From Tessaracoccus flavescens (GTDB taxonomy: Bacteria; Actinomycetota; Actinomycetes; Propionibacteriales; Propionibacteriaceae): a stretch of DNA of 64,000 bases. The translations under genes were made by a program, and so were the position numbers. The notes under the pieces were generated by a model, which saw nothing but the letters and a program-made list of their open reading frames with translations, was not told the DNA's origin and searched no databases. The stretch is from NCBI RefSeq assembly GCF_001998865.1, contig NZ_CP019607.1, positions 3,410,001 to 3,474,000 of the forward strand. The letters are read 5' to 3'. This document shows, piece after piece, positions 1-64,000 of this stretch. Each line of letters opens with the position of its first letter. Position 1 is the first letter of the stretch.

Positions 1-1
1 G

Positions 2-550
2 AACGATCTCGAGGCCCGGTTGATCGTGAGGATGCTTCGCGACATCGACGACTCCTGGGCGAGCGACCCGGCCAATGGAGGAAAGCTCAAAGAGATCGGG
101 ATCGTGTCGATGTACCAAGCTCAGGTTCGGCGCATCAGGCAGGAGATCAACGAGGAGCTTAGGAACAAGCCCTTCAAAGCGATTAAGTACGAGTTGAATA
201 CTGTCGTCAAGTACCAAGGCAAGGAGAAGCCCATCATCTTGGTGAGCATGGTCCGCAACTTCGGCCCCAAGGCGTCGAACCGCAGGCGCAGCTCCCGGGC
301 AAACGTGGCGAGGTTCGAGTACATTAACGTGGCGTTCTCCAGAGCCCAGGAACTGCTCGTCGTGTTCGGCGCCAGGGACACCTTCGCTCCGTACGAAGTG
401 GAGCTTCCGCCGATGGATGCGACTGGAAGCCCGACGATCGCGAACGTCTACAGAGAGATCTGTGACGTCACGGAGCGCAACGGTGCCTTGAAGCAAGCTA
501 GTGCTCTTGGTGAGCTCCCTCCGACACATGCGGGGGCGACACGGCGATGA
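2..550 (+). CDS. SF1 (Upf1/AAA_12-like) helicase, C-terminal part only
   Basis: The frame is open from the first bases of the window, so the start and the ATPase Walker motifs lie outside. The visible 180 or so residues match the second RecA-like domain of superfamily 1 helicases. A segment resembling motif V reads TVVKYQGKEKPIILVSMVR, and a segment resembling motif VI reads YINVAFSRAQELLVVFG; these normally contact nucleic acid and supply the arginine finger. The family unwinds or translocates on RNA or DNA, often in conflict systems and RNA decay. The stop overlaps the next start in an ATGA, so the gene is the visible head of a coupled five-gene cluster. The family call is firm; the exact subfamily and domain layout cannot be judged from this piece. 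Confidence 0.85.
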   Translation, partial: NDLEARLIVRMLRDIDDSWASDPANGGKLKEIGIVSMYQAQVRRIRQEINEELRNKPFKAIKYELNTVVKYQGKEKPIILVSMVRNFGPKASNRRRSSRANVARFEYINVAFSRAQELLVVFGARDTFAPYEVELPPMDATGSPTIANVYREICDVTERNGALKQASALGELPPTHAGATRR

Positions 551-2877
551 GGCTTACCACTGTCAGTGTTGGCATCCCGGTTTTCACGCTCAAGGCGTCG
601 GTCCATCACAGCCTCGTGCGGAAGCCCACCGTCTTCGAGCGAATGGTGCTCCGGCTCACTCGGCGCGGCCACGAGAACCCGGTGGTCGGAGGTTCTAGTC
701 TCCGACAGGCATTCGAGGAACGTCTCGGCGTCCAGGGGGTCCCGCAACTCCTGGAGAGTACTGTCTCAGGGCTGGTCCGATTGGGCGTGTTGAGCGCTCC
801 AGGCGCCCTAGGAAAGTCGCTTCTGGACGAACCGATAGAGACTCTCCGGCTCACCCCCGAAGGCGAGGAGTTCTACAACCGGAACACGCTTCCAAGCAGG
901 CCGACCGCAGACGCCGTGGACTACTCGTACACACCGTGGTCGAATTCGTTGTCCACGGCACGCCCAGGCAAGTTGGCGGAGGTTGCCCCTGGGCTCGCGT
1001 TCGACGATGCCATCCTGCGGCCTCGCGACCCCTCGTCGCTAGTCCGCCGCGAACTCGAGGTGAACCGTCCCCGATTTCTCAAGAAGGAGTCGCGGATCAT
1101 CGACGTAGACGCGGTAACCTCTCAGTCTGTCGCTTGGCTGACCGTTGACATCGAGATTCACGCTTCACCCGAGGGCTACCTCGACCTGAAGACGCAAGGC
1201 AAGGCATACGAGAACTGGCTGCACAAACTGGAACCGGCAGTGGTCCAGGCGACCTTCCTAGATGCGGTCATTGGCAAGGCCAGTGCGCCATATCTCGAAC
1301 TCAATCGAGAGGTTCTCGAACAAGCTAAGCGCCTCGCGCTGGCGAGTGGGCATTCGACGCCCAGTGCACCAACCGTCACCCTGCCGGCTGCCGCGGAAGG
1401 CGGACTCACCATCACCCTCAGTCCCGTGGACGACGCCCCAAAGCTCACGCACGGCTCATCCGGCCACGCCGTGATCTCCTGTCCCGCTCCGACCACGGTT
1501 CCTCCGCAAGTCGTCAGGGTGACCGTGGACGGAGGGCAGGCAACTGATTGCGTGCTGGAGGGCTCGGTGGCCCTGACGTGGGCCGGCGGACTTCGTGACG
1601 TCCACGTCCAAGCGGATCTCGACGGAGAGGACGCCGCTCGATACTGGAAGCCATTCAGCGACGACTTGGCTGCATCACTCGCCGCTTCGACTGATTCCAA
1701 GGTCTCCGTCGTGCCGCTCCTCTGGGGCTCGGACCGACCGATTGACTCATTGAGCCAGCAACTGGTGAGCCTTCCAATTTCCCCGGCACTGGAGAAGATT
1801 GGAGAGTTCTTGACGGCCGCCGGTGAAGCCGGGGCGACGTTCAGTACGGCTCAATCAGACAGGCTGGCTTGCCTACTTGCGGACAGCATCGAAAGCACTG
1901 CCGATGCACCAATTCTCAACATGTCACTCGTCAACGAGTGGCTGGGTTTCATCGCTAGCTCACTAGGGACCGGCACCTCACCAGAGGCTCTCCGGACGGC
2001 GCTCCTGTCCAAGGCAGCTCCGCCCTCATCGGCGTTGGAGGTCCGGCAACTCCTTGCTTTGGAAGGCAATCTTCATAAGATCCCATCCCGATTGCTCGGA
2101 CCAGGCGTGATGGCGGCCGTTCTGGAGGAACTCTGGAACGACCCACAACATGAACTGGTCACAGGTGACGTCGACAGCCTCCAGGGCCTTGAGGCATACC
2201 GCTCGGCACAGGCGTCCTTGGACGCGCTTCTCGGCCGGCATAACGCAGACTTGGGAGCCACTGGTCGGCGCGTGGTCGCAAAGAAGTCGGTCGGTGAAGC
2301 ACTGCAGGCTGCCGAGAAGTGGCTTGCGGCTGTCGATGACCCCAAGCTTGCGCAGGCGACGGGCTCGTCATTCCCGACCGGTCTCCTACAGTTCCGCGAA
2401 AAGGTCCGCGCTTGGCGAGACGCAGCAAACGCGAACCTCGCCCCGGCGATTGGCCCTGACCAGATCGCGCTGGTGTTTGACTCGAACACGCTGCTTGACC
2501 ATCCTGACGCGCTTCCGGGTCTCACCAGTTCACAGATCGGTGTTATCCCAAACCGGGTCATCCAAGAGCTCGACGGGCTGAAGCGCAGTAGCGACGAGAG
2601 CCGAGCCCGAAAGGCTCGTGCCGCCAATCGGACGATCGACGGCCTCCGCGAACGCAACTCGCTTCGCTTAGAGAAGGCCAGAACTGAGCTGATTCCGTCG
2701 GACTTCGGCTCAACGGACGATCCCGACAACCAGATCCTCTCGGTCGCTGTCGCCTTCAGCGGGAGCAAAGTCACCCTCGTGACCGCCGACAAGAACCTTC
2801 GCGCAAAGGCGGAAGCCAGCAACATCAGGGCCAGGGACTGGCTGAGTCTCAAGAAGGCCGGAGGTAGAGACAGATGA
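547..2877 (+). CDS. Large protein with C-terminal PIN-domain nuclease
   Basis: 776 residues, started by the ATGA that overlaps the helicase stop. Residues about 641-770 form a PIN domain: FDSN (D645), an IQELDGLK segment (E674), a DDPDNQIL segment near 725 and VTADKNL (D748) supply the acidic metal-binding set of this RNase fold. The N-terminal 110 residues look like a winged helix ending in LTPEGEEFY; residues 110-600 are unrecognised, with a beta-rich middle and a helical stretch before the nuclease. PIN domains usually cut single-stranded RNA and serve as toxins or in RNA quality control. Here, next to a helicase and an unfoldase, it is the likely effector. Target and middle-region function are unknown. 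Confidence 0.8.
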   Translation: MRLTTVSVGIPVFTLKASVHHSLVRKPTVFERMVLRLTRRGHENPVVGGSSLRQAFEERLGVQGVPQLLESTVSGLVRLGVLSAPGALGKSLLDEPIETLRLTPEGEEFYNRNTLPSRPTADAVDYSYTPWSNSLSTARPGKLAEVAPGLAFDDAILRPRDPSSLVRRELEVNRPRFLKKESRIIDVDAVTSQSVAWLTVDIEIHASPEGYLDLKTQGKAYENWLHKLEPAVVQATFLDAVIGKASAPYLELNREVLEQAKRLALASGHSTPSAPTVTLPAAAEGGLTITLSPVDDAPKLTHGSSGHAVISCPAPTTVPPQVVRVTVDGGQATDCVLEGSVALTWAGGLRDVHVQADLDGEDAARYWKPFSDDLAASLAASTDSKVSVVPLLWGSDRPIDSLSQQLVSLPISPALEKIGEFLTAAGEAGATFSTAQSDRLACLLADSIESTADAPILNMSLVNEWLGFIASSLGTGTSPEALRTALLSKAAPPSSALEVRQLLALEGNLHKIPSRLLGPGVMAAVLEELWNDPQHELVTGDVDSLQGLEAYRSAQASLDALLGRHNADLGATGRRVVAKKSVGEALQAAEKWLAAVDDPKLAQATGSSFPTGLLQFREKVRAWRDAANANLAPAIGPDQIALVFDSNTLLDHPDALPGLTSSQIGVIPNRVIQELDGLKRSSDESRARKARAANRTIDGLRERNSLRLEKARTELIPSDFGSTDDPDNQILSVAVAFSGSKVTLVTADKNLRAKAEASNIRARDWLSLKKAGGRDR

Positions 2878-3983
2878 GCCGAAGAGCCTCTTACAACTAT
2901 GCGGTTGACAATGCAGCGCATCTGGCCGCGCGGGCCTTGCGCCAAGCCGAGTACCAGAGGCGTCAGGCCGAACGAGAGCGCCGCCGAGTCGAGTGGGTAC
3001 AGCGCACGTCGGAGACCACCTCCGGTCACCTCGCCCGCTATCAGGCCATCCTGGATGACATCCGCGAGCAGGACTTGGTTGAGTTCGTGTCCACGGAGTT
3101 CCACGAGATCTCCCGCCTAGTTGCACAGGCACGCTCCCTCACGGTTTCCGACCCTGCTGCCGCACGCGACATCAGTCGCCAGATCGGTCCTCGACTCGGC
3201 CCGCTGCCCAGAACCGCGAGGCAACTGCGAGGGCAACGCCGCGCTGGCGAGACTCCAGCCCACCGACGAGTGGGCACCGAGTATGGGCGCGAAGCGGCAG
3301 CAACCGCGCAAGCCACGCCCGCCACCGACCAGCCCGCGACTCCGGTTGAGAATCCAGCCGAAGTGGCATGGCGTGAATCGCTCGCTGGCTGGACCGACTT
3401 CCTTGCGCGCGACCTCGCCTTTGGTGACCTGACCGCGCTTCGCCAGCGGATCGCCAACCCTGAGAGCGCCTTTGATGCAGCCGAAGTCAAGGCTCAAGTG
3501 AAGGCACTCAAGGACAAGTGGGTCGGGGAAGCCGAGAAACAGCGACGGGAAGAAGCCGAACTTGCCGGTCTCCAAGAACAGCTTGCCGAGGAGCCGCCCG
3601 AAGTTGAGGACCTGGCGCCGCTCGAAGATGAAGCGGAGGACCCTGAATCAGTACGTCGTGAGGCCGTGAAGGCGGTGAGGGGTGCACTTGAAGAGGCCGG
3701 GTTCCAAGTCGCGAACCCGCGGCTTGTCAACGGCGAGGTGGTCGTGGTGGGTACACGACCAAGTGGAGCGAGTGCAACGTTCAACCTGACCCTCGATGGC
3801 TCACTCGAATACGATTTCTCGGGATATCGGGGGGCGAGTTGCGACGTGGACATCGACGCTGTCGTACCGGCACTTCAAGAGGTTTACGGGATCCAGCTGA
3901 CAGACGAGGTCGTTGCCTGGCGGAACCCAGACGACGAGGACGCCACGGCCCGCCCACAGCCCGGAAGGACTAGGAACGCATGA
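2874..3983 (+). CDS. Coiled-coil protein of unknown function in the helicase/PIN/AAA+ cluster
   Basis: 369 residues, start coupled to the PIN gene by ATGA. I do not recognise the family. The N-terminus (about 1-100) is rich in Arg, Glu and Ala and predicts as a long basic coiled coil; 100-165 is low-complexity linker; 165-260 is again helical and acidic (Glu-rich around 225-260). The last 110 residues look like a compact alpha/beta module with strands around GEVVVVGTR, ATFNLTLDG and SLEYDFSGY. The shape suggests an adaptor or sensor that works with the ATPase encoded next. This role is inferred from position only. Confidence 0.7.
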   Translation: MSRRASYNYAVDNAAHLAARALRQAEYQRRQAERERRRVEWVQRTSETTSGHLARYQAILDDIREQDLVEFVSTEFHEISRLVAQARSLTVSDPAAARDISRQIGPRLGPLPRTARQLRGQRRAGETPAHRRVGTEYGREAAATAQATPATDQPATPVENPAEVAWRESLAGWTDFLARDLAFGDLTALRQRIANPESAFDAAEVKAQVKALKDKWVGEAEKQRREEAELAGLQEQLAEEPPEVEDLAPLEDEAEDPESVRREAVKAVRGALEEAGFQVANPRLVNGEVVVVGTRPSGASATFNLTLDGSLEYDFSGYRGASCDVDIDAVVPALQEVYGIQLTDEVVAWRNPDDEDATARPQPGRTRNA

Positions 3984-5821
3984 GCACCCAAGCAGCCCAG
4001 TGGCATACGACGTTCGACCGAGAGATCCGGGTGCGTCGCGGTGTCGTACTGTTCGGAAACGTCCGAGACATCACCAGCGACCCGCAAGGTAGAAGAGGCC
4101 AGATGCCGGTCATCGAGGCCGCGATCGACTTGTTGAAGACGGCCGGCTACCGGCAGGTGCTCCGATGGGACCGCGTGAACGGCGTCCAAGGCGTCACGCC
4201 CGCCCAGTGGCGAGACATTGTCGCGGCATCGACTCCGACCCAACAGTCACAGCTCGAGGGTGAGGAATACGACGCGGGTCCGCGTGCGCCTAGGTCACCG
4301 AACGCTCGCATCGCCACCGACGCAGTCGAGTTCCTCAACGTCGTGGCGAGCGCCGTCCAATCAGACACAAACGAACCGCCCGCCATCGTCCTCGACTGGA
4401 CCGAGTACCTCTTCGGCGAGCCGAACAGTCTCCCTGTAGCCGAACGTGACTGGCTCACGTTGCTCGGCAAGGCGACCCGCGATGTCCCCCTGCAAGCCAC
4501 CGTCTCTGGCAGCAGGACACCGATTGTCGTGCTCGTGTGCAACGGGCTCGCTGTGCTTCCCCCGGCGCTCTACGTCAACAACCCTGACTGGGCGACCGTG
4601 TCCGTCCCTCTCCCCACCCGTGAGCAGCGGGAGGAAGCCATCCTGTCGCTCGGATCAAGCCTGCGAGTGTCCACGCCCATCACGCCAAACACTCGGGGCC
4701 TCACCGATCTCGTCGACGCGTTGGACGGGCTCACCATCAAGGACATCCGCAACATCGCTGCTCTTTCCAGCCTCGACGGCAGCCTCAGCGCCGAGTCGCT
4801 GGTGAGCCTCTACAAGTTTGGCGAACACAGAAGCCCGTGGGAGCAACTCAACCGCGAGAAGTTGAAGACCACCACCCGGACACTCGCGGAACGAGTTAAG
4901 GGTCAGGACCGTGCCATCGAGGCCGTGAACAAGGTTCTCATCCGCGCGTACACGGGTCTTTCAGGGCTTCAGCACTCACGGAAACAGCGCACTCCGAAAG
5001 GCGTGCTCTTCTTCGTGGGGCCGACAGGCGTCGGCAAGACTGAACTCGCGAAATCTCTCGCACAGTTCCTCTTCGGAGACGAGGAAGCGTGCATCCGCTT
5101 CGACATGTCCGAGTACAACCACGAGCACGCTGATCAGAGACTTGTCGGCGCACCCCCAGGCTACGTTGGCTTCGAGGAGGGCGGCCAGCTCACCAACGCC
5201 GTCAAGAAGCGTCCCTTCGCTGTCCTCTTGTTCGACGAGATTGAGAAGGCCCATGGCCGGATCTTGGACAAGTTCCTACAGATCCTTGAAGACGGGCGCC
5301 TCACCGACGGCCGAGGCGAGACGGTCCAGTTTGCTGACACTTTCATTGTGTTCACCTCCAACATCGGTGCCGGCGAGGTCGACCGGCACTCACCCAATGT
5401 CCGTGAGGAGTTCGTCGACCGCGTCCGCGACCACTTCGTTGAGAGTCTGCATCGCCCGGAGCTTCTCGGGCGCATCGGCGAGGCCAACATCATCCCGTTC
5501 GACTTCATCGACAACGACGACTTCCTGGTCGAGATTGCGCGCTCAAAGCTCAGCCCGCTGCGCCTTCGCCTTCAGGAGAAGTGGGGTATCCGTGACCTGC
5601 GGTTCGATGACGAGATCAGAGCTCTGACTGCAGTCGTCCGGGCAATGGACCGCACGGCAGGAGGCCGAGGGGTCCTGGCGGCGCTGTCGGAGAATCTCAT
5701 CGACCCGCTGGCGAACTTCCTGTTCGAGAACCTCGCTACCCCGGCCGACTCCGACGGACGGATACTCCGTGTGACCCAAGATGGCGACGGGGCGACCTTC
5801 AACTTCAAGTTGGTTGCGTGA
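3980..5821 (+). CDS. ClpB/ClpX-type AAA+ ATPase with degenerate N-terminal ATPase-like half
   Basis: 613 residues. Residues 300-540 are a Clp-type AAA_2 module: Walker A GPTGVGKT (347-354), pore loop PPGYVG (392-397), Walker B LLFDE (416-420), sensor FTSN (458-461) and an ELLGRIGE segment likely to hold the arginine finger. An intact aromatic pore loop implies threading of a protein substrate. The N-terminal 280 residues have no P-loop but keep a VLFGNVRD strand and AIVLDW, like an inactive ATPase domain. Classical ClpB has two active modules and about 850 residues, so this is a different architecture. It is coupled by 4-bp overlaps on both sides. Probably a remodeller that controls the PIN nuclease or another partner (inference). 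Confidence 0.9.
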   Translation: MSTQAAQWHTTFDREIRVRRGVVLFGNVRDITSDPQGRRGQMPVIEAAIDLLKTAGYRQVLRWDRVNGVQGVTPAQWRDIVAASTPTQQSQLEGEEYDAGPRAPRSPNARIATDAVEFLNVVASAVQSDTNEPPAIVLDWTEYLFGEPNSLPVAERDWLTLLGKATRDVPLQATVSGSRTPIVVLVCNGLAVLPPALYVNNPDWATVSVPLPTREQREEAILSLGSSLRVSTPITPNTRGLTDLVDALDGLTIKDIRNIAALSSLDGSLSAESLVSLYKFGEHRSPWEQLNREKLKTTTRTLAERVKGQDRAIEAVNKVLIRAYTGLSGLQHSRKQRTPKGVLFFVGPTGVGKTELAKSLAQFLFGDEEACIRFDMSEYNHEHADQRLVGAPPGYVGFEEGGQLTNAVKKRPFAVLLFDEIEKAHGRILDKFLQILEDGRLTDGRGETVQFADTFIVFTSNIGAGEVDRHSPNVREEFVDRVRDHFVESLHRPELLGRIGEANIIPFDFIDNDDFLVEIARSKLSPLRLRLQEKWGIRDLRFDDEIRALTAVVRAMDRTAGGRGVLAALSENLIDPLANFLFENLATPADSDGRILRVTQDGDGATFNFKLVA

Positions 5822-6414
5822 GCTGGATCAACCTCGCGTCGTGGCTCTCATCGACTGAGGCTGAAGGCCCCGGTCGCCGGGCAGCGCTCTGGGTGCAAGG
5901 CTGTCAGTTCCTCTGCCCAGGATGCTGCAACCCCAGCTTTCTTCGCATCGCCCCCCGTGACCTCGTGACTGCGGAATCACTGGTCGAACGCCTCTCCGCT
6001 GCCAAGGCCGAACACAACATCGAGGGACTGACAATGCTCGGCGGAGAACCGTTGCTACAGGCCAAGGGGCTCTCGGAGCTTGCGGCAGGCGCCCAAGGGC
6101 TCGGCCTGTCCGTCATGGTCTTCACTGGCTACACGCTTGAGGAGTTGCGTAGCGATCCTCTTCCCGGCAGCGAGCGACTGCTAGACCACACCGATGTGCT
6201 AGTCGATGGGCGATTCGTGGCGGAACTCCCCGAGCAACACCGCGCATGGGCTGGCTCGAGCAACCAGAGGTTCCACTACCTGACCGACCGCTACGAGAGC
6301 ACGATCGAGCAAACGGACGGCGCTAGCCAGCGCGTTGAGATTCGCTTTAGCGAGTCTGGGCGAGTGGAAGTCAACGGCTGGCCGGCCGACTTCAAGGCCA
6401 AAGGTAACGCCTGA
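5818..6414 (+). CDS. Single-domain radical SAM protein (NrdG/activase-like)
   Basis: 198 residues starting with a GTG inside the GTGA that overlaps the ATPase stop. CQFLCPGC gives C29, C33 and C36, the CX3CX2C that binds a 4Fe-4S cluster, and LGGEP (about 74-78) is the SAM-contact motif. The length matches stand-alone activases such as the anaerobic ribonucleotide reductase activase, but no glycyl radical enzyme is nearby. It may instead modify a member of this cluster, or use SAM chemistry on a nucleotide or protein. No gene follows, so this ends the visible operon. Confidence 0.85.
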   Translation: MSWINLASWLSSTEAEGPGRRAALWVQGCQFLCPGCCNPSFLRIAPRDLVTAESLVERLSAAKAEHNIEGLTMLGGEPLLQAKGLSELAAGAQGLGLSVMVFTGYTLEELRSDPLPGSERLLDHTDVLVDGRFVAELPEQHRAWAGSSNQRFHYLTDRYESTIEQTDGASQRVEIRFSESGRVEVNGWPADFKAKGNA

Positions 6415-6828
6415 ACTCCAGCGCGACGTAGGCATCGTCTCCTCGGTCCCGACGCCAGCACATCTTGTTCTCGACAGATTATCGAAGACGCTGGGATGCG
6501 CAGGTGGGAGAACCCGCCGGCGGCTGACGCCGACGAAGTGCGGACCGCGCTATGCGCTCTTACGAAGCGATCTGGTCTAGCGACGACCCGCGCTTGTCTA
6601 CTCCGTGCTTGGGTCGCTCACCTCAGCCTATGCGTTGCTGAGTCAGTGGCTGCATCAGCGCGCGCTTCGTGGGATTCCCCGGTCGAATTCGAGATCATCA
6701 TGAACACGCCAGCGAACTGGCGGTGACTAGCGGGATGCCGTTCAGCGCAGCCCCACGCCGGGACTGCTGCACGAGTAGGTGACATCTGATCTGGCTTGCC
6801 CGAGGGATGGGCCTGGAAGGATGTTGCT
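6415..6828. other. Gap without a recognisable gene
   Basis: About 400 bases between the radical SAM gene and the IS fragment. No frame here has convincing coding character, and I see no strong hairpin with a T-tract. The last 50 bases resemble the leader found ahead of IS3-type orfA genes. It is probably the scar of old insertions. Confidence 0.5.
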
Positions 6829-6990
6829 GTGCCCAAGCCTTACCCGTGCGAGTTCCGTGACGATCGCGAGGAACCGCGAGCCCGGAGTCACGATCGAGCC
6901 GACGAGGTGGCCGTTGAGGGGAAACTTGCGGCCCGGGTGCATGGCCTCAAGTTCGTTCGCGACGACGAAGAGCTGTTCGATCAGCTCCGC
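6829..6990 (+). pseudogene. Fragment of IS3-family orfA transposase
   Basis: A GTG start opens VPKPYPCEFRDD, and after a one-base shift the text continues as VTIARNREPGVTIE. Together these resemble the conserved N-terminus of IS3-group OrfA (PKPYP.EFRDD..RVARNREPGVTI). The frameshift falls near 6862. The rest of the helix-turn-helix and all of OrfB are missing. It marks past insertion at the downstream edge of the five-gene cluster. Confidence 0.6.
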
Positions 6991-7219
6991 GGTGCGAGCG
7001 GTTCGGCATCACGGTCCTGCACGTGCTTGCCTCCTTCAATGTGGTGGTGTCCAGCCTGCACCTGTCTCAGGCAAGCGTGGTGTGGATACCCGTGACTGTG
7101 TTCCTGGATCGGTGTCGACCAGCGGCGCCGAAAGAGGAAGTTGTCACTTGGGCGGGGAAGTGATCGGGGGTCGGTGGAGTGTGATAGCTGTGAACGTAGA
7201 GATTGGGAGGTGACGCAGG

Positions 7220-8029
7220 GTGACGTTGACGTTTGCTGCTGTCATGGCCGATGCGGGTATCGAAGCGCGGGAGGCCCTGGTGATCCGTCATGCGTATGTG
7301 CGTGAGCATGAGGATGGGTCCGCCGGTATCCATGGTGACTCGTCGGATGATGAGATCTTGGCCTACACCCGCGTGCAATCGGCTGATCCCCGGATGTTCC
7401 CGAAGGTTGCACCCGGGTATTGGATCGTGTGCCTTCCTGAGGGTGGGGATCGCGCGCGGCTGTGGTCGGTGGTGGTCAATCATGGCGAGGTCGCCAAAGA
7501 CGGCGGGCTGCGCACGTTCGATCTGGAACGCAGTGACGCGATGGGCGACTTGCGGAATCGGCTTGTGACCGGCTGGCGGTCCCCGCGGACGTGGCGGATC
7601 AACGCGACGACGGCGGCGACGTATCCGGTGCTGGAGATCGCCGATGCTCAGCCGGTGCCGTTCCCGGGCTTTGATGCGCTGATCTTGGACTATCCGCAGT
7701 TGTAGGCCGTGATGCGTGAGCATCGCTATGCGGCGTGGCGGACGGCTCTGGCTTCGGTGGTGGGGATCTATCTGATCACCGATACCCGGGACGGACGTCA
7801 CTATGTGGGGAAGGCGGACGGTGCGGAGAATCTGCTACAGCGGTGGGCTGCGTACTCGGTGAACGGGTATGGCGGGAACGTGGAACTACGTGGCCTGGAT
7901 CCGTCCAGCTTCCGATTATCGGTGTTGAGGGTGTTCGATCCTGCCACCCCGACTGGTCAGATCAACGCTGCCGAGGGCCACTACAAGCACGCGCTGGACT
8001 CGCGTCGGCACGGGCTGAACCGCAACTGA
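7220..8029 (+). pseudogene. GIY-YIG nuclease-family protein interrupted by one amber codon
   Basis: Read through one TAG at 7703-7705, this is a single 269-residue protein. The first part (161 residues, start GTG 7220 after GGGAGG) includes GGDRARLWSVV and GWRSPRTWR segments and ends YPQL; the second part, in the same frame, begins AVMREHRYAAWR and contains the GIY-YIG core GIYLITD...HYVGKA with a later NAAEGHY segment. No frameshift is needed, so a single CAG-to-TAG change in a glutamine codon is the simplest explanation. Re-initiation at GTG 7709 or ATG 7712 could still make the nuclease half alone. Full-length relatives probably act in DNA processing or defence; the substrate is unknown. 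Confidence 0.75.
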
Positions 8030-8169
8030 CCAGCTCAAGGTGCTGAGCCTTCCACGTCACAGGCTCTCCTTCGTCCTCCTGACGCGGGGTGGGCGGCGTC
8101 CCGGGGAGTGCGATGCGACTCCAGACATCCAGATGCTTGACCTGGCTGGACGGGCTTCGGTGGTTCCGA

Positions 8170-8486
8170 TCAGGTTTGCAGGCCAGCGCGGTGAAGCGTG
8201 GTGTTGAGCTTGTCTGGAGGGCTTCGAGGCTGCGGCCGTCGTTGCCTCGGAGGTGCCCTACGGCCGTGAGGGCGGTGATCGCGACGTCGAGGAGTTCGTC
8301 TTGGACGTCGGACAGTTGATGGGTGATGCCTTTGCGGGGTCCTGTCCGGCCGCGCCGATGTAGGCGGACACGACTTCTCCGGCTTCCTCGGTGATCTTCG
8401 CGAGCCGGCCCACATGGCGGCCTCGGGGTGTCTGCCGTTGTTGCCTTGGTCGATCCACCGGCTCAGTTCGGCCAGGCCGTCAGAGA
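8170..8486 (-). pseudogene. MazG-like nucleotide pyrophosphohydrolase remnant with three frameshifts
   Basis: Three reading-frame pieces join into a typical small MazG-like protein: LAELSRWIDQGNNGRHPEAA, then LAKITEEAGEVVSAYIGAA, then HQLSDVQDELLDVAITAL with NDGRSLEAL, and finally DKLNTTLHRAGLQT. ITEEAGEV plus DVQDELLDV are the EExxE and ExxD metal-binding helices of the all-alpha NTP pyrophosphohydrolase fold. Breaks lie near 8410, 8345 and 8210, each explained by one missing base. Such genes hydrolyse nucleoside triphosphates and are common near nucleases in mobile islands. Confidence 0.75.
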
Positions 8487-8532
8487 TCTGCGGCCTCGGG
8501 GGGAGAGCTTCTCCTGCGGTCGGCGACCCCGG

Positions 8533-9331
8533 CTATGCGTGCTCGTTGGGGGGCTGGTCGGGTTCTGCGCCAGGGTAGCCTTTGAGGTATCTGCGGTACA
8601 TGACGCGTCCGCCGAAGACGTCGCGGACCTGGGTGCCGATGACGTGGGCGAGTTCGGGGGCGCCGTGGCCGGTGAAGCCCCACCGGTTCTGGCCCTGGTC
8701 AGTCGGGACCTCGGAGGGCAAGCAGGTGTCGATGCGGTAGGCGCCGCGGACGATGCCGAGGGCGACTCCGAGGCAGTAGTGGGCGCGGTCTCGGACCCAG
8801 CCTGAGATCTTCCAGTGACCGCGGGTCTGGTCGTAGATCTGATCCGGGTTGGAGTCGGGAGTCGGGGCGCCAGCCTTTCTGGATCTTGACCATGATGAGC
8901 GGCTGGTTGATGGGCGGGCATGGGTCGGCGCGGTGGCGGGCGATGATGGCGGGCAGTGCGGCGAGTCCACGGGCGCCGGAGTCGTGGCCGCGGACCAGGT
9001 TGGTCAGGGGCTGTCCGTCGGCATGGAAGGCGTCGATGACGGCCTGTTCGACGATGAAGGCGGTGGTCTCGTCTTCGATGTCGGTGCGGAGGAACAGGAG
9101 TTCGACGGGGTGTCCGGTGGCTTCGATGTCGAGGATGGTGCGGAGTTTGGCGCGTTCGGATTCGGGGTCTTTGCCTGCGTCGCGGGTGTGTGCGTTGATC
9201 CGGTCCCCGATGCCTTTGCCGATGTAGAAGACGCGGCCGTTGCGGGGGTCCCTGAGTGCGTACACGTAGTAGCGCAGCACGACCGCGACCTCTCCGGGGA
9301 TGCGCAGGTCGTCGGTCAGGATCCCGAGCAT
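8533..9331 (-). pseudogene. GIY-YIG (LEM-3-like) nuclease gene, frameshifted by a 7-bp duplication
   Basis: The first 155 residues (from ATG 9331) hold a GIY-YIG core: RYYVYALRDPRNG, VFYIGKGIGDRI, then TAFIVEQAVIDAF and LTNLVRGHDS, as in LEM-3-like endonucleases. The frame then switches at about 8860; the continuation reads DQTRGHWKISGWVRD, AHYCLGVALGIVRGAYRI, QNRWGFTGHGAPE and ends at 8533. Removing one copy of the tandem 7-mer at 8851-8864 restores one open frame of about 263 residues. The C-terminal part with RGAYRI and RWGFTG resembles a small beta-rich domain often attached to such nucleases. As it stands only the N-terminal nuclease domain with a wrong tail could be made. Confidence 0.75.
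8851..8864. repeat. 7-bp tandem duplication that breaks the GIY-YIG gene
   Basis: The heptamer GGAGTCG occurs twice head to tail. It sits exactly where the coding frame of the flanking GIY-YIG gene changes, and deleting one unit rejoins both halves without a stop. This is the signature of replication slippage. Confidence 0.85.
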
Positions 9332-9396
9332 AGGCCTCCCGCGACCGTCATCCTGCGCATGAGTCGATCAGCCGCAGGAGCGCGAACCTCGGGCGA

Positions 9397-9921
9397 TCAC
9401 GACAGCGCGGGGCCACCTGGCGGTAGGTCGTGGATGAGGGCTGCGAGTTCCCGGTCGGGGCTGACGTGGCGTTTGAAGAGCGGCCCGCAGGGGACCCGGG
9501 AGAGCTTCAGCGACAGGCCGAGCAGATCGAGCGGCTCTGCTCTGTCGCGGTGGTGTTCGGCAAGGAACGCGAACTCGTTGAGTGATCCGACGAGGCTGCG
9601 GTTGGCGGTGGTGGCCAGGTTCGTGTGGCGGGCGGCGGCGACCTCTGCCGCGTTCACGTGTGGGGGTGTGTGGTGGGCATTGAGGAGCTCAGCGAGGTGG
9701 TCGGGGAACCGCTGGAGGAGGGTGCGGGCGGGGGCGAGGGGCATCAGCAGCGGGAGCAGGGTGCGTTCGTTGATCAGTAGCGCGATCTGGCGGGGGCGCC
9801 AGGGGAGGTAGGTGGCGTACCAGTCCCCGAGCAGGCTCGTCGAGGCTGGCGGGTCCGGGGTGGTCGGGCCGAGGCGTTGCAGCAGTTTCCGGGTTGCCCG
9901 CACAGTCGTCACCCGGCTCAT
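9397..9921 (-). CDS. DUF6933-like protein
   Basis: 174 residues from ATG 9921, chosen because homology-like text begins at VTTVRATRKLLQRLG; the frame is open further upstream but without recognisable content. Features: STSLLGDWYATYLPWRP, ALLINERTLLPLLMPLAPA, TANRSLVGSLNEFAFLAE and a CGPLFKRHVSPDRELAAL tail. These match my memory of the small DUF6933 family (RATKKLL...GDWYA...NERTLLP...MNEFAF). No activity is known to me. It is the only apparently intact gene between the five-gene cluster and the IS481 element. Confidence 0.65.
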   Translation of the reverse strand: MSRVTTVRATRKLLQRLGPTTPDPPASTSLLGDWYATYLPWRPRQIALLINERTLLPLLMPLAPARTLLQRFPDHLAELLNAHHTPPHVNAAEVAAARHTNLATTANRSLVGSLNEFAFLAEHHRDRAEPLDLLGLSLKLSRVPCGPLFKRHVSPDRELAALIHDLPPGGPALS

Positions 9922-10059
9922 TCTGCCTGACAGGTGGCAGTTGATCCAGCGTCCCTTGGGGCGCATCGGAGCCGTGCGGCACGCGCCGACGAACCGGTCG
10001 AGACCTAGATGTACTGACCACGGAGATTGAGTACGCGCGGCGGGTCTGCTGGACATAGG

Positions 10060-10123
10060 GGAAGACCTCTGAGTGAAGTGTGGGACTTACGACAGAACCC
10101 ATTTCACGAAACAGAGGTCTTCC
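10060..10123 (+). promoter_or_regulatory. Long hairpin abutting the IS481 transposase start codon
   Basis: GGAAGACCTCTG (10060-10071) pairs perfectly with CAGAGGTCTTCC (10112-10123), and inner GTGAA/TTCAC extends the stem. The 3' arm ends immediately before the ATG at 10124 and contains the only purine-rich stretch that could bind ribosomes. In a transcript entering from outside, the site would be sequestered, a known way for IS elements to limit transposase synthesis; the function here is inferred. Confidence 0.7.
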
Positions 10124-11113
10124 ATGCCCCACCGTAACGCCATACTCACCGAAACCGGACGTCTGCACCTGGCCCAGCTCGTCGTTGACCAGGGCTGGAC
10201 CCTGCGGCGAGCCGCGGAACGTTTCGGTGTCGCGGTCAACACCGCCCGCCGCTGGGCGCAGCGTTACCGCGAACAGGGCCTGGCCGGGATGGTCGACAAG
10301 TCCTCTCGCCCGAAGCATTGCCCGCATCAACTCTCGCAGCGCACCGAGCGTCGCATCGTCGGGTTGCGTGTAACCAAGCGCTGGGGCCCGGCCCGGATCG
10401 CCTACCACCTTCACCTGAACCCCTCGACGGTCCACAAGGTCATCAGGCGCTACGGCTGCCCACCCCTGCGATGGACCGATCCTGCTACCGGAGCCAGGAT
10501 CAAAACCTCACGCGCCGAGAAACGCCGCTACGAGCACGCCGCCCCCGGCGACCTGGTCCACGTCGACATCAAGAAACTCGGCCGGATCCCCGACGGCGGC
10601 GGCCACAAAGTGCTGGGCCGTGCCGCGGGTACCCGGAACAAGACCAGAACCGCCACGAACCGCCGGCCCGGGTATGCCTACATCCACAACGCCGTCGACG
10701 ACCACTCCCGCTTGGCCTACAGCGAAATCCTGACCGACGAGAAGAAGGAAACCGCCGCCGCGTTCTGGCAACGCGCCAACGCCTTCTTCAACGCCGCCGG
10801 GATCACCGTGACACGAGTCTTGACTGACAACGGCGCCTGCTACCGCTCCAACGCCTTCAAAAAGGCTCTCGGCGACGACATCACACACAAACGCACCCGC
10901 CCCTACCGACCCCAAACCAACGGCAAAGTCGAACGGTTCAACCGCATCATGCTCGAGGAATGGGCCTATGCCCAGCCCTACACCTCCGAAACCCAGCGAG
11001 TCGCCGCCTTCGACCAATGGCTGCACCATTACAATCACCACCGAGGCCACACCGCGCTCAAGGGACATCCCCCAGCCGCGCGCGTACCCAACCTATCCGG
11101 GGTGAACACCTAG
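10124..11113 (+). CDS. IS481-family transposase
   Basis: 329 residues from ATG 10124. The N-terminus has two helix-turn-helix segments (LRRAAERFGVAVNTARRW and an IAYHLHLNPSTVHKVIRRYG helix), followed by the DDE integrase core: VHVDIKKLG, LTDNGACY and NGKVERFNRIMLEEW give the D, D and E. The ending NHHRGHTALKGHPPAARV is typical of IS481. The gene is intact, so the element may be active. Clear terminal inverted repeats could not be fixed by eye; the left end is probably near 10079 and the right end near the stop. It lies 12 bp ahead of the next gene. Confidence 0.9.
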   Translation: MPHRNAILTETGRLHLAQLVVDQGWTLRRAAERFGVAVNTARRWAQRYREQGLAGMVDKSSRPKHCPHQLSQRTERRIVGLRVTKRWGPARIAYHLHLNPSTVHKVIRRYGCPPLRWTDPATGARIKTSRAEKRRYEHAAPGDLVHVDIKKLGRIPDGGGHKVLGRAAGTRNKTRTATNRRPGYAYIHNAVDDHSRLAYSEILTDEKKETAAAFWQRANAFFNAAGITVTRVLTDNGACYRSNAFKKALGDDITHKRTRPYRPQTNGKVERFNRIMLEEWAYAQPYTSETQRVAAFDQWLHHYNHHRGHTALKGHPPAARVPNLSGVNT

Positions 11114-11124
11114 ACTTCGGCGGC

Positions 11125-12210
11125 ATGAGGATCACAGGACGAGGCCTGACTGCCGCCACAGTGCTCAGCGCGTTGATTCTTGCGGGCTGCGGTGGGCCCA
11201 GCGACGAGGTGGGGGAGCAGACCCCGGCGGCGACCGCGGAGGCCACGCCCAGCCAGGTGAGTGCCGATCCCTCATCGCCGAGTGCCCCCGCCGAACCTGC
11301 GGCGTCACCTTCGGCATCGGAGTCGCAGGCCGGGCCGGTCGAGCAGGATCCCGAACTCGCGTCTCTCCTTGCGGGCCTGATCATCGGCGACGTTCCGCCC
11401 GTCTCGCTCAAGGCCACCGCGAACGTCGGTGCCGTCTGTGGGTTCGACGGTGGCGGCTGCTACCTGCCCGACGAGAAGACCATCTACCTCTCCGACGAGA
11501 CCACGCAGTTCCAACGCCCCGAGCTCTTGGCGCACGAGTACCTCCACTACCGGTGGGAAACCGAGGGGCTCGACGACGATGCCGAACTCGCGGCCGCGCT
11601 CGAGAAGGCGTTCAGCGACAAGGAGGGCCTCGGATCGCTCGTGCCGTCGTGGCAGGAGGAGTACCTCCAACCCGACGGATCGGTTCTTCCTACCGAGCTC
11701 TTCTCCTACTCGTGCACGGGTCAGCGACCCGACCAGCAGGAGGCGATCATCGCCGAGCGGTGCGCCGAGTACCTCAAGGTCGAGGCCCTCCCCGTCAACC
11801 AGAAGCTCACCACGACTGCGCTGACCGACGAGATCGCCCGCCAGCGCGAGGAGGCCGGGCTGCCGGAGCTCGAACTCAACCCGCAGGCGGCCGCCGCATC
11901 AGAGGCCCGCGCCGAGCTGTTCACCCCACAGTCCCAGGTTCCGCTCAGCGAGTACCCCGAAAGCGTCACCGAACACCTCGAGGCAGGCTGCGCCCCCGCG
12001 ACCTACTCGGCCCAGCTCCTCCGCCCCTACGACCTGGACGACATGGTGACGCACGCGGACGAGCTGCTCAAGGGAGCGCTGCTCTCCGACGGGGCGAAGG
12101 GCGTGGGTGTCGCCATCAAGGAGTTCGACTACATCGACGCCAGGAAGCTCTTCGGCGAGCGCACCATCACAGTGAACGCCACGCTCGTCGTGACCACCGT
12201 CTGCACGTAG
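11125..12210 (+). CDS. Secreted lipoprotein with HExxH metallopeptidase motif
   Basis: 361 residues from ATG 11125. A signal peptide ends in the lipobox LAGC (C21), followed by about 50 residues of Ala/Pro/Ser/Thr linker, then a domain with a Cys pair (VCGFDGGGCYLP) and LLAHEYLHYRW, where HEYLH is the zinc HExxH motif. A downstream CAEYLKVEAL segment could give the third ligand. Likely a membrane-anchored extracellular zinc peptidase; no named family recognised. Only 12 bp separate it from the IS481 stop, so its native promoter has been displaced or lies inside the element. Confidence 0.75.
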   Translation: MRITGRGLTAATVLSALILAGCGGPSDEVGEQTPAATAEATPSQVSADPSSPSAPAEPAASPSASESQAGPVEQDPELASLLAGLIIGDVPPVSLKATANVGAVCGFDGGGCYLPDEKTIYLSDETTQFQRPELLAHEYLHYRWETEGLDDDAELAAALEKAFSDKEGLGSLVPSWQEEYLQPDGSVLPTELFSYSCTGQRPDQQEAIIAERCAEYLKVEALPVNQKLTTTALTDEIARQREEAGLPELELNPQAAAASEARAELFTPQSQVPLSEYPESVTEHLEAGCAPATYSAQLLRPYDLDDMVTHADELLKGALLSDGAKGVGVAIKEFDYIDARKLFGERTITVNATLVVTTVCT

Positions 12211-12401
12211 CAGCGGCCGACCGGCGGAGCTGCGCGTCAACCGCCCGGGCATCCCCGGTCACACCCGGACTTTTCACGGCGGCGACGGGGTCTGAAGGGA
12301 CGTCCCCGAGCTGAAGCCAGCAGGACCCGTTGCGCTGCCGCGCCCTGGCGCTCCGGTAGGGACGCGCTGGGCAGCCATGCCCCCGGGCAAGGGGGTCGAA
12401 G

Positions 12402-13439
12402 TCAGGCGACCTGAAGGCGCGGAGGGGCGATCGAGTCGCGGACCACGACCGGCATCTCCAGCAGTTCCCGGTCGCGCGGGCGCAGGCCAAGGATCATCTC
12501 GACGGCGCGGCGACCCATCTCCTCGTAGGGCAGGTGGGCCGTCGTGAGTCCCGGACGGTGGTAGGCGGCGAGCACCTCGTCGTCGAACGAGGCGACCGAC
12601 ACGTCGTCGGGCACCCGCAGGCCCAGCTCGGACAGCGCCTGGTACATGCCGAAAGCCACCTCGTCGTTGCCTGCGATCAGCGCCGTCAGGTCGGGGTGGG
12701 CTGTCATGATCTCGATCGTCGAGTCGTAGCCGACCGTCGAGTCCCAGGCGGTCACCGGCTCGAAGACGGCGTCGACGTCGCCCTCGGCGAAGGCCTTCTC
12801 GATCCCCTCGAAGCGGTGCTCGATCGTCGCCGAGTAGCTGAGGTCGCCGTACGCGGGGAGCAGCCGTCCGACCATGCCGATGCGACGGTGCCCGGCGTCG
12901 ACCAGCAGCCTCGCCATCGCGTAGCCGCCCTCGAACTCGTCGGGGAGCAGCCCGTCGTGCCCCTGGGGCGTGACGCCGTTGGCCAGGATGAACGCGACGT
13001 TGCCGGGAACCGTTGGCACCTCCAGTTGGCGGGCGCGCATGAGCCCGAGCACGATCCCGTCGACCCGGCGATCGAGCATCAGGTCCACGGCGTCGCGCAG
13101 CTCGCCGTCGTTCCCGCTTCCCTCAGCGATCAGCATTGTGAGGCCGTGCTCCTTGGCGGCGTCGAGGGCGCCGCGGATCATGCCCGAGGCGTGGCGGGTC
13201 AGGATCACGTCGTCGGAGATGAAGCCGATGGTGCTCGTCTTCCCCAGACGCAGGCTCTGCGCGGCCGGATTCGGCCGGTAGCCGAGCTCCTCGGCGGCGG
13301 AACGGACCCGCTCGGCCGCCTCGGCCGACAGCCTGGAGCCAGGCCGGTCGTTGAGGATCATGCTCACCGCACTCTTGGACATCCCCGAGCGCGCCGCGAC
13401 GTCGGCCAGCGTGACTCGGCGGTTGGAATCCTTGCCCAT
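12402..13439 (-). CDS. LacI-family transcriptional repressor of the fructan/sucrose operon
   Basis: 345 residues from ATG 13439. The N-terminal helix-turn-helix reads VTLADVAARSGMSKSAVSMILN, followed by a hinge helix (NPAAQSLRLGKTSTIGFI) and a periplasmic-binding-protein-like effector domain ending with DDVSVASFDD and EMGRRAVEMILG. It is divergent from a sugar ABC operon with a GH32 enzyme, and two LacI-style palindromes lie in the shared 153-bp spacer, so it most likely represses both itself and the operon until an imported fructoside or derivative binds. The length is normal for the family. Confidence 0.93.
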   Translation of the reverse strand: MGKDSNRRVTLADVAARSGMSKSAVSMILNDRPGSRLSAEAAERVRSAAEELGYRPNPAAQSLRLGKTSTIGFISDDVILTRHASGMIRGALDAAKEHGLTMLIAEGSGNDGELRDAVDLMLDRRVDGIVLGLMRARQLEVPTVPGNVAFILANGVTPQGHDGLLPDEFEGGYAMARLLVDAGHRRIGMVGRLLPAYGDLSYSATIEHRFEGIEKAFAEGDVDAVFEPVTAWDSTVGYDSTIEIMTAHPDLTALIAGNDEVAFGMYQALSELGLRVPDDVSVASFDDEVLAAYHRPGLTTAHLPYEEMGRRAVEMILGLRPRDRELLEMPVVVRDSIAPPRLQVA

Positions 13440-13472
13440 GGGGGCAACCCTAGTGGACCGTTCAGTGTCGCG

Positions 13473-13488
13473 GCTGAATTGATTCAGC
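13473..13488. promoter_or_regulatory. LacI-type operator O1
   Basis: GCTGAATTGATTCAGC is a perfect inverted repeat of 7-bp arms around a 2-bp centre, the geometry of LacI-family operators. It lies 33 bp upstream of the lacI-type start, so it is suited to autoregulation. Confidence 0.8.
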
Positions 13489-13530
13489 AGAAAGCTAGCG
13501 TGTCGTCGGATGGGTTGATACGTTGTGCGT

Positions 13531-13546
13531 GCTGAATCCATTTAGC
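13531..13546. promoter_or_regulatory. LacI-type operator O2
   Basis: GCTGAATCCATTTAGC is the same palindrome with one arm mismatch, 58 bp centre to centre from O1 and 46 bp before the binding-protein start. A possible -35 (TTGATA, 13515-13520) sits just upstream, so repressor here would block the operon promoter. Confidence 0.8.
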
Positions 13547-13592
13547 AGGGGTCGATGCGACTCGATCCCGCTGAGGAAGAAGGAACAACAAC

Positions 13593-14975
13593 GTGGTTGA
13601 TCTATCCCGTAGAGCAGTCGTCGCCCTCCTGGGCGCCGGTCTCGCAGGCACCGCCATCTCGTGGCCCCGGCTCACCGGGCGCGACATCCCGGGCAGGGGA
13701 GACGATGCGCTGACCGTCGCCCTGTTCGGCACCCAGCAGGACGCGGTCGCGCGCCAGGCCCTCGTCGACGGCTTCCAGCGCAAGCACCCCGACGTCGCCG
13801 TGCGGATCGTCCCGATCCAGGGCCAGGACTGGGGCGAGTACTTCGCCAAGATCCTGACCATGATCGCGGCGGGCACCCCGCCGGACGTGGTGACGGTCGC
13901 GACCGAGGGCACCCAGCTCTTCGCCTCCAGGCTCGCGCATCCGATCGACGAGTACGTCCAGCGCGACGCCGCCGAGATGCAGGAGTACTTCGACGACGTG
14001 CACCCGGCACTCATCGAGTCGTTCATGTACAAGGGCAGCCTCTTCCAGATGCCCGACAACTTCAACGCCGCCAACGTGTTCTACAACACCGGTGCGCTCG
14101 AGCGCTCCGGCATGGAACGGCCACGCGACGACTGGTCGGTCGACGACTTCTTCGCGCTGTCCAGGGCGATGAAGTCGGGCTCTGAGGGCCGCTTCCTTCC
14201 GTACTTCTGGACCAACCGCCTCTGGGGAGGCGTCGTCCCGTGGCTCTACATCAACAACACGAGCTTCCTCACTGAGGAGAAGGCAAGCGGCGGTGACTGG
14301 TTCTGGAGCCGGTTCTACCCCGATCAGGAGCCCCGCGGCGGGGGCTTCCTCTGGGAGCACGCCGACGCGCTCAACGACCGGACCGTCGAGAGCTTCGCGG
14401 TGCTGCAGCGGATGGTCGCCGAGGGCCTCGCGGCCAACCCCGCCCAGGGCGGAGGCAACGAACTCGTCGCGCTCTTCTCCTCCGGCCAGGTCGGCATGAC
14501 GCCGGCAGGCGGGTTCTGGGTGCAGGGCCTGAGCGAGGCGGGCGTGGCCAACGACGACTACGACGTCATCTTCTTCCCGAAGATGGCGAGCCAGCGCCAC
14601 CAGTTCGGCGCAGGCGGCTACGCGATCATGGAGACCTCCAAGCGCAAGGACGAGGCCTGGGAATGGCTGAAGTACTGCGTCTCGTACGAGGGCATGTCCA
14701 TCGCCCACACGAAGCCAGACTCGTCGATCCCGCGCCGCTCGCTCAACACCGAGCTGTACGGCGCCGGGCTCGGCCCCGCGCACTGGGAGGTGTTCTACGA
14801 CACGCTCGACAAGTTCCCGGACACCGCCCCGATGCCCGCGCCGCCGCAGCAGGCGGCCGTCGAGTCCGCGCTGACCAAGAACGTGGTCGGCGCCATCACC
14901 AACGGCCCCGGCGGAGTCCGCCGAGGCCTCGAGATCATGCAACGTGACCTCGAGATCGCCCTGGGAGGACGCTGA
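13593..14975 (+). CDS. ABC sugar transporter, solute-binding protein (family 1)
   Basis: 460 residues from GTG 13593 after GAGGAAGAAGG. The N-terminus SRRAVVALLGAGLAG has a twin-arginine followed by a hydrophobic stretch, suggesting Tat export; no lipobox cysteine is seen. The body fits the MalE-like fold: ALTVALFGTQ, a GTPPDVVTVATEG segment and a GSGGYAIM-type late motif (GAGGYAIMETSKRKDEAW). It captures a sugar outside the membrane and delivers it to the two permeases that follow. The first gene of the LacI-controlled operon; with GH32 downstream the ligand is probably sucrose or short fructans. Confidence 0.9.
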   Translation: MVDLSRRAVVALLGAGLAGTAISWPRLTGRDIPGRGDDALTVALFGTQQDAVARQALVDGFQRKHPDVAVRIVPIQGQDWGEYFAKILTMIAAGTPPDVVTVATEGTQLFASRLAHPIDEYVQRDAAEMQEYFDDVHPALIESFMYKGSLFQMPDNFNAANVFYNTGALERSGMERPRDDWSVDDFFALSRAMKSGSEGRFLPYFWTNRLWGGVVPWLYINNTSFLTEEKASGGDWFWSRFYPDQEPRGGGFLWEHADALNDRTVESFAVLQRMVAEGLAANPAQGGGNELVALFSSGQVGMTPAGGFWVQGLSEAGVANDDYDVIFFPKMASQRHQFGAGGYAIMETSKRKDEAWEWLKYCVSYEGMSIAHTKPDSSIPRRSLNTELYGAGLGPAHWEVFYDTLDKFPDTAPMPAPPQQAAVESALTKNVVGAITNGPGGVRRGLEIMQRDLEIALGGR

Positions 14976-15916
14976 TGTCCACGACACCGACCGCCTCGCC
15001 CAAGCTGGCCGAGCCCAACCCCGAGACCGACGTGCGGCCCGGACGGCGCAAGCCCCGGCTGCTGATCACCCTGTTCCTCGCGCCGACCCTGATCGGGCTC
15101 GGGCTGTTCACCCTCGTGCCGATCATCGCCTCGGTGGTGCTCGCGTTCTTCCGCTGGGACATCATCACCGCACCCGAATTCGTCGGCCTCGACAACTTCG
15201 CAAGGCTGGCCTCCAGTCCGACGGTGCGGGTCTCGTTCCTCAACACCATCGGCTTCGTCGCGACCGCCGTCATCGTGCAGCTCGCCGTCGCCCTGCTGCT
15301 CGCGATCCTCGTCCAGTCGCGGATGCCCACCTGGCTGCGCACCTTCTTCAGGTCGACGCTGTTCTTCCCGCTGATCCTCTCGGCCGCGTCCGTCTCGCTG
15401 ATCATGGCCTACCTGTTCAATCAGGAGTTCGGCCTCGTCAATGAGGTCCTCGGTTGGCTCGGCATCGCGAAGGTCGGCTGGCTGACCACCGGCTTCGGCG
15501 CGAAGATCGTGGTGCTGCTCGTCTACGTGTGGCAGAACTTCGGCTTCACCTTCCTGCTGTTCATCGGCGGCATCGCCGCGATCCCCAAGGAGGTCTACGA
15601 GGCCGCCTCCATCGACGGCGCCACCGGCTGGAAGCAGTTCTGGCAGCTGACCCTCCCGCTGATCAGCCCCACCATGTTGGTCGCCTCCGTGATGGCGATC
15701 ATCAACGCGCTGCAGATTTTCGACCAGCCGTGGGTGCTCACCCGCGGCGGGCCCGGAGACGAGACCCGCACCGCAGTCATGGTGATCTACGAGTCGGCCT
15801 TCCGGCAGCTCGACTTCGGTGGGGCCTCGGCCGTCGGCGTGGTGCTGACGCTGCTGATCATGCTCGTCACCGCCATCCAGTTCCAGCTCAGCAAGCGATT
15901 CGTCTTCTACGGGTGA
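14975..15916 (+). CDS. ABC sugar transporter permease (MalF-like)
   Basis: 313 residues with six predicted membrane segments. The cytoplasmic EAA loop reads EVYEAASIDGATGWKQFWQLTLPLI, the contact point for the ATPase. Its ATG shares one base with the stop of the binding protein (TGATG), so translation is coupled. Partner of the next permease in a heterodimeric sugar channel. No ATPase gene is present in the operon, which is common where one MsmK-type ATPase serves several importers. Confidence 0.92.
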   Translation: MSTTPTASPKLAEPNPETDVRPGRRKPRLLITLFLAPTLIGLGLFTLVPIIASVVLAFFRWDIITAPEFVGLDNFARLASSPTVRVSFLNTIGFVATAVIVQLAVALLLAILVQSRMPTWLRTFFRSTLFFPLILSAASVSLIMAYLFNQEFGLVNEVLGWLGIAKVGWLTTGFGAKIVVLLVYVWQNFGFTFLLFIGGIAAIPKEVYEAASIDGATGWKQFWQLTLPLISPTMLVASVMAIINALQIFDQPWVLTRGGPGDETRTAVMVIYESAFRQLDFGGASAVGVVLTLLIMLVTAIQFQLSKRFVFYG

Positions 15917-15924
15917 GGTGAGAG

Positions 15925-16758
15925 ATGTCCACACAAGCAGTTGAAACCCGCCGACCCCTCCAGGGGATCGGAACCGTCGCCAAGTACGTCATCCTGGCGT
16001 TGGCAACCTTCGTGACGCTCGGCCCGGTCGTCTGGACCCTGATCACCGCGCTCACCCCGACCGATCCGGTCACCAATGTCACCAGCGTCGGCGGCTCCGC
16101 CTTCGCCGACGTCTTCGCCAAGATCCCCGTGTGGCTCTATGTCTGGAACAGCGCACTCGTCACGCTGCTCGTCGCTCTCGGCCAGATGCTCAGCGCCGCG
16201 ATGGCCGGCTACGTGTTCGCCCGGTTCGACTTCCGCGGCAAGAAGCTCCTCTTCGGCACGATTCTCGCCACGATGATGGTGCCGATGCAGGTCACCATCG
16301 TCCCGGTTTTCATGCTGATCCGCGGCATGGGCCTTGCCGACACGCTGCTCGCGCTGATCGTCCCTGCCCTCCCGACGGCGTTCGGCACCTTCCTGATGCG
16401 CCAGTTCTTCATGGGGCTTCCCGCCGAGCTCGGCGAGGCGGCGGAGATCGACGGTGCGGGCCCCTGGCGCGTGTTCTTCAGCGTCTACCTGCCCTTGGCG
16501 ACGCCCGGTCTGGCGATCGTCGGGATCCTCGCATTCAACTACCACTGGAACGAGTTCTTCCGTCCCCTGATCATGACGATCAGCGAGCAGAACTTCACCC
16601 TCCCGCTCGGCCTCGTCACGCTGCAGGGCAACCTCGGAACGGGCAGCATCTCGACGGTGCTCGCCGGCGTGATCATCTCGATGATCCCCGCCCTGCTCGT
16701 CTTCGTGTTCGGCCAGAAGCCGCTGCGCGAGGGCCTCACCGCCGGCGCAGGCAAGTAG
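15925..16758 (+). CDS. ABC sugar transporter permease (MalG-like)
   Basis: 277 residues starting 9 bp after the first permease, with GAGGTGAG as ribosome site. Six membrane segments; EAA loop ELGEAAEIDGAGPWRVFF; the C-terminus GQKPLREGLTAGAGK is typical of MalG-type subunits. It completes the transmembrane pore of the LacI-controlled importer. Confidence 0.92.
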   Translation: MSTQAVETRRPLQGIGTVAKYVILALATFVTLGPVVWTLITALTPTDPVTNVTSVGGSAFADVFAKIPVWLYVWNSALVTLLVALGQMLSAAMAGYVFARFDFRGKKLLFGTILATMMVPMQVTIVPVFMLIRGMGLADTLLALIVPALPTAFGTFLMRQFFMGLPAELGEAAEIDGAGPWRVFFSVYLPLATPGLAIVGILAFNYHWNEFFRPLIMTISEQNFTLPLGLVTLQGNLGTGSISTVLAGVIISMIPALLVFVFGQKPLREGLTAGAGK

Positions 16759-16795
16759 CCACCGCGCCCTCACCGACCCGCCCCGAGAAAGAGCC

Positions 16796-18220
16796 ATGGA
16801 CCTGCTGCACTACGCCCCGCCGGCCAACTGGATGAACGACCCCAACGGGCTCGTCTTCCACAACGGGAGATACCACCTGTTCTTCCAGTACAACCCGGAG
16901 GGCGCCGACCACGCGAACATGAGCTGGGGGCACGCCTCCAGCCCCGACCTGGTGCGCTGGGAGGACCATCCCGTCGCCATCGCCTTCGATGCCGACGAGG
17001 ACATCTTCTCCGGCTCCGTCGTCGCAGACGAGGAGGGCACCGCCGGGTTCGGAAAGGGGGCGCTGCTCGCGTTCTACACGTCGCATTCGAAGCGGGCGGC
17101 CCACCAGGCCCAGTCGATCGCGTACAGCGTCGACGACGGCGAGACCTGGGCCAAGTACGAGGGCAACCCGGTGCTCGACCGGGGCAGCTCGGACTTCCGC
17201 GACCCGAAGGTCGTGCGCTACACCGGGCCGGGCGGGCCCTACTGGGTGCTCGTCGCTGTCGAGGCGATCGACCAGCAGGTGCTCTTCTACCGCTCCGACG
17301 ACCTGCTGACGTGGACGTTCCTCTCGGCCTTCGGCCCCGAGGCGGCCGCAGGCGGGATCTGGGAGTGCCCAGACCTGTTCCCGCTGAGGGTGGGCGACGG
17401 CGACGACGTCGCCTGGGTGCTGCTGGTCAGCACCCACCCCGGTGGGCCGGCGGGCGGGTCAGCCACGCAGTACTTCGTCGGTGACTTCGACGGCGTGACG
17501 TTCACCCCGCACGTGCACCGTCCGCCGATCGGCGCCGACGACGAGGGCATGCGCTCGTTGCCGTGGCTCGACCACGGGCACGACTGCTATGCGGGAGTCA
17601 CCTTCTCGGGGCTGGGCATCGACGACCGGATCCTGATCGCCTGGATGAGCAACTGGCTCTACGCAGCGGAGCTTCCGGTCGATCCCGCCGCACCCCAGCG
17701 CGGCGCGATGACCATGGCACGCAGGCTGAGCCTCGTCGACGACGAGGGGACGCTGCGGCTCGTGCAGGTCGGGATCGTGCCGGACGTGGCCGAGACCGCG
17801 ACGATCACGGCGGAGCGGATCGAGGGCCTGGTCGAGCTGCCGTTGACCGTTCCTCCCGTGGCCCGGATCGACCTCCTGGTGGACCTCGGCGGGGCCGACG
17901 GCTTCGCCCTTGCCCTGGGGCGCGACCGGCAGACGTGCGTCGAGCTGCGCTACGAGCGGGCAACGGGCCGCCTGCTCGTCGACCGGAGCCGGGGAGCCGA
18001 GGCGCTGCCCGGGGCCTACTCCACCCAGGCGGAGGTGACCCTCGGCCAGCGCGAGCGCGTCGGCCTGACTATCTGGCTCGACGCGAAGGGCATCGAAGTC
18101 TTCGCAGACGGCGGCCGCTCCGTCATCACCGACCTCACCCCGTCCCCGCCCTTCCCGCACGCCTGGCTCAAGGGCGTCGGCGGCGCGGTGATCGTCGAGA
18201 AGCTCACGGTCAGCGGCTGA
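16796..18220 (+). CDS. GH32 beta-fructosidase / sucrose hydrolase
   Basis: 474 residues. The three GH32 signatures are all present: WMNDPNG (12-18, nucleophile D15), FRDPK (134-138, transition-state D136) and WECPD (189-193, acid/base E190), followed by a C-terminal beta-sandwich (from about 330). There is no signal peptide, so it acts inside the cell on sugar brought in by the preceding transporter, releasing fructose from sucrose or fructo-oligosaccharide. Last gene of the LacI-regulated operon. Whether it prefers sucrose, sucrose phosphate or fructans cannot be told from sequence. Confidence 0.93.
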   Translation: MDLLHYAPPANWMNDPNGLVFHNGRYHLFFQYNPEGADHANMSWGHASSPDLVRWEDHPVAIAFDADEDIFSGSVVADEEGTAGFGKGALLAFYTSHSKRAAHQAQSIAYSVDDGETWAKYEGNPVLDRGSSDFRDPKVVRYTGPGGPYWVLVAVEAIDQQVLFYRSDDLLTWTFLSAFGPEAAAGGIWECPDLFPLRVGDGDDVAWVLLVSTHPGGPAGGSATQYFVGDFDGVTFTPHVHRPPIGADDEGMRSLPWLDHGHDCYAGVTFSGLGIDDRILIAWMSNWLYAAELPVDPAAPQRGAMTMARRLSLVDDEGTLRLVQVGIVPDVAETATITAERIEGLVELPLTVPPVARIDLLVDLGGADGFALALGRDRQTCVELRYERATGRLLVDRSRGAEALPGAYSTQAEVTLGQRERVGLTIWLDAKGIEVFADGGRSVITDLTPSPPFPHAWLKGVGGAVIVEKLTVSG

Positions 18221-18221
18221 G

Positions 18222-18836
18222 TCAGATCAGCCCTGCCTCGCCCGCGACGTGGACGGCCCGTGACCGGCTGTCCACGTCGAGCTTGGTGAAGATGTGGGCG
18301 AGGTGGCTCTTCACCGTCGCCTCGGTCACGTACAGCGTCCGGGCGATCTCCCGGTTCGAGGCGCCTTCAGCCAGGAGCCTCAGCACCTCGAGTTCGCGCC
18401 CGGTCAGCCGCGGCCGGGGATTGCGCATGCCGCGCAGCACCCGCTTCTCGAGCCCCTCGGCCAGATACACACCTCCGGCTGCCGCCCTTGCGATGGCCGC
18501 GCGGATCACCTGTGGATCGGCGTCCTTGAGCAGGTAGCCCGCGGCCCCGGCCTCGATCGCGGCGAGGATCTCGGCGTCACGGTCGAACGTGGTCAGGATC
18601 AGCACGGCAGGGGCGGGGGTGAGGTCGAGCAGACGCCGTGTGGTCTCGATCCCGTCGATCCCCGCGCCGAGCCGCAGGTCGCAGAGCACGACCTCTGGAG
18701 CCAGCTCCGAGGTGAGCAGCAGCGCCTCCTCGCCGGAGGCGGCCTCTCCCACGACCTCGACGCCGTCGGCACCGAGCACCGCCCGCAGCCCGCTGCGCAC
18801 GATGGGATGGTCGTCGACGATGAGCACGCTCGTCAC
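18222..18836 (-). CDS. NarL/LuxR-type response regulator
   Basis: 204 residues. Receiver domain with VDDHP, phospho-acceptor D53 in LCDLRL, T82/T83 and K104 in YLLKDA; C-terminal LuxR helix-turn-helix LTGRELEVLRLLAEGASNRE with VTEATVKSHLAHIF. Start overlaps the stop of the kinase gene by 4 bp, so the pair is coupled. Likely regulates its own operon, including the MMPL exporter gene upstream, but no target is visible. Confidence 0.93.
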   Translation of the reverse strand: MTSVLIVDDHPIVRSGLRAVLGADGVEVVGEAASGEEALLLTSELAPEVVLCDLRLGAGIDGIETTRRLLDLTPAPAVLILTTFDRDAEILAAIEAGAAGYLLKDADPQVIRAAIARAAAGGVYLAEGLEKRVLRGMRNPRPRLTGRELEVLRLLAEGASNREIARTLYVTEATVKSHLAHIFTKLDVDSRSRAVHVAGEAGLI

Positions 18837-20107
18837 CGGCGAGCCCCCGATCCGTCGCGGATGGGCAGGTGGCCGCTTATCGCCGTGCTCTCGCCGGGGA
18901 CCGACTCGATGTCGAGTCCTCCGCCCAGTTCCCGCAGCCGGTCACGCATGTAGCGCAGCCCGAAACCCGAGGGTGAGGCCGTCTTGCGCTGGTCGAGGGT
19001 CGCGGGGTCGAACCCGACGCCGTCGTCCATGACGTCGAGCCGCACGGAGTCGTCCGCGTCGATCAGGCTGACCACGACGCGCCCGGCCCCGGCATGCTGG
19101 CGCACGTTGGCCAGCGCCGACTGCGCGGTGCGCAGCAGCGCCACCTCCGTCTCGGTCGCCAGCTGGGGGAGCGACTCGTCGATCCGGACCTCCGCCTCGA
19201 TCCCGGTCTCCTCGTGCAGCCGAGCCGTCATCCGCTGCAGGGCGCCTGCCAGCGCGCTGTCGTCGAGCTCGGACGGCGCCAGCGCCGCGACGATCCTGCG
19301 CACGTCGGCCAACCCCTCGCCCGACAGGGTCGCGATCTGCCCGAAGGCCCGTGCCGACTCGGTCTCGCCCACCTCCGAACGGGCGTGGGCCAGCAGCCGG
19401 ATCGAGGAAAGCGACTGGGCGACGGTGTCGTGGATGTCGCGGGAGAGCCGGGTCCGCTCCGCGACCGCCCCCGAGCGGCGCTGCGCCGTCGCGAGCTCGT
19501 CCTGCAGATCGGCCATCTCGGCCTGGGCTGCGGTGAGCGAGACGACCAGCCGCTCGCGTTCCTCGGCGTCGCGCAGCAGTTGGAGGTAGCCGCGCGAGAT
19601 GCCGTAGGCGAAGATGCCGCCGATCAGGGGGCCGAACACGACGCCGTAGCTCGGTTCGCCGTGGTGGAGCAGGGGAGCGGCCACCACCACGGCGAACACC
19701 AGCGCAGACAGCGCCACACCCCACACCACCGGAAGCAGGTGACCCGCGAGCAGCCACAACAGGAAAGCGAGCCAGACGAACTCCGCGGACACGACGGTTG
19801 CGGCGATCCACACGACCACGAGACCGAGCAGCCACACGACGGCGACCCGGGTCGAGTTCGAGCGGGCCGACCACAGCGCCCCGACCAGATGCCAGGCGAG
19901 GAAGGCCCCACCGGCGGCAACGGCCGCCGCGACCGGTGCATCGGCGAGCACCGCGCGCACCACTCCGATCACCGTGAGCATCACGGCCATGACGTGCTGG
20001 CCGACCCCCATCGCCCGGACGTAACCGGCCAGCGTGGTCGCTGCCGGGTCAGGACCCGACAGGGGCACTGTCACGAGGCTCATGTAGCCATTGTCCGTCA
20101 GAGCCAC
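18833..20107 (-). CDS. Membrane histidine kinase (HisKA_3 / NarX-type)
   Basis: Up to 424 residues. Residues about 35-175 carry five or six membrane helices with very short loops, then a coiled coil (180-215), the HisKA_3 box SRDIHDTVAQSLS with H226, and an HATPase domain (DDGVGFDP; SGFGLRYMRDR). The start is uncertain: ATG 20107 or 20083 would overlap the MMPL gene by 35-59 bp, ATG 20011 would not. Partner of the response regulator that follows. With so little extracytoplasmic sequence it probably senses the membrane itself. Confidence 0.9.
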   Translation of the reverse strand: MALTDNGYMSLVTVPLSGPDPAATTLAGYVRAMGVGQHVMAVMLTVIGVVRAVLADAPVAAAVAAGGAFLAWHLVGALWSARSNSTRVAVVWLLGLVVVWIAATVVSAEFVWLAFLLWLLAGHLLPVVWGVALSALVFAVVVAAPLLHHGEPSYGVVFGPLIGGIFAYGISRGYLQLLRDAEERERLVVSLTAAQAEMADLQDELATAQRRSGAVAERTRLSRDIHDTVAQSLSSIRLLAHARSEVGETESARAFGQIATLSGEGLADVRRIVAALAPSELDDSALAGALQRMTARLHEETGIEAEVRIDESLPQLATETEVALLRTAQSALANVRQHAGAGRVVVSLIDADDSVRLDVMDDGVGFDPATLDQRKTASPSGFGLRYMRDRLRELGGGLDIESVPGESTAISGHLPIRDGSGARR

Positions 20108-22148
20108 GCGAAGGCCTACCCGGCCACCAGATCCGGTCGCCGACCAGGGTGAAGATCGCAGGCACGATCACCGTCCGCACGACGAGCGTGTCGACGAGCA
20201 CCCCGACGCCGACGATCAGGCCCAACTGGCCAAGCGTGACGAGCGGAAGCACCCCGAGGGCGGCGAAGACGGCTGCGAGGACGAGGCCGGCGCTGGTGAT
20301 CACGCTGCCGGTGTGCGCGACCGCCTCCACCATCGCCTCCCGCGTGCCGAGGGCCCCGGCCTCGCTGCGGGCCCGGTGCACGAGGAAGATCGTGTAGTCG
20401 ATGCCGAGCGCTACGAGGAACAGGAACGCGAGCAGAGGCACCTGGAGGTCGAGCGCTGGCTGGTCTAGCAGCACCCGGCTCAGCCACGACCCTGCGCCGA
20501 TGGCCGCGACGGCGCTGCCCAGGTTCACCAGGAGCAGCAGGGTCGGCGCGACGAGCGAGCGCAGCAGCACGACGAGCACGACGAAGCACACGGCCAGCAC
20601 CAGCGGCGCGATCAGCCACAGATCGGCCGCGTTGCCTGCACGGGCATCGACATCGGTGGCGACGGCCCCTCCGACCAGCGCGTCCGCACCCTCGACCGCG
20701 TGTGCGGCAGCGCGCAGCTCGCCGATCTGGTCGAGGCTCTCCGTGGTGCTCGGCGAGTACTGGCTGACCACCATCACCTTCGTCAGTTCGCCGTCCGCGG
20801 TCGTCCCGACGGGATGGGCCCTGACCACGCCCTCCAGCCCCGCGACCGCGTCGACCACGTCCTGGGCCCCCTCCGTCTTCGCGACGATGAACGTCGGCTG
20901 GGCCCTCCCCGCGGGGAAGTGTTCGGCCAGGACGCTCAGCCCCGTCGCCGACTCCGACTGGACCCGGAACTTCCCGAGCTGGTCGAGCCCGACCGAGGTG
21001 CCGAGCAGGCCGAGGGCCATCACGCCGAGCAGCGTGAGTCCGGCGGCAAGAGAGACGCCTGGGCGGCGGGTCACGCCCTCCGCGATCCTGCGCCAGCCAC
21101 CGCCGAGCCGCCGATCGGATCCGGGGCGCGGGACAAAGGGCCAGAACAGCCTGCGGCCGAAGACCGCGAGCACCGGGGGCAGCGCGAGCGCGACGGCGGC
21201 GAGCGCGATGACCAGCCCGATCGCCGTGGTCACGCCGAGCCCGTGGGTGCCAGGGATGACGGCCAGCGTCAGGGTCGCCAAGGCTAGGACCACCGTCACG
21301 TTCGAGGCGAGGATGGCAGGCATCGTGTGTTGCCAGGCACTGCTCAGAGCCGCCCGGTCATCGTCGGTGGTCAGCAGTTCCTCGCGGTAGCGCGAGATCA
21401 GCAACAGGGCGTAGTTGGTACCCGCCCCGAAGACGAGGACGCTGATGATGCCCGCGTCGAACTGCAGGTCCCAGGCGGAACCGGCGGCCGCGGTGACGCG
21501 CCCGGCGAGGCCGTCGGCCAACGCGATCACGATCAGGGGCACGAGCCACAGCACGGGGGAGCGGTAGGTGACGATCAGCAGGACCGCGACGATGACGATC
21601 GTCACGAGGAGCAGGGTGAAGTCCGCGCCGTCGAAGGAGGAGGTGACGTCGGCTCCGAACGCGGGGCCGCCGGTGACCAGCATCGACAGGCCGTCGGGTC
21701 GCTCCCGCTCGATCTCGGAACGCAGCGACCCGATGACATCCGCCGTCTCGCTGTTGTCGGCGCCCACCGTGATCGGGACCATCAGGACCGCTGCCTTGTC
21801 GTCCTCACTGACCAGTGGGCCGGAGGCTGGGTCCGCACCGTCACCGAGGCGGGGAAGCAGACCCTCAAGCGCGGCGAGGTCGTCGGCGTCGAGCGCGTTC
21901 CCGTCGTCGCGCGTGACGACGATCTGCACCGACTGGCGCTCCGCACCCGGGAAGGTGGCGAGGAGCTCCGAGACCCGTGAGGACTCCGAGCCGTCGGGCG
22001 CCTGCGCGTTGCGTGACGGGGCCTCGGCCCCGGCGAAGAGTCCGAAGAGGGCGACGAACGCGGCGAGGACGAGGCCGAGCGCGATCCACGCTCCGCGCCG
22101 TGAGGTGAGGCGGTCGGCGAAGGACCGTCCGGCTGGGTTTTCTGGCAT
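20049..22148 (-). CDS. MMPL/RND-family membrane exporter
   Basis: 699 residues with about 12 membrane helices in two repeats, each starting with one helix and a large outer loop, the MMPL plan. Conserved stretches include the FGAGTNYALLLISRYREEL segment in the first half and FLVALGIDYTIFLVHRARSE in the second, where the buried acidic residues carry protons. Such proteins export lipids or drugs. It is the first gene of a block with the kinase and regulator, which suggests that the two-component system answers to envelope stress or to the exported compound. Confidence 0.92.
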   Translation of the reverse strand: MPENPAGRSFADRLTSRRGAWIALGLVLAAFVALFGLFAGAEAPSRNAQAPDGSESSRVSELLATFPGAERQSVQIVVTRDDGNALDADDLAALEGLLPRLGDGADPASGPLVSEDDKAAVLMVPITVGADNSETADVIGSLRSEIERERPDGLSMLVTGGPAFGADVTSSFDGADFTLLLVTIVIVAVLLIVTYRSPVLWLVPLIVIALADGLAGRVTAAAGSAWDLQFDAGIISVLVFGAGTNYALLLISRYREELLTTDDDRAALSSAWQHTMPAILASNVTVVLALATLTLAVIPGTHGLGVTTAIGLVIALAAVALALPPVLAVFGRRLFWPFVPRPGSDRRLGGGWRRIAEGVTRRPGVSLAAGLTLLGVMALGLLGTSVGLDQLGKFRVQSESATGLSVLAEHFPAGRAQPTFIVAKTEGAQDVVDAVAGLEGVVRAHPVGTTADGELTKVMVVSQYSPSTTESLDQIGELRAAAHAVEGADALVGGAVATDVDARAGNAADLWLIAPLVLAVCFVVLVVLLRSLVAPTLLLLVNLGSAVAAIGAGSWLSRVLLDQPALDLQVPLLAFLFLVALGIDYTIFLVHRARSEAGALGTREAMVEAVAHTGSVITSAGLVLAAVFAALGVLPLVTLGQLGLIVGVGVLVDTLVVRTVIVPAIFTLVGDRIWWPGRPSRGSDGQWLHEPRDSAPVGS

Positions 22149-22214
22149 GGTCCCAAGCCCACCAGCGCAGCCCCCTCCCGGGCATCGTGCATCGGGTCGA
22201 CGCGGACATCAGCC

Positions 22215-22437
22215 TTTTGGCCGATGCGCCGAATCGTTCTCAAGGGGCAGGGAGGAACCGCCGTGCTCAGGGGCTTGTGCCCCGGCGAGACCCCCGCGGC
22301 GAGCAGGCCGATCAGGATGCCGAGGACGGCGCCGACCGGCAGGGCGAGGGCCAGGTTGTCGAGCAGGAGGCCAAGCAGCAGCCCCAACGACAGGCCGATG
22401 GTGAAGTACGCGGCGAACGCCGATCCTTCCCATGGTC
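22215..22437 (-). pseudogene. Small glycine-rich membrane protein, start region out of frame
   Basis: A frame on this strand reads AFAAYFTIGLSLGLLLGLLL and then LPVGAVLGILIGLLAAGV, two glycine-zipper-like hydrophobic helices. A good ribosome site (GAGGAGGTGACC) and ATG lie just upstream but in another frame, so one indel near 22430 separates start and body. The natural end is unclear because the frame runs on into the MMPL gene. It may be a small transmembrane protein recently inactivated. On the opposite strand 22500-22594 a hydrophobic reading (TLVVAALLLGLLQIWFTV) is also possible; neither is secure. Confidence 0.35.
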
Positions 22438-22741
22438 ACCTCCTCGAGAAGCCCGGCCGCACGCCGGTCGGCTGGGCAGTGCCGCGGAACCGGCCCGACT
22501 CGTCGATGCCCGCTTCGTAGTAACCCTCGTGGTGGCGGCGCTGCTGCTCGGCCTGCTGCAGATCTGGTTCACCGTCGACGCGCTCGCCGGTTGATGGGAA
22601 GCCGAGCGGTGCAAGGGGGTGGCTGAGCCGCGCACAGCTTCGACACAGACTCGCCCGTTAGGCTGGACGACGGCGCCCCGCCTGGCGGGCCGCGCCTCTC
22701 TGACCCCGACGCGGCCACGACCGGCCGCAGGAGCCGTTCTC

Positions 22742-23695
22742 GTGAAACTCAAGCCCCTGGCCATCGCGGCCATCGCCCTCCTCCTTCCCCTGTCGGCCTG
22801 CGGCACAGGCGGCGACACCGAACCTGCGGAGTCGAGCGTCTCCAGCCCGGCCGCGCCTGCCGATGATCAGCCGACGGGCGTGCCCCAGGTCGACCGGGAC
22901 CCGCAGGGCGACCTGCCCACCATCGCCTTTGACGACAAGTCGATCCCCACCATGGAGCCGATCGACGGGGAGGCGCCCACCCAGATCACCGTCAAGACCT
23001 TGAAGCAGGGCGACGGCGAGACCGTCGGGGAGGGCGCGTTCGTCACCGTCAACTACGCAGGTTTCCTCTGGAGCGACGGCACCCAGTTCGATTCCTCCTA
23101 CGAGCGTGGAACCCCGTCGAGCTTCTCGCTCGACCAGGTGGTCGACGGCTGGAAGTACGGCCTCGCGGGCACCAAGGTCGGCGACCAGGTCCAGATCGTG
23201 GTGCCGCCGGCGTTCGGTTACGGCGACCAGGAGAGCGAGACGATCCCCGCGAACTCGACCCTCGTCTTCGTGGTCGATGTACTCGACGCCACCACGGTCG
23301 ATGCGGAACTGCTCACGCAGGCGACCCCGACCGATGAGAAGCTGCCCGCGGGCCTCACCATCACCGGTGACCTGGGCGCGCAGCCCGGCATCGAGTTCGC
23401 GGCAGACGCCGAGGCGCCGGCCGAGCCCCAGATCATCGTCCTCGCCGAGGGGACCGGCGAGCCGATCACGGAGACCGACACCGTCGCCTACCACGTCACT
23501 GGCGGTGAGTGGGGCGGCGAGACCATGACCACCTGGACCGACACCTTCCAGCAGGTGCCCAACGGTGGCGGGACCGAGCTCATCGGCAAGAAGGCCGGCT
23601 CCCGCGTCCTGCTCACCTACCCGGCCGACACCGAGGCGGGCACCAACGCCCAGGTCCTCGTGATCGACGTCATGGCGGCCATCCCGGCCGGCTGA
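22742..23695 (+). CDS. FKBP-type peptidyl-prolyl isomerase lipoprotein
   Basis: 317 residues from GTG 22742, chosen because a lipoprotein signal begins there (KLKPLAIAAIALLLPLSAC, lipobox LSAC). Residues about 75-165 are an FKBP domain: FVTVNYAGFLW, GTQFDSSYERG, FSLDQVVDGWKYGL and VPPAFGYGDQ. The last 120 residues look like a second, degenerate FKBP-like domain lacking the active-site aromatic set. It would assist folding of proteins outside the membrane. A strong hairpin follows the stop. Monocistronic. Confidence 0.92.
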   Translation: MKLKPLAIAAIALLLPLSACGTGGDTEPAESSVSSPAAPADDQPTGVPQVDRDPQGDLPTIAFDDKSIPTMEPIDGEAPTQITVKTLKQGDGETVGEGAFVTVNYAGFLWSDGTQFDSSYERGTPSSFSLDQVVDGWKYGLAGTKVGDQVQIVVPPAFGYGDQESETIPANSTLVFVVDVLDATTVDAELLTQATPTDEKLPAGLTITGDLGAQPGIEFAADAEAPAEPQIIVLAEGTGEPITETDTVAYHVTGGEWGGETMTTWTDTFQQVPNGGGTELIGKKAGSRVLLTYPADTEAGTNAQVLVIDVMAAIPAG

Positions 23696-23712
23696 TCCCT
23701 CCGGACATCGAA

Positions 23713-23747
23713 GACGGCGGCGGCACCCTTGAGGTGCCGCCGCCGTC
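23713..23747 (+). terminator. Strong hairpin after the FKBP gene
   Basis: A perfect 15-bp stem (GACGGCGGCGGCACC with its complement) closes on a 5-base loop. No T-tract follows, as is usual in high-GC actinobacteria. It can act in both directions, between this gene and the remnant on the other strand. Confidence 0.75.
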
Positions 23748-23756
23748 GTGTCGTCG

Positions 23757-23960
23757 TCAGGCCAGCGTGAAGCGCAAACCGGCCACCGCAGGCGTGATCC
23801 GGTGCTCGAGGAGATGTCCTCTGGGCGCACGACGTAGACCTCGCCCCCGGTGTCGAGCAGGCGGCCCCACAGAGACGAGTCGTCGTAGGCGGCCCAACGC
23901 CGCCGGAGTTCCTGCTCTGGGGGACCTTCCGTTGACGGCCCTCCACGCCAGGTCCCCGCC
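23757..23960 (-). pseudogene. Unrecognised gene remnant, frameshifted
   Basis: One frame reads EQELRRRWAAYDDSSLWGRL and GGEVYVVRPEDIS; after a one-base shift near 23815 it continues EHRITPAVAGLRFTLA and stops at 23757. The joined text has a natural look with a clean end directly behind the shared hairpin. I cannot name the family. The 5' part is missing or unrecognisable upstream of about 23960. Confidence 0.4.
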
Positions 23961-23990
23961 TGCTTTGGGAAAGCGCCCATGGTGGCTGGC

Positions 23991-24467
23991 TCAGGCCCGC
24001 TCGAGGAGGCCCTCCCACACCGCCTCGCCGTCCTCGAAGGCGCCCGTCGGACGCAGCCCGAGACCGGTCGCGATCCGGTTGGAGGCGTGATGGTCCGGAT
24101 GGATGTGGGCCCGCAACAGCCTGACCCTCCCGACGAACTCATGCAGCATCAGCCGAGCGGCGCGTGTGGCGAGGCCGCGACCCTGCCATGGTGCTCCGAT
24201 CACCCATGCGAGCTCCGCCACCTCGTCCTCGACAGTGGCCTGGACGTAGCCGACGGCCTCACCATCGACCCGGACGATCCAGTTGAACCAGCGCTGGCTT
24301 CCGTCGGGCGAGGCACCCGTGACCTGATGCGCGTAGAGCCTTCGAAGCGATGCCAGGTCGGGAGGTTCTCCTCCGGTGAACGCGTACAGCGCGGGATCGG
24401 CGAGCACCGACACCATGGCCTCCGCGTCGTCGACGCGCAACAAGGTGAGCGTGAGCTGGTCCTGCAT
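23991..24467 (-). CDS. GNAT-family N-acetyltransferase
   Basis: 158 residues from ATG 24467; an upstream ATG (24509) would add 14 residues with no family resemblance. Acetyl-CoA binding motif A reads AELAWVIGAPWQGRGLATRA (R/Q-x-x-G-x-G/A), and ASNRIATGLGLRPTGAFEDG is the closing motif. Substrate unknown; its relatives acetylate small molecules, ribosomal proteins or antibiotics. It stands alone between two broken genes. Confidence 0.85.
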   Translation of the reverse strand: MQDQLTLTLLRVDDAEAMVSVLADPALYAFTGGEPPDLASLRRLYAHQVTGASPDGSQRWFNWIVRVDGEAVGYVQATVEDEVAELAWVIGAPWQGRGLATRAARLMLHEFVGRVRLLRAHIHPDHHASNRIATGLGLRPTGAFEDGEAVWEGLLERA

Positions 24468-24534
24468 GGGGCAAGTGAACCCGATAGGCGTGCGGCGTGG
24501 CAAGGGCATTCACGTCTGGTCGGCGACGTCGAGG

Positions 24535-24810
24535 TCGCGCATCCTGCGCACAGGTGAGGCGATCGGCTTCTGGCGTGAGGCGCTCCGACCGGACGCCGCC
24601 TGGCGCCCACCCGTGCCCATCCTCGCGGTGCTCGGCGCCGAAGACGGCACGGGCAACATCGCGCCCGCCGCGCGGGCTCTTGCCGACCGGGATCCGGCCG
24701 TCAGGCTCGAGGCGCTCGCAGACGCCTGACACAACGCGAACATGGACCGACCCGACGCCTTCAACGCCCTCGTCCGTGAGTTCCTTGCCGGGCTCGCCAC
24801 GGGTGGTTGA
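24535..24810 (+). pseudogene. C-terminal remnant of an alpha/beta-hydrolase with nonsense codon
   Basis: The frame reads FWREALRPDAAWRPPVPILA, VLGAEDGTGNIAPAARAL and RLEALADA, then TGA (24727-24729), then in the same frame HNANMDRPDAFNALVREFLA. The VPILAVLGAED strand with its acidic residue and the ADA*HN catalytic histidine region are the end of a hydrolase fold. A GGA-to-TGA change right before the active-site histidine explains the stop. The N-terminal two thirds, including the nucleophile, are absent. Confidence 0.7.
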
Positions 24811-24888
24811 CCCCGGGTCGCGCAGATTTGCCGCGGCAGCCTCGACGCGTAACTAGGCTGACTCCCACCCGGTCGGAAGGCGGCGGAG

Positions 24889-25476
24889 ATGGGACTTGTC
24901 ACCTGCGATGTCACGGTGTCGGTTGACGGCTTCGTCGCCGGACCGGATCAGACCCTGGAACAGCCGCTCGCACGCGGGGGAGAGACGCTGCACCGGTGGC
25001 AGTTCGAACAGTCGGACGTCAATGCCTCCGAACTGGCGGGCATCCTCGATGCGGGCGCCTACATCATGGGGCGCAACATGTTCGGCCCCGTGCGGGGCGG
25101 CTGGCCCGAGGACCGGCGCGGCTGGTGGGGGCCGAATCCCCCCTACCATGCTCCCGTGTTCGTCCTCACGCATCACGCGCGTGGCCCCGTGGAGATGGAC
25201 GGCGGCACCACGTTCAGCTTTATCGAGGCGGGCATCGGGGAGGCTCTGGCACGAGCGAGGTCAGCGGCCGGGGCGCGCAACGTCGCCGTCGCAGGCGGCG
25301 CCTCGACCATCAACCAGTACCTGGCCGCAGGGTTGATCGATGAGCTGCGGCTCCACATCGCCCCGGTCCTGCTCGGATCGGGCGAACGGCTCTTCGGCGA
25401 CGTGGAGCCGCCGCTGTGGCTGATGCCGATCGCGGCGCGCGCCACGGACTCGTCACACACGTTACCTACCGGCTAG
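24889..25476 (+). CDS. DHFR-like / RibD C-terminal domain reductase with frameshifted tail
   Basis: 195 residues. VTCDVTVSVDGFVAG opens the fold, YIMGRNMFGPV and NVAVAGGASTINQYL are the NADPH-binding motifs, and IDELRLHIAPVLLGSGERLF is the usual late segment. The expected final strand (VTHVTYRLGR) is present only in the next frame, at 25450-25520, so one base has been lost near 25450 and the last six or so residues are wrong. The enzyme could be partly functional. Substrate unknown. Confidence 0.8.
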   Translation: MGLVTCDVTVSVDGFVAGPDQTLEQPLARGGETLHRWQFEQSDVNASELAGILDAGAYIMGRNMFGPVRGGWPEDRRGWWGPNPPYHAPVFVLTHHARGPVEMDGGTTFSFIEAGIGEALARARSAAGARNVAVAGGASTINQYLAAGLIDELRLHIAPVLLGSGERLFGDVEPPLWLMPIAARATDSSHTLPTG

Positions 25477-25551
25477 GCAGGCAGCCCGCCGCCGACCCCC
25501 GCCTCTCCGAGGTCGCCTGAGAATCGATGCGGCCGCATCACTGGAGCCTGG

Positions 25552-25983
25552 CTACGCGGTCGCGACGGCGGCCTCCGCGGGGGCATCTTCAGCCGACGCC
25601 AACGCGTCCCGGAAGAAGTTCATGGCGTGGCTGCGCACCACCGCGGCCGCCAGCTCGGGGTCGCGATCCCTGAGGGCCTCGAGGATCTGCCTGTGCTCGC
25701 TGCGCACGGAGATGCTGGCGTCGCGCCAGTCCTCGAGCTGGTCATACGCCTCGATCATCTGCTGCTCGACCGCGCTGCGCAGCCCCCCGCTGAGATCCTG
25801 GATGATCGCATTGCCAGAAGCGGTCGCGATCAGCGCGTGGAAACGTGCGTCCAGCGCGTTGAACTCGCGCACGTGGATGCCGGGGTCGTCCATCCGGGTC
25901 AGGATCGAGGCCAACTCCTCGAGGTGTTTATCCGACCTGGTCTCGGCCGCCCTGCGGGCCGACCACATCTCGACGGCGACCAC
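25552..25983 (-). pseudogene. GntR-family regulator, C-terminal FCD domain piece
   Basis: About 143 residues of an FCD ligand-binding domain: EMWSARRAAETRSDKHLEEL, FNALDARFHALIATASGNAI, and SEHRQILEALRDRDPELAAA with the HAMNFF histidine. The metal-binding D and H residues (D and H in ALDARFHALI, H in RSEHRQI) are kept. The open frame runs upstream to 26097, but those residues resemble nothing and there is no winged helix. Matching N-terminal and middle pieces of a GntR gene lie at 31601-31786 and 29608-29706 on the same strand. Confidence 0.75.
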
Positions 25984-26143
25984 CCACACTGCAGACCCTC
26001 CTACACCGTCACCCTTGACCGCGACTTGGTCGATGCTGCTCCGACAATGCTCGTGCTGCTGAGCCGGATGGGCTGAGCCCCCCGCCCCTGCTATCAACGC
26101 GGCATGAGGGTGCTTCCTGCGACGCGGTAACCCCGCGAGCCGG

Positions 26144-26437
26144 TCAGGCGACGGCCTGGAAGGACAGCTTCAGGCCCAGCGCTCCGCTGACCTTCAGCAC
26201 GGTCGACCACGTGGGATTGCCCTGGTCGGACAGGGCCTTGTAGAGCCCATCCCGGCTCATGCCGACACGGCGGGCGAGTTCGCTCATGTTCCCCGAGCGG
26301 GCGATCACCCCGAGAGCGCGCGGAACGGCAGTTGGGTCGTCGCCGGACTCCTCGAGGGCGATCTGCAGGTAGCCGGCGACGTCGTCGAGGTCGTCGAGGT
26401 AGTTCGCGGCGTCAAAGCGCTGATGGTTCTCACTCAT
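26144..26437 (-). CDS. HigA-like antitoxin (XRE-type, RelE-associated)
   Basis: 97 residues from ATG 26437. The N-terminus (FDAANYLDDLDDVAGYLQIA) and HTH (SELARRVGMSRDGLYKALSD, then GNPTWSTVLKVSGALGLKL) match the antidote group that follows RelE-fold toxins. Binds the toxin encoded just before it and probably their shared promoter. The reading frames overlap by 8 bp. Confidence 0.88.
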   Translation of the reverse strand: MSENHQRFDAANYLDDLDDVAGYLQIALEESGDDPTAVPRALGVIARSGNMSELARRVGMSRDGLYKALSDQGNPTWSTVLKVSGALGLKLSFQAVA

Positions 26438-26744
26438 CGTTGTCCTCCTTCTCGTTCCACTCGGCCGCCAGCTGACGAGCCCTGATGATGTCGTCAGACT
26501 GACTGGACTTGTCCCCACCGCACAGCAACAGCACCAGCTGGTGGCCACGCCGCGTGAGGTAGACGCGGTAGCCGGGACCGAACGCCAGACGAAGCTCCAG
26601 GACCCCACCACCCACGGGTTTCATGTCTCCGAGGTTCCCTGCTGCAAGGCGGTCGAGTCTCGACAAGATCCGCAAGCGGCCCTGGCGATCCTTGAGCCGA
26701 CGCAGCCAGTGATCGAACTCCTGGGTCGTGAGAACCTCGATCAC
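26430..26744 (-). CDS. RelE/HigB-like toxin
   Basis: 104 residues: EFDHWLRRLKDRQGRLRILS, RLDRLAAGNLGDMKPVGGGV, LELRLAFGPGYRVYLTRRG and VLLLCGGDKSSQSDDI are the hallmarks of the COG3657 addiction toxins, ribosome-dependent mRNA interferases of the RelE fold. Toxin-first order is the HigBA arrangement. The start is 39 bp from the end of IS1182 copy 1, so the native promoter may have been cut or replaced. Confidence 0.88.
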   Translation of the reverse strand: MIEVLTTQEFDHWLRRLKDRQGRLRILSRLDRLAAGNLGDMKPVGGGVLELRLAFGPGYRVYLTRRGHQLVLLLCGGDKSSQSDDIIRARQLAAEWNEKEDNDE

Positions 26745-26782
26745 ATGTCGATTCTAGTCGACAGTTGGCCGTTCCAAAAGGG

Positions 26783-28680
26783 CTAGGACGGTGCTGAATA
26801 ACCCGCGCGTCGCGGGGTGCTGATCGGGGTGGGCTTGCGATCCTTGTTTCATGCAGGGTGAGGCTGATCGGCAGCGGGAGCTGTTGGACGTGGAGGCGTT
26901 GGCGGGACATCTGTTGGTGCCGGGGAGCGTGTTCGCGTTCCTGGCCGAGCACCGGTTGCGGTTGTTCCCGCCGGAGCTGTTCGCCGACCTGTTTCCCTCG
27001 GGGCGGGGTCGGCCCTCGATCCCGCCAGAGGTCATCGCCTCGGTGCTGGTGCTGCAGTCCTTGTACGGGCACTCTGACAGGGAAGCGGTCGAGGCGCTCA
27101 CGTTCGACCTGCGCTGGAAGGCCGCGTGCGGGTACGCGGTCGACGGGGCCGGGTTCCACCCTTCGACGTTGACGTACTGGCGTAAGCGGCTGGCCGCCAG
27201 CCAACGTCCGGACCGGATCTTCGAGGCGGTCCGCGAGGTCGTCATGGCTACCGGTGTCCTGTCGGGCAAGACGCGGCGGGCGTTGGACTCCACGGTGCTC
27301 GACGACGCGGTCGCCCGGCAGGACACGGTCACCCAGCTGATCGCCTCGATCCGCCGGGTCGGCCGCGACGTGCCGGGCGCGCACGCACTGGTGGTCCAGG
27401 AGTGCACCCGGTTGGCCGAGGTCACCGGCGGTGACTACACGGTCGCTGGCAAGCCGCGGATCGCCTGGGAGGACGAGGCCGCCCGGACCGAGCTGGTGAG
27501 CGCACTGGTGGGCGACGCCCTGGCCCTGCTGGCCGCTCTCGACGCCGCCCACCACGACGAGCACGGCGACCCGGACGGCCTGGCGCTGCTGTCCGAGGCG
27601 GGTGGGAAACCGGCCGAGGCCCTCGCGCTGCTGGCGTTGGTCGCCGGGCAGGACGTCGAGCCGGCGGAGGGTTCCGACGGCACCGACGGGCGGTGGCGCA
27701 TCGCCCGCAAGACCGCGCCGGACCGGATGATCTCCACCGTCGACCCCGATGCCCGGCACGCGCACAAGACCCGCGAACGGCGTCAGGACGGGTTCAAGGC
27801 CCATGTCGTCGTCGAGCCGGACACCGGGCTGATGACGATGGTGAAGCTGACGAAGACCAACGGGGCCGAGCACTCCGACGCCGCGGTGGGTGCCGACCTG
27901 GTCACCACCGACTCCACCCTCACCGCCACCCCTGACGCGCCGGTGCAGGTGCTCGGCGACTCCGCCTACGCCTCCGGTGACATGCTGGCCACGCTCGATG
28001 CCCGCAAGTGGGAACCGGTCCTCAAACCCTGGCCGCTGCGGCCGGCTGTCGAGGGCGGGTTCACCCTGGACGACTTCATCCACGACCCGGTCGCCGGGAC
28101 GTTGACCTGCCCGGCCGGGCTCACCCGCGGCGTCAGTGCCAAGGGCAAGGTGACCTTCGGCGCCGCGTGCGCCGGCTGTCCGCTGCGGCAGCGGTGCACC
28201 ACCGCCGAACGTGGCCGCAAGGTCACCCTGGGTGAGCACCACCAGCTCCAACGACAGCACCGCGAACGAGCCACCGACCCGGACTTCCAGGCCGTCTACC
28301 GACGGCACCGGCCGATGGTCGAACGCTCCATCGCCTGGCTCACGCGCGGAGCACGCCGCGTGCCCTACCGGGGCGTGGCCAAGAACGACGCCTGGCTGCA
28401 CCACCGCGCCGCCGGTCTCAACCTGCGACGCCTCCTCAACCTCGGGCTCACCGTCCAGGACGGGACCTGGGCCATCGCCTGAGGGTGGGACCGGGGGCCG
28501 CTGGGCCCTTGCCACGCCGCCCCGATCGAGCGCAGGATGGCCTCAGGCGGGCGGAACGACCCCGACTGTCGCACCCCAGGGTGCTGACCTCACTGCCGCA
28601 AAGACGGCCTTGGCGGCGCTCCGCCCGCCCCCCTCACGCCATACCCGCCTCAGATCACACCTTGTTCAGCGCCCTCCTAG
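26783..28680 (+). mobile_element. IS1182-family insertion sequence, copy 1
   Basis: 1898 bp counted with CTAG at both ends. The left end CTAGGACGGTGCTGAATAA and the inverted right end CTAGGAGGGCGCTGAACAA match at 16 of 19 positions. CTAG borders the element on both sides and may be the target duplication. It carries one transposase gene. Copy 2 sits 2924 bp downstream in the same orientation, and the two look identical. Confidence 0.9.
26851..28482 (+). CDS. IS1182-family transposase (copy 1)
   Basis: 543 residues. N-terminal DUF772-type region (FLAEHRLRLFPPELFADLF, HSDREAVEALTFDLRWKAA), DDE segments RRALDSTVLDD and VQVLGDSAYASG, and the late cysteine cluster CAGCPLRQRC with MVERSIAWLTRG, characteristic of IS1182. 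Intact, so likely able to move its element. The frame and protein are the same as in copy 2. Confidence 0.93.
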   Translation: MQGEADRQRELLDVEALAGHLLVPGSVFAFLAEHRLRLFPPELFADLFPSGRGRPSIPPEVIASVLVLQSLYGHSDREAVEALTFDLRWKAACGYAVDGAGFHPSTLTYWRKRLAASQRPDRIFEAVREVVMATGVLSGKTRRALDSTVLDDAVARQDTVTQLIASIRRVGRDVPGAHALVVQECTRLAEVTGGDYTVAGKPRIAWEDEAARTELVSALVGDALALLAALDAAHHDEHGDPDGLALLSEAGGKPAEALALLALVAGQDVEPAEGSDGTDGRWRIARKTAPDRMISTVDPDARHAHKTRERRQDGFKAHVVVEPDTGLMTMVKLTKTNGAEHSDAAVGADLVTTDSTLTATPDAPVQVLGDSAYASGDMLATLDARKWEPVLKPWPLRPAVEGGFTLDDFIHDPVAGTLTCPAGLTRGVSAKGKVTFGAACAGCPLRQRCTTAERGRKVTLGEHHQLQRQHRERATDPDFQAVYRRHRPMVERSIAWLTRGARRVPYRGVAKNDAWLHHRAAGLNLRRLLNLGLTVQDGTWAIA

Positions 28681-28810
28681 CAGGAACGCGCGCTTCTCGG
28701 CGCGACAGCTTGCTCATGCAGCCGCGTCCACAGCGGCAGAGGCGGACGTTCAGCGTGGCGGGTGTTCCATCCGTTTGGAATTCGCCACGCTCCTCGTGCG
28801 AGCCGGGGCG

Positions 28811-29433
28811 TCAGCCAGCCAAGAAGTCGTCAATGGTCGTGACGACATCGGGGTGTAGCCCCTTGACGAGCGTGTTGCGGTCGTCGAGGGGTAGGACATG
28901 GCGCCGTTCCAGTCGGATGCGACGAGGTGGCCGTCCTGTTCCCAGAAGGTGTTCGCAAGCGTGCTGCCTCGGTGCAGCTCGATGCGGGTCGCTTCGACCG
29001 TGCCTGTGGGGGTCTCGACGCTCTCCTTGCCCAGGCGGATGAGGCGGGCGTCGTAGACCGTGAGGTCGCCCTCGAGGAACTCGCGGTAGGTGGTCTCCCT
29101 CTGTTTCCCGGCCAGGAAGTCAAGGAGAATGCGGACGGCGGCGTAGCTGGGCACGGCCCGCTCAAGCGCTGGCATCGCCTTCCCCGAAACGGTGACGATG
29201 CCGTCGGCTGAGCAAGACGCGCTCGTCGTCTCGTTGTGGCCGATGTAGGTGAAGGACCGCCACTCAGGGCCGGTCGGGCCAGCAAACTCCGTGTGCTGCA
29301 CCAGTCGGAGCAAGTGGTCGCCAAAGCGGACGGTCATGATGGAGTCGAGGTCCTGGCCCACGAACTTGCGGATGAGGACGCCCGCCTTCGCCCCGTCGTC
29401 GTGGAACTCCTCGAGCAGCACTGTGCCAGTCAT
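28811..29433 (-). pseudogene. Unknown protein with frameshift near the C-terminus, between the IS1182 copies
   Basis: From ATG 29433 (GGAGG seven bases upstream) about 180 residues read well: VLLEEFHDDGAKAGVLIRKF, VRFGDHLLRLVQHTEFAGP, TVEATRIELHRGSTLANTFW and GHLVASDWNGAMSYP. At a CCCC run near 28892 the frame slips; dropping one C gives LDDRNTLVKGLHPDVVTTID and DFLAG with a stop at 28811. As written the protein gets a foreign tail ending at 28750. No family recognised. It is the only cargo between the two IS copies. Confidence 0.6.
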
Positions 29434-29607
29434 GTCGACCTCCATGAGTCATCGGTTGCGGTGGTTTTGGAGAGCACCCCGTTGCCGGTACGTGTTGCGC
29501 ATGGCCAAGTTTGACAGCGAGCAAGGCCGACCGTCCTGTAATCGGCAGATGATCGATGTCACGCGCCTGTGGCGGGCGTCTGGTACCGGGCTCGGGTGTG
29601 GGCGAGG

Positions 29608-29706
29608 CGGTAGGAGCGTCAACTGCAGTTCGAGGACGCTTCCGTAGGCGCTGCGCGGCGTGGCGCGGACGGTCGAGCGGCCCCCCGCACGGCTGTCGAT
29701 GATGCC
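29608..29706 (-). pseudogene. GntR-family regulator, middle piece
   Basis: Directly left of IS1182 copy 2, this strand reads GIIDSRAGGRSTVRATPRSA and YGSVLELQLTLL, which is the wing of a GntR helix-turn-helix and the linker toward an FCD domain. It continues in frame the sequence that stops at the other side of the IS (ALSVLEA). After about 29608 the resemblance ends. Confidence 0.75.
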
Positions 29707-31604
29707 CTAGGACGGTGCTGAATAACCCGCGCGTCGCGGGGTGCTGATCGGGGTGGGCTTGCGATCCTTGTTTCATGCAGGGTGAGGCTGATCGGCAGCG
29801 GGAGCTGTTGGACGTGGAGGCGTTGGCGGGACATCTGTTGGTGCCGGGGAGCGTGTTCGCGTTCCTGGCCGAGCACCGGTTGCGGTTGTTCCCGCCGGAG
29901 CTGTTCGCCGACCTGTTTCCCTCGGGGCGGGGTCGGCCCTCGATCCCGCCAGAGGTCATCGCCTCGGTGCTGGTGCTGCAGTCCTTGTACGGGCACTCTG
30001 ACAGGGAAGCGGTCGAGGCGCTCACGTTCGACCTGCGCTGGAAGGCCGCGTGCGGGTACGCGGTCGACGGGGCCGGGTTCCACCCTTCGACGTTGACGTA
30101 CTGGCGTAAGCGGCTGGCCGCCAGCCAACGTCCGGACCGGATCTTCGAGGCGGTCCGCGAGGTCGTCATGGCTACCGGTGTCCTGTCGGGCAAGACGCGG
30201 CGGGCGTTGGACTCCACGGTGCTCGACGACGCGGTCGCCCGGCAGGACACGGTCACCCAGCTGATCGCCTCGATCCGCCGGGTCGGCCGCGACGTGCCGG
30301 GCGCGCACGCACTGGTGGTCCAGGAGTGCACCCGGTTGGCCGAGGTCACCGGCGGTGACTACACGGTCGCTGGCAAGCCGCGGATCGCCTGGGAGGACGA
30401 GGCCGCCCGGACCGAGCTGGTGAGCGCACTGGTGGGCGACGCCCTGGCCCTGCTGGCCGCTCTCGACGCCGCCCACCACGACGAGCACGGCGACCCGGAC
30501 GGCCTGGCGCTGCTGTCCGAGGCGGGTGGGAAACCGGCCGAGGCCCTCGCGCTGCTGGCGTTGGTCGCCGGGCAGGACGTCGAGCCGGCGGAGGGTTCCG
30601 ACGGCACCGACGGGCGGTGGCGCATCGCCCGCAAGACCGCGCCGGACCGGATGATCTCCACCGTCGACCCCGATGCCCGGCACGCGCACAAGACCCGCGA
30701 ACGGCGTCAGGACGGGTTCAAGGCCCATGTCGTCGTCGAGCCGGACACCGGGCTGATGACGATGGTGAAGCTGACGAAGACCAACGGGGCCGAGCACTCC
30801 GACGCCGCGGTGGGTGCCGACCTGGTCACCACCGACTCCACCCTCACCGCCACCCCTGACGCGCCGGTGCAGGTGCTCGGCGACTCCGCCTACGCCTCCG
30901 GTGACATGCTGGCCACGCTCGATGCCCGCAAGTGGGAACCGGTCCTCAAACCCTGGCCGCTGCGGCCGGCTGTCGAGGGCGGGTTCACCCTGGACGACTT
31001 CATCCACGACCCGGTCGCCGGGACGTTGACCTGCCCGGCCGGGCTCACCCGCGGCGTCAGTGCCAAGGGCAAGGTGACCTTCGGCGCCGCGTGCGCCGGC
31101 TGTCCGCTGCGGCAGCGGTGCACCACCGCCGAACGTGGCCGCAAGGTCACCCTGGGTGAGCACCACCAGCTCCAACGACAGCACCGCGAACGAGCCACCG
31201 ACCCGGACTTCCAGGCCGTCTACCGACGGCACCGGCCGATGGTCGAACGCTCCATCGCCTGGCTCACGCGCGGAGCACGCCGCGTGCCCTACCGGGGCGT
31301 GGCCAAGAACGACGCCTGGCTGCACCACCGCGCCGCCGGTCTCAACCTGCGACGCCTCCTCAACCTCGGGCTCACCGTCCAGGACGGGACCTGGGCCATC
31401 GCCTGAGGGTGGGACCGGGGGCCGCTGGGCCCTTGCCACGCCGCCCCGATCGAGCGCAGGATGGCCTCAGGCGGGCGGAACGACCCCGACTGTCGCACCC
31501 CAGGGTGCTGACCTCACTGCCGCAAAGACGGCCTTGGCGGCGCTCCGCCCGCCCCCCTCACGCCATACCCGCCTCAGATCACACCTTGTTCAGCGCCCTC
31601 CTAG
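29707..31604 (+). mobile_element. IS1182-family insertion sequence, copy 2, inserted in a GntR gene
   Basis: Same length, ends and internal sequence as copy 1, with the same CTAG borders. Here the interrupted gene can be read on both sides (winged-helix N-terminus to the right, its continuation to the left), giving direct evidence of insertion. On the target strand CTAG at the junction produces an in-frame TAG. Confidence 0.92.
29775..31406 (+). CDS. IS1182-family transposase (copy 2)
   Basis: 543 residues, same protein as the transposase at 26851-28482, with the DUF772-type N-terminus, DDE segments and cysteine cluster intact. Identity of both copies indicates recent duplication or ongoing gene conversion. 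Confidence 0.93.
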   Translation: MQGEADRQRELLDVEALAGHLLVPGSVFAFLAEHRLRLFPPELFADLFPSGRGRPSIPPEVIASVLVLQSLYGHSDREAVEALTFDLRWKAACGYAVDGAGFHPSTLTYWRKRLAASQRPDRIFEAVREVVMATGVLSGKTRRALDSTVLDDAVARQDTVTQLIASIRRVGRDVPGAHALVVQECTRLAEVTGGDYTVAGKPRIAWEDEAARTELVSALVGDALALLAALDAAHHDEHGDPDGLALLSEAGGKPAEALALLALVAGQDVEPAEGSDGTDGRWRIARKTAPDRMISTVDPDARHAHKTRERRQDGFKAHVVVEPDTGLMTMVKLTKTNGAEHSDAAVGADLVTTDSTLTATPDAPVQVLGDSAYASGDMLATLDARKWEPVLKPWPLRPAVEGGFTLDDFIHDPVAGTLTCPAGLTRGVSAKGKVTFGAACAGCPLRQRCTTAERGRKVTLGEHHQLQRQHRERATDPDFQAVYRRHRPMVERSIAWLTRGARRVPYRGVAKNDAWLHHRAAGLNLRRLLNLGLTVQDGTWAIA

Positions 31605-31786
31605 GCCTCCAGCACGCTCAGTGCCTCCCGCAGTGAGGCGCGCGAACAGTCGAGCTCTCCGGCCAGGTCCCGCTCGCCCGGAAGCGCGTCGCCCGCCCTC
31701 CAGCGACCCTGCAGGATCATCTCGCGCAGCTTCGACAACACCGGCGTGGGCGTCACCGTCGGTGAGCCCGGACTCTCGTGCAACAC
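31601..31786 (-). pseudogene. GntR-family regulator, N-terminal winged-helix piece
   Basis: 61 residues from GTG 31786 after AAGGGAGG. PVLSKLREMILQGRWRAGDA, LPGERDLAGELDCSRASLRE and ALSVLEA make the GntR DNA-binding helices. The last sense codon is followed by TAG formed at the IS1182 boundary. Middle and C-terminal pieces lie at 29608-29706 and 25552-25983. Confidence 0.85.
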
Positions 31787-31967
31787 GTCGCCTCCCTTAC
31801 GTTCGTAGTTGCGGTGTATCGGCGGGGGGCCGACACCCTCCCGGGGCTCGGAGGAGGCCGGGAGGATGCGACCTGAGCGGCTCCGGAGCAGAGATCTGGG
31901 CCGCGTGCGCCTGAAGTCCACGGTCCACCTGTTAGCCTGAGACCGCTTCGTAGAGAAAGGCACGAAC

Positions 31968-32141
31968 GTGTTGATGCACAACAGGCAGGGTGACGTCCTG
32001 TACCTGGCATGCCTCGGCGCGCTCGAGTCGCATGTCCGACGCGCGGGCGAAGCAGCCCTCGCCGATGAGATGTTCAAGGCGGATCCGACCTTCGGTATCT
32101 CGTCCCCCTCCGTGGAGCCACCGCAGACTCTGCGTCCGTAG
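31968..32141 (+). CDS. Small hypothetical protein
   Basis: 57 residues from GTG 31968 with GAAAGG eight bases upstream. Sequence features: DVLYLACLGALESHVRRAGE then ALADEMFKADPTFGIS, a likely short helical protein. Codon use is normal for this genome and a terminator-like hairpin follows. No family recognised; expression is uncertain. Confidence 0.4.
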   Translation: MLMHNRQGDVLYLACLGALESHVRRAGEAALADEMFKADPTFGISSPSVEPPQTLRP

Positions 32142-32158
32142 CACCGAGCTATGCGCAG

Positions 32159-32199
32159 CGACGGCCCCGAGGGAACCTTCCCCAGGGGTCGTTTTTCTT
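32159..32199 (+). terminator. Hairpin followed by T-tract
   Basis: CGACGGCCCC (32159-32168) can pair with GGGGTCG (32185-32191) around a purine-rich loop that has its own GGGAA/TTCCC pairing, followed by GTTTTTCTTT. It is one of few intrinsic-type terminators with a T-run in the window. It ends the small gene upstream. Confidence 0.5.
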
Positions 32200-32238
32200 T
32201 CCCCACACATGTCAGCAGGCCTTGAAAGGAGGCGACCC

Positions 32239-32805
32239 ATGACGGTACGGCTCAGACAACGACCGCACCGCGACATCGCTCCCGCAGCGATCGATCAGCA
32301 CCGCACCACCAGCTTCGTGATCGGACTCGATTACGACGTGAAGGGTGAGGTGAACTGGACGAGCGCGGTGACGGGCATCCTCGACGGGATCTACAGCCCG
32401 TTCAAGGTGCACCAGAGCCACCGCGTACGTTCGGCGGGCGGCGGCGTCGACATGGCGTGGCCGCTGATCGTGCGGCTGAACTACTGGGTCGACATCCCCT
32501 TCCGACGCGTTCCCGACCTGCACAGCAGGGCGTCGCGCTTCGACATCCTGCGCCGCGACGGTTGGACGTGCGCCTACTGCGGCGGGTACGCGAACACGGT
32601 CGACCACCTGTTCCCCGCGTGCCGCGGAGGCGGATGGACGTGGGGCAACCTCGTCGCCGCGTGCGCCGCCTGCAACCAGCTCAAGGCCGACCGCACCCCG
32701 GACGAGGCCGAGATGCGGCTCCTGTTCGACCCCCGCGTGGACCAGCGGGAGTACGCAGGGGTACAGGCCGAGGTGTGGCGGATCCTCCAGGACGGACTCA
32801 TCTGA
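32239..32805 (+). CDS. HNH endonuclease
   Basis: 188 residues from ATG 32239 with AAAGGAGG ahead. Zinc cysteines CAYCGG and CAACNQLK frame the HNH core TVDHLFPACRGG and TWGNLVAAC (D-H, N). The type is a McrA/phage-like stand-alone HNH with an N-terminal region of about 90 residues that may be a specificity part (VIGLDYDVKGEVNW). It could be a homing or restriction-like nuclease; it also occurs as housekeeping gene in actinobacteria. Confidence 0.85.
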   Translation: MTVRLRQRPHRDIAPAAIDQHRTTSFVIGLDYDVKGEVNWTSAVTGILDGIYSPFKVHQSHRVRSAGGGVDMAWPLIVRLNYWVDIPFRRVPDLHSRASRFDILRRDGWTCAYCGGYANTVDHLFPACRGGGWTWGNLVAACAACNQLKADRTPDEAEMRLLFDPRVDQREYAGVQAEVWRILQDGLI

Positions 32806-32859
32806 GTCGAGTGCCCGGCGCATGGTCGGGGCCTCGTGCATCCTTCGCTAGAGGGGACG

Positions 32860-33384
32860 AGGCCTCGACCATGAGTCCAGCTTCGGGCCTCGCGGCAGGC
32901 GTGAGGGTGCCCGAGAGTGACTCGACGATCTACGAGGCGATGGCAAGGCCCAGTCCAGGCCCGTTGTGGCCATCGCGCGTGCGGCCGACGCCACGTTGGA
33001 AGGGCTCGACCAGCACGTCCAGCAGGGTGGGATCGATCCGATGCCCGGTGTTGACGACCCTGAGCACCGCGCGCCCGTCTAGCGTCGCGGTCGAGATCCT
33101 TGCCCGCCCGTGTTCGGGCAGGTTGTGCACGATCGCGTTCTGGGCGAGGTTCGGCCGGTCAGCAGGGCGGCGACGTGCGGGTCGGGATCGGCCTGTGCTA
33201 CCTCGATCAACGCTCCTGACACGGCGAGGGGAGTGCGCAGTTCATGGGAGGCGTTCGCGACGAAACGCCGCTGACGCTCGACGTCACCCTCGACGCGGGC
33301 CACCATCGAGTCGAAGGCGTCGGCCAGCTCCCGCAGGTCGTCGCGGCGACCCCGCATGCCGATCCTGTGGCTAAGGTGGCCCCA
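32860..33384 (-). pseudogene. Sensor histidine kinase remnant
   Basis: Pieces in order: HAMP (LSHRIGMRGRRDDLRELADA), HisKA box RRFVANASHELRTPLAVSGA, then a jump in frame and loss of the rest of the dimerisation region, then NLAQNAIVHNLPEHGRARIS (N box), VLRVVNTGHRI and RTRDGHNGPGLGLAIAS. A TAG follows, yet the frame continues IVESLSGTLTPAARPEAGL, the normal end. Membrane input domain, part of the helical hairpin and a sense codon are lost. No partner regulator is adjacent. Confidence 0.85.
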
Positions 33385-33459
33385 GTTGTCGTCGAGTTCT
33401 CCATGCGGGCACGCCACCTAACTGAGAAGCGGTCGGGCAGGCTCCGCTAGCATCCAGCC

Positions 33460-34194
33460 ATGGACGCCGACGACGAACAGCAGACGGTGCCGCGCGCATT
33501 CAACGACCCGTGGCGGGCCCAGTGGAGTTCGCTCCTTGCCACCCTGCTCGTCGTTCCCGCGCTGCTGATCGTCAACCGCGACCGGCTGCACGCGGAGTCG
33601 CTCAGGGAGTGGGTTGCCGGCTCGACCGACCTGCTCCTGCTGCTCGGATCGCTGACCTGGATCGTGTTCGGCCTCCTCTATCTCGGCTGGACGCAGCTGA
33701 TCTTCGGAAGGCTCGACGCCGCGCGTCTTTCCGCGATCACCGCACGGCAGGCACGCGAACGGCACACGCTCTCCGATGAACTCTCCGGGTTCGGCGGACC
33801 AGTCTCGTGGTCGGTGAGCACCGCGATCATCGCAGTGCTCGTCTCGGTCTTCGTCATGCTCAACGCAGACAGGTGGCCGCCGCTCGTGGCACCCGTCCTG
33901 GCGATCGCCGTCGCCATGACGTCGTGGGTCTCGATGACCTACGCCTATGCGCTGCGCTACGCACGCCTGGCTGCCTCCGGGGCCACCTTCCGGTTCTCCA
34001 TCGCCGAGGAGCCACGCTTCGTCGACTTCCTCTCGCTGTCCTTCCTCACCTCCACGCTGCACGGCAGCGAGATCCATCCGACGACCCGGGCCGGGTTGAA
34101 GGCGGTTCGGGGGCATGCGCTGACCGCCTTCATGTTCAACGCCGTGGTCGTTGCGCTGACCGTCTCACTGGTGGTCACCTCAGTCAGCCGGTGA
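33460..34194 (+). CDS. DUF1345-family membrane protein
   Basis: 244 residues with four to five membrane helices (about 26-45, 58-78, 118-137, 142-165, 215-240). The ALRYARLAA region and FLSLSFLTSTLHGSEI segment followed by FMFNAVVVALTVSLV fit the DUF1345 family of small integral membrane proteins of unknown function. Converges on the DUF488 gene with a 15-bp overlap. Confidence 0.75.
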   Translation: MDADDEQQTVPRAFNDPWRAQWSSLLATLLVVPALLIVNRDRLHAESLREWVAGSTDLLLLLGSLTWIVFGLLYLGWTQLIFGRLDAARLSAITARQARERHTLSDELSGFGGPVSWSVSTAIIAVLVSVFVMLNADRWPPLVAPVLAIAVAMTSWVSMTYAYALRYARLAASGATFRFSIAEEPRFVDFLSLSFLTSTLHGSEIHPTTRAGLKAVRGHALTAFMFNAVVVALTVSLVVTSVSR

Positions 34195-34719
34195 CGGTGG
34201 ATAGGTGACGAGCGAGTCGTCGCCGACGACGGCACCGGCGCTGAGTTCCGCCTTCACCGTGCGTCCGGAACCCATCAAGTGGTCGACGGCGACCCCGCGC
34301 GCGAGCACATGGTCGGCGATGATCCTGCGGTGGCAGCGCCACCAGAGGGCCTCGGCGCACATCACCGCGCAGGTGACCTCTGACGAGGAGGCGACCAGGG
34401 CGTCCAGGGCGCGGCGGAAGTCGTCGCCCAGTGCGTGGTCGGCGTAGTTGTGGAAGCTGCGGTTGGTCCACCACGCGTTGACCTCGAAGGGCACCACCCG
34501 GCTGACGGGACGTCGACCGGTCAGCGCGGGGCTCGGCTCGAGCGCGATCCCTGCCTCGGCCAGCGAGTCTCCGAGCGCCGCGGCGTCGAACTGCGGATAG
34601 CGGGCCGAGCCGCGCAGCTTGCGCACATCGACCACCAGCTCGATGCCCACCGAGCGCACCACGTCGACGAACTCAACCGAGCTGAGGTTCGAATGGCCGA
34701 CAGTGAAGATGCCAGGCAC
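34180..34719 (-). CDS. DUF488-family protein
   Basis: 179 residues. FTVGHSNLSSVEFVDVVRSV, VVDVRKLRGSARYPQFD and the cysteine segment CAVMCAEALWWRCHRRIIAD with a late HLMGSG are diagnostic of DUF488, a family of unknown biochemical role often found as single genes. Three cysteines close together suggest metal or redox chemistry. No operon partners. Confidence 0.9.
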   Translation of the reverse strand: MPGIFTVGHSNLSSVEFVDVVRSVGIELVVDVRKLRGSARYPQFDAAALGDSLAEAGIALEPSPALTGRRPVSRVVPFEVNAWWTNRSFHNYADHALGDDFRRALDALVASSSEVTCAVMCAEALWWRCHRRIIADHVLARGVAVDHLMGSGRTVKAELSAGAVVGDDSLVTYPPSPAD

Positions 34720-34791
34720 ATGGACTCCCTTCCGGTGAACCAGTCTGCCGCCCGACAGCGGCGAACGCAGCCGCCGGGCGGCAGGGCGGGC

Positions 34792-35180
34792 TCAGTGCCC
34801 GGTGTTGGCGAGGTAGGCCCGGGCGGAGACGCCGCGCAGCATGAGGCCTGCGAAGACCGGGACTCTGAGCAGGATCAGCGCCGCGACCCCACCAGTCCAG
34901 GCGAGCGCCGTGGTGAAGGACCCGGTCGCCGCGGTGGCGAGGGCTGCCCCGATGGTGGCCGGGAGTTCCTGCGCGTACAGCAGCGCCGAGGCGAGCGTTT
35001 TCGCCGCATCGAGCACGCCTACCGGCACCCCTGACGGCGCAGCCCGGTCGAGGAACATGTTGCGGATCAGCGAGAGGGCGCGGGCATGATCGCCGCGCCC
35101 GGGACGCCGAGCAGGGCCAGGACGAGGACGGGAGGGCCGACCCAGGTGCGGCTCGTCGCCTTCCGCTGGACTTCGGTCAT
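34792..35180 (-). pseudogene. Eroded MFS drug exporter (DHA2-type)
   Basis: ATG 35180 opens MTEVQRKATSRTWVG, the usual cytoplasmic start of actinobacterial DHA2 exporters, but it jumps directly to LLGVPGAAIMPA (helix 4), slips one base (SLIRNMFLDRAAP), and then to the last helices with ELPATIGAALATAATGSFTT. Roughly 400 of about 500 residues are gone. It is divergent from the TetR gene, with the operator between them still in place, so it was the regulated efflux pump. Confidence 0.75.
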
Positions 35181-35203
35181 CAGGGTCGCCAATCAGTTAC
35201 TTG

Positions 35204-35230
35204 ACCAAACAGTGAACATCACTGTTAGGT
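35204..35230. promoter_or_regulatory. TetR-type operator
   Basis: AACAGTGAACATCACTGTT (35208-35226) is a perfect palindrome of 7-bp arms with a 5-bp centre; ACC/GGT outside extends symmetry to 27 bp. It lies midway in the spacer between the tetR-type gene (start 35259) and the broken exporter, the standard position for a TetR site. Confidence 0.85.
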
Positions 35231-35258
35231 ATACCAAAATCGTCGACAGGAGGTAGGC

Positions 35259-35795
35259 ATGGCACGACCGAAGCTGATCGAGGCCACACTCACGGCGGTG
35301 GAGGAGCGTGGCGTCACCGCGCTGACGCTGGACGCCGTCGCCGAGCAGGCGGGAGTCACCAAGCACGGACTGATCTGTCACTTCCCGTCGAAGCACGCGC
35401 TGATCGCAGGCATCCACGAGGAGCTGACGGCAGGGTTCGAACTCGCTCTGATCGAGGCCGCAGGCGGGCCGCCGGAGCGGGCGAGCCTCGTCGAGCGCAC
35501 CCGCGGCTACGTCCGCGCCGCCCTCAGCGCCTCGATGAACGTCGAGATGCAGCTGATCATGGAGGCGGCCAACGAGCCCGAGTGGATGGCGCCGTGGGAG
35601 CGCGTCTACCGTCGATGGTTCCCGGAGATCGGGCAGCCGGTCCGGGGGTTGGACGAGATCTCGCTCCGGTGCCTGGTGGCGCGGATGGCGGCCGACGGGC
35701 CCTGGGGGTACGGGGCCGTTCTACCCACTGGCCTGAGCGACGGCGACCGCGAGCGACTCGTCCGCACGATCCTCGCCGATCTGGACGGCGCGTGA
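35259..35795 (+). CDS. TetR-family transcriptional regulator
   Basis: 178 residues from ATG 35259 after AGGAGGT. Helix-turn-helix: LTLDAVAEQAGVTKHGLICH followed by FPSKHALIAGI. The C-terminal helices are of unassigned ligand type. It would repress itself and the divergent MFS gene through the palindrome at 35204-35230. The pump has decayed, leaving a regulator with no obvious target except itself and the GH114 gene it is coupled to (GTGA overlap). Confidence 0.92.
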   Translation: MARPKLIEATLTAVEERGVTALTLDAVAEQAGVTKHGLICHFPSKHALIAGIHEELTAGFELALIEAAGGPPERASLVERTRGYVRAALSASMNVEMQLIMEAANEPEWMAPWERVYRRWFPEIGQPVRGLDEISLRCLVARMAADGPWGYGAVLPTGLSDGDRERLVRTILADLDGA

Positions 35796-36628
35796 ACCAC
35801 GACAGGATGCGGCGGCGTCGCGGGGCGGCCCGCGCCCCGCTGGTTGCAGGGGCGGCCGCGGTCCTGCTCCTCGCCGGCTGCGTCGCCGGCGCCGAGGGCG
35901 TCGCAGAGTCCCCGGTGGGCGAGTTTCCTGGGGGAGAGCGGCCCGACTATCAGCTCGGCGGCCCCTATCCACCCGCAGAGGACGTGGGCATCGTCGTGCG
36001 CGACCACCGTGAAGCGCCCGAGCAGGGGCGCTACAACGTCTGCTACCTCAACGCCTTCCAGGTCGACGACGACGGCGAAGGGCACTGGGCCGATGCCCTG
36101 CTCCTCCTTGCCGATGGCGCGCCGGTCATCGATCCGGACTGGAACGAGCCGCTGCTTGACACTTCCGACGCGGGGACGCGCGAGAAGATCGCCGACGTGG
36201 TCGGCGCCTGGATCGACGGCTGCGCTGAGGCGGGCTTCGACGCTGTCGAGTTCGACAACCTCGACTCCTACCTGCGCTCAGGCGGTGCACTGACCGCCGA
36301 GGACAACCTCGCGCTCGCCGGGGACCTCGTCGCGCGGGCGCATGGGCGCGGCCTCGCCGCCGGGCAGAAGAACTCCGCGGAACTGACGAAGCGGGCGCGC
36401 TCGCTCGGCTTCGACTTCGCCGTGACGGAGGAGTGCCAGCATTACGACGAATGCGGAGCGTTCACCGACGCCTACGGCGCCTCGGTGATCGAGATCGAGT
36501 ACGCCGACCAGCCGCAGGCCAACCTGGCCGAGGCGTGCTCCGAGCGGGGAGACACGATCTCGATCGTTCGTCGCGACCGCGAGTTGCTCCCAGCAGGAGC
36601 CGAGGGGCACGTGGCACAGTGGTGCTGA
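35792..36628 (+). CDS. Lipoprotein GH114-type endo-alpha-galactosaminidase
   Basis: 278 residues from the GTG that overlaps the tetR stop; ATG 35807 is the alternative. Signal peptide with lipobox LAGC, then a TIM-barrel with RYNVCYLNAFQVDD, GFDAVEFDNLDSYL (acidic active-site strand), LVARAHGRGLAAGQKNSAEL and FAVTEECQHYDEC. These fit GH114/TM1410-like enzymes, which cut alpha-1,4-polygalactosamine exopolysaccharide. Surface-anchored; translational coupling to TetR suggests shared control. Confidence 0.85.
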   Translation: MNHDRMRRRRGAARAPLVAGAAAVLLLAGCVAGAEGVAESPVGEFPGGERPDYQLGGPYPPAEDVGIVVRDHREAPEQGRYNVCYLNAFQVDDDGEGHWADALLLLADGAPVIDPDWNEPLLDTSDAGTREKIADVVGAWIDGCAEAGFDAVEFDNLDSYLRSGGALTAEDNLALAGDLVARAHGRGLAAGQKNSAELTKRARSLGFDFAVTEECQHYDECGAFTDAYGASVIEIEYADQPQANLAEACSERGDTISIVRRDRELLPAGAEGHVAQWC

Positions 36629-36806
36629 GCCCAAACGCGCAATCTCGGTGAGCGTTTCGGGTGTTTTCCATGGTGCTCGCTCTGACAAGGAGTTTCGCTG
36701 GGTGGCCTTCGTGGTCGACGGGGACCGCGCATTGGGCCGCCCCTCGGATCAGCGATAGCCTGCCCGCACTCCGGGCCACGTCGGATGGAAACAAGGAGGT
36801 TCCGCT

Positions 36807-37790
36807 GTGGCGACGCCGGCAGATCATGCTGCACCCATGCCAATGGGCAATGTCGGTCGGCCACGCGATCTCACCCGCAACGCGACGGCGCACCGCCGCA
36901 CGCTGATGGCCGTGAGCAAGGCCTTCTACGAGCGGCCGCTGACCGAGGCCGACCCGCACCGCGTCGGCCCCGGCAAGGTCGACGGCAAGTACTTCGCCTT
37001 CACGGGCAACACCCACTACGGCGTCCAGAACCTGGAGTACGACCCCTATCTTGAGCGCTGGTGGATGGGCGTGTACCAGGGCACCAAGCCCCAGTACCCC
37101 AACTACCTGATGTTTGCGGTCGACGCCAAGGACGGGCCCAGGTACCAGAGCCTCACCGGCCTCGACGGCGAGAAGGGCCTCCTCCTTCCGCTCGCCCAGG
37201 ACGGCCTTCTCGACGAGGCGACTGGCATCCGCGGCTGGAACCGCGACGCGTCGGTCGGCATCCAGAGCCTCGACAACGGGCTCTACTACCTCGCCGAGCA
37301 GACAAAGATCGACGGCCAGCAGGCCTCGGAGATCACCCTCGAGACCTGCACGGGAGACGCGGAGAACCCGTTCGTCCCAGTCACCGAGGACTTCGAGTAT
37401 TCATGGCAGCCGGGCGCCGTCTACACGGAGGGTGACGAGACCCGGTTCGCCGGTTCCGCCTGGCGCGCAGCCTGGTGGACGCAGAACCAGCGCCCCGGTG
37501 ACGAGAATGGTCCGTGGCAGGAGATCATCAGCACTGACGACGGAACCGCGGTGTGGACCCCGACCAGGATCTTCACTGCAGGCGAGGTCGTCGAACACGA
37601 CGGCACCACCTGGACGGCCAAGTGGTGGACGCGCAACCAGGAACCGGGCGATCCGCCCGGGGCAGGCTCCACAACGGAAGGCATGAGATGGTCCCCATCG
37701 CCCCCACCGGGTTCCACGACGCATACCTGTTCGACCTGGACGGGACGATCTACCTCGGAGATGACCTCCTCCCGGGGGCGCGGCGCCTGA
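36807..37790 (+). CDS. Protein with two CBM5/12-type modules and foreign C-terminal tail
   Basis: 327 residues from GTG 36807 (AAGGAGG seven bases upstream). Residues about 35-185 are unrecognised (YFAFTGNTHYGVQNLEYDPY, LERWWMGVYQG, GLYYLAEQTK). Then two chitin-binding-like modules: YTEGDETRFAGSAWRAAWWT with NQRPGDENGPW, and FTAGEVVEHDGTTWTAKWWT with NQEPGDPPG. The second module lacks its final strand: the frame runs into the HAD gene and the last 34 residues are out-of-frame HAD sequence, so a deletion has fused the two loci. No signal peptide is seen, odd for a CBM protein. Confidence 0.6.
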   Translation: MATPADHAAPMPMGNVGRPRDLTRNATAHRRTLMAVSKAFYERPLTEADPHRVGPGKVDGKYFAFTGNTHYGVQNLEYDPYLERWWMGVYQGTKPQYPNYLMFAVDAKDGPRYQSLTGLDGEKGLLLPLAQDGLLDEATGIRGWNRDASVGIQSLDNGLYYLAEQTKIDGQQASEITLETCTGDAENPFVPVTEDFEYSWQPGAVYTEGDETRFAGSAWRAAWWTQNQRPGDENGPWQEIISTDDGTAVWTPTRIFTAGEVVEHDGTTWTAKWWTRNQEPGDPPGAGSTTEGMRWSPSPPPGSTTHTCSTWTGRSTSEMTSSRGRGA

Positions 37791-38536
37791 TCGAGGAACT
37801 GCGCCGCCGTGGAATCCCGGTGCGCTTCCTGTCCAACAACCCGACGAAGGCCCCCGCACAGTATGCGGAGAAGTTGGAACGCCTCGGGCTTGCGACTCCC
37901 GTAGGCGACATCGCCAACACCGTCGCCACCATGACCAACTGGCTCGTCTCCAACCACCCCGGGGCAACCGTCTTCCCGATCGCGGAACGCCCGCTGATCG
38001 ATGCGCTCACCCAGGCAGGGATCCGGATCAGTGAAGACCCCGCAGAGATCGACATCGTCATCGCCTCGTACGACCGTGGGTTCACCTACGAGAAGCTGCA
38101 GATCGCGTTCGACGCCATCTGGTTCCACCGGCGCGCCATCCTCGTGGCGACCAACCCCGACCGGTACTGCCCCTTCCCCGGCGGGAGGGGAGAGCCCGAC
38201 TGCGCGGCCATCGTGGCCGCGATCGAGGCGTGCACCGGTGCCACGTGTCAGCAGATCGTCGGCAAGCCCGACCCGAGCATGGTCACCCAGGCGCTCGCCG
38301 GTCTCGAGGTCGACCCGCGCCGGTGCGTCATGGTCGGAGACCGGCTGGGCACCGACATCGAGTTGGCGGTCAGGGCGGGGATGAGCTCTGCCCTTGTGCT
38401 CACCGGGGACTCGACCCTCGACGACGTCCTGGCCACCCCGGAGGCTCACCGCCCCACCTACATCCTCGAGCGCATCGACCGGCTCATCCCCTCCTGGGAC
38501 GAGCTCGGATGGACCGCCGACGAGGAGACCAGATGA
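37688..38536 (+). CDS. HAD-IIA family phosphatase (NagD-like)
   Basis: 282 residues from ATG 37688 with GGAAGG ahead. Motif I AYLFDLDGTIYLGD, motif II FLSNNPTKAP, lysine in VGKPDPSM and motif IV VMVGDRLGTDIELAV, with the C2b cap typical of NagD. Such enzymes dephosphorylate small sugar phosphates. It precedes a glycerol-1-phosphate dehydrogenase fragment; the pair could once have served glycerol or sugar-alcohol phosphate metabolism. Confidence 0.9.
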   Translation: MVPIAPTGFHDAYLFDLDGTIYLGDDLLPGARRLIEELRRRGIPVRFLSNNPTKAPAQYAEKLERLGLATPVGDIANTVATMTNWLVSNHPGATVFPIAERPLIDALTQAGIRISEDPAEIDIVIASYDRGFTYEKLQIAFDAIWFHRRAILVATNPDRYCPFPGGRGEPDCAAIVAAIEACTGATCQQIVGKPDPSMVTQALAGLEVDPRRCVMVGDRLGTDIELAVRAGMSSALVLTGDSTLDDVLATPEAHRPTYILERIDRLIPSWDELGWTADEETR

Positions 38537-38570
38537 CAGCAATGAGCCCAAAGCGGGCGGAAGGACACCT

Positions 38571-38753
38571 ATGACACAGCTTGATCGAGCCTTGAAGACG
38601 GCCGATGAGACCCGCGCGATCGAGTTCGGGCCAGGAGTTCTGGAGCGCACCGGTGAGATGTTCGCGCGCCTGTTTCCCGGCCGGAGGGTGCTCGTCGTTG
38701 CCGACGGCAACACGTGGGGGCGCCACCGCTGCCCCGAGACGCTCGGCCTCTGA
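38571..38753 (+). pseudogene. N-terminal fragment of sn-glycerol-1-phosphate dehydrogenase
   Basis: 60 residues: TQLDRALKTADETRAIEFGP, GVLERTGEMFARLFPGRRVL and VVADGNTW match the beginning of EgsA/AraM-type iron-containing dehydrogenases (about 400 residues). After residue 50 the sequence is unrelated and stops, and a terminator follows at once. The rest is deleted. Confidence 0.75.
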
Positions 38754-38799
38754 GCCGACCCCGGACCGCCGCGACCCTCCTGCTCGCGGCAGAGGCGAC

Positions 38800-38828
38800 G
38801 CCCCGACGGAGATGACCTCCGTCGGGGC
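38800..38828 (+). terminator. Hairpin after the dehydrogenase fragment
   Basis: GCCCCGACGGAG pairs perfectly with CTCCGTCGGGGC around ATGAC; no T-tract. It probably was the native terminator of the deleted operon. Confidence 0.7.
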
Positions 38829-38897
38829 ATCGTCGCTTCGGACCTGGCCCTGCGATCCTCTGGCAAAGGCGGCCCCCGATGATTTAAGTTGGAGGGC

Positions 38898-39410
38898 ATG
38901 AAGCTCACCGGAAAACTCATGGAAGCCATCAACGACCAGGTGACCCTCGAGATGGAGGCAGCGGTCGTCTACCGCCAGCTGGCCATCGAGATGGAGGTCA
39001 TCGACCTGCCTGGCATCGCGGGCTGGTTCCGCGCCCAGTCGGACGAGGAGATCGTCCACTGTGAGAAGTTCATCGCCCACATGGTCGACCGCGACGCGCA
39101 CCCCGCCTTCAAGGCGATGCCCGCAGTCACGGTCGAGGTCGACAGCGTGCTCGACGCGTTCACGGCGGCCCTGAAGCACGAGCAGAAGGTCTCCGAGGCC
39201 ATTCGTGAGCTGTACCGCATCGCGCAGGCCGAGGGGGACATCGACGCGATCCCGCTGCTGAACTGGTTCGTCGACGAGCAGCTCGAGGAGGAGGCGACCG
39301 TCTCGGAGATCGTCGGCCGGGTGAGCCTGATCGGTGACGACGGGCCCGGCCTCCTGCGCCTCGACAGCGAACTCGGCGACCGCACCTCCGCGGGCACCGA
39401 GCCCGCCTGA
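38898..39410 (+). CDS. Ferritin
   Basis: 170 residues from ATG 38898; TTG 38889 is an alternative that would place the GGAGGG stretch inside the gene. Four-helix ferritin with E and H ligands: LEMEAAVVYRQLAIEMEV, SDEEIVHCEKFIAHM, LKHEQKVSEAIRELY and FVDEQLEEEATVSEIVG. It stores iron as ferric mineral in a 24-mer. Monocistronic, flanked by hairpins. Confidence 0.9.
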   Translation: MKLTGKLMEAINDQVTLEMEAAVVYRQLAIEMEVIDLPGIAGWFRAQSDEEIVHCEKFIAHMVDRDAHPAFKAMPAVTVEVDSVLDAFTAALKHEQKVSEAIRELYRIAQAEGDIDAIPLLNWFVDEQLEEEATVSEIVGRVSLIGDDGPGLLRLDSELGDRTSAGTEPA

Positions 39411-39423
39411 TCACCACGGTCGA

Positions 39424-39470
39424 CCCGCGACGGGGGAGTCGGTCTTTGATCGATCAACCTCCGTCGCGGG
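39424..39470 (+). terminator. Hairpin after ferritin
   Basis: CCCGCGACGG (39424-39433) pairs with CCGTCGCGGG (39461-39470) around a 27-base loop that has its own TTGATCGATCAA palindrome. It ends the ferritin transcript. Confidence 0.6.
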
Positions 39471-39547
39471 GGACGGCGGGCCTTGACATCGCGCCTTGTC
39501 ACAGCCGAATCTGACTGTCGAGCTGGCTTGGTGGATGGTCCTGTCCA

Positions 39548-39570
39548 TGTGATCGTTACACAACTGTGAC
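39548..39570. promoter_or_regulatory. Possible CRP/GlxR-like or repressor site
   Basis: TGTGATCGTTACACAACTGTGAC contains TGTGA followed by ACACA and an overlapping GTTACA-CAAC-TGTGAC imperfect inverted repeat, about 100 bp before the sugar operon. The match to any one consensus is incomplete. Confidence 0.25.
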
Positions 39571-39669
39571 TGAAAAAGCCCCGACAACGGCGTCGGACTC
39601 CGCAATAGTCATCTATGTCACCTAGGGAGGAGGCCCCATCGGAGGGGCCCGACCGGAAGGAGGCGAGCT

Positions 39670-41073
39670 GTGGCTCGTCGAGTATTGAAGTCCATCGCCG
39701 TGGCATCCAGCCTCTCGCTCGCAGTGCTGCTGAGCGCTTGCGCAGATGTCGGCACCGGGGGCGACACGGCGTCGCCCGGATCCACCGCCGCGACCACCGG
39801 GGGCGGCGACCAGGCGGGCGGCACGCTCGACTGTGAGGCGTACAAGAAGTTCGGTGACCTCGAGGGCACGACGGTCACCGTCTACACCTCGATCATCGCC
39901 CCTGAGGACCAGCCGCACATCGACTCGTGGGTGCCCTTCGAGGAGTGCACCGGCGTCGACGTCGAGTACGAAGGCTCCAAGGAGTTCGAGGCCCAGCTCC
40001 TCGTTCGCGTGAAGGGTGGAAATGCCCCGGACATCGCCTACGTCCCGCAGCCGGGTCTGCTCGCCACCCTCGTGCGCGAGACGGGTAAGGTCGTCGAGGC
40101 CCCGGCCGAGACCTCGGCCAACGTCGACGAGTTCTTCGACCCCGCGTGGAAGGGCTACGGCTCCGTCGACGGCAAGTTCTACGCAGCCCCGCTCGGCGCA
40201 AACGTGAAGTCCTATGTCTGGTACTCGCCGAAGACGTTCACCGAGAAGGGCTACGAGGTCCCCGAGACGTGGGACGACCTGATGACGCTGACCGAGAAGA
40301 TCGCGGCAGACAACCCTGACGCGAAGCCGTGGTGCGCAGGCTTCGGTTCCGGCGACGCCACCGGCTGGCCGGGCACCGACTGGCTCGAGGACGTGCTGAT
40401 GCGCACGGCCGGCCCCGATGTCTACGACCAGTGGGTCGCCCATGAGATCCCGTTCAACGACGCGAAGGTCGTCGAGGCGCTTGACACCGCGGGCAAGATC
40501 CTGAAGGACCCGAAGTACGTCAACGGCGGCTTCGGCGACGTCAACTCCATCGCGACGACCACCTTCCAGGACGGCGGCCAGCCGATCCTGCAGGGGAAGT
40601 GCTTCATGCACCGTCAGGCCTCCTTCTACGCGGCCAACTGGCCCGAGGGCACCAAGGTCGCCGAGGACGGCGACGCGTGGGCCTTCTACCTCCCGGCCGT
40701 CGACCCCGAGGCAGGCAAGCCGGTCCTCGGTGGTGGCGAGTTCGTCGCCGCGTTCGCTGACCGTCCCGAGGTCAAGGCCTTCCAGACCTACCTCTCCAGC
40801 GCCGACTGGGCCAACGAGAAGGCGAAGGCCACCCCCAACGGTGGTTGGGTCTCCGCGAACAAGGGCCTCGAGATCGACAACCTCGCATCGCCGATCGACC
40901 GCCTGTCTGCCGAGACGCTGCAGGACGAGAAGGCGGTGTTCCGCTTCGACGGTTCCGACATGATGCCGTCGGTGGTCGGTGCGGGCACCTTCTGGAAGGG
41001 CATGACCGACTGGATCACCGGTCAGTCGACGCAGGAGTCGCTCGACTTCATCGAGCGTTCCTGGCCGCAGTAA
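39670..41073 (+). CDS. ABC transporter solute-binding lipoprotein, alpha-glucoside type
   Basis: 467 residues from GTG 39670 after GGAAGGAGG. Lipobox LLSAC, a Thr/Gly-rich linker, then a family-1 binding protein: GTTVTVYTSIIAPEDQP, GSKEFEAQLLVRVKGGNAPD, YAAPLGANVKSYVWYSPKTF, PWCAGFGSGDATGWPGTDWL. The WCAGFGSG/TGWPGTDW stretch is characteristic of AglE-like proteins that bind maltose, trehalose or sucrose. First gene of a three-gene importer; no ATPase or glucosidase adjoins. Confidence 0.9.
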   Translation: MARRVLKSIAVASSLSLAVLLSACADVGTGGDTASPGSTAATTGGGDQAGGTLDCEAYKKFGDLEGTTVTVYTSIIAPEDQPHIDSWVPFEECTGVDVEYEGSKEFEAQLLVRVKGGNAPDIAYVPQPGLLATLVRETGKVVEAPAETSANVDEFFDPAWKGYGSVDGKFYAAPLGANVKSYVWYSPKTFTEKGYEVPETWDDLMTLTEKIAADNPDAKPWCAGFGSGDATGWPGTDWLEDVLMRTAGPDVYDQWVAHEIPFNDAKVVEALDTAGKILKDPKYVNGGFGDVNSIATTTFQDGGQPILQGKCFMHRQASFYAANWPEGTKVAEDGDAWAFYLPAVDPEAGKPVLGGGEFVAAFADRPEVKAFQTYLSSADWANEKAKATPNGGWVSANKGLEIDNLASPIDRLSAETLQDEKAVFRFDGSDMMPSVVGAGTFWKGMTDWITGQSTQESLDFIERSWPQ

Positions 41074-41155
41074 GGGTTCCAGCTGAGTGTCGATGGGGCA
41101 GGGACAGCGCGGTCCCGGCCCCTTCGGCTTTGCGCACCAACAAGGAGGTTGCTGC

Positions 41156-42121
41156 ATGAAAATCATGGACAAGTTCGGCGACATGCTGATGGCGATCGTG
41201 GTGTTCGCGCTCGTCGTCGTGCTCATCGTCGCCCTCGCGTGGCTCGTCGGCCAGATCCGGACGAGGGCGTCTGGAAAGGTGCAGGGCTTCATCTACATCC
41301 TGCCGGTGCTGATCATGTTGCTCGGCGGCCTCGTCTACCCTGCGATCCTGACCATCAGGCAGGCGTTCGGCGGGCCGACCGGCGACGAGGGCTTCGGCGT
41401 CGAGAATTTCGTCGCCGTCTTCACCAGGCCGGAGCTGCTGCGTCCGCTGATCAACACCGCGATCTGGGTCGTGTGCGTCCCGGTCTTCGCGACCATCGTC
41501 GGCCTCGCCTACGCCGTGCTGGTCGACCGCTCGCGGTTCGAGGCGTTCGCGAAGGCGCTGATCTTCCTGCCCATGGCCATCTCGATGGTCGGCGCCTCGA
41601 TCATCTGGAAGTTCATGTACGACTTCCGGGCGGCGGGGGAGACTCAGGTCGGCCTGTTCAACGCGATCCTCACCGGCATCGGATTCCAACCGGTCGACTT
41701 CATGCAGATCAGATGGTGGAACACGTTCTTCCTCATCGTCGTCATGGTGTGGATCCAGGCCGGTTTCGCCATGACCGTCCTGTCGGCCGCGATCAAGGGC
41801 ATCCCGGACGAGATCATCGAGGCGGCGAAGATCGACGGCACGACCGGATGGAAGCTGTTCCGCTTCATCACGCTGCCGAGCATCCGTGGCTCGCTCGTGG
41901 TGGTGCTCACCACGGTCGGCATCGCGACGCTGAAGGTCTTCGACGTGGTGCGTACGATGACCGGCGGTCAGTTCGACACCTCCGTGCTTGCGCTGGAGTT
42001 CTACAACTACTCGTTCCGCTACTCGCAGTACGGGACGGGCGCCGCGCTCGCGGTCGTCCTGTTCATCCTGGTGTTGCCGATCGTGATCTACAACGTCGTC
42101 CAGATGCGAAAGGACGCCTGA
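41156..42121 (+). CDS. ABC transporter permease (AglF-like)
   Basis: 321 residues from ATG 41156 with CAAGGAGG ahead. An N-terminal extra helix (MAIVVFALVVVLIVALAWLV) precedes the usual six, a feature of AglF-type subunits. EAA loop EIIEAAKIDGTTGWKLFRFI. Works with the next gene. Confidence 0.92.
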   Translation: MKIMDKFGDMLMAIVVFALVVVLIVALAWLVGQIRTRASGKVQGFIYILPVLIMLLGGLVYPAILTIRQAFGGPTGDEGFGVENFVAVFTRPELLRPLINTAIWVVCVPVFATIVGLAYAVLVDRSRFEAFAKALIFLPMAISMVGASIIWKFMYDFRAAGETQVGLFNAILTGIGFQPVDFMQIRWWNTFFLIVVMVWIQAGFAMTVLSAAIKGIPDEIIEAAKIDGTTGWKLFRFITLPSIRGSLVVVLTTVGIATLKVFDVVRTMTGGQFDTSVLALEFYNYSFRYSQYGTGAALAVVLFILVLPIVIYNVVQMRKDA

Positions 42122-42122
42122 C

Positions 42123-43109
42123 ATGAGCAGTAACGTCCCCGACGCCGTCGGCCACGAGAACATCGTTCCCGACCCGGACGGCCACGAGAACACCCAGCTC
42201 GACACCACGGGCCCTGAGAGCACCGTCCACGAGGCGAAGCTGAAGCGTCGCGGTCACTCGGCTGCGGGTAACGCGGCGCGCGCCATCTCGTCGCCGTGGG
42301 CGTCGGTCGCCGCCGTCATCCTCGCGATCATGTGGACGACGCCGACCCTCGGCCTGTTCATCACCTCGTTCCGCACCCAGGAGGACATCCAGAACAGTGG
42401 ATGGTGGACCGCGATCCTCAGGCCCTGGTTCACGGTGAAGAACTACGAGGCGGCGCTGTTCGGCGGCTCGACCAGCCTGATCGACTACTTCGTCAACTCG
42501 TTGGTGATCACCATCCCGGCGGTCATCATCCCGCTGATGCTGGCAGCCCTGGCCGCCTATGCGATCGCCTGGACCAAGTTCCCCGGCCGCAACTGGATCT
42601 TCGTGGGCATCTTCGCCCTGCAGATCGTCCCCCTGCAGGTCGCGCTGATCCCGCTGCAGCAGATCTACAACGCGCTGCAGCTGCCGTCCTTCTGGCAGGT
42701 GTGGCTGTCGCACTCGATCTTCGCCCTCCCGCTGGCGGTGTTCCTGCTGCACAACTTCATGAAGGACCTTCCGGCCGAGCTGATGGAGGCGGCCCGCGTC
42801 GACGGCGCCGGCCACAACGCCATCTTCTTCCGGGTGATCCTCCCGCTGATGAAGCCGGCGCTTGCGTCGTTCGGCATCTTCCAGTTCCTGTGGGTCTGGA
42901 ACGACCTGCTCGTCGCGCTGATCTTCGCCCCGGCCCGCGCCAACGCACCGCTGACGGTGCGCGTGGCGGAGATGTCGGGAACGATGGGCGGCCAGTGGTA
43001 CATGCTCTCGGCGGGTGCGTTCATCTCGATGATCGTGCCGGTCGCGGTGTTCCTGTTCCTGCAGAAGTACTTCGTCCGTGGCCTGCTCAGCGGCGGGCTG
43101 AAGGGCTGA
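42123..43109 (+). CDS. ABC transporter permease (AglG-like)
   Basis: 328 residues, start one base after the previous stop. EAA loop ELMEAARVDGAGHNAIFFRV; late MSGTMGGQWYMLSAGAF typical of AglG. The first 45 residues are a hydrophilic extension with near-repeats built on GHEN (GHENIVPDPD, GHENTQLDTT, GPESTVHEAK), also repeated at DNA level, probably from local duplication. The remainder is a normal six-helix permease. Confidence 0.9.
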   Translation: MSSNVPDAVGHENIVPDPDGHENTQLDTTGPESTVHEAKLKRRGHSAAGNAARAISSPWASVAAVILAIMWTTPTLGLFITSFRTQEDIQNSGWWTAILRPWFTVKNYEAALFGGSTSLIDYFVNSLVITIPAVIIPLMLAALAAYAIAWTKFPGRNWIFVGIFALQIVPLQVALIPLQQIYNALQLPSFWQVWLSHSIFALPLAVFLLHNFMKDLPAELMEAARVDGAGHNAIFFRVILPLMKPALASFGIFQFLWVWNDLLVALIFAPARANAPLTVRVAEMSGTMGGQWYMLSAGAFISMIVPVAVFLFLQKYFVRGLLSGGLKG

Positions 43110-43182
43110 TCCCCACCGGAACTGACCGATCTCGCTGAGACGTTTGTGTGGGTTCACCGCCCGGGGCGGGTCACCTGGTCGT

Positions 43183-44748
43183 TCAGCGGAACTGGACGAT
43201 GTTGTTGAACACCCACTGGCTCTGCTGGGTGAACCGGTAGCCCCCGCCTGCCTTCGGCAGCGCAGCGTAGACGGTGGCCTTCGTGTACGAGCGGCACCCG
43301 TTGCCGCCGGTGGCTGCGGTGTCGCACTCGGTGCGCCAGTCGCGGCCGTCGGCGGCGGTCCAGGTGCCGGTCCTGGCCAGCGGGTTGCCTGCCCACTGGG
43401 CGCGGGTCATCATCGGCAGGTAGGTGAGGTTGTTGAACGCCCATCCCTGCCTGACCTCGAACCCGGTGGCGGTCTTGACCACGACGGTTGCCCAGATGTC
43501 GGTGCGGCAGCGTTCGGTCTGCGAGTAGGCCTCGCACGTGGTGAACCAGGTGCGTCCGTTGATCATGTGCGATCCGGGGATCGTGTACGGCGCGCTGCGG
43601 GGCACCTCCGGCTTGACAGTCGGCTTCCCGGTCGGCTTCGCGGTCGGGAACTTCGTCGGCTTCCCGGTCGGGGACTTGGTCGGGGTGGGCTGCGGCGACG
43701 GCGAGACCGACGGGGACGGTGAGGCCTTCGGGGTCACGGTGATCGTGAACGAGGTGGTGGCCTGATTGCCCTTGGCATCGGTCACGGTGACCTCGACGCT
43801 CGAGACACCAGCCGCGGTCGGGGTGCCCGAGATCACACCGGTGGCCTCGTCGATCGACACTGCAGGAAGACCCGACGCCGCAAAGGCCAGCGGCGAGGCG
43901 TCAGCGGCCTTGACCGGGACGCTGATCGCGGTCCCTACGTCGGTGGTGACGTCGGCGACCTTCTCCACCACGGGGCGGAGCGTGTCCTCGCCGGTCATGT
44001 CGACCGAGAACTCACCGAGGGTGGTGTAGTTCTGCGTCGCGACCTGCGCCGTCTTCGACACCAGCAGGAGGTACTGCGTCGTGATCGGAGCCTTCAGCGG
44101 GACCCACTGCACGGACTGGCCTGCGGGGAGGGTGGCGCTGAGCACCGGCTCGCCCCATGCCGCGAGGTTGGTGCCTGCGGCGACCGTGCGATCGGTGGTG
44201 GCGTAGAGGTCGAAGTCCTTGATCTGGCCGTTCGCCGCACCGGAGCTGACGCCCTGACGCGGGGTGAGGCTGATCGCGCAGATCTCCGCCTCCTGGGCGA
44301 GGCCCACCACCAGCTGATGGGGGTGCTTGGTCTCGCTCGGGCTCCACTGCGTGTGCCAGAACGTGTTCGGGTTGCCGTCGAGCACGTTGGTGGCGAGCGC
44401 GACCTCGTTCGAGTCGTTCTGCTCGCTCGACACGCGCACGACCTCCTTCGGGGAGGTCACCGTCGTGCTGCACGAGAAGACGGCGGGGATGGACGTGCTC
44501 GCGGAGACGCCGTCGCCGATGAACTTGAACGCGGTGGCCGTGTTGTGGTTCGGGTCCTGCTGGGCGACGGCGGATCCGTCGACCACCAGGGGCAGCTGGG
44601 TGATGGCGTTGATCAGCGAGTACCCGCCGTCGACCTTCTTCACCCACCACTTCTGCAGGTTCGAGGAGGCGCCGCTGCTGGCGCAGGTCTCGACGCTCGG
44701 CTTCTCACCGAACTTCTGCGGCGAGTTCAGGGTTGGCCGGCTTGACAA
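43183..44748 (-). CDS. Truncated secreted carbohydrate-binding surface protein
   Basis: 521 residues from TTG 44748, but with no signal peptide, so the N-terminus is missing. Order: a ricin-like beta-trefoil piece (KWWVKKVDGGYSLINAITQL), a discoidin/F5-8C-like module (NVLDGNPNTFWHTQWSPSET), a putative Ig He_PIG domain (SGLPAVSIDEATGVISGTPT), a Pro-Thr-Lys spacer of PTxKPTGKPT units, and two C-terminal repeats (TWFTTCEAYSQTERCRTDIW and related, ending WVFNNIVQF) that I know as a cell-surface module of actinobacteria. Likely the distal part of a larger glycosidase cut by the neighbouring IS remnant. Confidence 0.7.
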   Translation of the reverse strand: MSSRPTLNSPQKFGEKPSVETCASSGASSNLQKWWVKKVDGGYSLINAITQLPLVVDGSAVAQQDPNHNTATAFKFIGDGVSASTSIPAVFSCSTTVTSPKEVVRVSSEQNDSNEVALATNVLDGNPNTFWHTQWSPSETKHPHQLVVGLAQEAEICAISLTPRQGVSSGAANGQIKDFDLYATTDRTVAAGTNLAAWGEPVLSATLPAGQSVQWVPLKAPITTQYLLLVSKTAQVATQNYTTLGEFSVDMTGEDTLRPVVEKVADVTTDVGTAISVPVKAADASPLAFAASGLPAVSIDEATGVISGTPTAAGVSSVEVTVTDAKGNQATTSFTITVTPKASPSPSVSPSPQPTPTKSPTGKPTKFPTAKPTGKPTVKPEVPRSAPYTIPGSHMINGRTWFTTCEAYSQTERCRTDIWATVVVKTATGFEVRQGWAFNNLTYLPMMTRAQWAGNPLARTGTWTAADGRDWRTECDTAATGGNGCRSYTKATVYAALPKAGGGYRFTQQSQWVFNNIVQFR

Positions 44749-44869
44749 GCGTGTATGTCACGCCCTGCGCTCATGATAAGAGCGAGGGTCAGGGCTGCGC
44801 AGGACATTTTTTCTGGAACTGCTTCCGCCCGAGCAGCACACCGCAGCTGGGATTCCTCCGGGGCGCATG

Positions 44870-45240
44870 GCCAGCGGCGTTTGACCTCGATACTTCATGG
44901 CGGTCGTGATCGGGCTGGTCGGCGCTGGTGGGCCAGTGTCGCGGGGATGGTGTAGAGCAGGTAGCGGAGTCGTTTGGGTTCCCAGCGGAGCCGTGGTCGG
45001 GGCCGTGATCACCGCCCAGTGACCAGACCCTGGCGCGTGACTGCTGCCTGGCTACACCGATCGCCTTGTCCGGTTTCGGGGCCAGGGTCGTGATCAGGCG
45101 GACACCGGTCGGGTCCGAGGCCACACGGCCGTAGACGGCTGGCTCGGCACGCGTGTCGATGTCGCTGAGGCTCTGGCACCCAGGACCAGACTGAGCGCCA
45201 GATCCATGATGGACTTGCTTGGGTCATGCACCGCTGAGGT
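44870..45240 (-). pseudogene. IS1380-type transposase remnant
   Basis: The strand reads DPSKSIMDLALSLVLGA, slips, continues as LSDIDTRAEPAVYGRVASDP and TGVRLITTLA with RARVWSLGGDH, and later in another frame WEPKRLRYLLYTIPATLA. These correspond to the start (DLALSLVLGG..CLSDIATLRA..VASDPT) and the far C-terminus (AKRLR.RL..IA..LA) of IS1380 transposases, with most of the catalytic domain deleted. Confidence 0.65.
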
Positions 45241-45316
45241 CAAGGGGCACTTTCGCCATCTCAGGATGCTACGGCCCACCCGTAATGAAAGCGCGAGGTT
45301 AAGACGAGGAGGTAGA

Positions 45317-45715
45317 ATGGCGGGCATGTTGAAGGGTATCGCTCGTGGCGGCGGAATCGCCCTCTGGGGACTGCTGATGTGGGTCCCCGCGACCGGCTTC
45401 ACGGCCGGATTCACCTGGTCGACGTTGGCAATGCTGCTGTTCACCTCCTGCTGGGGCATCTACTACGCCCTCCGGCCCATCACCTGGCGAACAGCTGGAC
45501 TCCAACTGGTCTCGGTATGGGTATTCACAGCTCTGCTGTCCCTTCTCAGCCATCAGGCGGCCTCGCTGGAGGAGGCGCTTGTAGTGAGCATCTTGTATCG
45601 CACCGGATACTTAGTCACCTGGATGGCTCCGGTTGCCCTGATGGCGTACATGCTCGTCGATTGGCGCGCCCGCAAGGCGACGTTCGCGGCCCGGTCGGTA
45701 TCGCCGCAGGCCTAG
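45317..45715 (+). CDS. Small four-helix membrane protein of unknown function
   Basis: 132 residues from ATG 45317 behind GAGGAGG. Hydrophobic segments around 10-30, 33-50, 60-80 and 97-116 (IARGGGIALWGLLMWVPATG; YLVTWMAPVALMAYMLVDW). No motif known to me; the ending WRARKATFAARSVSPQA is cytoplasmic. The coding character and ribosome site are good, so I consider it real. Confidence 0.6.
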   Translation: MAGMLKGIARGGGIALWGLLMWVPATGFTAGFTWSTLAMLLFTSCWGIYYALRPITWRTAGLQLVSVWVFTALLSLLSHQAASLEEALVVSILYRTGYLVTWMAPVALMAYMLVDWRARKATFAARSVSPQA

Positions 45716-46134
45716 CTAGCCTCGATGTTTCATGGCGCTCGCCACGAACTTGAGGAACCTGGAGCACCGCCCACCGGCCGCGTCAGCCGGCCACCAGCAC
45801 GCCCACCGGCAGCACGAACTCACCGATCAATACCAACGTCAGCAACCAGACCAGGCCACCCCATGAAGAGGCTAGGTTCCGGACGACCCAGCGACCGCGG
45901 TTACAAGTTCGGAGGGCCAAGCATCCGCTCCAGGCCTGCAACTGGGAGTGTTGTAGACATCTCACAACTCTTCAGATTCGGCCGTTTTCGGGACACGGCT
46001 TGCTGGACCCCCAGCGGGCCCGTTGAGCCGGCCCGAAACCTAGTGCCGAAACCTAGACTGGCCCAAAAGCAGCATTGACCGTTTTCGGGACAGGGCCGAA
46101 ACTGGAACTAGCTAGGACGAAGGGAGAAGGAACC
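45716..46134. other. Gene-free stretch with direct repeats
   Basis: No convincing gene. CCGTTTTCGGGACA occurs at 45982-45995 and 46079-46092, and CCGAAACCTAG occurs twice between them. Repeats with a TTTTCGGGACA core are common ahead of serine recombinase genes, so this may be part of an old recombination site, although no recombinase gene remains. Confidence 0.45.
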
Positions 46135-46638
46135 ATGAACGACTACGACACCCCGGCGGACTTAGCCAAGGCGATGCGTGACCAGCTCGGCCGGCCGCCG
46201 TCGGAGCTAGCCCAGCACCTCACCTCGACCGCCAGGCTCAATGTGATCGAGCTGTGGCCCGAGCTGTTCGTCGAAGTGAGCGACGTCGACGCGCAGGCGA
46301 TCCAAGATGCTTGCGTGGCGAGCTGGCACGAAGGTTGGGAGCCCAACCGTGCCGACGTCGAGGACATGGCCGCCAAGGCCCGCGGCGAGATAGACCACGA
46401 TGAGCTGCTGCGCCGCGCTCGCCAACGTGCGCGTTGTGAACTCGGTGTACTGGAAGCTGCCGGTTCCGGCGGTCCAGCTGGCGAGCGCCGGTACCGTGGC
46501 CGGCGCCCCGCTGCTGGTGGTCTGGATCGGGGGAGCGGCGGCGGCTGCCTGCTGCGGCGCGGCCCCGGCGACCGCTATGGACGCGATGAGCGCTGCGCCG
46601 GCAAATATTCCCACGGCGCGTGTACGTTTCGCCATTGA
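46135..46638 (+). CDS. Hypothetical gene, plausible only in its first ~100 residues (possible VbhA-like antitoxin end)
   Basis: 167 residues from ATG 46135 with GGGAGAAGGA ahead. Residues 1-100 look genuine (DLAKAMRDQLGRPPSELAQH; VDAQAIQDACVASWHEGWEP) and end with ARGEIDHDELLRRARQR, which resembles the last helix of VbhA-type antitoxins. From about 46430 the frame is the complement of a secreted glycosidase fragment, rich in Gly and Arg, so the protein is a fusion made by a deletion. Low certainty on function. Confidence 0.4.
   Translation: MNDYDTPADLAKAMRDQLGRPPSELAQHLTSTARLNVIELWPELFVEVSDVDAQAIQDACVASWHEGWEPNRADVEDMAAKARGEIDHDELLRRARQRARCELGVLEAAGSGGPAGERRYRGRRPAAGGLDRGSGGGCLLRRGPGDRYGRDERCAGKYSHGACTFRH
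46390..46635 (-). pseudogene. N-terminal fragment of a secreted hexosaminidase-like protein
   Basis: ATG 46635 opens a good signal peptide (MAKRTRAVGIFAGAALIASI ending AAPQQAAAAAPP), followed by VPALASWTAGTGSFQYTEF and LASAAQQL, which resembles the beginning of GH20 beta-N-acetylhexosaminidases of actinobacteria. Beyond residue 80 it reads into the complement of the gene at 46135. Only the first part of the enzyme survives. Confidence 0.55.
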
Positions 46639-46840
46639 ACGTCTCCTGGTGGGTTGGCTGTTAGCGGTTCCAGTCAACTGATGTCTGCTGTCTCGCGCAA
46701 TGCAGGGCGGCAACATGCGCACCGTGTGCGAGCGTTCACGCAGACCGGAGGGCGTCCGCTACCGGCGAAATGGTCACCCTTCCTACGGAGGTCCGCGGGC
46801 ACTAGATTCCGGCGCAACGACGACTGCCCAGGAGATGGAA

Positions 46841-48121
46841 ATGACGTACAAGCCCGAGACCCTCGCCGTGCACGCCGGCCAGGAGGAGCCCGACTCCGCC
46901 ACGAACGCCCGCGCGGTGCCGATCTACCAGACCACGAGCTACGTCTTCGACGACGCCCAGCACGCCGCCGATCTCTTCGCGCTGCGCACCCCGGGCAACA
47001 TCTACAACCGGATCATGAACCCGACCCAGTCGGTGCTCGAGACCCGAGTCAACGCACTCGAGGGTGGGGCCGGCGCACTCGCGACCGCCTCCGGTGCCTC
47101 AGCCATCACCTACGCGGTGCTGAACCTCACCTACGCGGGCGACAACATCGTCGCGCTCTCCACGCTGTACGGCGGAACCTACGCGCTGTTCGCCCACACG
47201 CTCGCCCAGTTCGGGATCGAGGCCCGGTTCGTGGACCCAGCAAAGCCGGAGGACCTGAAGAACCACGTCGACGACAAGACAAAGCTCGTCTTCGGCGAGA
47301 CGGTCGGCAACCCCGCACTCAACGTCGTCGACCTCGACGCGTGGACGGAAGCCAGCCACGAACTCGGCCTGCCGTTCATCGTCGACAACACCGTGCCCAC
47401 CCCGTATCTGACCAAGGCGTTCGACCACGGCGTTGACGTCGTCGTGCATTCGGCCACCAAGTACCTGGGCGGCCACGGCAACTCGCTCGGCGGCATCATC
47501 GTCGACTCCGGCAAGTTCGACTGGGCGGCGCACGCCGACCGGTTCCCCGGCCTCACCGCACCGGACGAGGCGTACCACGGCGTCGTGTGGACGGAGGCGG
47601 CAGGTCCGGCGGCGTTCATCATCCGAGCGCGCACCGTCCTGCTGCGCAACACGGGTGCGGCGATCGCGCCGATGAACTCGTTCCTGCTGCTGCAGGGGAT
47701 CGAGACCCTGCACCTGCGCATGGAGCGCCACTCCACCAATGCGCTCGCGGTGGCCGAGCACCTCCAGGCCCACCCCAAGGTGGCCTGGGTCAACTACCCG
47801 GGGCTCGAGTCGAGCGACACGCACGAGATCGCCAAGCGCATCCTGAAGGGCGGCTTCGGCGGGCTCGTCTCCTTCGGGGTCGCCTCAGGCAGGGAGGGCG
47901 GCACGAAGTTCGTCGAGGCGCTGCAGCTGTTCAGCCACCTGGCCAACATCGGTGATGCCAAGTCGCTCGCGATCCACAACGCCTCGACGACCCACTCGCA
48001 GCTCGGCGAGGAGGAACTCGTCGCCGCCGGTGTCCCGGCGGAGATGGTGCGCCTGTCGATCGGCATCGAGAACGTCGACGACATCATCGCCGACATCGAC
48101 CAGGCGCTGGAGCAGATCTAG
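46841..48121 (+). CDS. metY: O-acetylhomoserine aminocarboxypropyltransferase (sulfhydrylase)
   Basis: 426 residues from ATG 46841 (CAGGAGA upstream). A PLP enzyme of the Cys/Met metabolism family: ARAVPIYQTTSYVFDDAQHA start, GAGALATASGASAITYAVLN phosphate-binding loop, and HSATKYLGGHGN with the cofactor lysine. The insertion LFALRTPGNIYNRIMNPT and the length fit MetY rather than cystathionine gamma-synthase. It converts O-acetylhomoserine plus sulfide to homocysteine, using product of metX about 3.7 kb downstream. No SAM riboswitch was recognised in its leader. Confidence 0.95.
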   Translation: MTYKPETLAVHAGQEEPDSATNARAVPIYQTTSYVFDDAQHAADLFALRTPGNIYNRIMNPTQSVLETRVNALEGGAGALATASGASAITYAVLNLTYAGDNIVALSTLYGGTYALFAHTLAQFGIEARFVDPAKPEDLKNHVDDKTKLVFGETVGNPALNVVDLDAWTEASHELGLPFIVDNTVPTPYLTKAFDHGVDVVVHSATKYLGGHGNSLGGIIVDSGKFDWAAHADRFPGLTAPDEAYHGVVWTEAAGPAAFIIRARTVLLRNTGAAIAPMNSFLLLQGIETLHLRMERHSTNALAVAEHLQAHPKVAWVNYPGLESSDTHEIAKRILKGGFGGLVSFGVASGREGGTKFVEALQLFSHLANIGDAKSLAIHNASTTHSQLGEEELVAAGVPAEMVRLSIGIENVDDIIADIDQALEQI

Positions 48122-48288
48122 CCCTGGTGCGGCTGCTGTTCCTGATGGGCCCGGTCGGCCTCGATCTGGTCCTCGGGGACGGCGCCGTCGTGGCCGTGCG
48201 CCACCTCCTCGTCGGTCCTCTCCTGGGTGCCGGCATCGGGGGTGGGGTCGGCCTCTTCCGGCGGGCCGGGGACATGCGATTCGGACAT
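48118..48288 (-). CDS. Small acidic hypothetical protein
   Basis: 56 residues from ATG 48288 with AGAAGGGA ahead: SESHVPGPPEEADPTPDAGT then ERTDEEVAHGHDGAVPEDQI. Highly charged, no hydrophobic core, probably disordered. Its stop overlaps that of metY through CTAG. A DtxR-like box lies 26 bp upstream, the same element as in front of the VIT gene, suggesting iron-linked expression. Confidence 0.5.
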   Translation of the reverse strand: MSESHVPGPPEEADPTPDAGTQERTDEEVAHGHDGAVPEDQIEADRAHQEQQPHQG

Positions 48289-48313
48289 GGATGATCCCTT
48301 CTACAGACTGCAC

Positions 48314-48332
48314 TCAGGCTAGCCTCCCCTTG
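48314..48332. promoter_or_regulatory. DtxR/IdeR-like box upstream of the small acidic gene
   Basis: TCAGGCTAGCCTCCCCTTG agrees with the IdeR consensus TTAGGTTAGSCTAACCTAA at 13 of 19 positions and contains the palindrome AGGCTAGCCT. Confidence 0.5.
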
Positions 48333-48497
48333 CTTGTCGCGGGCGTGAACCAGTTGTCCCGATCGCTCTGAGAGAAACTGCTGCCTGCGGGCCAGGGGCC
48401 CATGACGGTGCTGCCGACGAGCGGAAATCGCTGCGACCAGCGGTTTTGTTGAATCCGGTCGTTTCTGCACGGCGAGACTGCCGCAAATGGGGGCTGG

Positions 48498-48516
48498 TCA
48501 GGCTAGCCTCTCCTGC
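48498..48516. promoter_or_regulatory. DtxR/IdeR-like box upstream of the VIT gene
   Basis: TCAGGCTAGCCTCTCCTGC shares its first 12 bases with the box at 48314 and matches the IdeR consensus at 13 of 19. It ends 37 bp before the iron transporter start. Confidence 0.55.
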
Positions 48517-48552
48517 CTGGACGGGGGAGTGGGGCAGTGCTCGAATTGAGCC

Positions 48553-49266
48553 ATGACAACGCTCGAAGAGACCACGAAGGACCATTCGGCCGACCTGTCG
48601 GATCGGCTCAACTGGTTGCGCGCGGGGGTGCTCGGCGCCAATGACGGCATCGTCTCCGTCGCGGCGGTCGTCGTCGGTGTCGCCGCCGCCGTCCAGGACA
48701 TCACGCCCATCCTGCTCGCAGGCGTCGCGGCCCTCGTCGGTGGTGCCATCTCCATGGCTCTCGGCGAGTACGTCTCTGTCTCGAGCGCTGCCGACTCGCA
48801 GCGCTCCCTGATCGGTCGGGTCAACGCGCTGCTGCGCTCGGACCGCGGCGAGGCGAACGAGCAGCTGGTCGACACCTACCGGGCGCAGGGCCTCAGCCAG
48901 GCGACGGCCGAACTGGTCGCCTCCGAGCTCACGGACAAGAACCGCGCCGAGGTGCTCCTGTCGCAGCGCTACCACCTCGCCGAGGACGAGATCCTCAACC
49001 CATGGCACGCCGCCCTCGCCTCAGCCGTCTCCTTCGTCGCGGGAGCGATCCTGCCGTTCCTGACCATCCTGCTCGTCCCGCTTCCCTGGCGGATCCCGGT
49101 GACCGTCCTCGCGGTGCTGCTCGCCCTGGCACTGACCGGCGGACTCGGCGCGAAGCTCGGCGACTCCCCGGTGGCGCCCGCGATCTGGCGGGTCGTCATC
49201 GGCGGCGTGCTCGCCCTCGGCGCGACCTACGGGATCGGCGCCCTGCTCGGCGTCGCCGTCGGCTGA
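48553..49266 (+). CDS. VIT1/CCC1-family iron/manganese transporter
   Basis: 237 residues. The first helix pair reads LRAGVLGANDGIVSVAAVVV, then GGAISMALGEYVSVSSAADS with the conserved membrane Glu, a cytoplasmic helical metal-binding loop (85-145) and three more helices. In plants and yeast the family moves Fe2+ or Mn2+ into vacuoles; in bacteria it probably exports them from the cytosol. A DtxR-like site upstream fits control by iron. Confidence 0.9.
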   Translation: MTTLEETTKDHSADLSDRLNWLRAGVLGANDGIVSVAAVVVGVAAAVQDITPILLAGVAALVGGAISMALGEYVSVSSAADSQRSLIGRVNALLRSDRGEANEQLVDTYRAQGLSQATAELVASELTDKNRAEVLLSQRYHLAEDEILNPWHAALASAVSFVAGAILPFLTILLVPLPWRIPVTVLAVLLALALTGGLGAKLGDSPVAPAIWRVVIGGVLALGATYGIGALLGVAVG

Positions 49267-49273
49267 GCGGAGA

Positions 49274-50062
49274 TCAGCCTGGGATCGCTCGCCACCTGGC
49301 CACAAGCGCAGGGTCATGTCGACCCCAGTCCTTGTCGATCCACAGGCTGTGAACGAAGAGGTCGGCCGATGGGGCTCGGACCTGACTCGACGTCAAGGCG
49401 AACACCCGGTTCAGATCGTGGAGCGACCAGTCGCTCTCGATACCCCCGAAGAGGCCCCCGTAGGTGATGGAGATCAGAGCATCGATCCCCTCAACCACCG
49501 CGGGGTAGCGCAGGTGACAAGCCGTGACCGCTTCCCGGAGCCGGGACTGGAGCGAATCAGGCCAGCGCCTCGTGAAGGGGTCGCGTTCAAACCAGGAGCG
49601 GAAGGTCTCGGACGTCACCGTCAGGTACTCCCAGAGGTGATCTTCGAGCGAGTCCAGTTCCTCCATCTGAAGCCCGACCGCGCTCCGCCATCGACGGAAG
49701 GTCACAAGGGCCAGCGCCTGCCTCGCAGCGACAGAGAGATCGCTGTGCTGGGTCGGAGGCGCAAACACCAGTTGATCGCGGTACGCACTGTGCCTGATGT
49801 AGCAGTCCGCCTCGTCCTTGACTGGTAGATCCACCTCGTTGATCCGGTTCCACGCCGAGTCGAAGCGTTGGGCAACCGGAGTGCACAAGAGGCCCACCAC
49901 ATCCGGGCGCGTGCGTTCCGGGACTTCCTCGTCCACGGACATGACCATGTGTGCTGGTACGCGGATTTGGCGAGTCCGTCCATCCACGTCAAGGAGACGC
50001 AGGAGGCGCGTCAGCTCTCCCGGCCCGGCGGTGGACAGAGACTGGGCGATCAGGAGGATCAT
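49274..50062 (-). CDS. Hypothetical protein
   Basis: 262 residues with normal coding character. No recognised motif: LIAQSLSTAGPGELTRLLRL start, RTRPDVVGLLCTPVAQRFDS, LITY-type segments and LHDLNRVFALTSSQVRAPSA near the end. The N-terminus resembles a strand-loop-helix but has no P-loop. Probably soluble. Follows nothing in operon; its 5' end is 23 bp from the VOC gene stop. Confidence 0.6.
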   Translation of the reverse strand: MILLIAQSLSTAGPGELTRLLRLLDVDGRTRQIRVPAHMVMSVDEEVPERTRPDVVGLLCTPVAQRFDSAWNRINEVDLPVKDEADCYIRHSAYRDQLVFAPPTQHSDLSVAARQALALVTFRRWRSAVGLQMEELDSLEDHLWEYLTVTSETFRSWFERDPFTRRWPDSLQSRLREAVTACHLRYPAVVEGIDALISITYGGLFGGIESDWSLHDLNRVFALTSSQVRAPSADLFVHSLWIDKDWGRHDPALVARWRAIPG

Positions 50063-50084
50063 CGCAGACCCGTCCTTTCAGCCC

Positions 50085-50519
50085 TCAGACGATGCAGAAC
50101 TCGTTGCCCTCTGGATCGGCCATGACGATCCAGTAACCCATGCTCGGATGGTCGAAGATCTGCTGCTGCGTGGCGCCTGCCGCGACGAGTTCGTCGGCCT
50201 TCGTCCGCATGGCCAACCGGTCCTTGTCCTGGGGAGAGACCGAGACGCGCACGTCGAGGTGGATCCGGTTCTTCACCGTCTTCGCCTCGGGCACCTTCTG
50301 GATGAAGATCCGCGGTCCGAGGCCGTCGGGGTCCACGATGGCGTTGGCGTCGTTCCACCGCTCCTCGGGGAGGTCCCAGGCGGTCAGCGCCTCCTCCCAC
50401 GTCTCGTGCGGCGCGGGAGGCGCCTCGCGGACGTAGCCGAGCGCCAGCGCCCAGAACTCGCCCTGGGCGCACGGATCCGAGGCGTCCATCGTCACGCTGA
50501 ACTTCGGTGTGTGTGTCAT
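50085..50519 (-). CDS. VOC-family (glyoxalase-like) protein
   Basis: 144 residues: FSVTMDASDPCAQGEFWALA, IFIQKVPEAKTVKNRIHLDV and GYWIVMADPEGNEFCIV outline the paired beta-alpha-beta-beta-beta modules. H in RIHLDV and E in GNEFCIV are metal-ligand positions. Substrate unknown; such proteins are dioxygenases, lyases or drug-binding proteins. Confidence 0.88.
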   Translation of the reverse strand: MTHTPKFSVTMDASDPCAQGEFWALALGYVREAPPAPHETWEEALTAWDLPEERWNDANAIVDPDGLGPRIFIQKVPEAKTVKNRIHLDVRVSVSPQDKDRLAMRTKADELVAAGATQQQIFDHPSMGYWIVMADPEGNEFCIV

Positions 50520-50585
50520 GGGTCAATGATCCAGCAGTAGTGGTCGCTTGTGGGCTGCCGCCACCGGTTGCGCAAGAATGGGGGA

Positions 50586-51719
50586 GTGAGCGTTTCCAGC
50601 CTCGGGATCGTCGAGACCCAGACCGCGACCGTCTTCGACCCGGCACACCCACTTCGAATGCGCAGCGGCGCGACGCTGGAGAACGTCGAGGTCGCCTACG
50701 AGACGTACGGGACGCTCAACGAGGCGCGCAACAACGCGATCTACATTTGCCACGCGTTGACCGGGGACGCGCACGCCGCCGGCCATCACGAGGGCGAGGA
50801 CCGTCCCGGCTGGTGGGACAACATGATCGGCCCGGGCAAGCCCATCGACACGAACCGCTGGTTCGTCGTCGCCTCGAACATCCTCGGCGGCTGTCGCGGC
50901 ACCACGGGGCCGTCCTCGACCAACCCCGCGACGGGGGAGCCGTACGCGCTGGACTTCCCGCTGCTGGACATGGCCGACTTCGTCAGCGTGCACCGAGGCC
51001 TCGCCCGGCACCTGGGCATCGAGCAGTTCGCCGCCGTCGTCGGAGGCTCGCTCGGCGGCATGCAGGTGCTCCAGTGGGCGCTGAGCCACCCGGCCGACAT
51101 GGGAAGGGCGCTGATCTTCGCCGCCTCGTCGCGACTGACGGCCCAGAACATCGCGTTCAGCGCCGTCGGTCGGCAGGCGATCATGCGCGACTCGGGCTTC
51201 AACGACGGCCAGTTCCTGACCCGTGGCACCAAGCCGTCGAAGGGGCTGTCGGTCGCCAGGATGATGGCCCACATCACCTACCTGTCCGAGGAGGCCTTCC
51301 AGGAGAAGTTCGGTCGCTCGGCCCAGCAGGGCGAGTTGTCGCCGAACTTCGGGATCGACTTCGCCGTCGAGAGCTATCTGGAGCATCAGGGCGAGCGGTT
51401 CCTCAGCCGCTTCGACCCGCTGAGCTACCTGTACCTGACGCGGGTGATGGACTACTTCGACCCGTTCGCCGACGAGAAGGCCCTTGACGCGCTGATCGCC
51501 GACCCGGTGCGGTTCCTGGTGGTGAGCTTCGACACCGACTGGCGCTTCTCGACCGAGCACTCGCGACGGATCGTGCGGCATCTCGAGGGCGCCGGGCTGC
51601 CCACCTCGTTCCGGGAGATCCATTCCCCGTGGGGGCACGACTCGTTCCTGCTCGAGGTGGAGCAGTACCACGAGACCGTGCGCGCCTTCCTCGACCGGGC
51701 TGGTGAGGAGATCGCATGA
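50586..51719 (+). CDS. metX: Homoserine O-acetyltransferase
   Basis: 377 residues from GTG 50586 (GGGGGA upstream). An alpha/beta-hydrolase acyltransferase: CHALTGDAHAAG and GWWDNMIGPGKPIDTNRWFV are MetX signatures, the nucleophile elbow GGSLGGMQ gives S155, and the late D (SFDTDWRF) and H (WGHDSF) complete the triad. It makes O-acetylhomoserine (or succinyl; not separable by eye) for MetY. The stop overlaps metW by 4 bp. Confidence 0.95.
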   Translation: MSVSSLGIVETQTATVFDPAHPLRMRSGATLENVEVAYETYGTLNEARNNAIYICHALTGDAHAAGHHEGEDRPGWWDNMIGPGKPIDTNRWFVVASNILGGCRGTTGPSSTNPATGEPYALDFPLLDMADFVSVHRGLARHLGIEQFAAVVGGSLGGMQVLQWALSHPADMGRALIFAASSRLTAQNIAFSAVGRQAIMRDSGFNDGQFLTRGTKPSKGLSVARMMAHITYLSEEAFQEKFGRSAQQGELSPNFGIDFAVESYLEHQGERFLSRFDPLSYLYLTRVMDYFDPFADEKALDALIADPVRFLVVSFDTDWRFSTEHSRRIVRHLEGAGLPTSFREIHSPWGHDSFLLEVEQYHETVRAFLDRAGEEIA

Positions 51720-52318
51720 CCGAGCGTTTCAGGGCCGACCTGGCAGTCATCGCCGACCTCATCCCCGAGGGCTCCCGCGTGCTCGACCTCGGCTGCGGCA
51801 ACGGCGACCTGCTGCAACTGTTGATGGAGAAGGGGTGCACGGGCACAGGGGTCGACCTCGACCCCGGGAACGTGCTCGAGTGTCTGCGGCGAGGCGTCAA
51901 CGTGATCGAGCTCGACCTCGACACCCAGCTTGCCGAGTTCGGAGACGACTCCTACGACTTCGTCGTCCTCTCGCGCACGCTGCAGACGGTCTACAAGCCG
52001 CGCGGGGTGCTCGCCGAGATGGGGCGCATCGCCGTCCATTCGCTGGTGTCGATGCCCAACTTCGCGTACTGGCGCAACCGGCTGCGGCTGCTCGGCGGCC
52101 GGATGCCGATGTCGAAGGACCTGCCTTTCGACTGGTACGACACGCCCAACCTGCACCACTCGTCGATCCCCGACCTCGAGCCGCTGTTCACCAGCCTCGA
52201 CATGGTGATCGACCGTAGGATCGCCCTCGACGGCGACGGCCACCCCCATCGGGCTGGGCGGTTCGCGCCGAATCTGCTCGCCAGCTCGTCGCTGTACGTG
52301 CTGCACGCCAGGCGCTGA
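51716..52318 (+). CDS. metW: Methionine biosynthesis protein MetW
   Basis: 200 residues. SAM-methyltransferase-like fold with VLDLGCGNGDLLQLL (motif I) and GVDLDPGNVLECLRRGVNVI, plus FVVLSRTLQTVYKP and NFAYWRNRLRLLGGRMP, all MetW hallmarks. Its partner role with MetX, possibly in activation of homoserine acylation, is known only from context. Coupled by ATGA. Confidence 0.93.
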   Translation: MTERFRADLAVIADLIPEGSRVLDLGCGNGDLLQLLMEKGCTGTGVDLDPGNVLECLRRGVNVIELDLDTQLAEFGDDSYDFVVLSRTLQTVYKPRGVLAEMGRIAVHSLVSMPNFAYWRNRLRLLGGRMPMSKDLPFDWYDTPNLHHSSIPDLEPLFTSLDMVIDRRIALDGDGHPHRAGRFAPNLLASSSLYVLHARR

Positions 52319-52379
52319 CGGCCGCCGGTCGGGTGCTCAAGGCGCCACCCGGGCACGCGCCTGCGATGCCAGGTGGCGG

Positions 52380-53273
52380 TCAGCGGGAGAGGACTCCAGC
52401 GAGGCGCGTCATCGAGCCGCCGAGGCCGAGTTCCTCGGTCAGCTCGGCGACTAGGTCCTCCCGGACCGGCCCGCGTGTGAGGGCGGGCAGGCGGAGGGTG
52501 TCGACGGCGGTGACGACCTCGCGGGCCCTCGCGAGGTAGTCGACGTCTGCCAGCAGCTTCGTGCGCATCGACGGCGACATCTTCGTGCCGGAGTCGACGG
52601 CGGCCTCGACCATCGCCTCGAGGCTCGGGTAGGTGCTGACAAGGCTCGCCGCCGACTTCTCGCCGATGCCCTTCACCCCGGGAAGGCCGTCGCTCGGGTC
52701 CCCGCGCAGGACCGCGAAGTCCACGTAGCGGGCCGGGTCGAGGTTGTACTTGGCGGAGAGCACGTCGGGGGTGACGAGTTCGTGCTTCGCCACCCCTCGC
52801 GCGACGTAGACGATCGAGGTGTCGTCGTCGACCAGCTGGAACAGGTCGCGGTCGCCGGTCACGATCAGGCTGGTGCCGTCGTGCTGCCGGGCCAGGGAGG
52901 CGAGGACGTCGTCGGCCTCATGCTCGGCCGCACCGATGATCTGGATGCCGAGGGCGTCGAAGCACTCGCGGATCAGAGGCACCTGGACGGCCAGCGCGTC
53001 CTCCACCAGCTCGGCCTCAGCCCCAGCGACCTCGACGACCCGGTGCGTCTTGTAGCTGGGCACGAGATCGACGCGCCACTGCGGGCGCCAGTCGTCGTCC
53101 CAGGCGCAGACGAACGCATCGGGGGAGTACTGGTCGAGCAGCCGTGAGATGAAGTCGAGCGTCCCGCGCACCGCGTTGACCGAGCGACCGTCCTTCGCAT
53201 GGAACGAGTCGGGAACCCCGAAGAACGCACGGAAGTACAGGTACGAGGTGTCAAAGGCCATCAACGTGCTCAC
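52380..53273 (-). CDS. 5'-3' exonuclease (FEN/PolA N-terminal type)
   Basis: 297 residues from GTG 53273; ATG 53261 is also possible. LMAFDTSYLYFRAFFGVP starts the fold, then HEADDVLASLA, IVTGDRDLFQLVDDDT and DFAVLRGDPSDGLPGVKGIG supply the acidic metal cluster and the helix-hairpin-helix. A stand-alone flap exonuclease removes RNA primers or 5' flaps, in addition to DNA polymerase I. Housekeeping. Confidence 0.93.
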   Translation of the reverse strand: MSTLMAFDTSYLYFRAFFGVPDSFHAKDGRSVNAVRGTLDFISRLLDQYSPDAFVCAWDDDWRPQWRVDLVPSYKTHRVVEVAGAEAELVEDALAVQVPLIRECFDALGIQIIGAAEHEADDVLASLARQHDGTSLIVTGDRDLFQLVDDDTSIVYVARGVAKHELVTPDVLSAKYNLDPARYVDFAVLRGDPSDGLPGVKGIGEKSAASLVSTYPSLEAMVEAAVDSGTKMSPSMRTKLLADVDYLARAREVVTAVDTLRLPALTRGPVREDLVAELTEELGLGGSMTRLAGVLSR

Positions 53274-53316
53274 CCGGACATCGTGGCACACGACGGCCTA
53301 CGGGTAGGCTTCGTGC

Positions 53317-54831
53317 GTGCTGACCCGCCCAACGTTCCCGCCGCTGATCACCGCGCTGCTGGCCGTCGCGACCGGACTGCTGCTCGGAGCGGGCCACGCC
53401 CCCATGGGTGTGTGGCCGGCCACGATCGCTGGCGTCGCGCTGTTCACCTGGCTCATGGCCGAGTTGAGGGGGAGGGCCGCCTTCGGCTGGGGCTACCTCG
53501 TCGGGCTCGCGCTGAACACCCTGACCGTCGCCTGGGTCTCAGTGCTCGGCGTGTGGGTGGCGGTCGCCCTGATCGCGTTCATGTCGCTGTGGTGGGGCCT
53601 CCTCGGCCTGGTCGTCTCGCGACTCGTGAGGCTGCGCGCCTGGCCGTTCCTCGTCCCGGCGGCAGTGGTGGCCGTCGAGTACGGATCGGGGAAGATCCCT
53701 TTTGGCGGGTTTCCCTGGACCCGGCTGGCCTTCACCACGATCGACCAGCCCATGAACGGCTACCTCTCCTGGGTCGGGATGACCGGCGTCAGCTACCTCG
53801 TCGCGCTCGTCGCCTGCCTCCTGCTGTGGGCCGTGGTCTCCAAGGAAGTCCGCCTGCGCAGCGTCATCGCCGTCGTCGCGGTGTTGGTCGTCGGAGGACT
53901 GCTCAACCTCGTGCCGCTCGCCGCGCCGGAGCACACCGTCACCGTCGCCCTTGTTCAGCCCAACGTGAACCGGGCAGAGAAGGGCACCTCCAGCTACGCA
54001 CGCTCCGTCACGAACAACGCGCTGAGCGAGACGATCTTCGCCGCGGCCGAGGCACGGACCGCCGGCCACGACCTCGATTTCGTGGTGTGGCCCGAGAACG
54101 CCACCGACATCGATCCCGTCCTCGACGCCGAGACCCGCCGCCTCGTCGAGGTGTCGACGGCGATCGCCGGAGTGCCGATCTTCGTCGGAGCCGTCACCGA
54201 CGGCGACCTGCCAGACACGCGCCAGACCTCGAGCATCTGGTGGGACCCTGAGGCCGGGCCGGGTGCCAAGTACCACAAGCGCAACCTCGTGCCGTTCGGC
54301 GAGTACATCCCCTTCCGCCAGCAACTGCTCCCCGTGCTGCCGATCCTGCAGCAGGTCGGCCGCGACTCCATCCCTGGCGAGGGGATCGGCGTGGTCGAGG
54401 TATCCAGCCCCGACCAGCCGTATCTGAAGGTCGGCACCATGATCTGCTTCGAGCTGGCCTACGACGACACCGCCTACGACCTGATCCGCGGGGGAGCGCA
54501 GGTGATCCTCTCGCAGTCCAACACCAACACCTATGCGGGCACGCTCGAGCCGCACCAGCAGCTCGTGATGAACCGGGTGCGGGCCATGGAGACCGGCCGT
54601 GAGGTGCTCGCCGCGACCCTCAACTCGTACTCCGCGGTGATCGACGCGCGGGGCCGGATCGTCGAGCAGACCCAGGAGCTGGAGGCGGACACCCTCTTCG
54701 CGACGGTGCCGCTGCGCTACAACGTGAACCTGTCCGTGCGGCTCAGCCCCTGGTTGTCCTGGCTGGCCGTCGGTACAACCTTGGTCGCTCTTGGCCTCAC
54801 GTACCGCCGGAAGCCTTCGCCCGACCGGTAG
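53317..54831 (+). CDS. lnt: Apolipoprotein N-acyltransferase
   Basis: 504 residues from GTG 53317. Six to seven N-terminal helices, then the nitrilase domain with catalytic E260 (VVWPENA), K321 (KYHKRNLVPFGEY) and C377 (MICFELAYDD), and a final helix. It adds the third acyl chain to lipoproteins at the membrane. The polyprenol-phosphate-mannose synthase gene follows at 35 bp; in mycobacteria these two functions are fused or paired as Ppm1. Confidence 0.95.
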   Translation: MLTRPTFPPLITALLAVATGLLLGAGHAPMGVWPATIAGVALFTWLMAELRGRAAFGWGYLVGLALNTLTVAWVSVLGVWVAVALIAFMSLWWGLLGLVVSRLVRLRAWPFLVPAAVVAVEYGSGKIPFGGFPWTRLAFTTIDQPMNGYLSWVGMTGVSYLVALVACLLLWAVVSKEVRLRSVIAVVAVLVVGGLLNLVPLAAPEHTVTVALVQPNVNRAEKGTSSYARSVTNNALSETIFAAAEARTAGHDLDFVVWPENATDIDPVLDAETRRLVEVSTAIAGVPIFVGAVTDGDLPDTRQTSSIWWDPEAGPGAKYHKRNLVPFGEYIPFRQQLLPVLPILQQVGRDSIPGEGIGVVEVSSPDQPYLKVGTMICFELAYDDTAYDLIRGGAQVILSQSNTNTYAGTLEPHQQLVMNRVRAMETGREVLAATLNSYSAVIDARGRIVEQTQELEADTLFATVPLRYNVNLSVRLSPWLSWLAVGTTLVALGLTYRRKPSPDR

Positions 54832-54866
54832 CATTGATTCGAAGTCCTCGAACACCAAGGAAGCAC

Positions 54867-55643
54867 ATGACCTCGCAGGAAGCCCTCGGACGGGTGCTCG
54901 TGATCATCCCGACCTACAACGAGTCCCAGAACATCGAGAGCATCACGAATCGTCTCCGCCGCTCGGTTCCCGAAGCCGACATCCTGATCGCAGACGACAA
55001 CTCTCCCGACGGCACCGGCGACATCGCCGATCGACTCGCCGCCGAGGACGATCACATCAAGGTCATGCACCGCAAGGGCAAGGAGGGCCTAGGTGCCGCC
55101 TACCTCGCAGGCTTCCACTGGGGCCTCGACAACGGCTACGGCGTGCTCGTCCAGCACGACGCCGACGGCTCCCACCAGCCCGAGGAACTGCCACGGCTGC
55201 TCCAGGCGCTTGCCGACGGTGCCGACATGGCGAAGGGCTCGCGCTGGGTCAAGGGCGGATCGGTCGTCAACTGGCCGAAGAGCCGCGAGTTCATCTCCAA
55301 GGGTGGCTCGCTGTGGACCCGCCTCTGGCTCGGCATCCCCGTCAAGGACGCCACCGGCGGCTTCAACGCCTACAAGGCCGACACCCTGCGCGGGATCAGC
55401 CTTGACGAGGTGGCCTCGGCCGGCTACTGCTTCCAGATCGACCTGGTCTGGCGCACGCTGAAGAACGGCTTCAAGGTCGTCGAGGTGCCGATCGAGTTCG
55501 TCGAGCGCGAGTTCGGCGACTCCAAGATGAGCAGGAACATCGTCATCGAGGCGCTGATCCGCACCACCCTCTGGGGCATCGAGCACCGGATCAACCAGGC
55601 AACCGGCGCCATGCGCAGGGCGATCGGCCGCGGAAAGAGCTGA
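54867..55643 (+). CDS. ppm1: Polyprenol monophosphomannose synthase
   Basis: 258 residues from ATG 54867 with CAAGGAAG. GT2 fold: VIIPTYNESQNI, IADDNSPDGTGDIA, VLVQHDADGSHQPEELPRLL (DAD metal site), SRWVKGGSVVNWPKSR and FVEREFGDSKMSRNIVIEAL. It transfers mannose from GDP-mannose to polyprenyl phosphate for lipoglycan and protein mannosylation. Its place after lnt matches mycobacterial Ppm1 organisation. Confidence 0.94.
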   Translation: MTSQEALGRVLVIIPTYNESQNIESITNRLRRSVPEADILIADDNSPDGTGDIADRLAAEDDHIKVMHRKGKEGLGAAYLAGFHWGLDNGYGVLVQHDADGSHQPEELPRLLQALADGADMAKGSRWVKGGSVVNWPKSREFISKGGSLWTRLWLGIPVKDATGGFNAYKADTLRGISLDEVASAGYCFQIDLVWRTLKNGFKVVEVPIEFVEREFGDSKMSRNIVIEALIRTTLWGIEHRINQATGAMRRAIGRGKS

Positions 55644-55648
55644 ATGCC

Positions 55649-56179
55649 ATGGCACAGCGCCGCGGAAACCTCTGGCTTGCTCTGACCGGCCTCGGCCTCC
55701 TGCTCTACGTGGTCGCCGAGGTGGCCGCGCTGATCTGGGTCGCCGGGGAAATCGGGTGGTGGACGCTCCTGATTCTGCTCGGTTCCAGCCTCATCGGCAT
55801 CTTCCTGCTTCAGCGCGAGTGGAAGAAGGCGTGGGGCGCTCTTTCCGAGTCGCTCGGGACGGGGCAGCTCCCGTCGGGTCAGTTGGCCGACGCAACGCTG
55901 ATCCTGATCGGCGGCACCCTGCTCGTGCTCCCCGGCCTGCTCTCCGACATCGCCGGTGCTCTTCTCCTGTTGCCGTTCACGCGGCCGTTCGTCCGTTCCG
56001 CCGTCTCCTGGTGGGCCACACGGACGCTGCAGCGCAACGGCATGGCTCCGGTGGTGATCAAGGGAGAGACGGTTCAGCAGCCCGACACCATCATCCCTGG
56101 GATCAGCCCGGCGAAGACCGACGACGAGACGACCGTCGTCGAGGGGACCATCATCGAGCCAGGCGACCCGCGCACCTGA
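55649..56179 (+). CDS. fxsA: FxsA-family membrane protein
   Basis: 176 residues. Three to four helices: LLLYVVAEVAALIWVAGEIG, WWTLLILLGSSLIGIFLLQR, then LADATLILIGGTLLVLPGLL and DIAGALLLLPFTRPFV are classic FxsA. The acidic C-terminal tail is cytoplasmic. In E. coli it modulates F-plasmid exclusion of phage T7. Here its role is unknown. Confidence 0.9.
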   Translation: MAQRRGNLWLALTGLGLLLYVVAEVAALIWVAGEIGWWTLLILLGSSLIGIFLLQREWKKAWGALSESLGTGQLPSGQLADATLILIGGTLLVLPGLLSDIAGALLLLPFTRPFVRSAVSWWATRTLQRNGMAPVVIKGETVQQPDTIIPGISPAKTDDETTVVEGTIIEPGDPRT

Positions 56180-56193
56180 GCCACGACACGACA

Positions 56194-56227
56194 AACGCCC
56201 GCCCGGCCGATGGCCGTGGCGGGCGTT
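56194..56227. terminator. Convergent hairpin between fxsA and rbpA
   Basis: AACGCCCGCC pairs with GGCGGGCGTT around a 14-base loop with inner GGCC pairing. It serves the convergent genes on both sides. Confidence 0.75.
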
Positions 56228-56236
56228 GACGTTGAA

Positions 56237-56578
56237 TCAGTAGATCCGGTCGGACTCGCGCAGCTTCGTCAACTGTTCCGCGAGGATGTCCTCCAGTTCG
56301 GGGATCGAGCGCCGCTCGCGCAGCATGTCCCAATGGGTGCGCACGGGCTTCTCGACCTTCTCTTCTCCGACCACTCCATCAGAGCGCGTGGCCATCGAGC
56401 CACACTTCTTGCACTCCCACTTGGTGGGGAGTTCCGCTTCGACGGAGAAGGTCACGGTGAAGTGGTGCCCCTTGGGGCAGTCAAACGCAAGGCTCTGGCG
56501 CTCTGCGAACTCGACGCCCTGCTCGTCCTCAAACGTCTTCGAGCCGAGGCCGACTCCACGTAGTGCACGATCTGCCAT
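56237..56578 (-). CDS. rbpA: RNA polymerase-binding protein RbpA
   Basis: 113 residues from ATG 56578 (GGAGGG upstream; the ATG one codon earlier is possible). Zinc-binding core with FDCPKGHHF and ECKKCGS, a basic linker (KPVRTHWDMLRERRS) that contacts promoter DNA, and the sigma-interaction domain IPELEDILAEQLTKLRE. It is confined to Actinobacteria and stabilises housekeeping sigma on RNA polymerase. Confidence 0.96.
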   Translation of the reverse strand: MADRALRGVGLGSKTFEDEQGVEFAERQSLAFDCPKGHHFTVTFSVEAELPTKWECKKCGSMATRSDGVVGEEKVEKPVRTHWDMLRERRSIPELEDILAEQLTKLRESDRIY

Positions 56579-56632
56579 CATCCCTCCTTCGTACTCCGAT
56601 GTGTACAACGATTCGGAGGGCCGAATCGTTCC

Positions 56633-57403
56633 CTACTGAGTAGACCACATCCCTCTGGCGCGCAGCACTTCTTTGAGAGAATCGGGGCGGTCTGTGATGA
56701 TGCCGTCCACACCCCAGTCGATCAGGCGATGCATCGTGGTCGGGTCGTCGATCGTCCAGACGTGGATCTTGCGGCCTGCGGCATGGGCGCGGGCGATGTT
56801 CTGCGGCGTGACGATGTCGACGCTGACCGGTCCGACGCTGTGCCTGAGCGGCACCTGGTAGATCTGGCCGCCCTTGGAGATGCGTCCGAGCGTCAGGGCA
56901 GCGGTTCCGGCCGATGAGACGGAGGTCGGCACGCGGGGCAGCAGAGTGCGGAAGCGCTTGATCCGGGGCCTGGAGAACGAGCCGACGCACACGCGCCGCT
57001 CCGCCCCGTGGCGCCGGATGGCCTCAGCGAGCGGAGCGACGGCCGGGTCATGCTTGAGGTCGATGTTGAAGTTGGCCTCAGGGAACGTTTCCAACAGCTC
57101 ATCCAGCGACGGGATGGGCTCGCGTCCGCCCACCCTGATCTCCTCGATCTCGGTGCTGCCCAGCTGATGCAGTGATCCTTCGAAGCCGGTGACCCGCTCG
57201 AGCTTGTCGTCGTGGAAGGCGAAGAGACGACCGTCCGCGGACGCGTGGACGTCGGTCTCCAGGTAGCGGTAGCCGAGTCTGACGGCGTTGCTGAACGCGC
57301 GGGTCGTGTTCTCGATGCCCAGGTTCGCGGTGAGCAGCGAACCCCCACGGTGGGCCATCGCAGTGAACTGCGGGGACGTGTAGTCCGAATACACCTCGGC
57401 CAT
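56633..57403 (-). CDS. Glycerophosphodiester phosphodiesterase
   Basis: 256 residues. GDPD barrel: AHRGG (H18, R19), ENTTRAF, YLETDVHASADGRLFAFHDD, NFNIDLKHD, VHVWTIDDPTTMHRLIDWGV and DGIITDRPDSL cover all active-site strands. No signal peptide, so it hydrolyses glycerophosphodiesters in the cytosol. The start at 57403 has no strong ribosome site. Confidence 0.94.
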   Translation of the reverse strand: MAEVYSDYTSPQFTAMAHRGGSLLTANLGIENTTRAFSNAVRLGYRYLETDVHASADGRLFAFHDDKLERVTGFEGSLHQLGSTEIEEIRVGGREPIPSLDELLETFPEANFNIDLKHDPAVAPLAEAIRRHGAERRVCVGSFSRPRIKRFRTLLPRVPTSVSSAGTAALTLGRISKGGQIYQVPLRHSVGPVSVDIVTPQNIARAHAAGRKIHVWTIDDPTTMHRLIDWGVDGIITDRPDSLKEVLRARGMWSTQ

Positions 57404-57513
57404 GGGTTCGGAGTCTATTGCTGCGAACGGGGTTTTCGCCAGCGTGTGCCTTCAGTGCCCATATCCGACGGTGGGGGATTGCGGCCAGACCCGGCCAGGG
57501 TCAAGATTGCGCA

Positions 57514-58370
57514 GTGACCTCAGTCGTGTCCATCCAGTCAGCCGTCGCCTACGGCCACGCGGGCAACTCGTCTGCGGTCTTCGCCCTGCAGCGCACCGGT
57601 GTCGAGGTCTGGCCCGTGCACACCGTCAACTTCTCCAACCACACCGGCTACGGCTCCTGGCGCGGCAAGGCGATCCCGGCGGAGGAGGTGTGGGACGTCG
57701 TCCTCGGCATCGACGAGCGCGGTGCCTTGGAGAACACCGACGCCCTGCTGTGCGGCTACCTCGGGACGCCTGAGGTCGGGCGGGTCATCCTCGACGCCGC
57801 CGAGCTGATCCGCGGCAGGAACCCACAGGCGGTGTTCTGCGCCGACCCGGTCATGGGCGACGTCGACACCGGCTTCTACGCGGCTCCGGGGATCCCGGAG
57901 TTCTGGCGCGACCACGTCGTGCAGGCCGCCGACATCATGACGCCGAACCTGTTCGAGCTGCAGTTCCTCACGGGTCGCACCACCACGACGCTCGACGAGG
58001 TCGTGGCGGCGGCGCAGGACCTTCGAAGGCGGGGGCCCGACGTGGTGCTCGTCACGTCGGTCGTCGGTGCCGACATGGGCCCGGACGCCATGCGCCTGCT
58101 CGCGGTGGGGCCAGGAGGCGTGTGGCTCGTCGAGACGCCGGTGCTGGAGCGCAAGTTCACCGGCTCGGGGGACGTCACGACTGCGCTGTTCCTCGCCCGG
58201 TGGCTGCGCTCAGGCGACCTCGCCGACGCGCTTGAGGCGACGGCATCGGCCACCTACTCGCTGTTGGAGGCCACATCCGCGGCCGACCAGGCCGAACTCA
58301 GGCTGGTGGCGGCGCAGAACGACCTGGTCGACCCGCGCTTCACCTTCCGGGCCGTGCGGCTGGACGAGAC

Positions 58371-58389
<19 letters not shown>
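57514..58389 (+). CDS. pdxY: Pyridoxal kinase
   Basis: 291 residues from GTG 57514. Ribokinase-like fold: [60 protein letters not shown] and [17 protein letters not shown] with the catalytic Asp. It phosphorylates pyridoxal in the B6 salvage pathway, useful for PLP enzymes like MetY. The 3' end overlaps metH by 19 bp, convergent. Confidence 0.94.
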
Positions 58390-62126
<3,737 letters not shown>

Positions 62127-62145
62127 GAAAGAAAACCCTTCCCTC

Positions 62146-62209
62146 GGAAGGCGTCCTTGGATTTCGCCGAGCGTGGCGGGCCCTGCCCGCTGCAACGCCT
62201 CTCGGTGGC
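62146..62209 (-). promoter_or_regulatory. S-adenosylhomocysteine (SAH) riboswitch upstream of metH
   Basis: On the metH strand CCGAG (62205-62201) pairs with CTCGG (62171-62167) as P1. P2 is GCGGGC with GCCCGC around AGG. AGGCGT (62200-62195) pairs with ACGCCT (62154-62149) as P4, and the conserved GTTGCA and CCACGCTCGG correspond to the GCUGCA and CCAGGCUCG elements of the class. P4 ends just before GGGAAGGG, the ribosome site, as expected for an ON switch. Confidence 0.88.
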
Positions 62210-62332
62210 ACACAGTCTAGGGCGAAGCCGCGGCCCCAGTCACGGCCGTTCGCTGTGCGAGGACGAGACGATCCCCGGGAGCCACGGCTTCGCGGCTACC
62301 CGGGGAATCGGACGTGCTGAGTCGGGAGAGGC

Positions 62333-63874
62333 TCAGTCGTCGGTGGTGACGTCGCCCCAGAACACGTTGATGTTGGCGCCCAGTTTGTTCAGCCGCTGCG
62401 GCAGGTCCTCGTAGCCACGGTTGATCACGTAGACGTCCATCAGGTTCGTCGTGCCGCGGGCCGCGAGCGCGGCGAGCAGGACGCAGACCGCTGGGCGCAG
62501 GGCGGGAGGCGAGTCGATCTGCCTGCCGCGCCAGTTCGTGGGGCCGATGATCAGGAGGCGGTGCGCGTCCATCAGTTGGATGTTGGCGCCGAGCTCGGTG
62601 AGCTTCGACAGGTGGATCGCCCGGTTGTCGTAGACCCAGTCGTAGATGATCGACTGGCCGGTCGCCGTAGCGCAGATCACCGCGAAGAACGGCAGGTTGT
62701 CGATGTTGAGGCCCGGGAACGGCATCGGGTGGATCTTGTCCAGGGGCGCGTGCAGCTCGGACGGCTTGACCGTTACGTCGATCAGGCGGGTCTTGCCGTT
62801 GTGGCTGGTGTACTCCTCGGAGAGCTCGAAGACCTGGCCCATCTCGTCCAGGACGGCGAACTCGACCTCGAGGAACTCGATGGGGCAGCGGCGCACGGTG
62901 ATCTCGGACCTGGTCACGATGCCCGCCGTCAGCAGGCTCATCGCCTCGATCGGGTCCTCGGAGATGTAGTACTCCACGTCGGTGTCGATGTTCTCGACGC
63001 CGTAGATGGTCAGCGTGGTGGTGCCGATGCCGTCGATGCGGACGCCGAGGCGCTCGAGGAAGAAGCAGAGGTCCTGCACCATGTAGTTGCCGGACGCGTT
63101 GCGCAGCGTCGTGACGCCCGGCGTGCGGGCGGCGGCCATGATCGCGTTCTCGGTGACGGTGTCGCCGCGCTCGATCAGCGTGACGGAGCGTTCGTCCTCC
63201 TTGTCGCGGTTGACCACTGCCTGGTAGTTGCCCTCCGTCGCGGTGACGCGAAGGCCCATCTTGTGCAGCGCCGCCATGTGGGGATGGACGGTGCGCGCGC
63301 CGAGGTCACAGCCGCCGGCGTAGGGGAGCTTGAAGTCGTCGAACTCGTGCAGGAGGGGGCCGAGGAACATCAGGATCGAGCGGGTGCGACGGGCTGCGCG
63401 CTCGTCGATCGTCTCCGGAGTGAGGCGCGCGGGGCGCACGATCTCCAGGTCGTTGCCATCGCCGATCCAGGTCAGCTTCACCCCTATCGAGGTGAGCACC
63501 TCGCTGATCCGGTCGACCTCCTCAATGCGCGCGATGCCGCGAAGCACGGTGCGGCCGTGGTTCAGCAGGCTGGCGCACAGCACCGCCATGGCGGCATTCT
63601 TCGAGGTTCGCACGTCGATTTCGCCGGAGAGGGTCGTGGGGCCCTGGATCTCGAAGTTGACCGCTCCCTGGGTCGCCGTCTGGATCAGCGGCATCTCCAA
63701 CGCCTCGGCGAGGCGGTTGATCATGCTCAGGGAGAGGTTCTGCTGACCGGTCTCGATGCGGTGCACGGCACTCTGGACGGTGCCGAGTTCCTCGGCCAGC
63801 TTCTTCTGCGACCAGCCACGGGCTGTGCGGGCGTCGCGGATCATGCGGCCGATTGACTCACTCGTTGCGCTCAT
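62333..63874 (-). CDS. MurA-like enolpyruvyl transferase with N-terminal XRE DNA-binding domain
   Basis: 513 residues. Residues 9-62 are an XRE helix-turn-helix (GWSQKKLAEELGTVQSAVHR IETGQ). From 75 on it is a full MurA: K92/N93 in TSKNAAM bind UDP-GlcNAc, C189 in PYAGGCDLGARTVHPH aligns with the catalytic cysteine, and GYEDLPQRLNKLGAN ends the fold. MurA makes UDP-GlcNAc-enolpyruvate, the first step of peptidoglycan synthesis. The fusion is known among actinobacteria but its regulatory purpose is not. A palindrome 11 bp before the start is a candidate for binding by its own HTH. Confidence 0.93.
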   Translation of the reverse strand: MSATSESIGRMIRDARTARGWSQKKLAEELGTVQSAVHRIETGQQNLSLSMINRLAEALEMPLIQTATQGAVNFEIQGPTTLSGEIDVRTSKNAAMAVLCASLLNHGRTVLRGIARIEEVDRISEVLTSIGVKLTWIGDGNDLEIVRPARLTPETIDERAARRTRSILMFLGPLLHEFDDFKLPYAGGCDLGARTVHPHMAALHKMGLRVTATEGNYQAVVNRDKEDERSVTLIERGDTVTENAIMAAARTPGVTTLRNASGNYMVQDLCFFLERLGVRIDGIGTTTLTIYGVENIDTDVEYYISEDPIEAMSLLTAGIVTRSEITVRRCPIEFLEVEFAVLDEMGQVFELSEEYTSHNGKTRLIDVTVKPSELHAPLDKIHPMPFPGLNIDNLPFFAVICATATGQSIIYDWVYDNRAIHLSKLTELGANIQLMDAHRLLIIGPTNWRGRQIDSPPALRPAVCVLLAALAARGTTNLMDVYVINRGYEDLPQRLNKLGANINVFWGDVTTDD

Positions 63875-63884
63875 CAGGCCAGAC

Positions 63885-63902
63885 TATCTCATCTGTGAGA
63901 TA
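63885..63902. promoter_or_regulatory. Palindrome in the murA-xre/lpd spacer
   Basis: TATCTCATCTGTGAGATA has perfect 7-bp arms around TCTG. It lies 11 bp upstream of the XRE-MurA start and about 65 bp from the divergent dehydrogenase start, a fitting site for autoregulation. Confidence 0.65.
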
Positions 63903-63967
63903 AGGTGCGGCTTGTCAGGGCAATTGTGTGTCGGCGGGCACGAGATCTGGGCACTACAGTAGGCCAC

Positions 63968-64000
63968 ATGAGCTCAGAATTTGACGTCGTTGTTCTCGGC
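63968..64000 (+). CDS. Flavoprotein start, probable dihydrolipoamide dehydrogenase
   Basis: Only 11 codons before the window ends. The text MSSEFDVVVLG is the usual beginning of the Lpd FAD-binding fold, where GAGPGG would follow. The identification relies on this short match. Confidence 0.55.
   Translation, partial: MSSEFDVVVLG

Follow-up and report, generated by a model that had tools for sequence, protein, structure and literature searches.

A rare five-gene cassette joining a UPF1-like helicase and an SMG6-type PIN protein to a ClpB-type ATPase and a radical SAM enzyme is probably an undescribed defence system

Introduction

What might a helicase, a PIN nuclease, a coiled-coil-like protein, a ClpB-type ATPase and a radical SAM enzyme accomplish together when their genes overlap one another on a single strand? 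The question is raised by the left edge of the window, by which we mean the whole 64,000-nucleotide stretch of Tessaracoccus flavescens DNA that was analysed. A first-pass annotation had proposed that the five genes form one unit in which the ATPase and the radical SAM enzyme control a nuclease, but could assign this unit to no named defence system. The cassette comprises the following features.

1..550, + strand: 3′ end of the gene for a UPF1-like SF1 helicase (MkoA-like); AAA_11, AAA_12 and MkoA matches, SF1 motifs
547..2877, + strand: protein of 776 aa with an MkoB-like N-terminus, a helical middle part and a C-terminal SMG6-type PIN domain; PIN_4, MkoB and SMG6 matches
2874..3983, + strand: coiled-coil-like protein (369 aa) whose C-terminal domain is alpha/beta; structure model, conserved motif YxFxxYxGxxCxxD
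3980..5821, + strand: AAA+ protein of 613 aa with a degenerate N-terminal half and a ClpB-type D2; AAA_2 and ClpB matches
5818..6414, + strand: radical SAM enzyme of 198 aa, NrdG/PFL-activase-like; Fer4_12 and NrdG matches, CxxxCxxC and GGEP

Results

The gene positions, the 776-residue PIN protein and the four 4-bp overlaps (reading ATGA, ATGA, ATGA and GTGA) were all as the first-pass annotation had described them. Extending upstream, as it had proposed, yielded the complete helicase gene (L002:10792-14550), which encodes 1,252 aa, or 1,229 aa if the GTG at 10861 is the start; the gene therefore begins ~3.1-3.2 kb ahead of the window. The gene order was also sought in distant genomes, as it had suggested. 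Among the opened loci that encode the coiled-coil protein at full length, 9/9 have the same five genes in this order and strand, an arrangement beyond chance. Five of these loci are on plasmids, and together the nine span actinobacteria to alpha-, beta- and gamma-proteobacteria, with AAA+ proteins down to 45% identity. They are not all independent insertions, since the two Microbacterium loci, L004 and L005, resemble each other in their flanks. Across the nine loci, spacing is mostly tight for the AAA+, radical SAM and coiled-coil genes, and divergence is correlated between the genes of each of the 10 pairs (rho 0.59-0.95, matched by 0-2 of 2000 permutations). The claim of a single unit is borne out by these correlations and by the intactness of every locus. 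Co-divergence of the five genes could partly mirror host relatedness.

The helicase matches AAA_11 (4e-35) and AAA_12 (3.5e-33), and the solved chains nearest to it by profile are SMUBP-2, DNA2, NAM7/UPF1 and SEN1, so that its earlier label is here corrected to UPF1-like. Its motifs GPPGTGKTT, DEVSK and GDHRQLP are kept in 9/9 loci; motif I lies at 461 and motif II at 902, with a large insertion after Walker A. MkoA of the Mokosh system is matched at 2.4e-106, the best value among the nine helicases, all of which match MkoA models at E ≤ 0.001 and, more weakly, also MkoC of Mokosh type II. The aligned part corresponds to positions 426-1098 of the 1,112-residue MkoA model, in which positions 59-238 match a kinase; no kinase family was found in our helicase or in that of L011, the two scanned among the nine. 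Identity to our copy ranges from 27 to 60% across loci.

In the PIN protein, PIN_4 matches residues 642-764 (1.1e-23) while MkoB matches the N-terminus only (residues 4-262, 2.4e-8); the latter value is the best among the four of nine PIN proteins that match MkoB at E ≤ 0.01. A Pfam scan of our PIN protein found neither a PLD nor a NERD domain. The best solved match of the PIN domain by sequence profile is the human SMG6/EST1A PIN (1e-9), which also takes ranks 1-6 of the fold search; Nmd4 and SMG5 are among the solved PIN matches as well, from a limited set of solved PIN domains. Residues D645, E674, D727 and D748 are invariant in 9/9 loci, including the most divergent protein (L011, 18% identical), and D645, singled out by the first-pass annotation, indeed lies within the active site. 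The helix order of the model suggests that the N-terminus is a winged helix, a reading for which the fold matches name no wHTH.

The coiled-coil-like protein has no Pfam family at E ≤ 1 and matches the MukB-like JetC of PADLOC weakly (1.7e-5). Its label comes from the first-pass annotation and from the long helices of the structure model (pLDDT 77, pTM 0.39); fold-search matches of this model (spermine synthase, KA1, AdoMetDC-like) had low TM-scores only and were set aside. The C-terminal domain carries the motif YxFxxYxGxxCxxD, in which C323 is invariant in 22/22 rows.

The AAA+ protein matches AAA_2 (1.4e-49) and, across residues 291-587, ClpB (3.9e-78, under the model cut-off); it reaches the cut-off of none of the NCBIfam models listed. 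The D2 motifs (Walker A/B and the GYVG pore loop) occur in 14/14 aligned rows (13 database proteins plus the copy in the window), and K353, the other residue named earlier, sits in the sole Walker A. A degenerate AAA-like N-terminal half has to be added to the earlier description: it lacks Walker A and matches classical AAA ATPases at E ~0.004, and the protein shows a trace match to McrB (0.005). No ClpP-docking loop was seen in the AAA+ protein, since its only [ILV]G[FL] tripeptide is the pore loop. Identity to our copy is 45-83% across loci, above that of the helicase. The radical SAM protein matches Fer4_12 (8e-34) and NrdG (2.2e-28, under the NrdG cut-off), has PFL activase as its only solved relative at E ≤ 0.001, and keeps CxxxCxxC and GG[ED]P in 13/13 rows.

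The cassette is rare and patchy. Beyond the own and seed genomes, three samples of 296, 350 and 299 genomes contained no full-length match to the coiled-coil profile; one genome of the first sample (G275) matched a fragment of the profile only, and phmmer found none of the five genes on its 7.4-kb contig. Among 60 genomes including our own, ours alone matched the AAA+ profile over its whole length. A housekeeping operon was rejected because the cassette is too rare in the sampled genomes.

It occurs on 10 plasmid records (7 typed as conjugative; six from Moellerella), and one locus adjoins repABC. Of the four copies outside plasmid records, one is on a 47-kb MAG contig and the others are on contigs 0.1, 1.2 and 3.6 Mb long; a plasmid therefore seems not to be needed. 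Our own copy (G+C 0.619 vs 0.68-0.70) is found near a tRNA-Pro integration hotspot that is variable in sister genomes, and near remnants of defence genes. We claim no att site for this island because no stray match exceeds ~12-15 bp in 98 kb. The defence surroundings expected by the first-pass annotation were found in part: 5/9 loci have a defence-like neighbour, as counted by eye and without control flanks, the neighbour scan covering the loci other than L011. At L004 none of the three neighbours scanned was defence-like, and L005 and L007 gave weak ATPase matches only.

A phage-encoded origin was rejected, the coiled-coil protein having no match in 50,697 phage records; in viral_contigs its 57 pattern matches yielded none that was confirmed. 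The AAA+ alignment matched at least 80 loci of viral_contigs, but the matches listed all start at residue 251 or later and cover mainly the ClpB-like half, and they were set aside. Megablast of the Moellerella cassette found no match in E. coli genomes, a weak test that needs ~85% identity.

Outside the cassette, the AAA+ and radical SAM pair recurs beside other effectors, usually with a Cys-bearing coiled-coil-like protein, and relatives of the trio recur with kinase-linked helicases. The proposal of an ATPase and radical SAM control unit gains support from this recurrence. With a second coiled-coil-like family, MSGPK, both genes are present in the fetched stretch at 11/13 loci, among them 4/4 genome loci to which only the MSGPK profile had led. 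Among the 11, the radical SAM frame has only 126 aa at L125 and the gene is 7 kb off at L133; the stretches from Roseomonas (L136) and Microvirga (L137) encode the MSGPK protein with no AAA+ or radical SAM gene found. In the 13 MSGPK rows, L131 lacks the exact SGPK start and the start of L130 is uncertain. The C-terminal domain common to the two families scored 28.0 in hhalign (probability 36%), compared with shuffled-column maxima of 20.1 (60 controls) and 19.2 (300 controls) and with 14.1 when the profile was reversed, and its cysteine is invariant in 22/22 coiled-coil and 13/13 MSGPK rows. Against the C-terminal domain of the coiled-coil protein, E values were 0.0016 for a sister-genome MSGPK pair, 0.00038 for 13 MSGPK sequences and 0.07 for a Rhizobium pair; single-sequence profile comparisons of the two families gave no link. 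Two loci break the trio: L123 (G339) has the AAA+ and radical SAM genes with no match to either coiled-coil family by the profiles used, and Geminocystis (L013) has the AAA+ homologue alone. The partner of the radical SAM enzyme could therefore be the AAA+ protein itself. Taken as a set, the three genes of the trio have the look of a portable module.

Discussion

We consider the cassette probably an undescribed defence against viruses or plasmids. The reading that we favour, with some confidence, is a mobile immune system directed at RNA or single-stranded DNA, whose helicase-nuclease effector is gated by the ATPase and the radical SAM enzyme. The UPF1-like helicase would bind RNA or ssDNA and bring the PIN protein, docked through its putative winged-helix N-terminus, onto the target, which the PIN domain would cut. 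We infer that this target is most likely RNA and less probably DNA. UPF1 and SMG6 are the eukaryotic nonsense-mediated decay pair, by which faulty messenger RNA is destroyed, and the effector may work in a like manner, as a counterpart of the MkoA/MkoB and CnuH/CnuE pairs that carries a PIN domain. The remaining three proteins would form the control module: the ClpB-type AAA+ protein, putatively a hexamer in which one ring is active and the other is not, may remodel or load the effector, the coiled-coil protein could serve as its adaptor, and the radical SAM enzyme is predicted to license or sense through the modification of one partner, for which the loop around the invariant C323 of the coiled-coil protein is the best candidate.

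Other explanations have to be weighed against this one. With MkoA recognized in 9/9 helicases and MkoB in 4/9 PIN proteins, the cassette might be a variant of Mokosh type I in which the MkoA/MkoB pair makes up the entire functional system, with the other three proteins as accessory passengers. Passengers would hardly be expected in all nine loci, mostly tightly spaced and co-diverging with the rest, nor would the AAA+ protein be expected to stay closer among loci (45-83% identity) than the helicase (27-60%); moreover, the helicase covers positions 426-1098 of the MkoA model only and the kinase of that model was not found here, so that we regard a Mokosh variant as unlikely. An RNA or protein quality-control operon, acting in ribosome rescue or the decay of stalled mRNA, appears hardly more probable. 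UPF1- and SMG6-like parts combined with an unfoldase would suit an NMD-like surveillance, but the sampled genomes yielded full-length coiled-coil matches only in the own and seed genomes and a whole-length AAA+ match in ours alone, and the cassette resides on plasmids and near a variable tRNA site.

These locations lend themselves to a further explanation, that the cassette maintains plasmids or islands, or serves in competition between elements, and kills or excludes mobile elements rather than phages. The 10 plasmid records, 7 of conjugative type and six from Moellerella, and the locus beside repABC fit this; the four non-plasmid copies, three of them on contigs of 0.1, 1.2 and 3.6 Mb, do not, and we give it a small chance. 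It is most improbable that the radical SAM enzyme installs a glycyl radical in one of the five proteins. Its nearest families, NrdG and PFL activase, do precisely that to their partners, but none of the five proteins is a glycyl-radical enzyme, the motif [RK][VI]xG[YFW] is not conserved (two occurrences among the five proteins of nine loci, both in L007), and several of the hosts are, we presume, aerobes.

Returning to the gated helicase-nuclease, a bolder version, which we put forward as a speculation, is that the trio constitutes an undescribed portable control module. The radical SAM enzyme would modify the cysteine loop of the adaptor, and the half-dead ClpB-type ring would read this modification and arm or disarm a helicase-nuclease or kinase effector, here a UPF1-SMG6-like decay machine. 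We know of no demonstrated case of a radical SAM post-translational switch in antiviral defence. If the proposal is true, bacteria use an NMD-like helicase and an SMG6-type nuclease as immunity under the rule of an unfoldase and a radical SAM enzyme, an immune effector would be controlled through radical chemistry, and the recurring trio would flag further undescribed defence systems wherever it is present.

The cassette resembles the eukaryotic UPF1/SMG6 pair in that its helicase belongs to the UPF1/SMUBP-2/SEN1 clade and SMG6 is the best solved match of its PIN domain, a likeness that is an analogy of parts and not evidence of common descent as a pathway. The AAA+ protein shares the D2 ring, Walker A/B, pore loop and C-terminal small domain of ClpB/ClpV-type unfoldases, and differs from them in its N-terminal half, where Walker A is missing and the fit to classical AAA is weak. 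Similarly, the radical SAM enzyme is a small CxxxCxxC protein like NrdG and pyruvate formate-lyase activase, in a cassette lacking a glycyl-radical enzyme.

That the locus matches no named defence system can be upheld only in part. A UPF1-like, MkoA-matching helicase, an MkoB-like N-terminus and an SMG6-like PIN domain together imply an effector of the Mokosh/CoCoNuT helicase-nuclease kind. Mokosh type I has the homologous helicase (9/9) and a similar partner N-terminus (4/9); it differs in that our own helicase lacks the kinase, three extra conserved genes are present, and a PIN domain replaces the PLD and NERD domains tabulated for that system (PMC10952713). The layout also resembles the operons of a UPF1-like helicase and a wHTH-nuclease described alongside CoCoNuTs (PMC11090510): as in CnuH/CnuE, a long insertion follows Walker A of the UPF1-like helicase, and the next protein has a C-terminal nuclease; its N-terminus may be a winged helix as well. 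Unlike in CoCoNuTs, none of the five proteins is an McrB GTPase or McrC, the AAA+ protein being ClpB-type; the effectors described there are HEPN, Vsr and PLD, and the main text does not use the terms PIN domain, radical SAM or ClpB (PMC11090510). Among the ternary NTP-dependent conflict systems of Kaur et al. 2020, an SF1 helicase module typically goes with a PIN domain among the effectors, and in the FtsH systems a radical SAM enzyme is thought to modify a peptide effector (PMC7159879). Components of vWA-MoxR or FtsH type are described as their basis, whereas Pfam found no vWA or MoxR match in any of the five cassette proteins, and a ClpB-type AAA+ with a radical SAM enzyme is not described among them in the part of that paper that deals with them (PMC7159879). 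What the cassette adds to Mokosh and CoCoNuT is a ClpB-like ATPase, an NrdG/PFL-activase-like radical SAM enzyme and a coiled-coil-like protein with a cysteine-bearing domain.

Conservation of the five-gene cassette

The first gene of the Tessaracoccus flavescens cassette, coding for a UPF1-like helicase, is cut by the start of the window (G000:C1:3410001-3474000 in the host genome); its full extent in L002 (the same locus with the sequence upstream) is 10792-14550, with a GTG at 10861 the more likely start. Four genes follow:

PIN protein, 776 aa, + strand, second gene, after the helicase
Coiled-coil protein, 369 aa, + strand, third gene
AAA+ protein, 613 aa, + strand, fourth gene
Radical SAM protein, 198 aa, + strand, fifth gene

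All junctions are overlaps on the + strand (ATGA, ATGA, ATGA and GTGA), and the five genes have a G+C content of 0.619, whereas it is 0.680 at window positions 12001-64000 and 0.699 in the sequence upstream.

A profile search of genome contigs with the coiled-coil protein gave three relatives, and tblastn matched 10 of 72,556 plasmid records, in all ten of which an AAA+ match adjoins the coiled-coil match by its coordinates. We opened the three genome loci and five of the ten plasmid records (Polaromonas, Acinetobacter, Photobacterium, Leisingera and one of six from Moellerella), making nine loci with our own. The five genes keep the same order and strand in all nine, two of which are Microbacterium loci with similar flanks. 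The lowest identities to the T. flavescens copy are 45% for the AAA+ protein, 42% for radical SAM, 32% for the coiled coil, 27% for the helicase and 18% for the PIN protein. Since the pairwise identities correlate for 10/10 gene pairs (rho 0.59-0.95, observed values being reached in 0-2 of 2000 permutations), the sequences speak for a cassette inherited as one unit, host relatedness perhaps contributing to the correlation.

The coiled-coil profile matched 2/296 genomes of the host phylum (our own and a fragment in G275), and only the seed itself among 350 genomes in the class of the L006 genome and among 299 in the family of the L004 (Microbacterium) genome. Phage records held no match to the coiled-coil protein and viral contigs no confirmed one. 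Among 60 relatives' genomes, our own included, a full-length AAA+ profile match was found in our own only.

The T. flavescens copy lies ~2 kb downstream of a tRNA-Pro. The interval between this tRNA and the LacI-gene segment is ~62 kb in the sister genome G323, as against ~17.5 kb, and contains two 3′-tRNA copies of 41-43 bp; others were found in G314 (46 bp) and G306 (26 bp), and none in our own island. Because of the enlarged interval and these copies, the site looks like an integration hotspot. The tRNA is a tRNA-Pro(ggg) at L002:8790-8866, the repeated 3′-end copies lying downstream of it in all three sister genomes, and it is probably a chromosomal integration hotspot in the host genus. 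Between tRNA and cassette are a DUF7669 protein (L002:9163-10377) and a 119-aa open frame (L002:10407-10766) weakly matching the N-terminus of DISARM DrmA (0.007), possibly a remnant. Further into the window, two identical 1,898-bp stretches (26783-28680 and 29707-31604), each with a 543-aa DDE transposase, lie ~1 kb apart.

Properties of the proteins

The helicase has AAA_11 and AAA_12 domains, and in profile comparison the solved proteins closest to it are SMUBP-2, DNA2, yeast NAM7, human UPF1 and SEN1. The motifs GPPGTGKTT, DEVSK and GDHRQLP are kept in 9/9 loci, with ~440 residues separating motifs I and II in our own copy. All nine helicases match MkoA of Mokosh type I and, more weakly, MkoC of type II; our own aligns to MkoA from position 426 onwards, and no kinase domain was found in it. 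The PIN protein matches MkoB in 4/9 loci, our own solely at the N-terminus, where the helix order in the model can be read as a winged helix. Its C-terminus is a PIN_4 domain, for which SMG6/EST1A is the top solved match both by sequence profile (1e-9) and by fold (ranks 1-6, model pLDDT 88), and residues D645, E674, D727 and D748 are invariant in 9/9.

In the AAA+ protein a single Walker A, Walker B and pore loop all lie in the ClpB-like second half (14/14 rows of A3, the set scanned for motifs, plasmid copies left out). The first half is read from its sequence as a degenerate ring, because it has no Walker A and matches classical AAA ATPases only weakly (Vps4, paraplegin, VCP-like; E ~0.004). 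Docking to ClpP is unlikely, since the sole [ILV]G[FL] tripeptide sits in the pore loop. The radical SAM protein resembles NrdG and PFL activase and keeps CxxxCxxC and GG[ED]P in 13/13; no conserved glycyl-radical motif was found in the five cassette proteins.

Association of the AAA+ and radical SAM genes with other partners

Distant AAA+ relatives with an adjoining radical SAM gene occur in Rhizobium (L012 and L125, the latter with a short radical SAM frame), Aristaeella (L014) and the host genus (L121, L122). Their partners include a kinase-DUF4011-helicase-REase protein (L012), a DUF4011-annotated helicase with an REase domain plus separate kinases (L014) and an FHA-PP2C-kinase (L121). A sequence search found the coiled-coil family in none of these five loci, each of which has another helical protein starting MSGPK (VSGPK where the start is GTG). 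A profile of the five MSGPK proteins, A12, found four new genome loci (2/396 and 2/369 genomes), all with AAA+ and radical SAM matches in the stretch, ~7 kb apart in L133. Both genes are present at 11/13 MSGPK loci, the exceptions being L136 and L137, and five of these 11 were reached through the AAA+ protein and so are no test of the link. L013 has an AAA+ homologue alone and L123 the AAA+ and radical SAM genes with neither coiled-coil family. By tblastn the Rhizobium MSGPK protein matches 11 plasmid records, eight of which are among the 18 with near full-length AAA+ matches.

In a sister genome, L121:8736-15597 forms a compact signalling cassette of MSGPK protein, AAA+, radical SAM, FHA/zinc ribbon, PP2C and protein kinase, among which no helicase or nuclease was identified. 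In L122, also from the host genus, the AAA+/radical SAM module includes a kinase gene with a reverse transcriptase-Cas1 fusion (490-2484, - strand) 0.7 kb away.

The two coiled-coil-like families align over their C-terminal domains (score 28.0, E 0.00038, probability 36%), compared with maxima of 20.1 and 19.2 for shuffled columns (60 and 300 runs) and 14.1 for a reversed profile. Their cysteines fall together in the alignment and are invariant, in 22/22 of the coiled-coil family, many of them close relatives, and in 13/13 rows of the MSGPK family. In our own protein the cysteine is C323, which belongs to the motif YxFxxYxGxxCxxD and sits where the last long helix of the model begins.

Genes flanking the cassette

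Downstream of the T. flavescens cassette are:

Window 7220-7705, + strand, UzuA-like (PADLOC 9e-35, model positions 37-194 of 310)
Window 8699-9331, - strand, PD-T4-3-like GIY-YIG protein of LEM-3 type (PD-T4-3 match at residues 12-153, 2e-26)
Window 9397-10056, - strand, DUF6933/PDC-S63-like gene, near the PD-T4-3-like gene

Another open frame, of GIY-YIG type (Pfam 1.4e-4), starts 3 bp after the UzuA-like frame, and the two together (7220-8029, + strand) resemble an Uzume-type gene that has been split or has decayed. Elsewhere a VakA-like kinase and a pVip-like radical SAM protein lie directly downstream of the cassette (L009), two pVip-like proteins upstream (L010), a PDC-M51B/VakA-like protein adjoins a radical SAM gene (L006), and a PDC-S26-like protein occurs with an annotated type I restriction S subunit nearby (L008). 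Defence-like neighbours thus accompany 5/9 loci, the neighbours being hand-picked, without control flanks and with those of L011 left out; the scan comprised 28 proteins, some from outside the nine loci, and 13 had no match. Enrichment of defence genes around the cassette is suggestive only. Viperin-like or other radical SAM genes stand beside 3/6 proteobacterial copies (L009:13733-15715, L010:434-2502, L006:13553-15343), accompanied by VakA-like kinases in L009 and L006.

A model for the cassette and its relation to known systems

From the gene content, order, motifs and homology observed here we infer a function. The effector would work like UPF1 with SMG6, as a helicase running on RNA or ssDNA with an attached PIN endonuclease. 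RNA as the target would fit one paper on Mokosh, in which the system is said to degrade viral transcripts (PMC11291487). The ATPase, the radical SAM protein and the Cys-domain protein are best read as control genes, because they recur with different effectors. Most simply, the radical SAM enzyme would modify the conserved Cys loop, and the AAA+ ring might then act through the Cys-domain adaptor to switch the effector on or off.

The literature searched, which mostly excluded subscription papers, gave no account of the five-gene set or of the trio of AAA+, radical SAM and Cys-domain proteins, so that an earlier description is possible. PADLOC named single components only (MkoA, MkoC, MkoB). The effector itself is of a known kind. 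The combination of helicase and PIN is not new, since in ternary conflict systems an SF1 helicase module typically accompanies a PIN domain, according to Kaur et al. 2020 (PMC7159879). For CoCoNuT systems, PMC11090510 presents a large family of UPF1-like helicases in which the next protein is a wHTH-nuclease, the effectors being HEPN, Vsr or PLD; its main text uses none of the terms PIN domain, radical SAM or ClpB. The cassette likewise places a nuclease protein after a UPF1-like helicase and, with a PIN domain as its nuclease, appears to be a branch of the MkoA/CnuH kind, CnuH being the helicase of the CoCoNuT pair.
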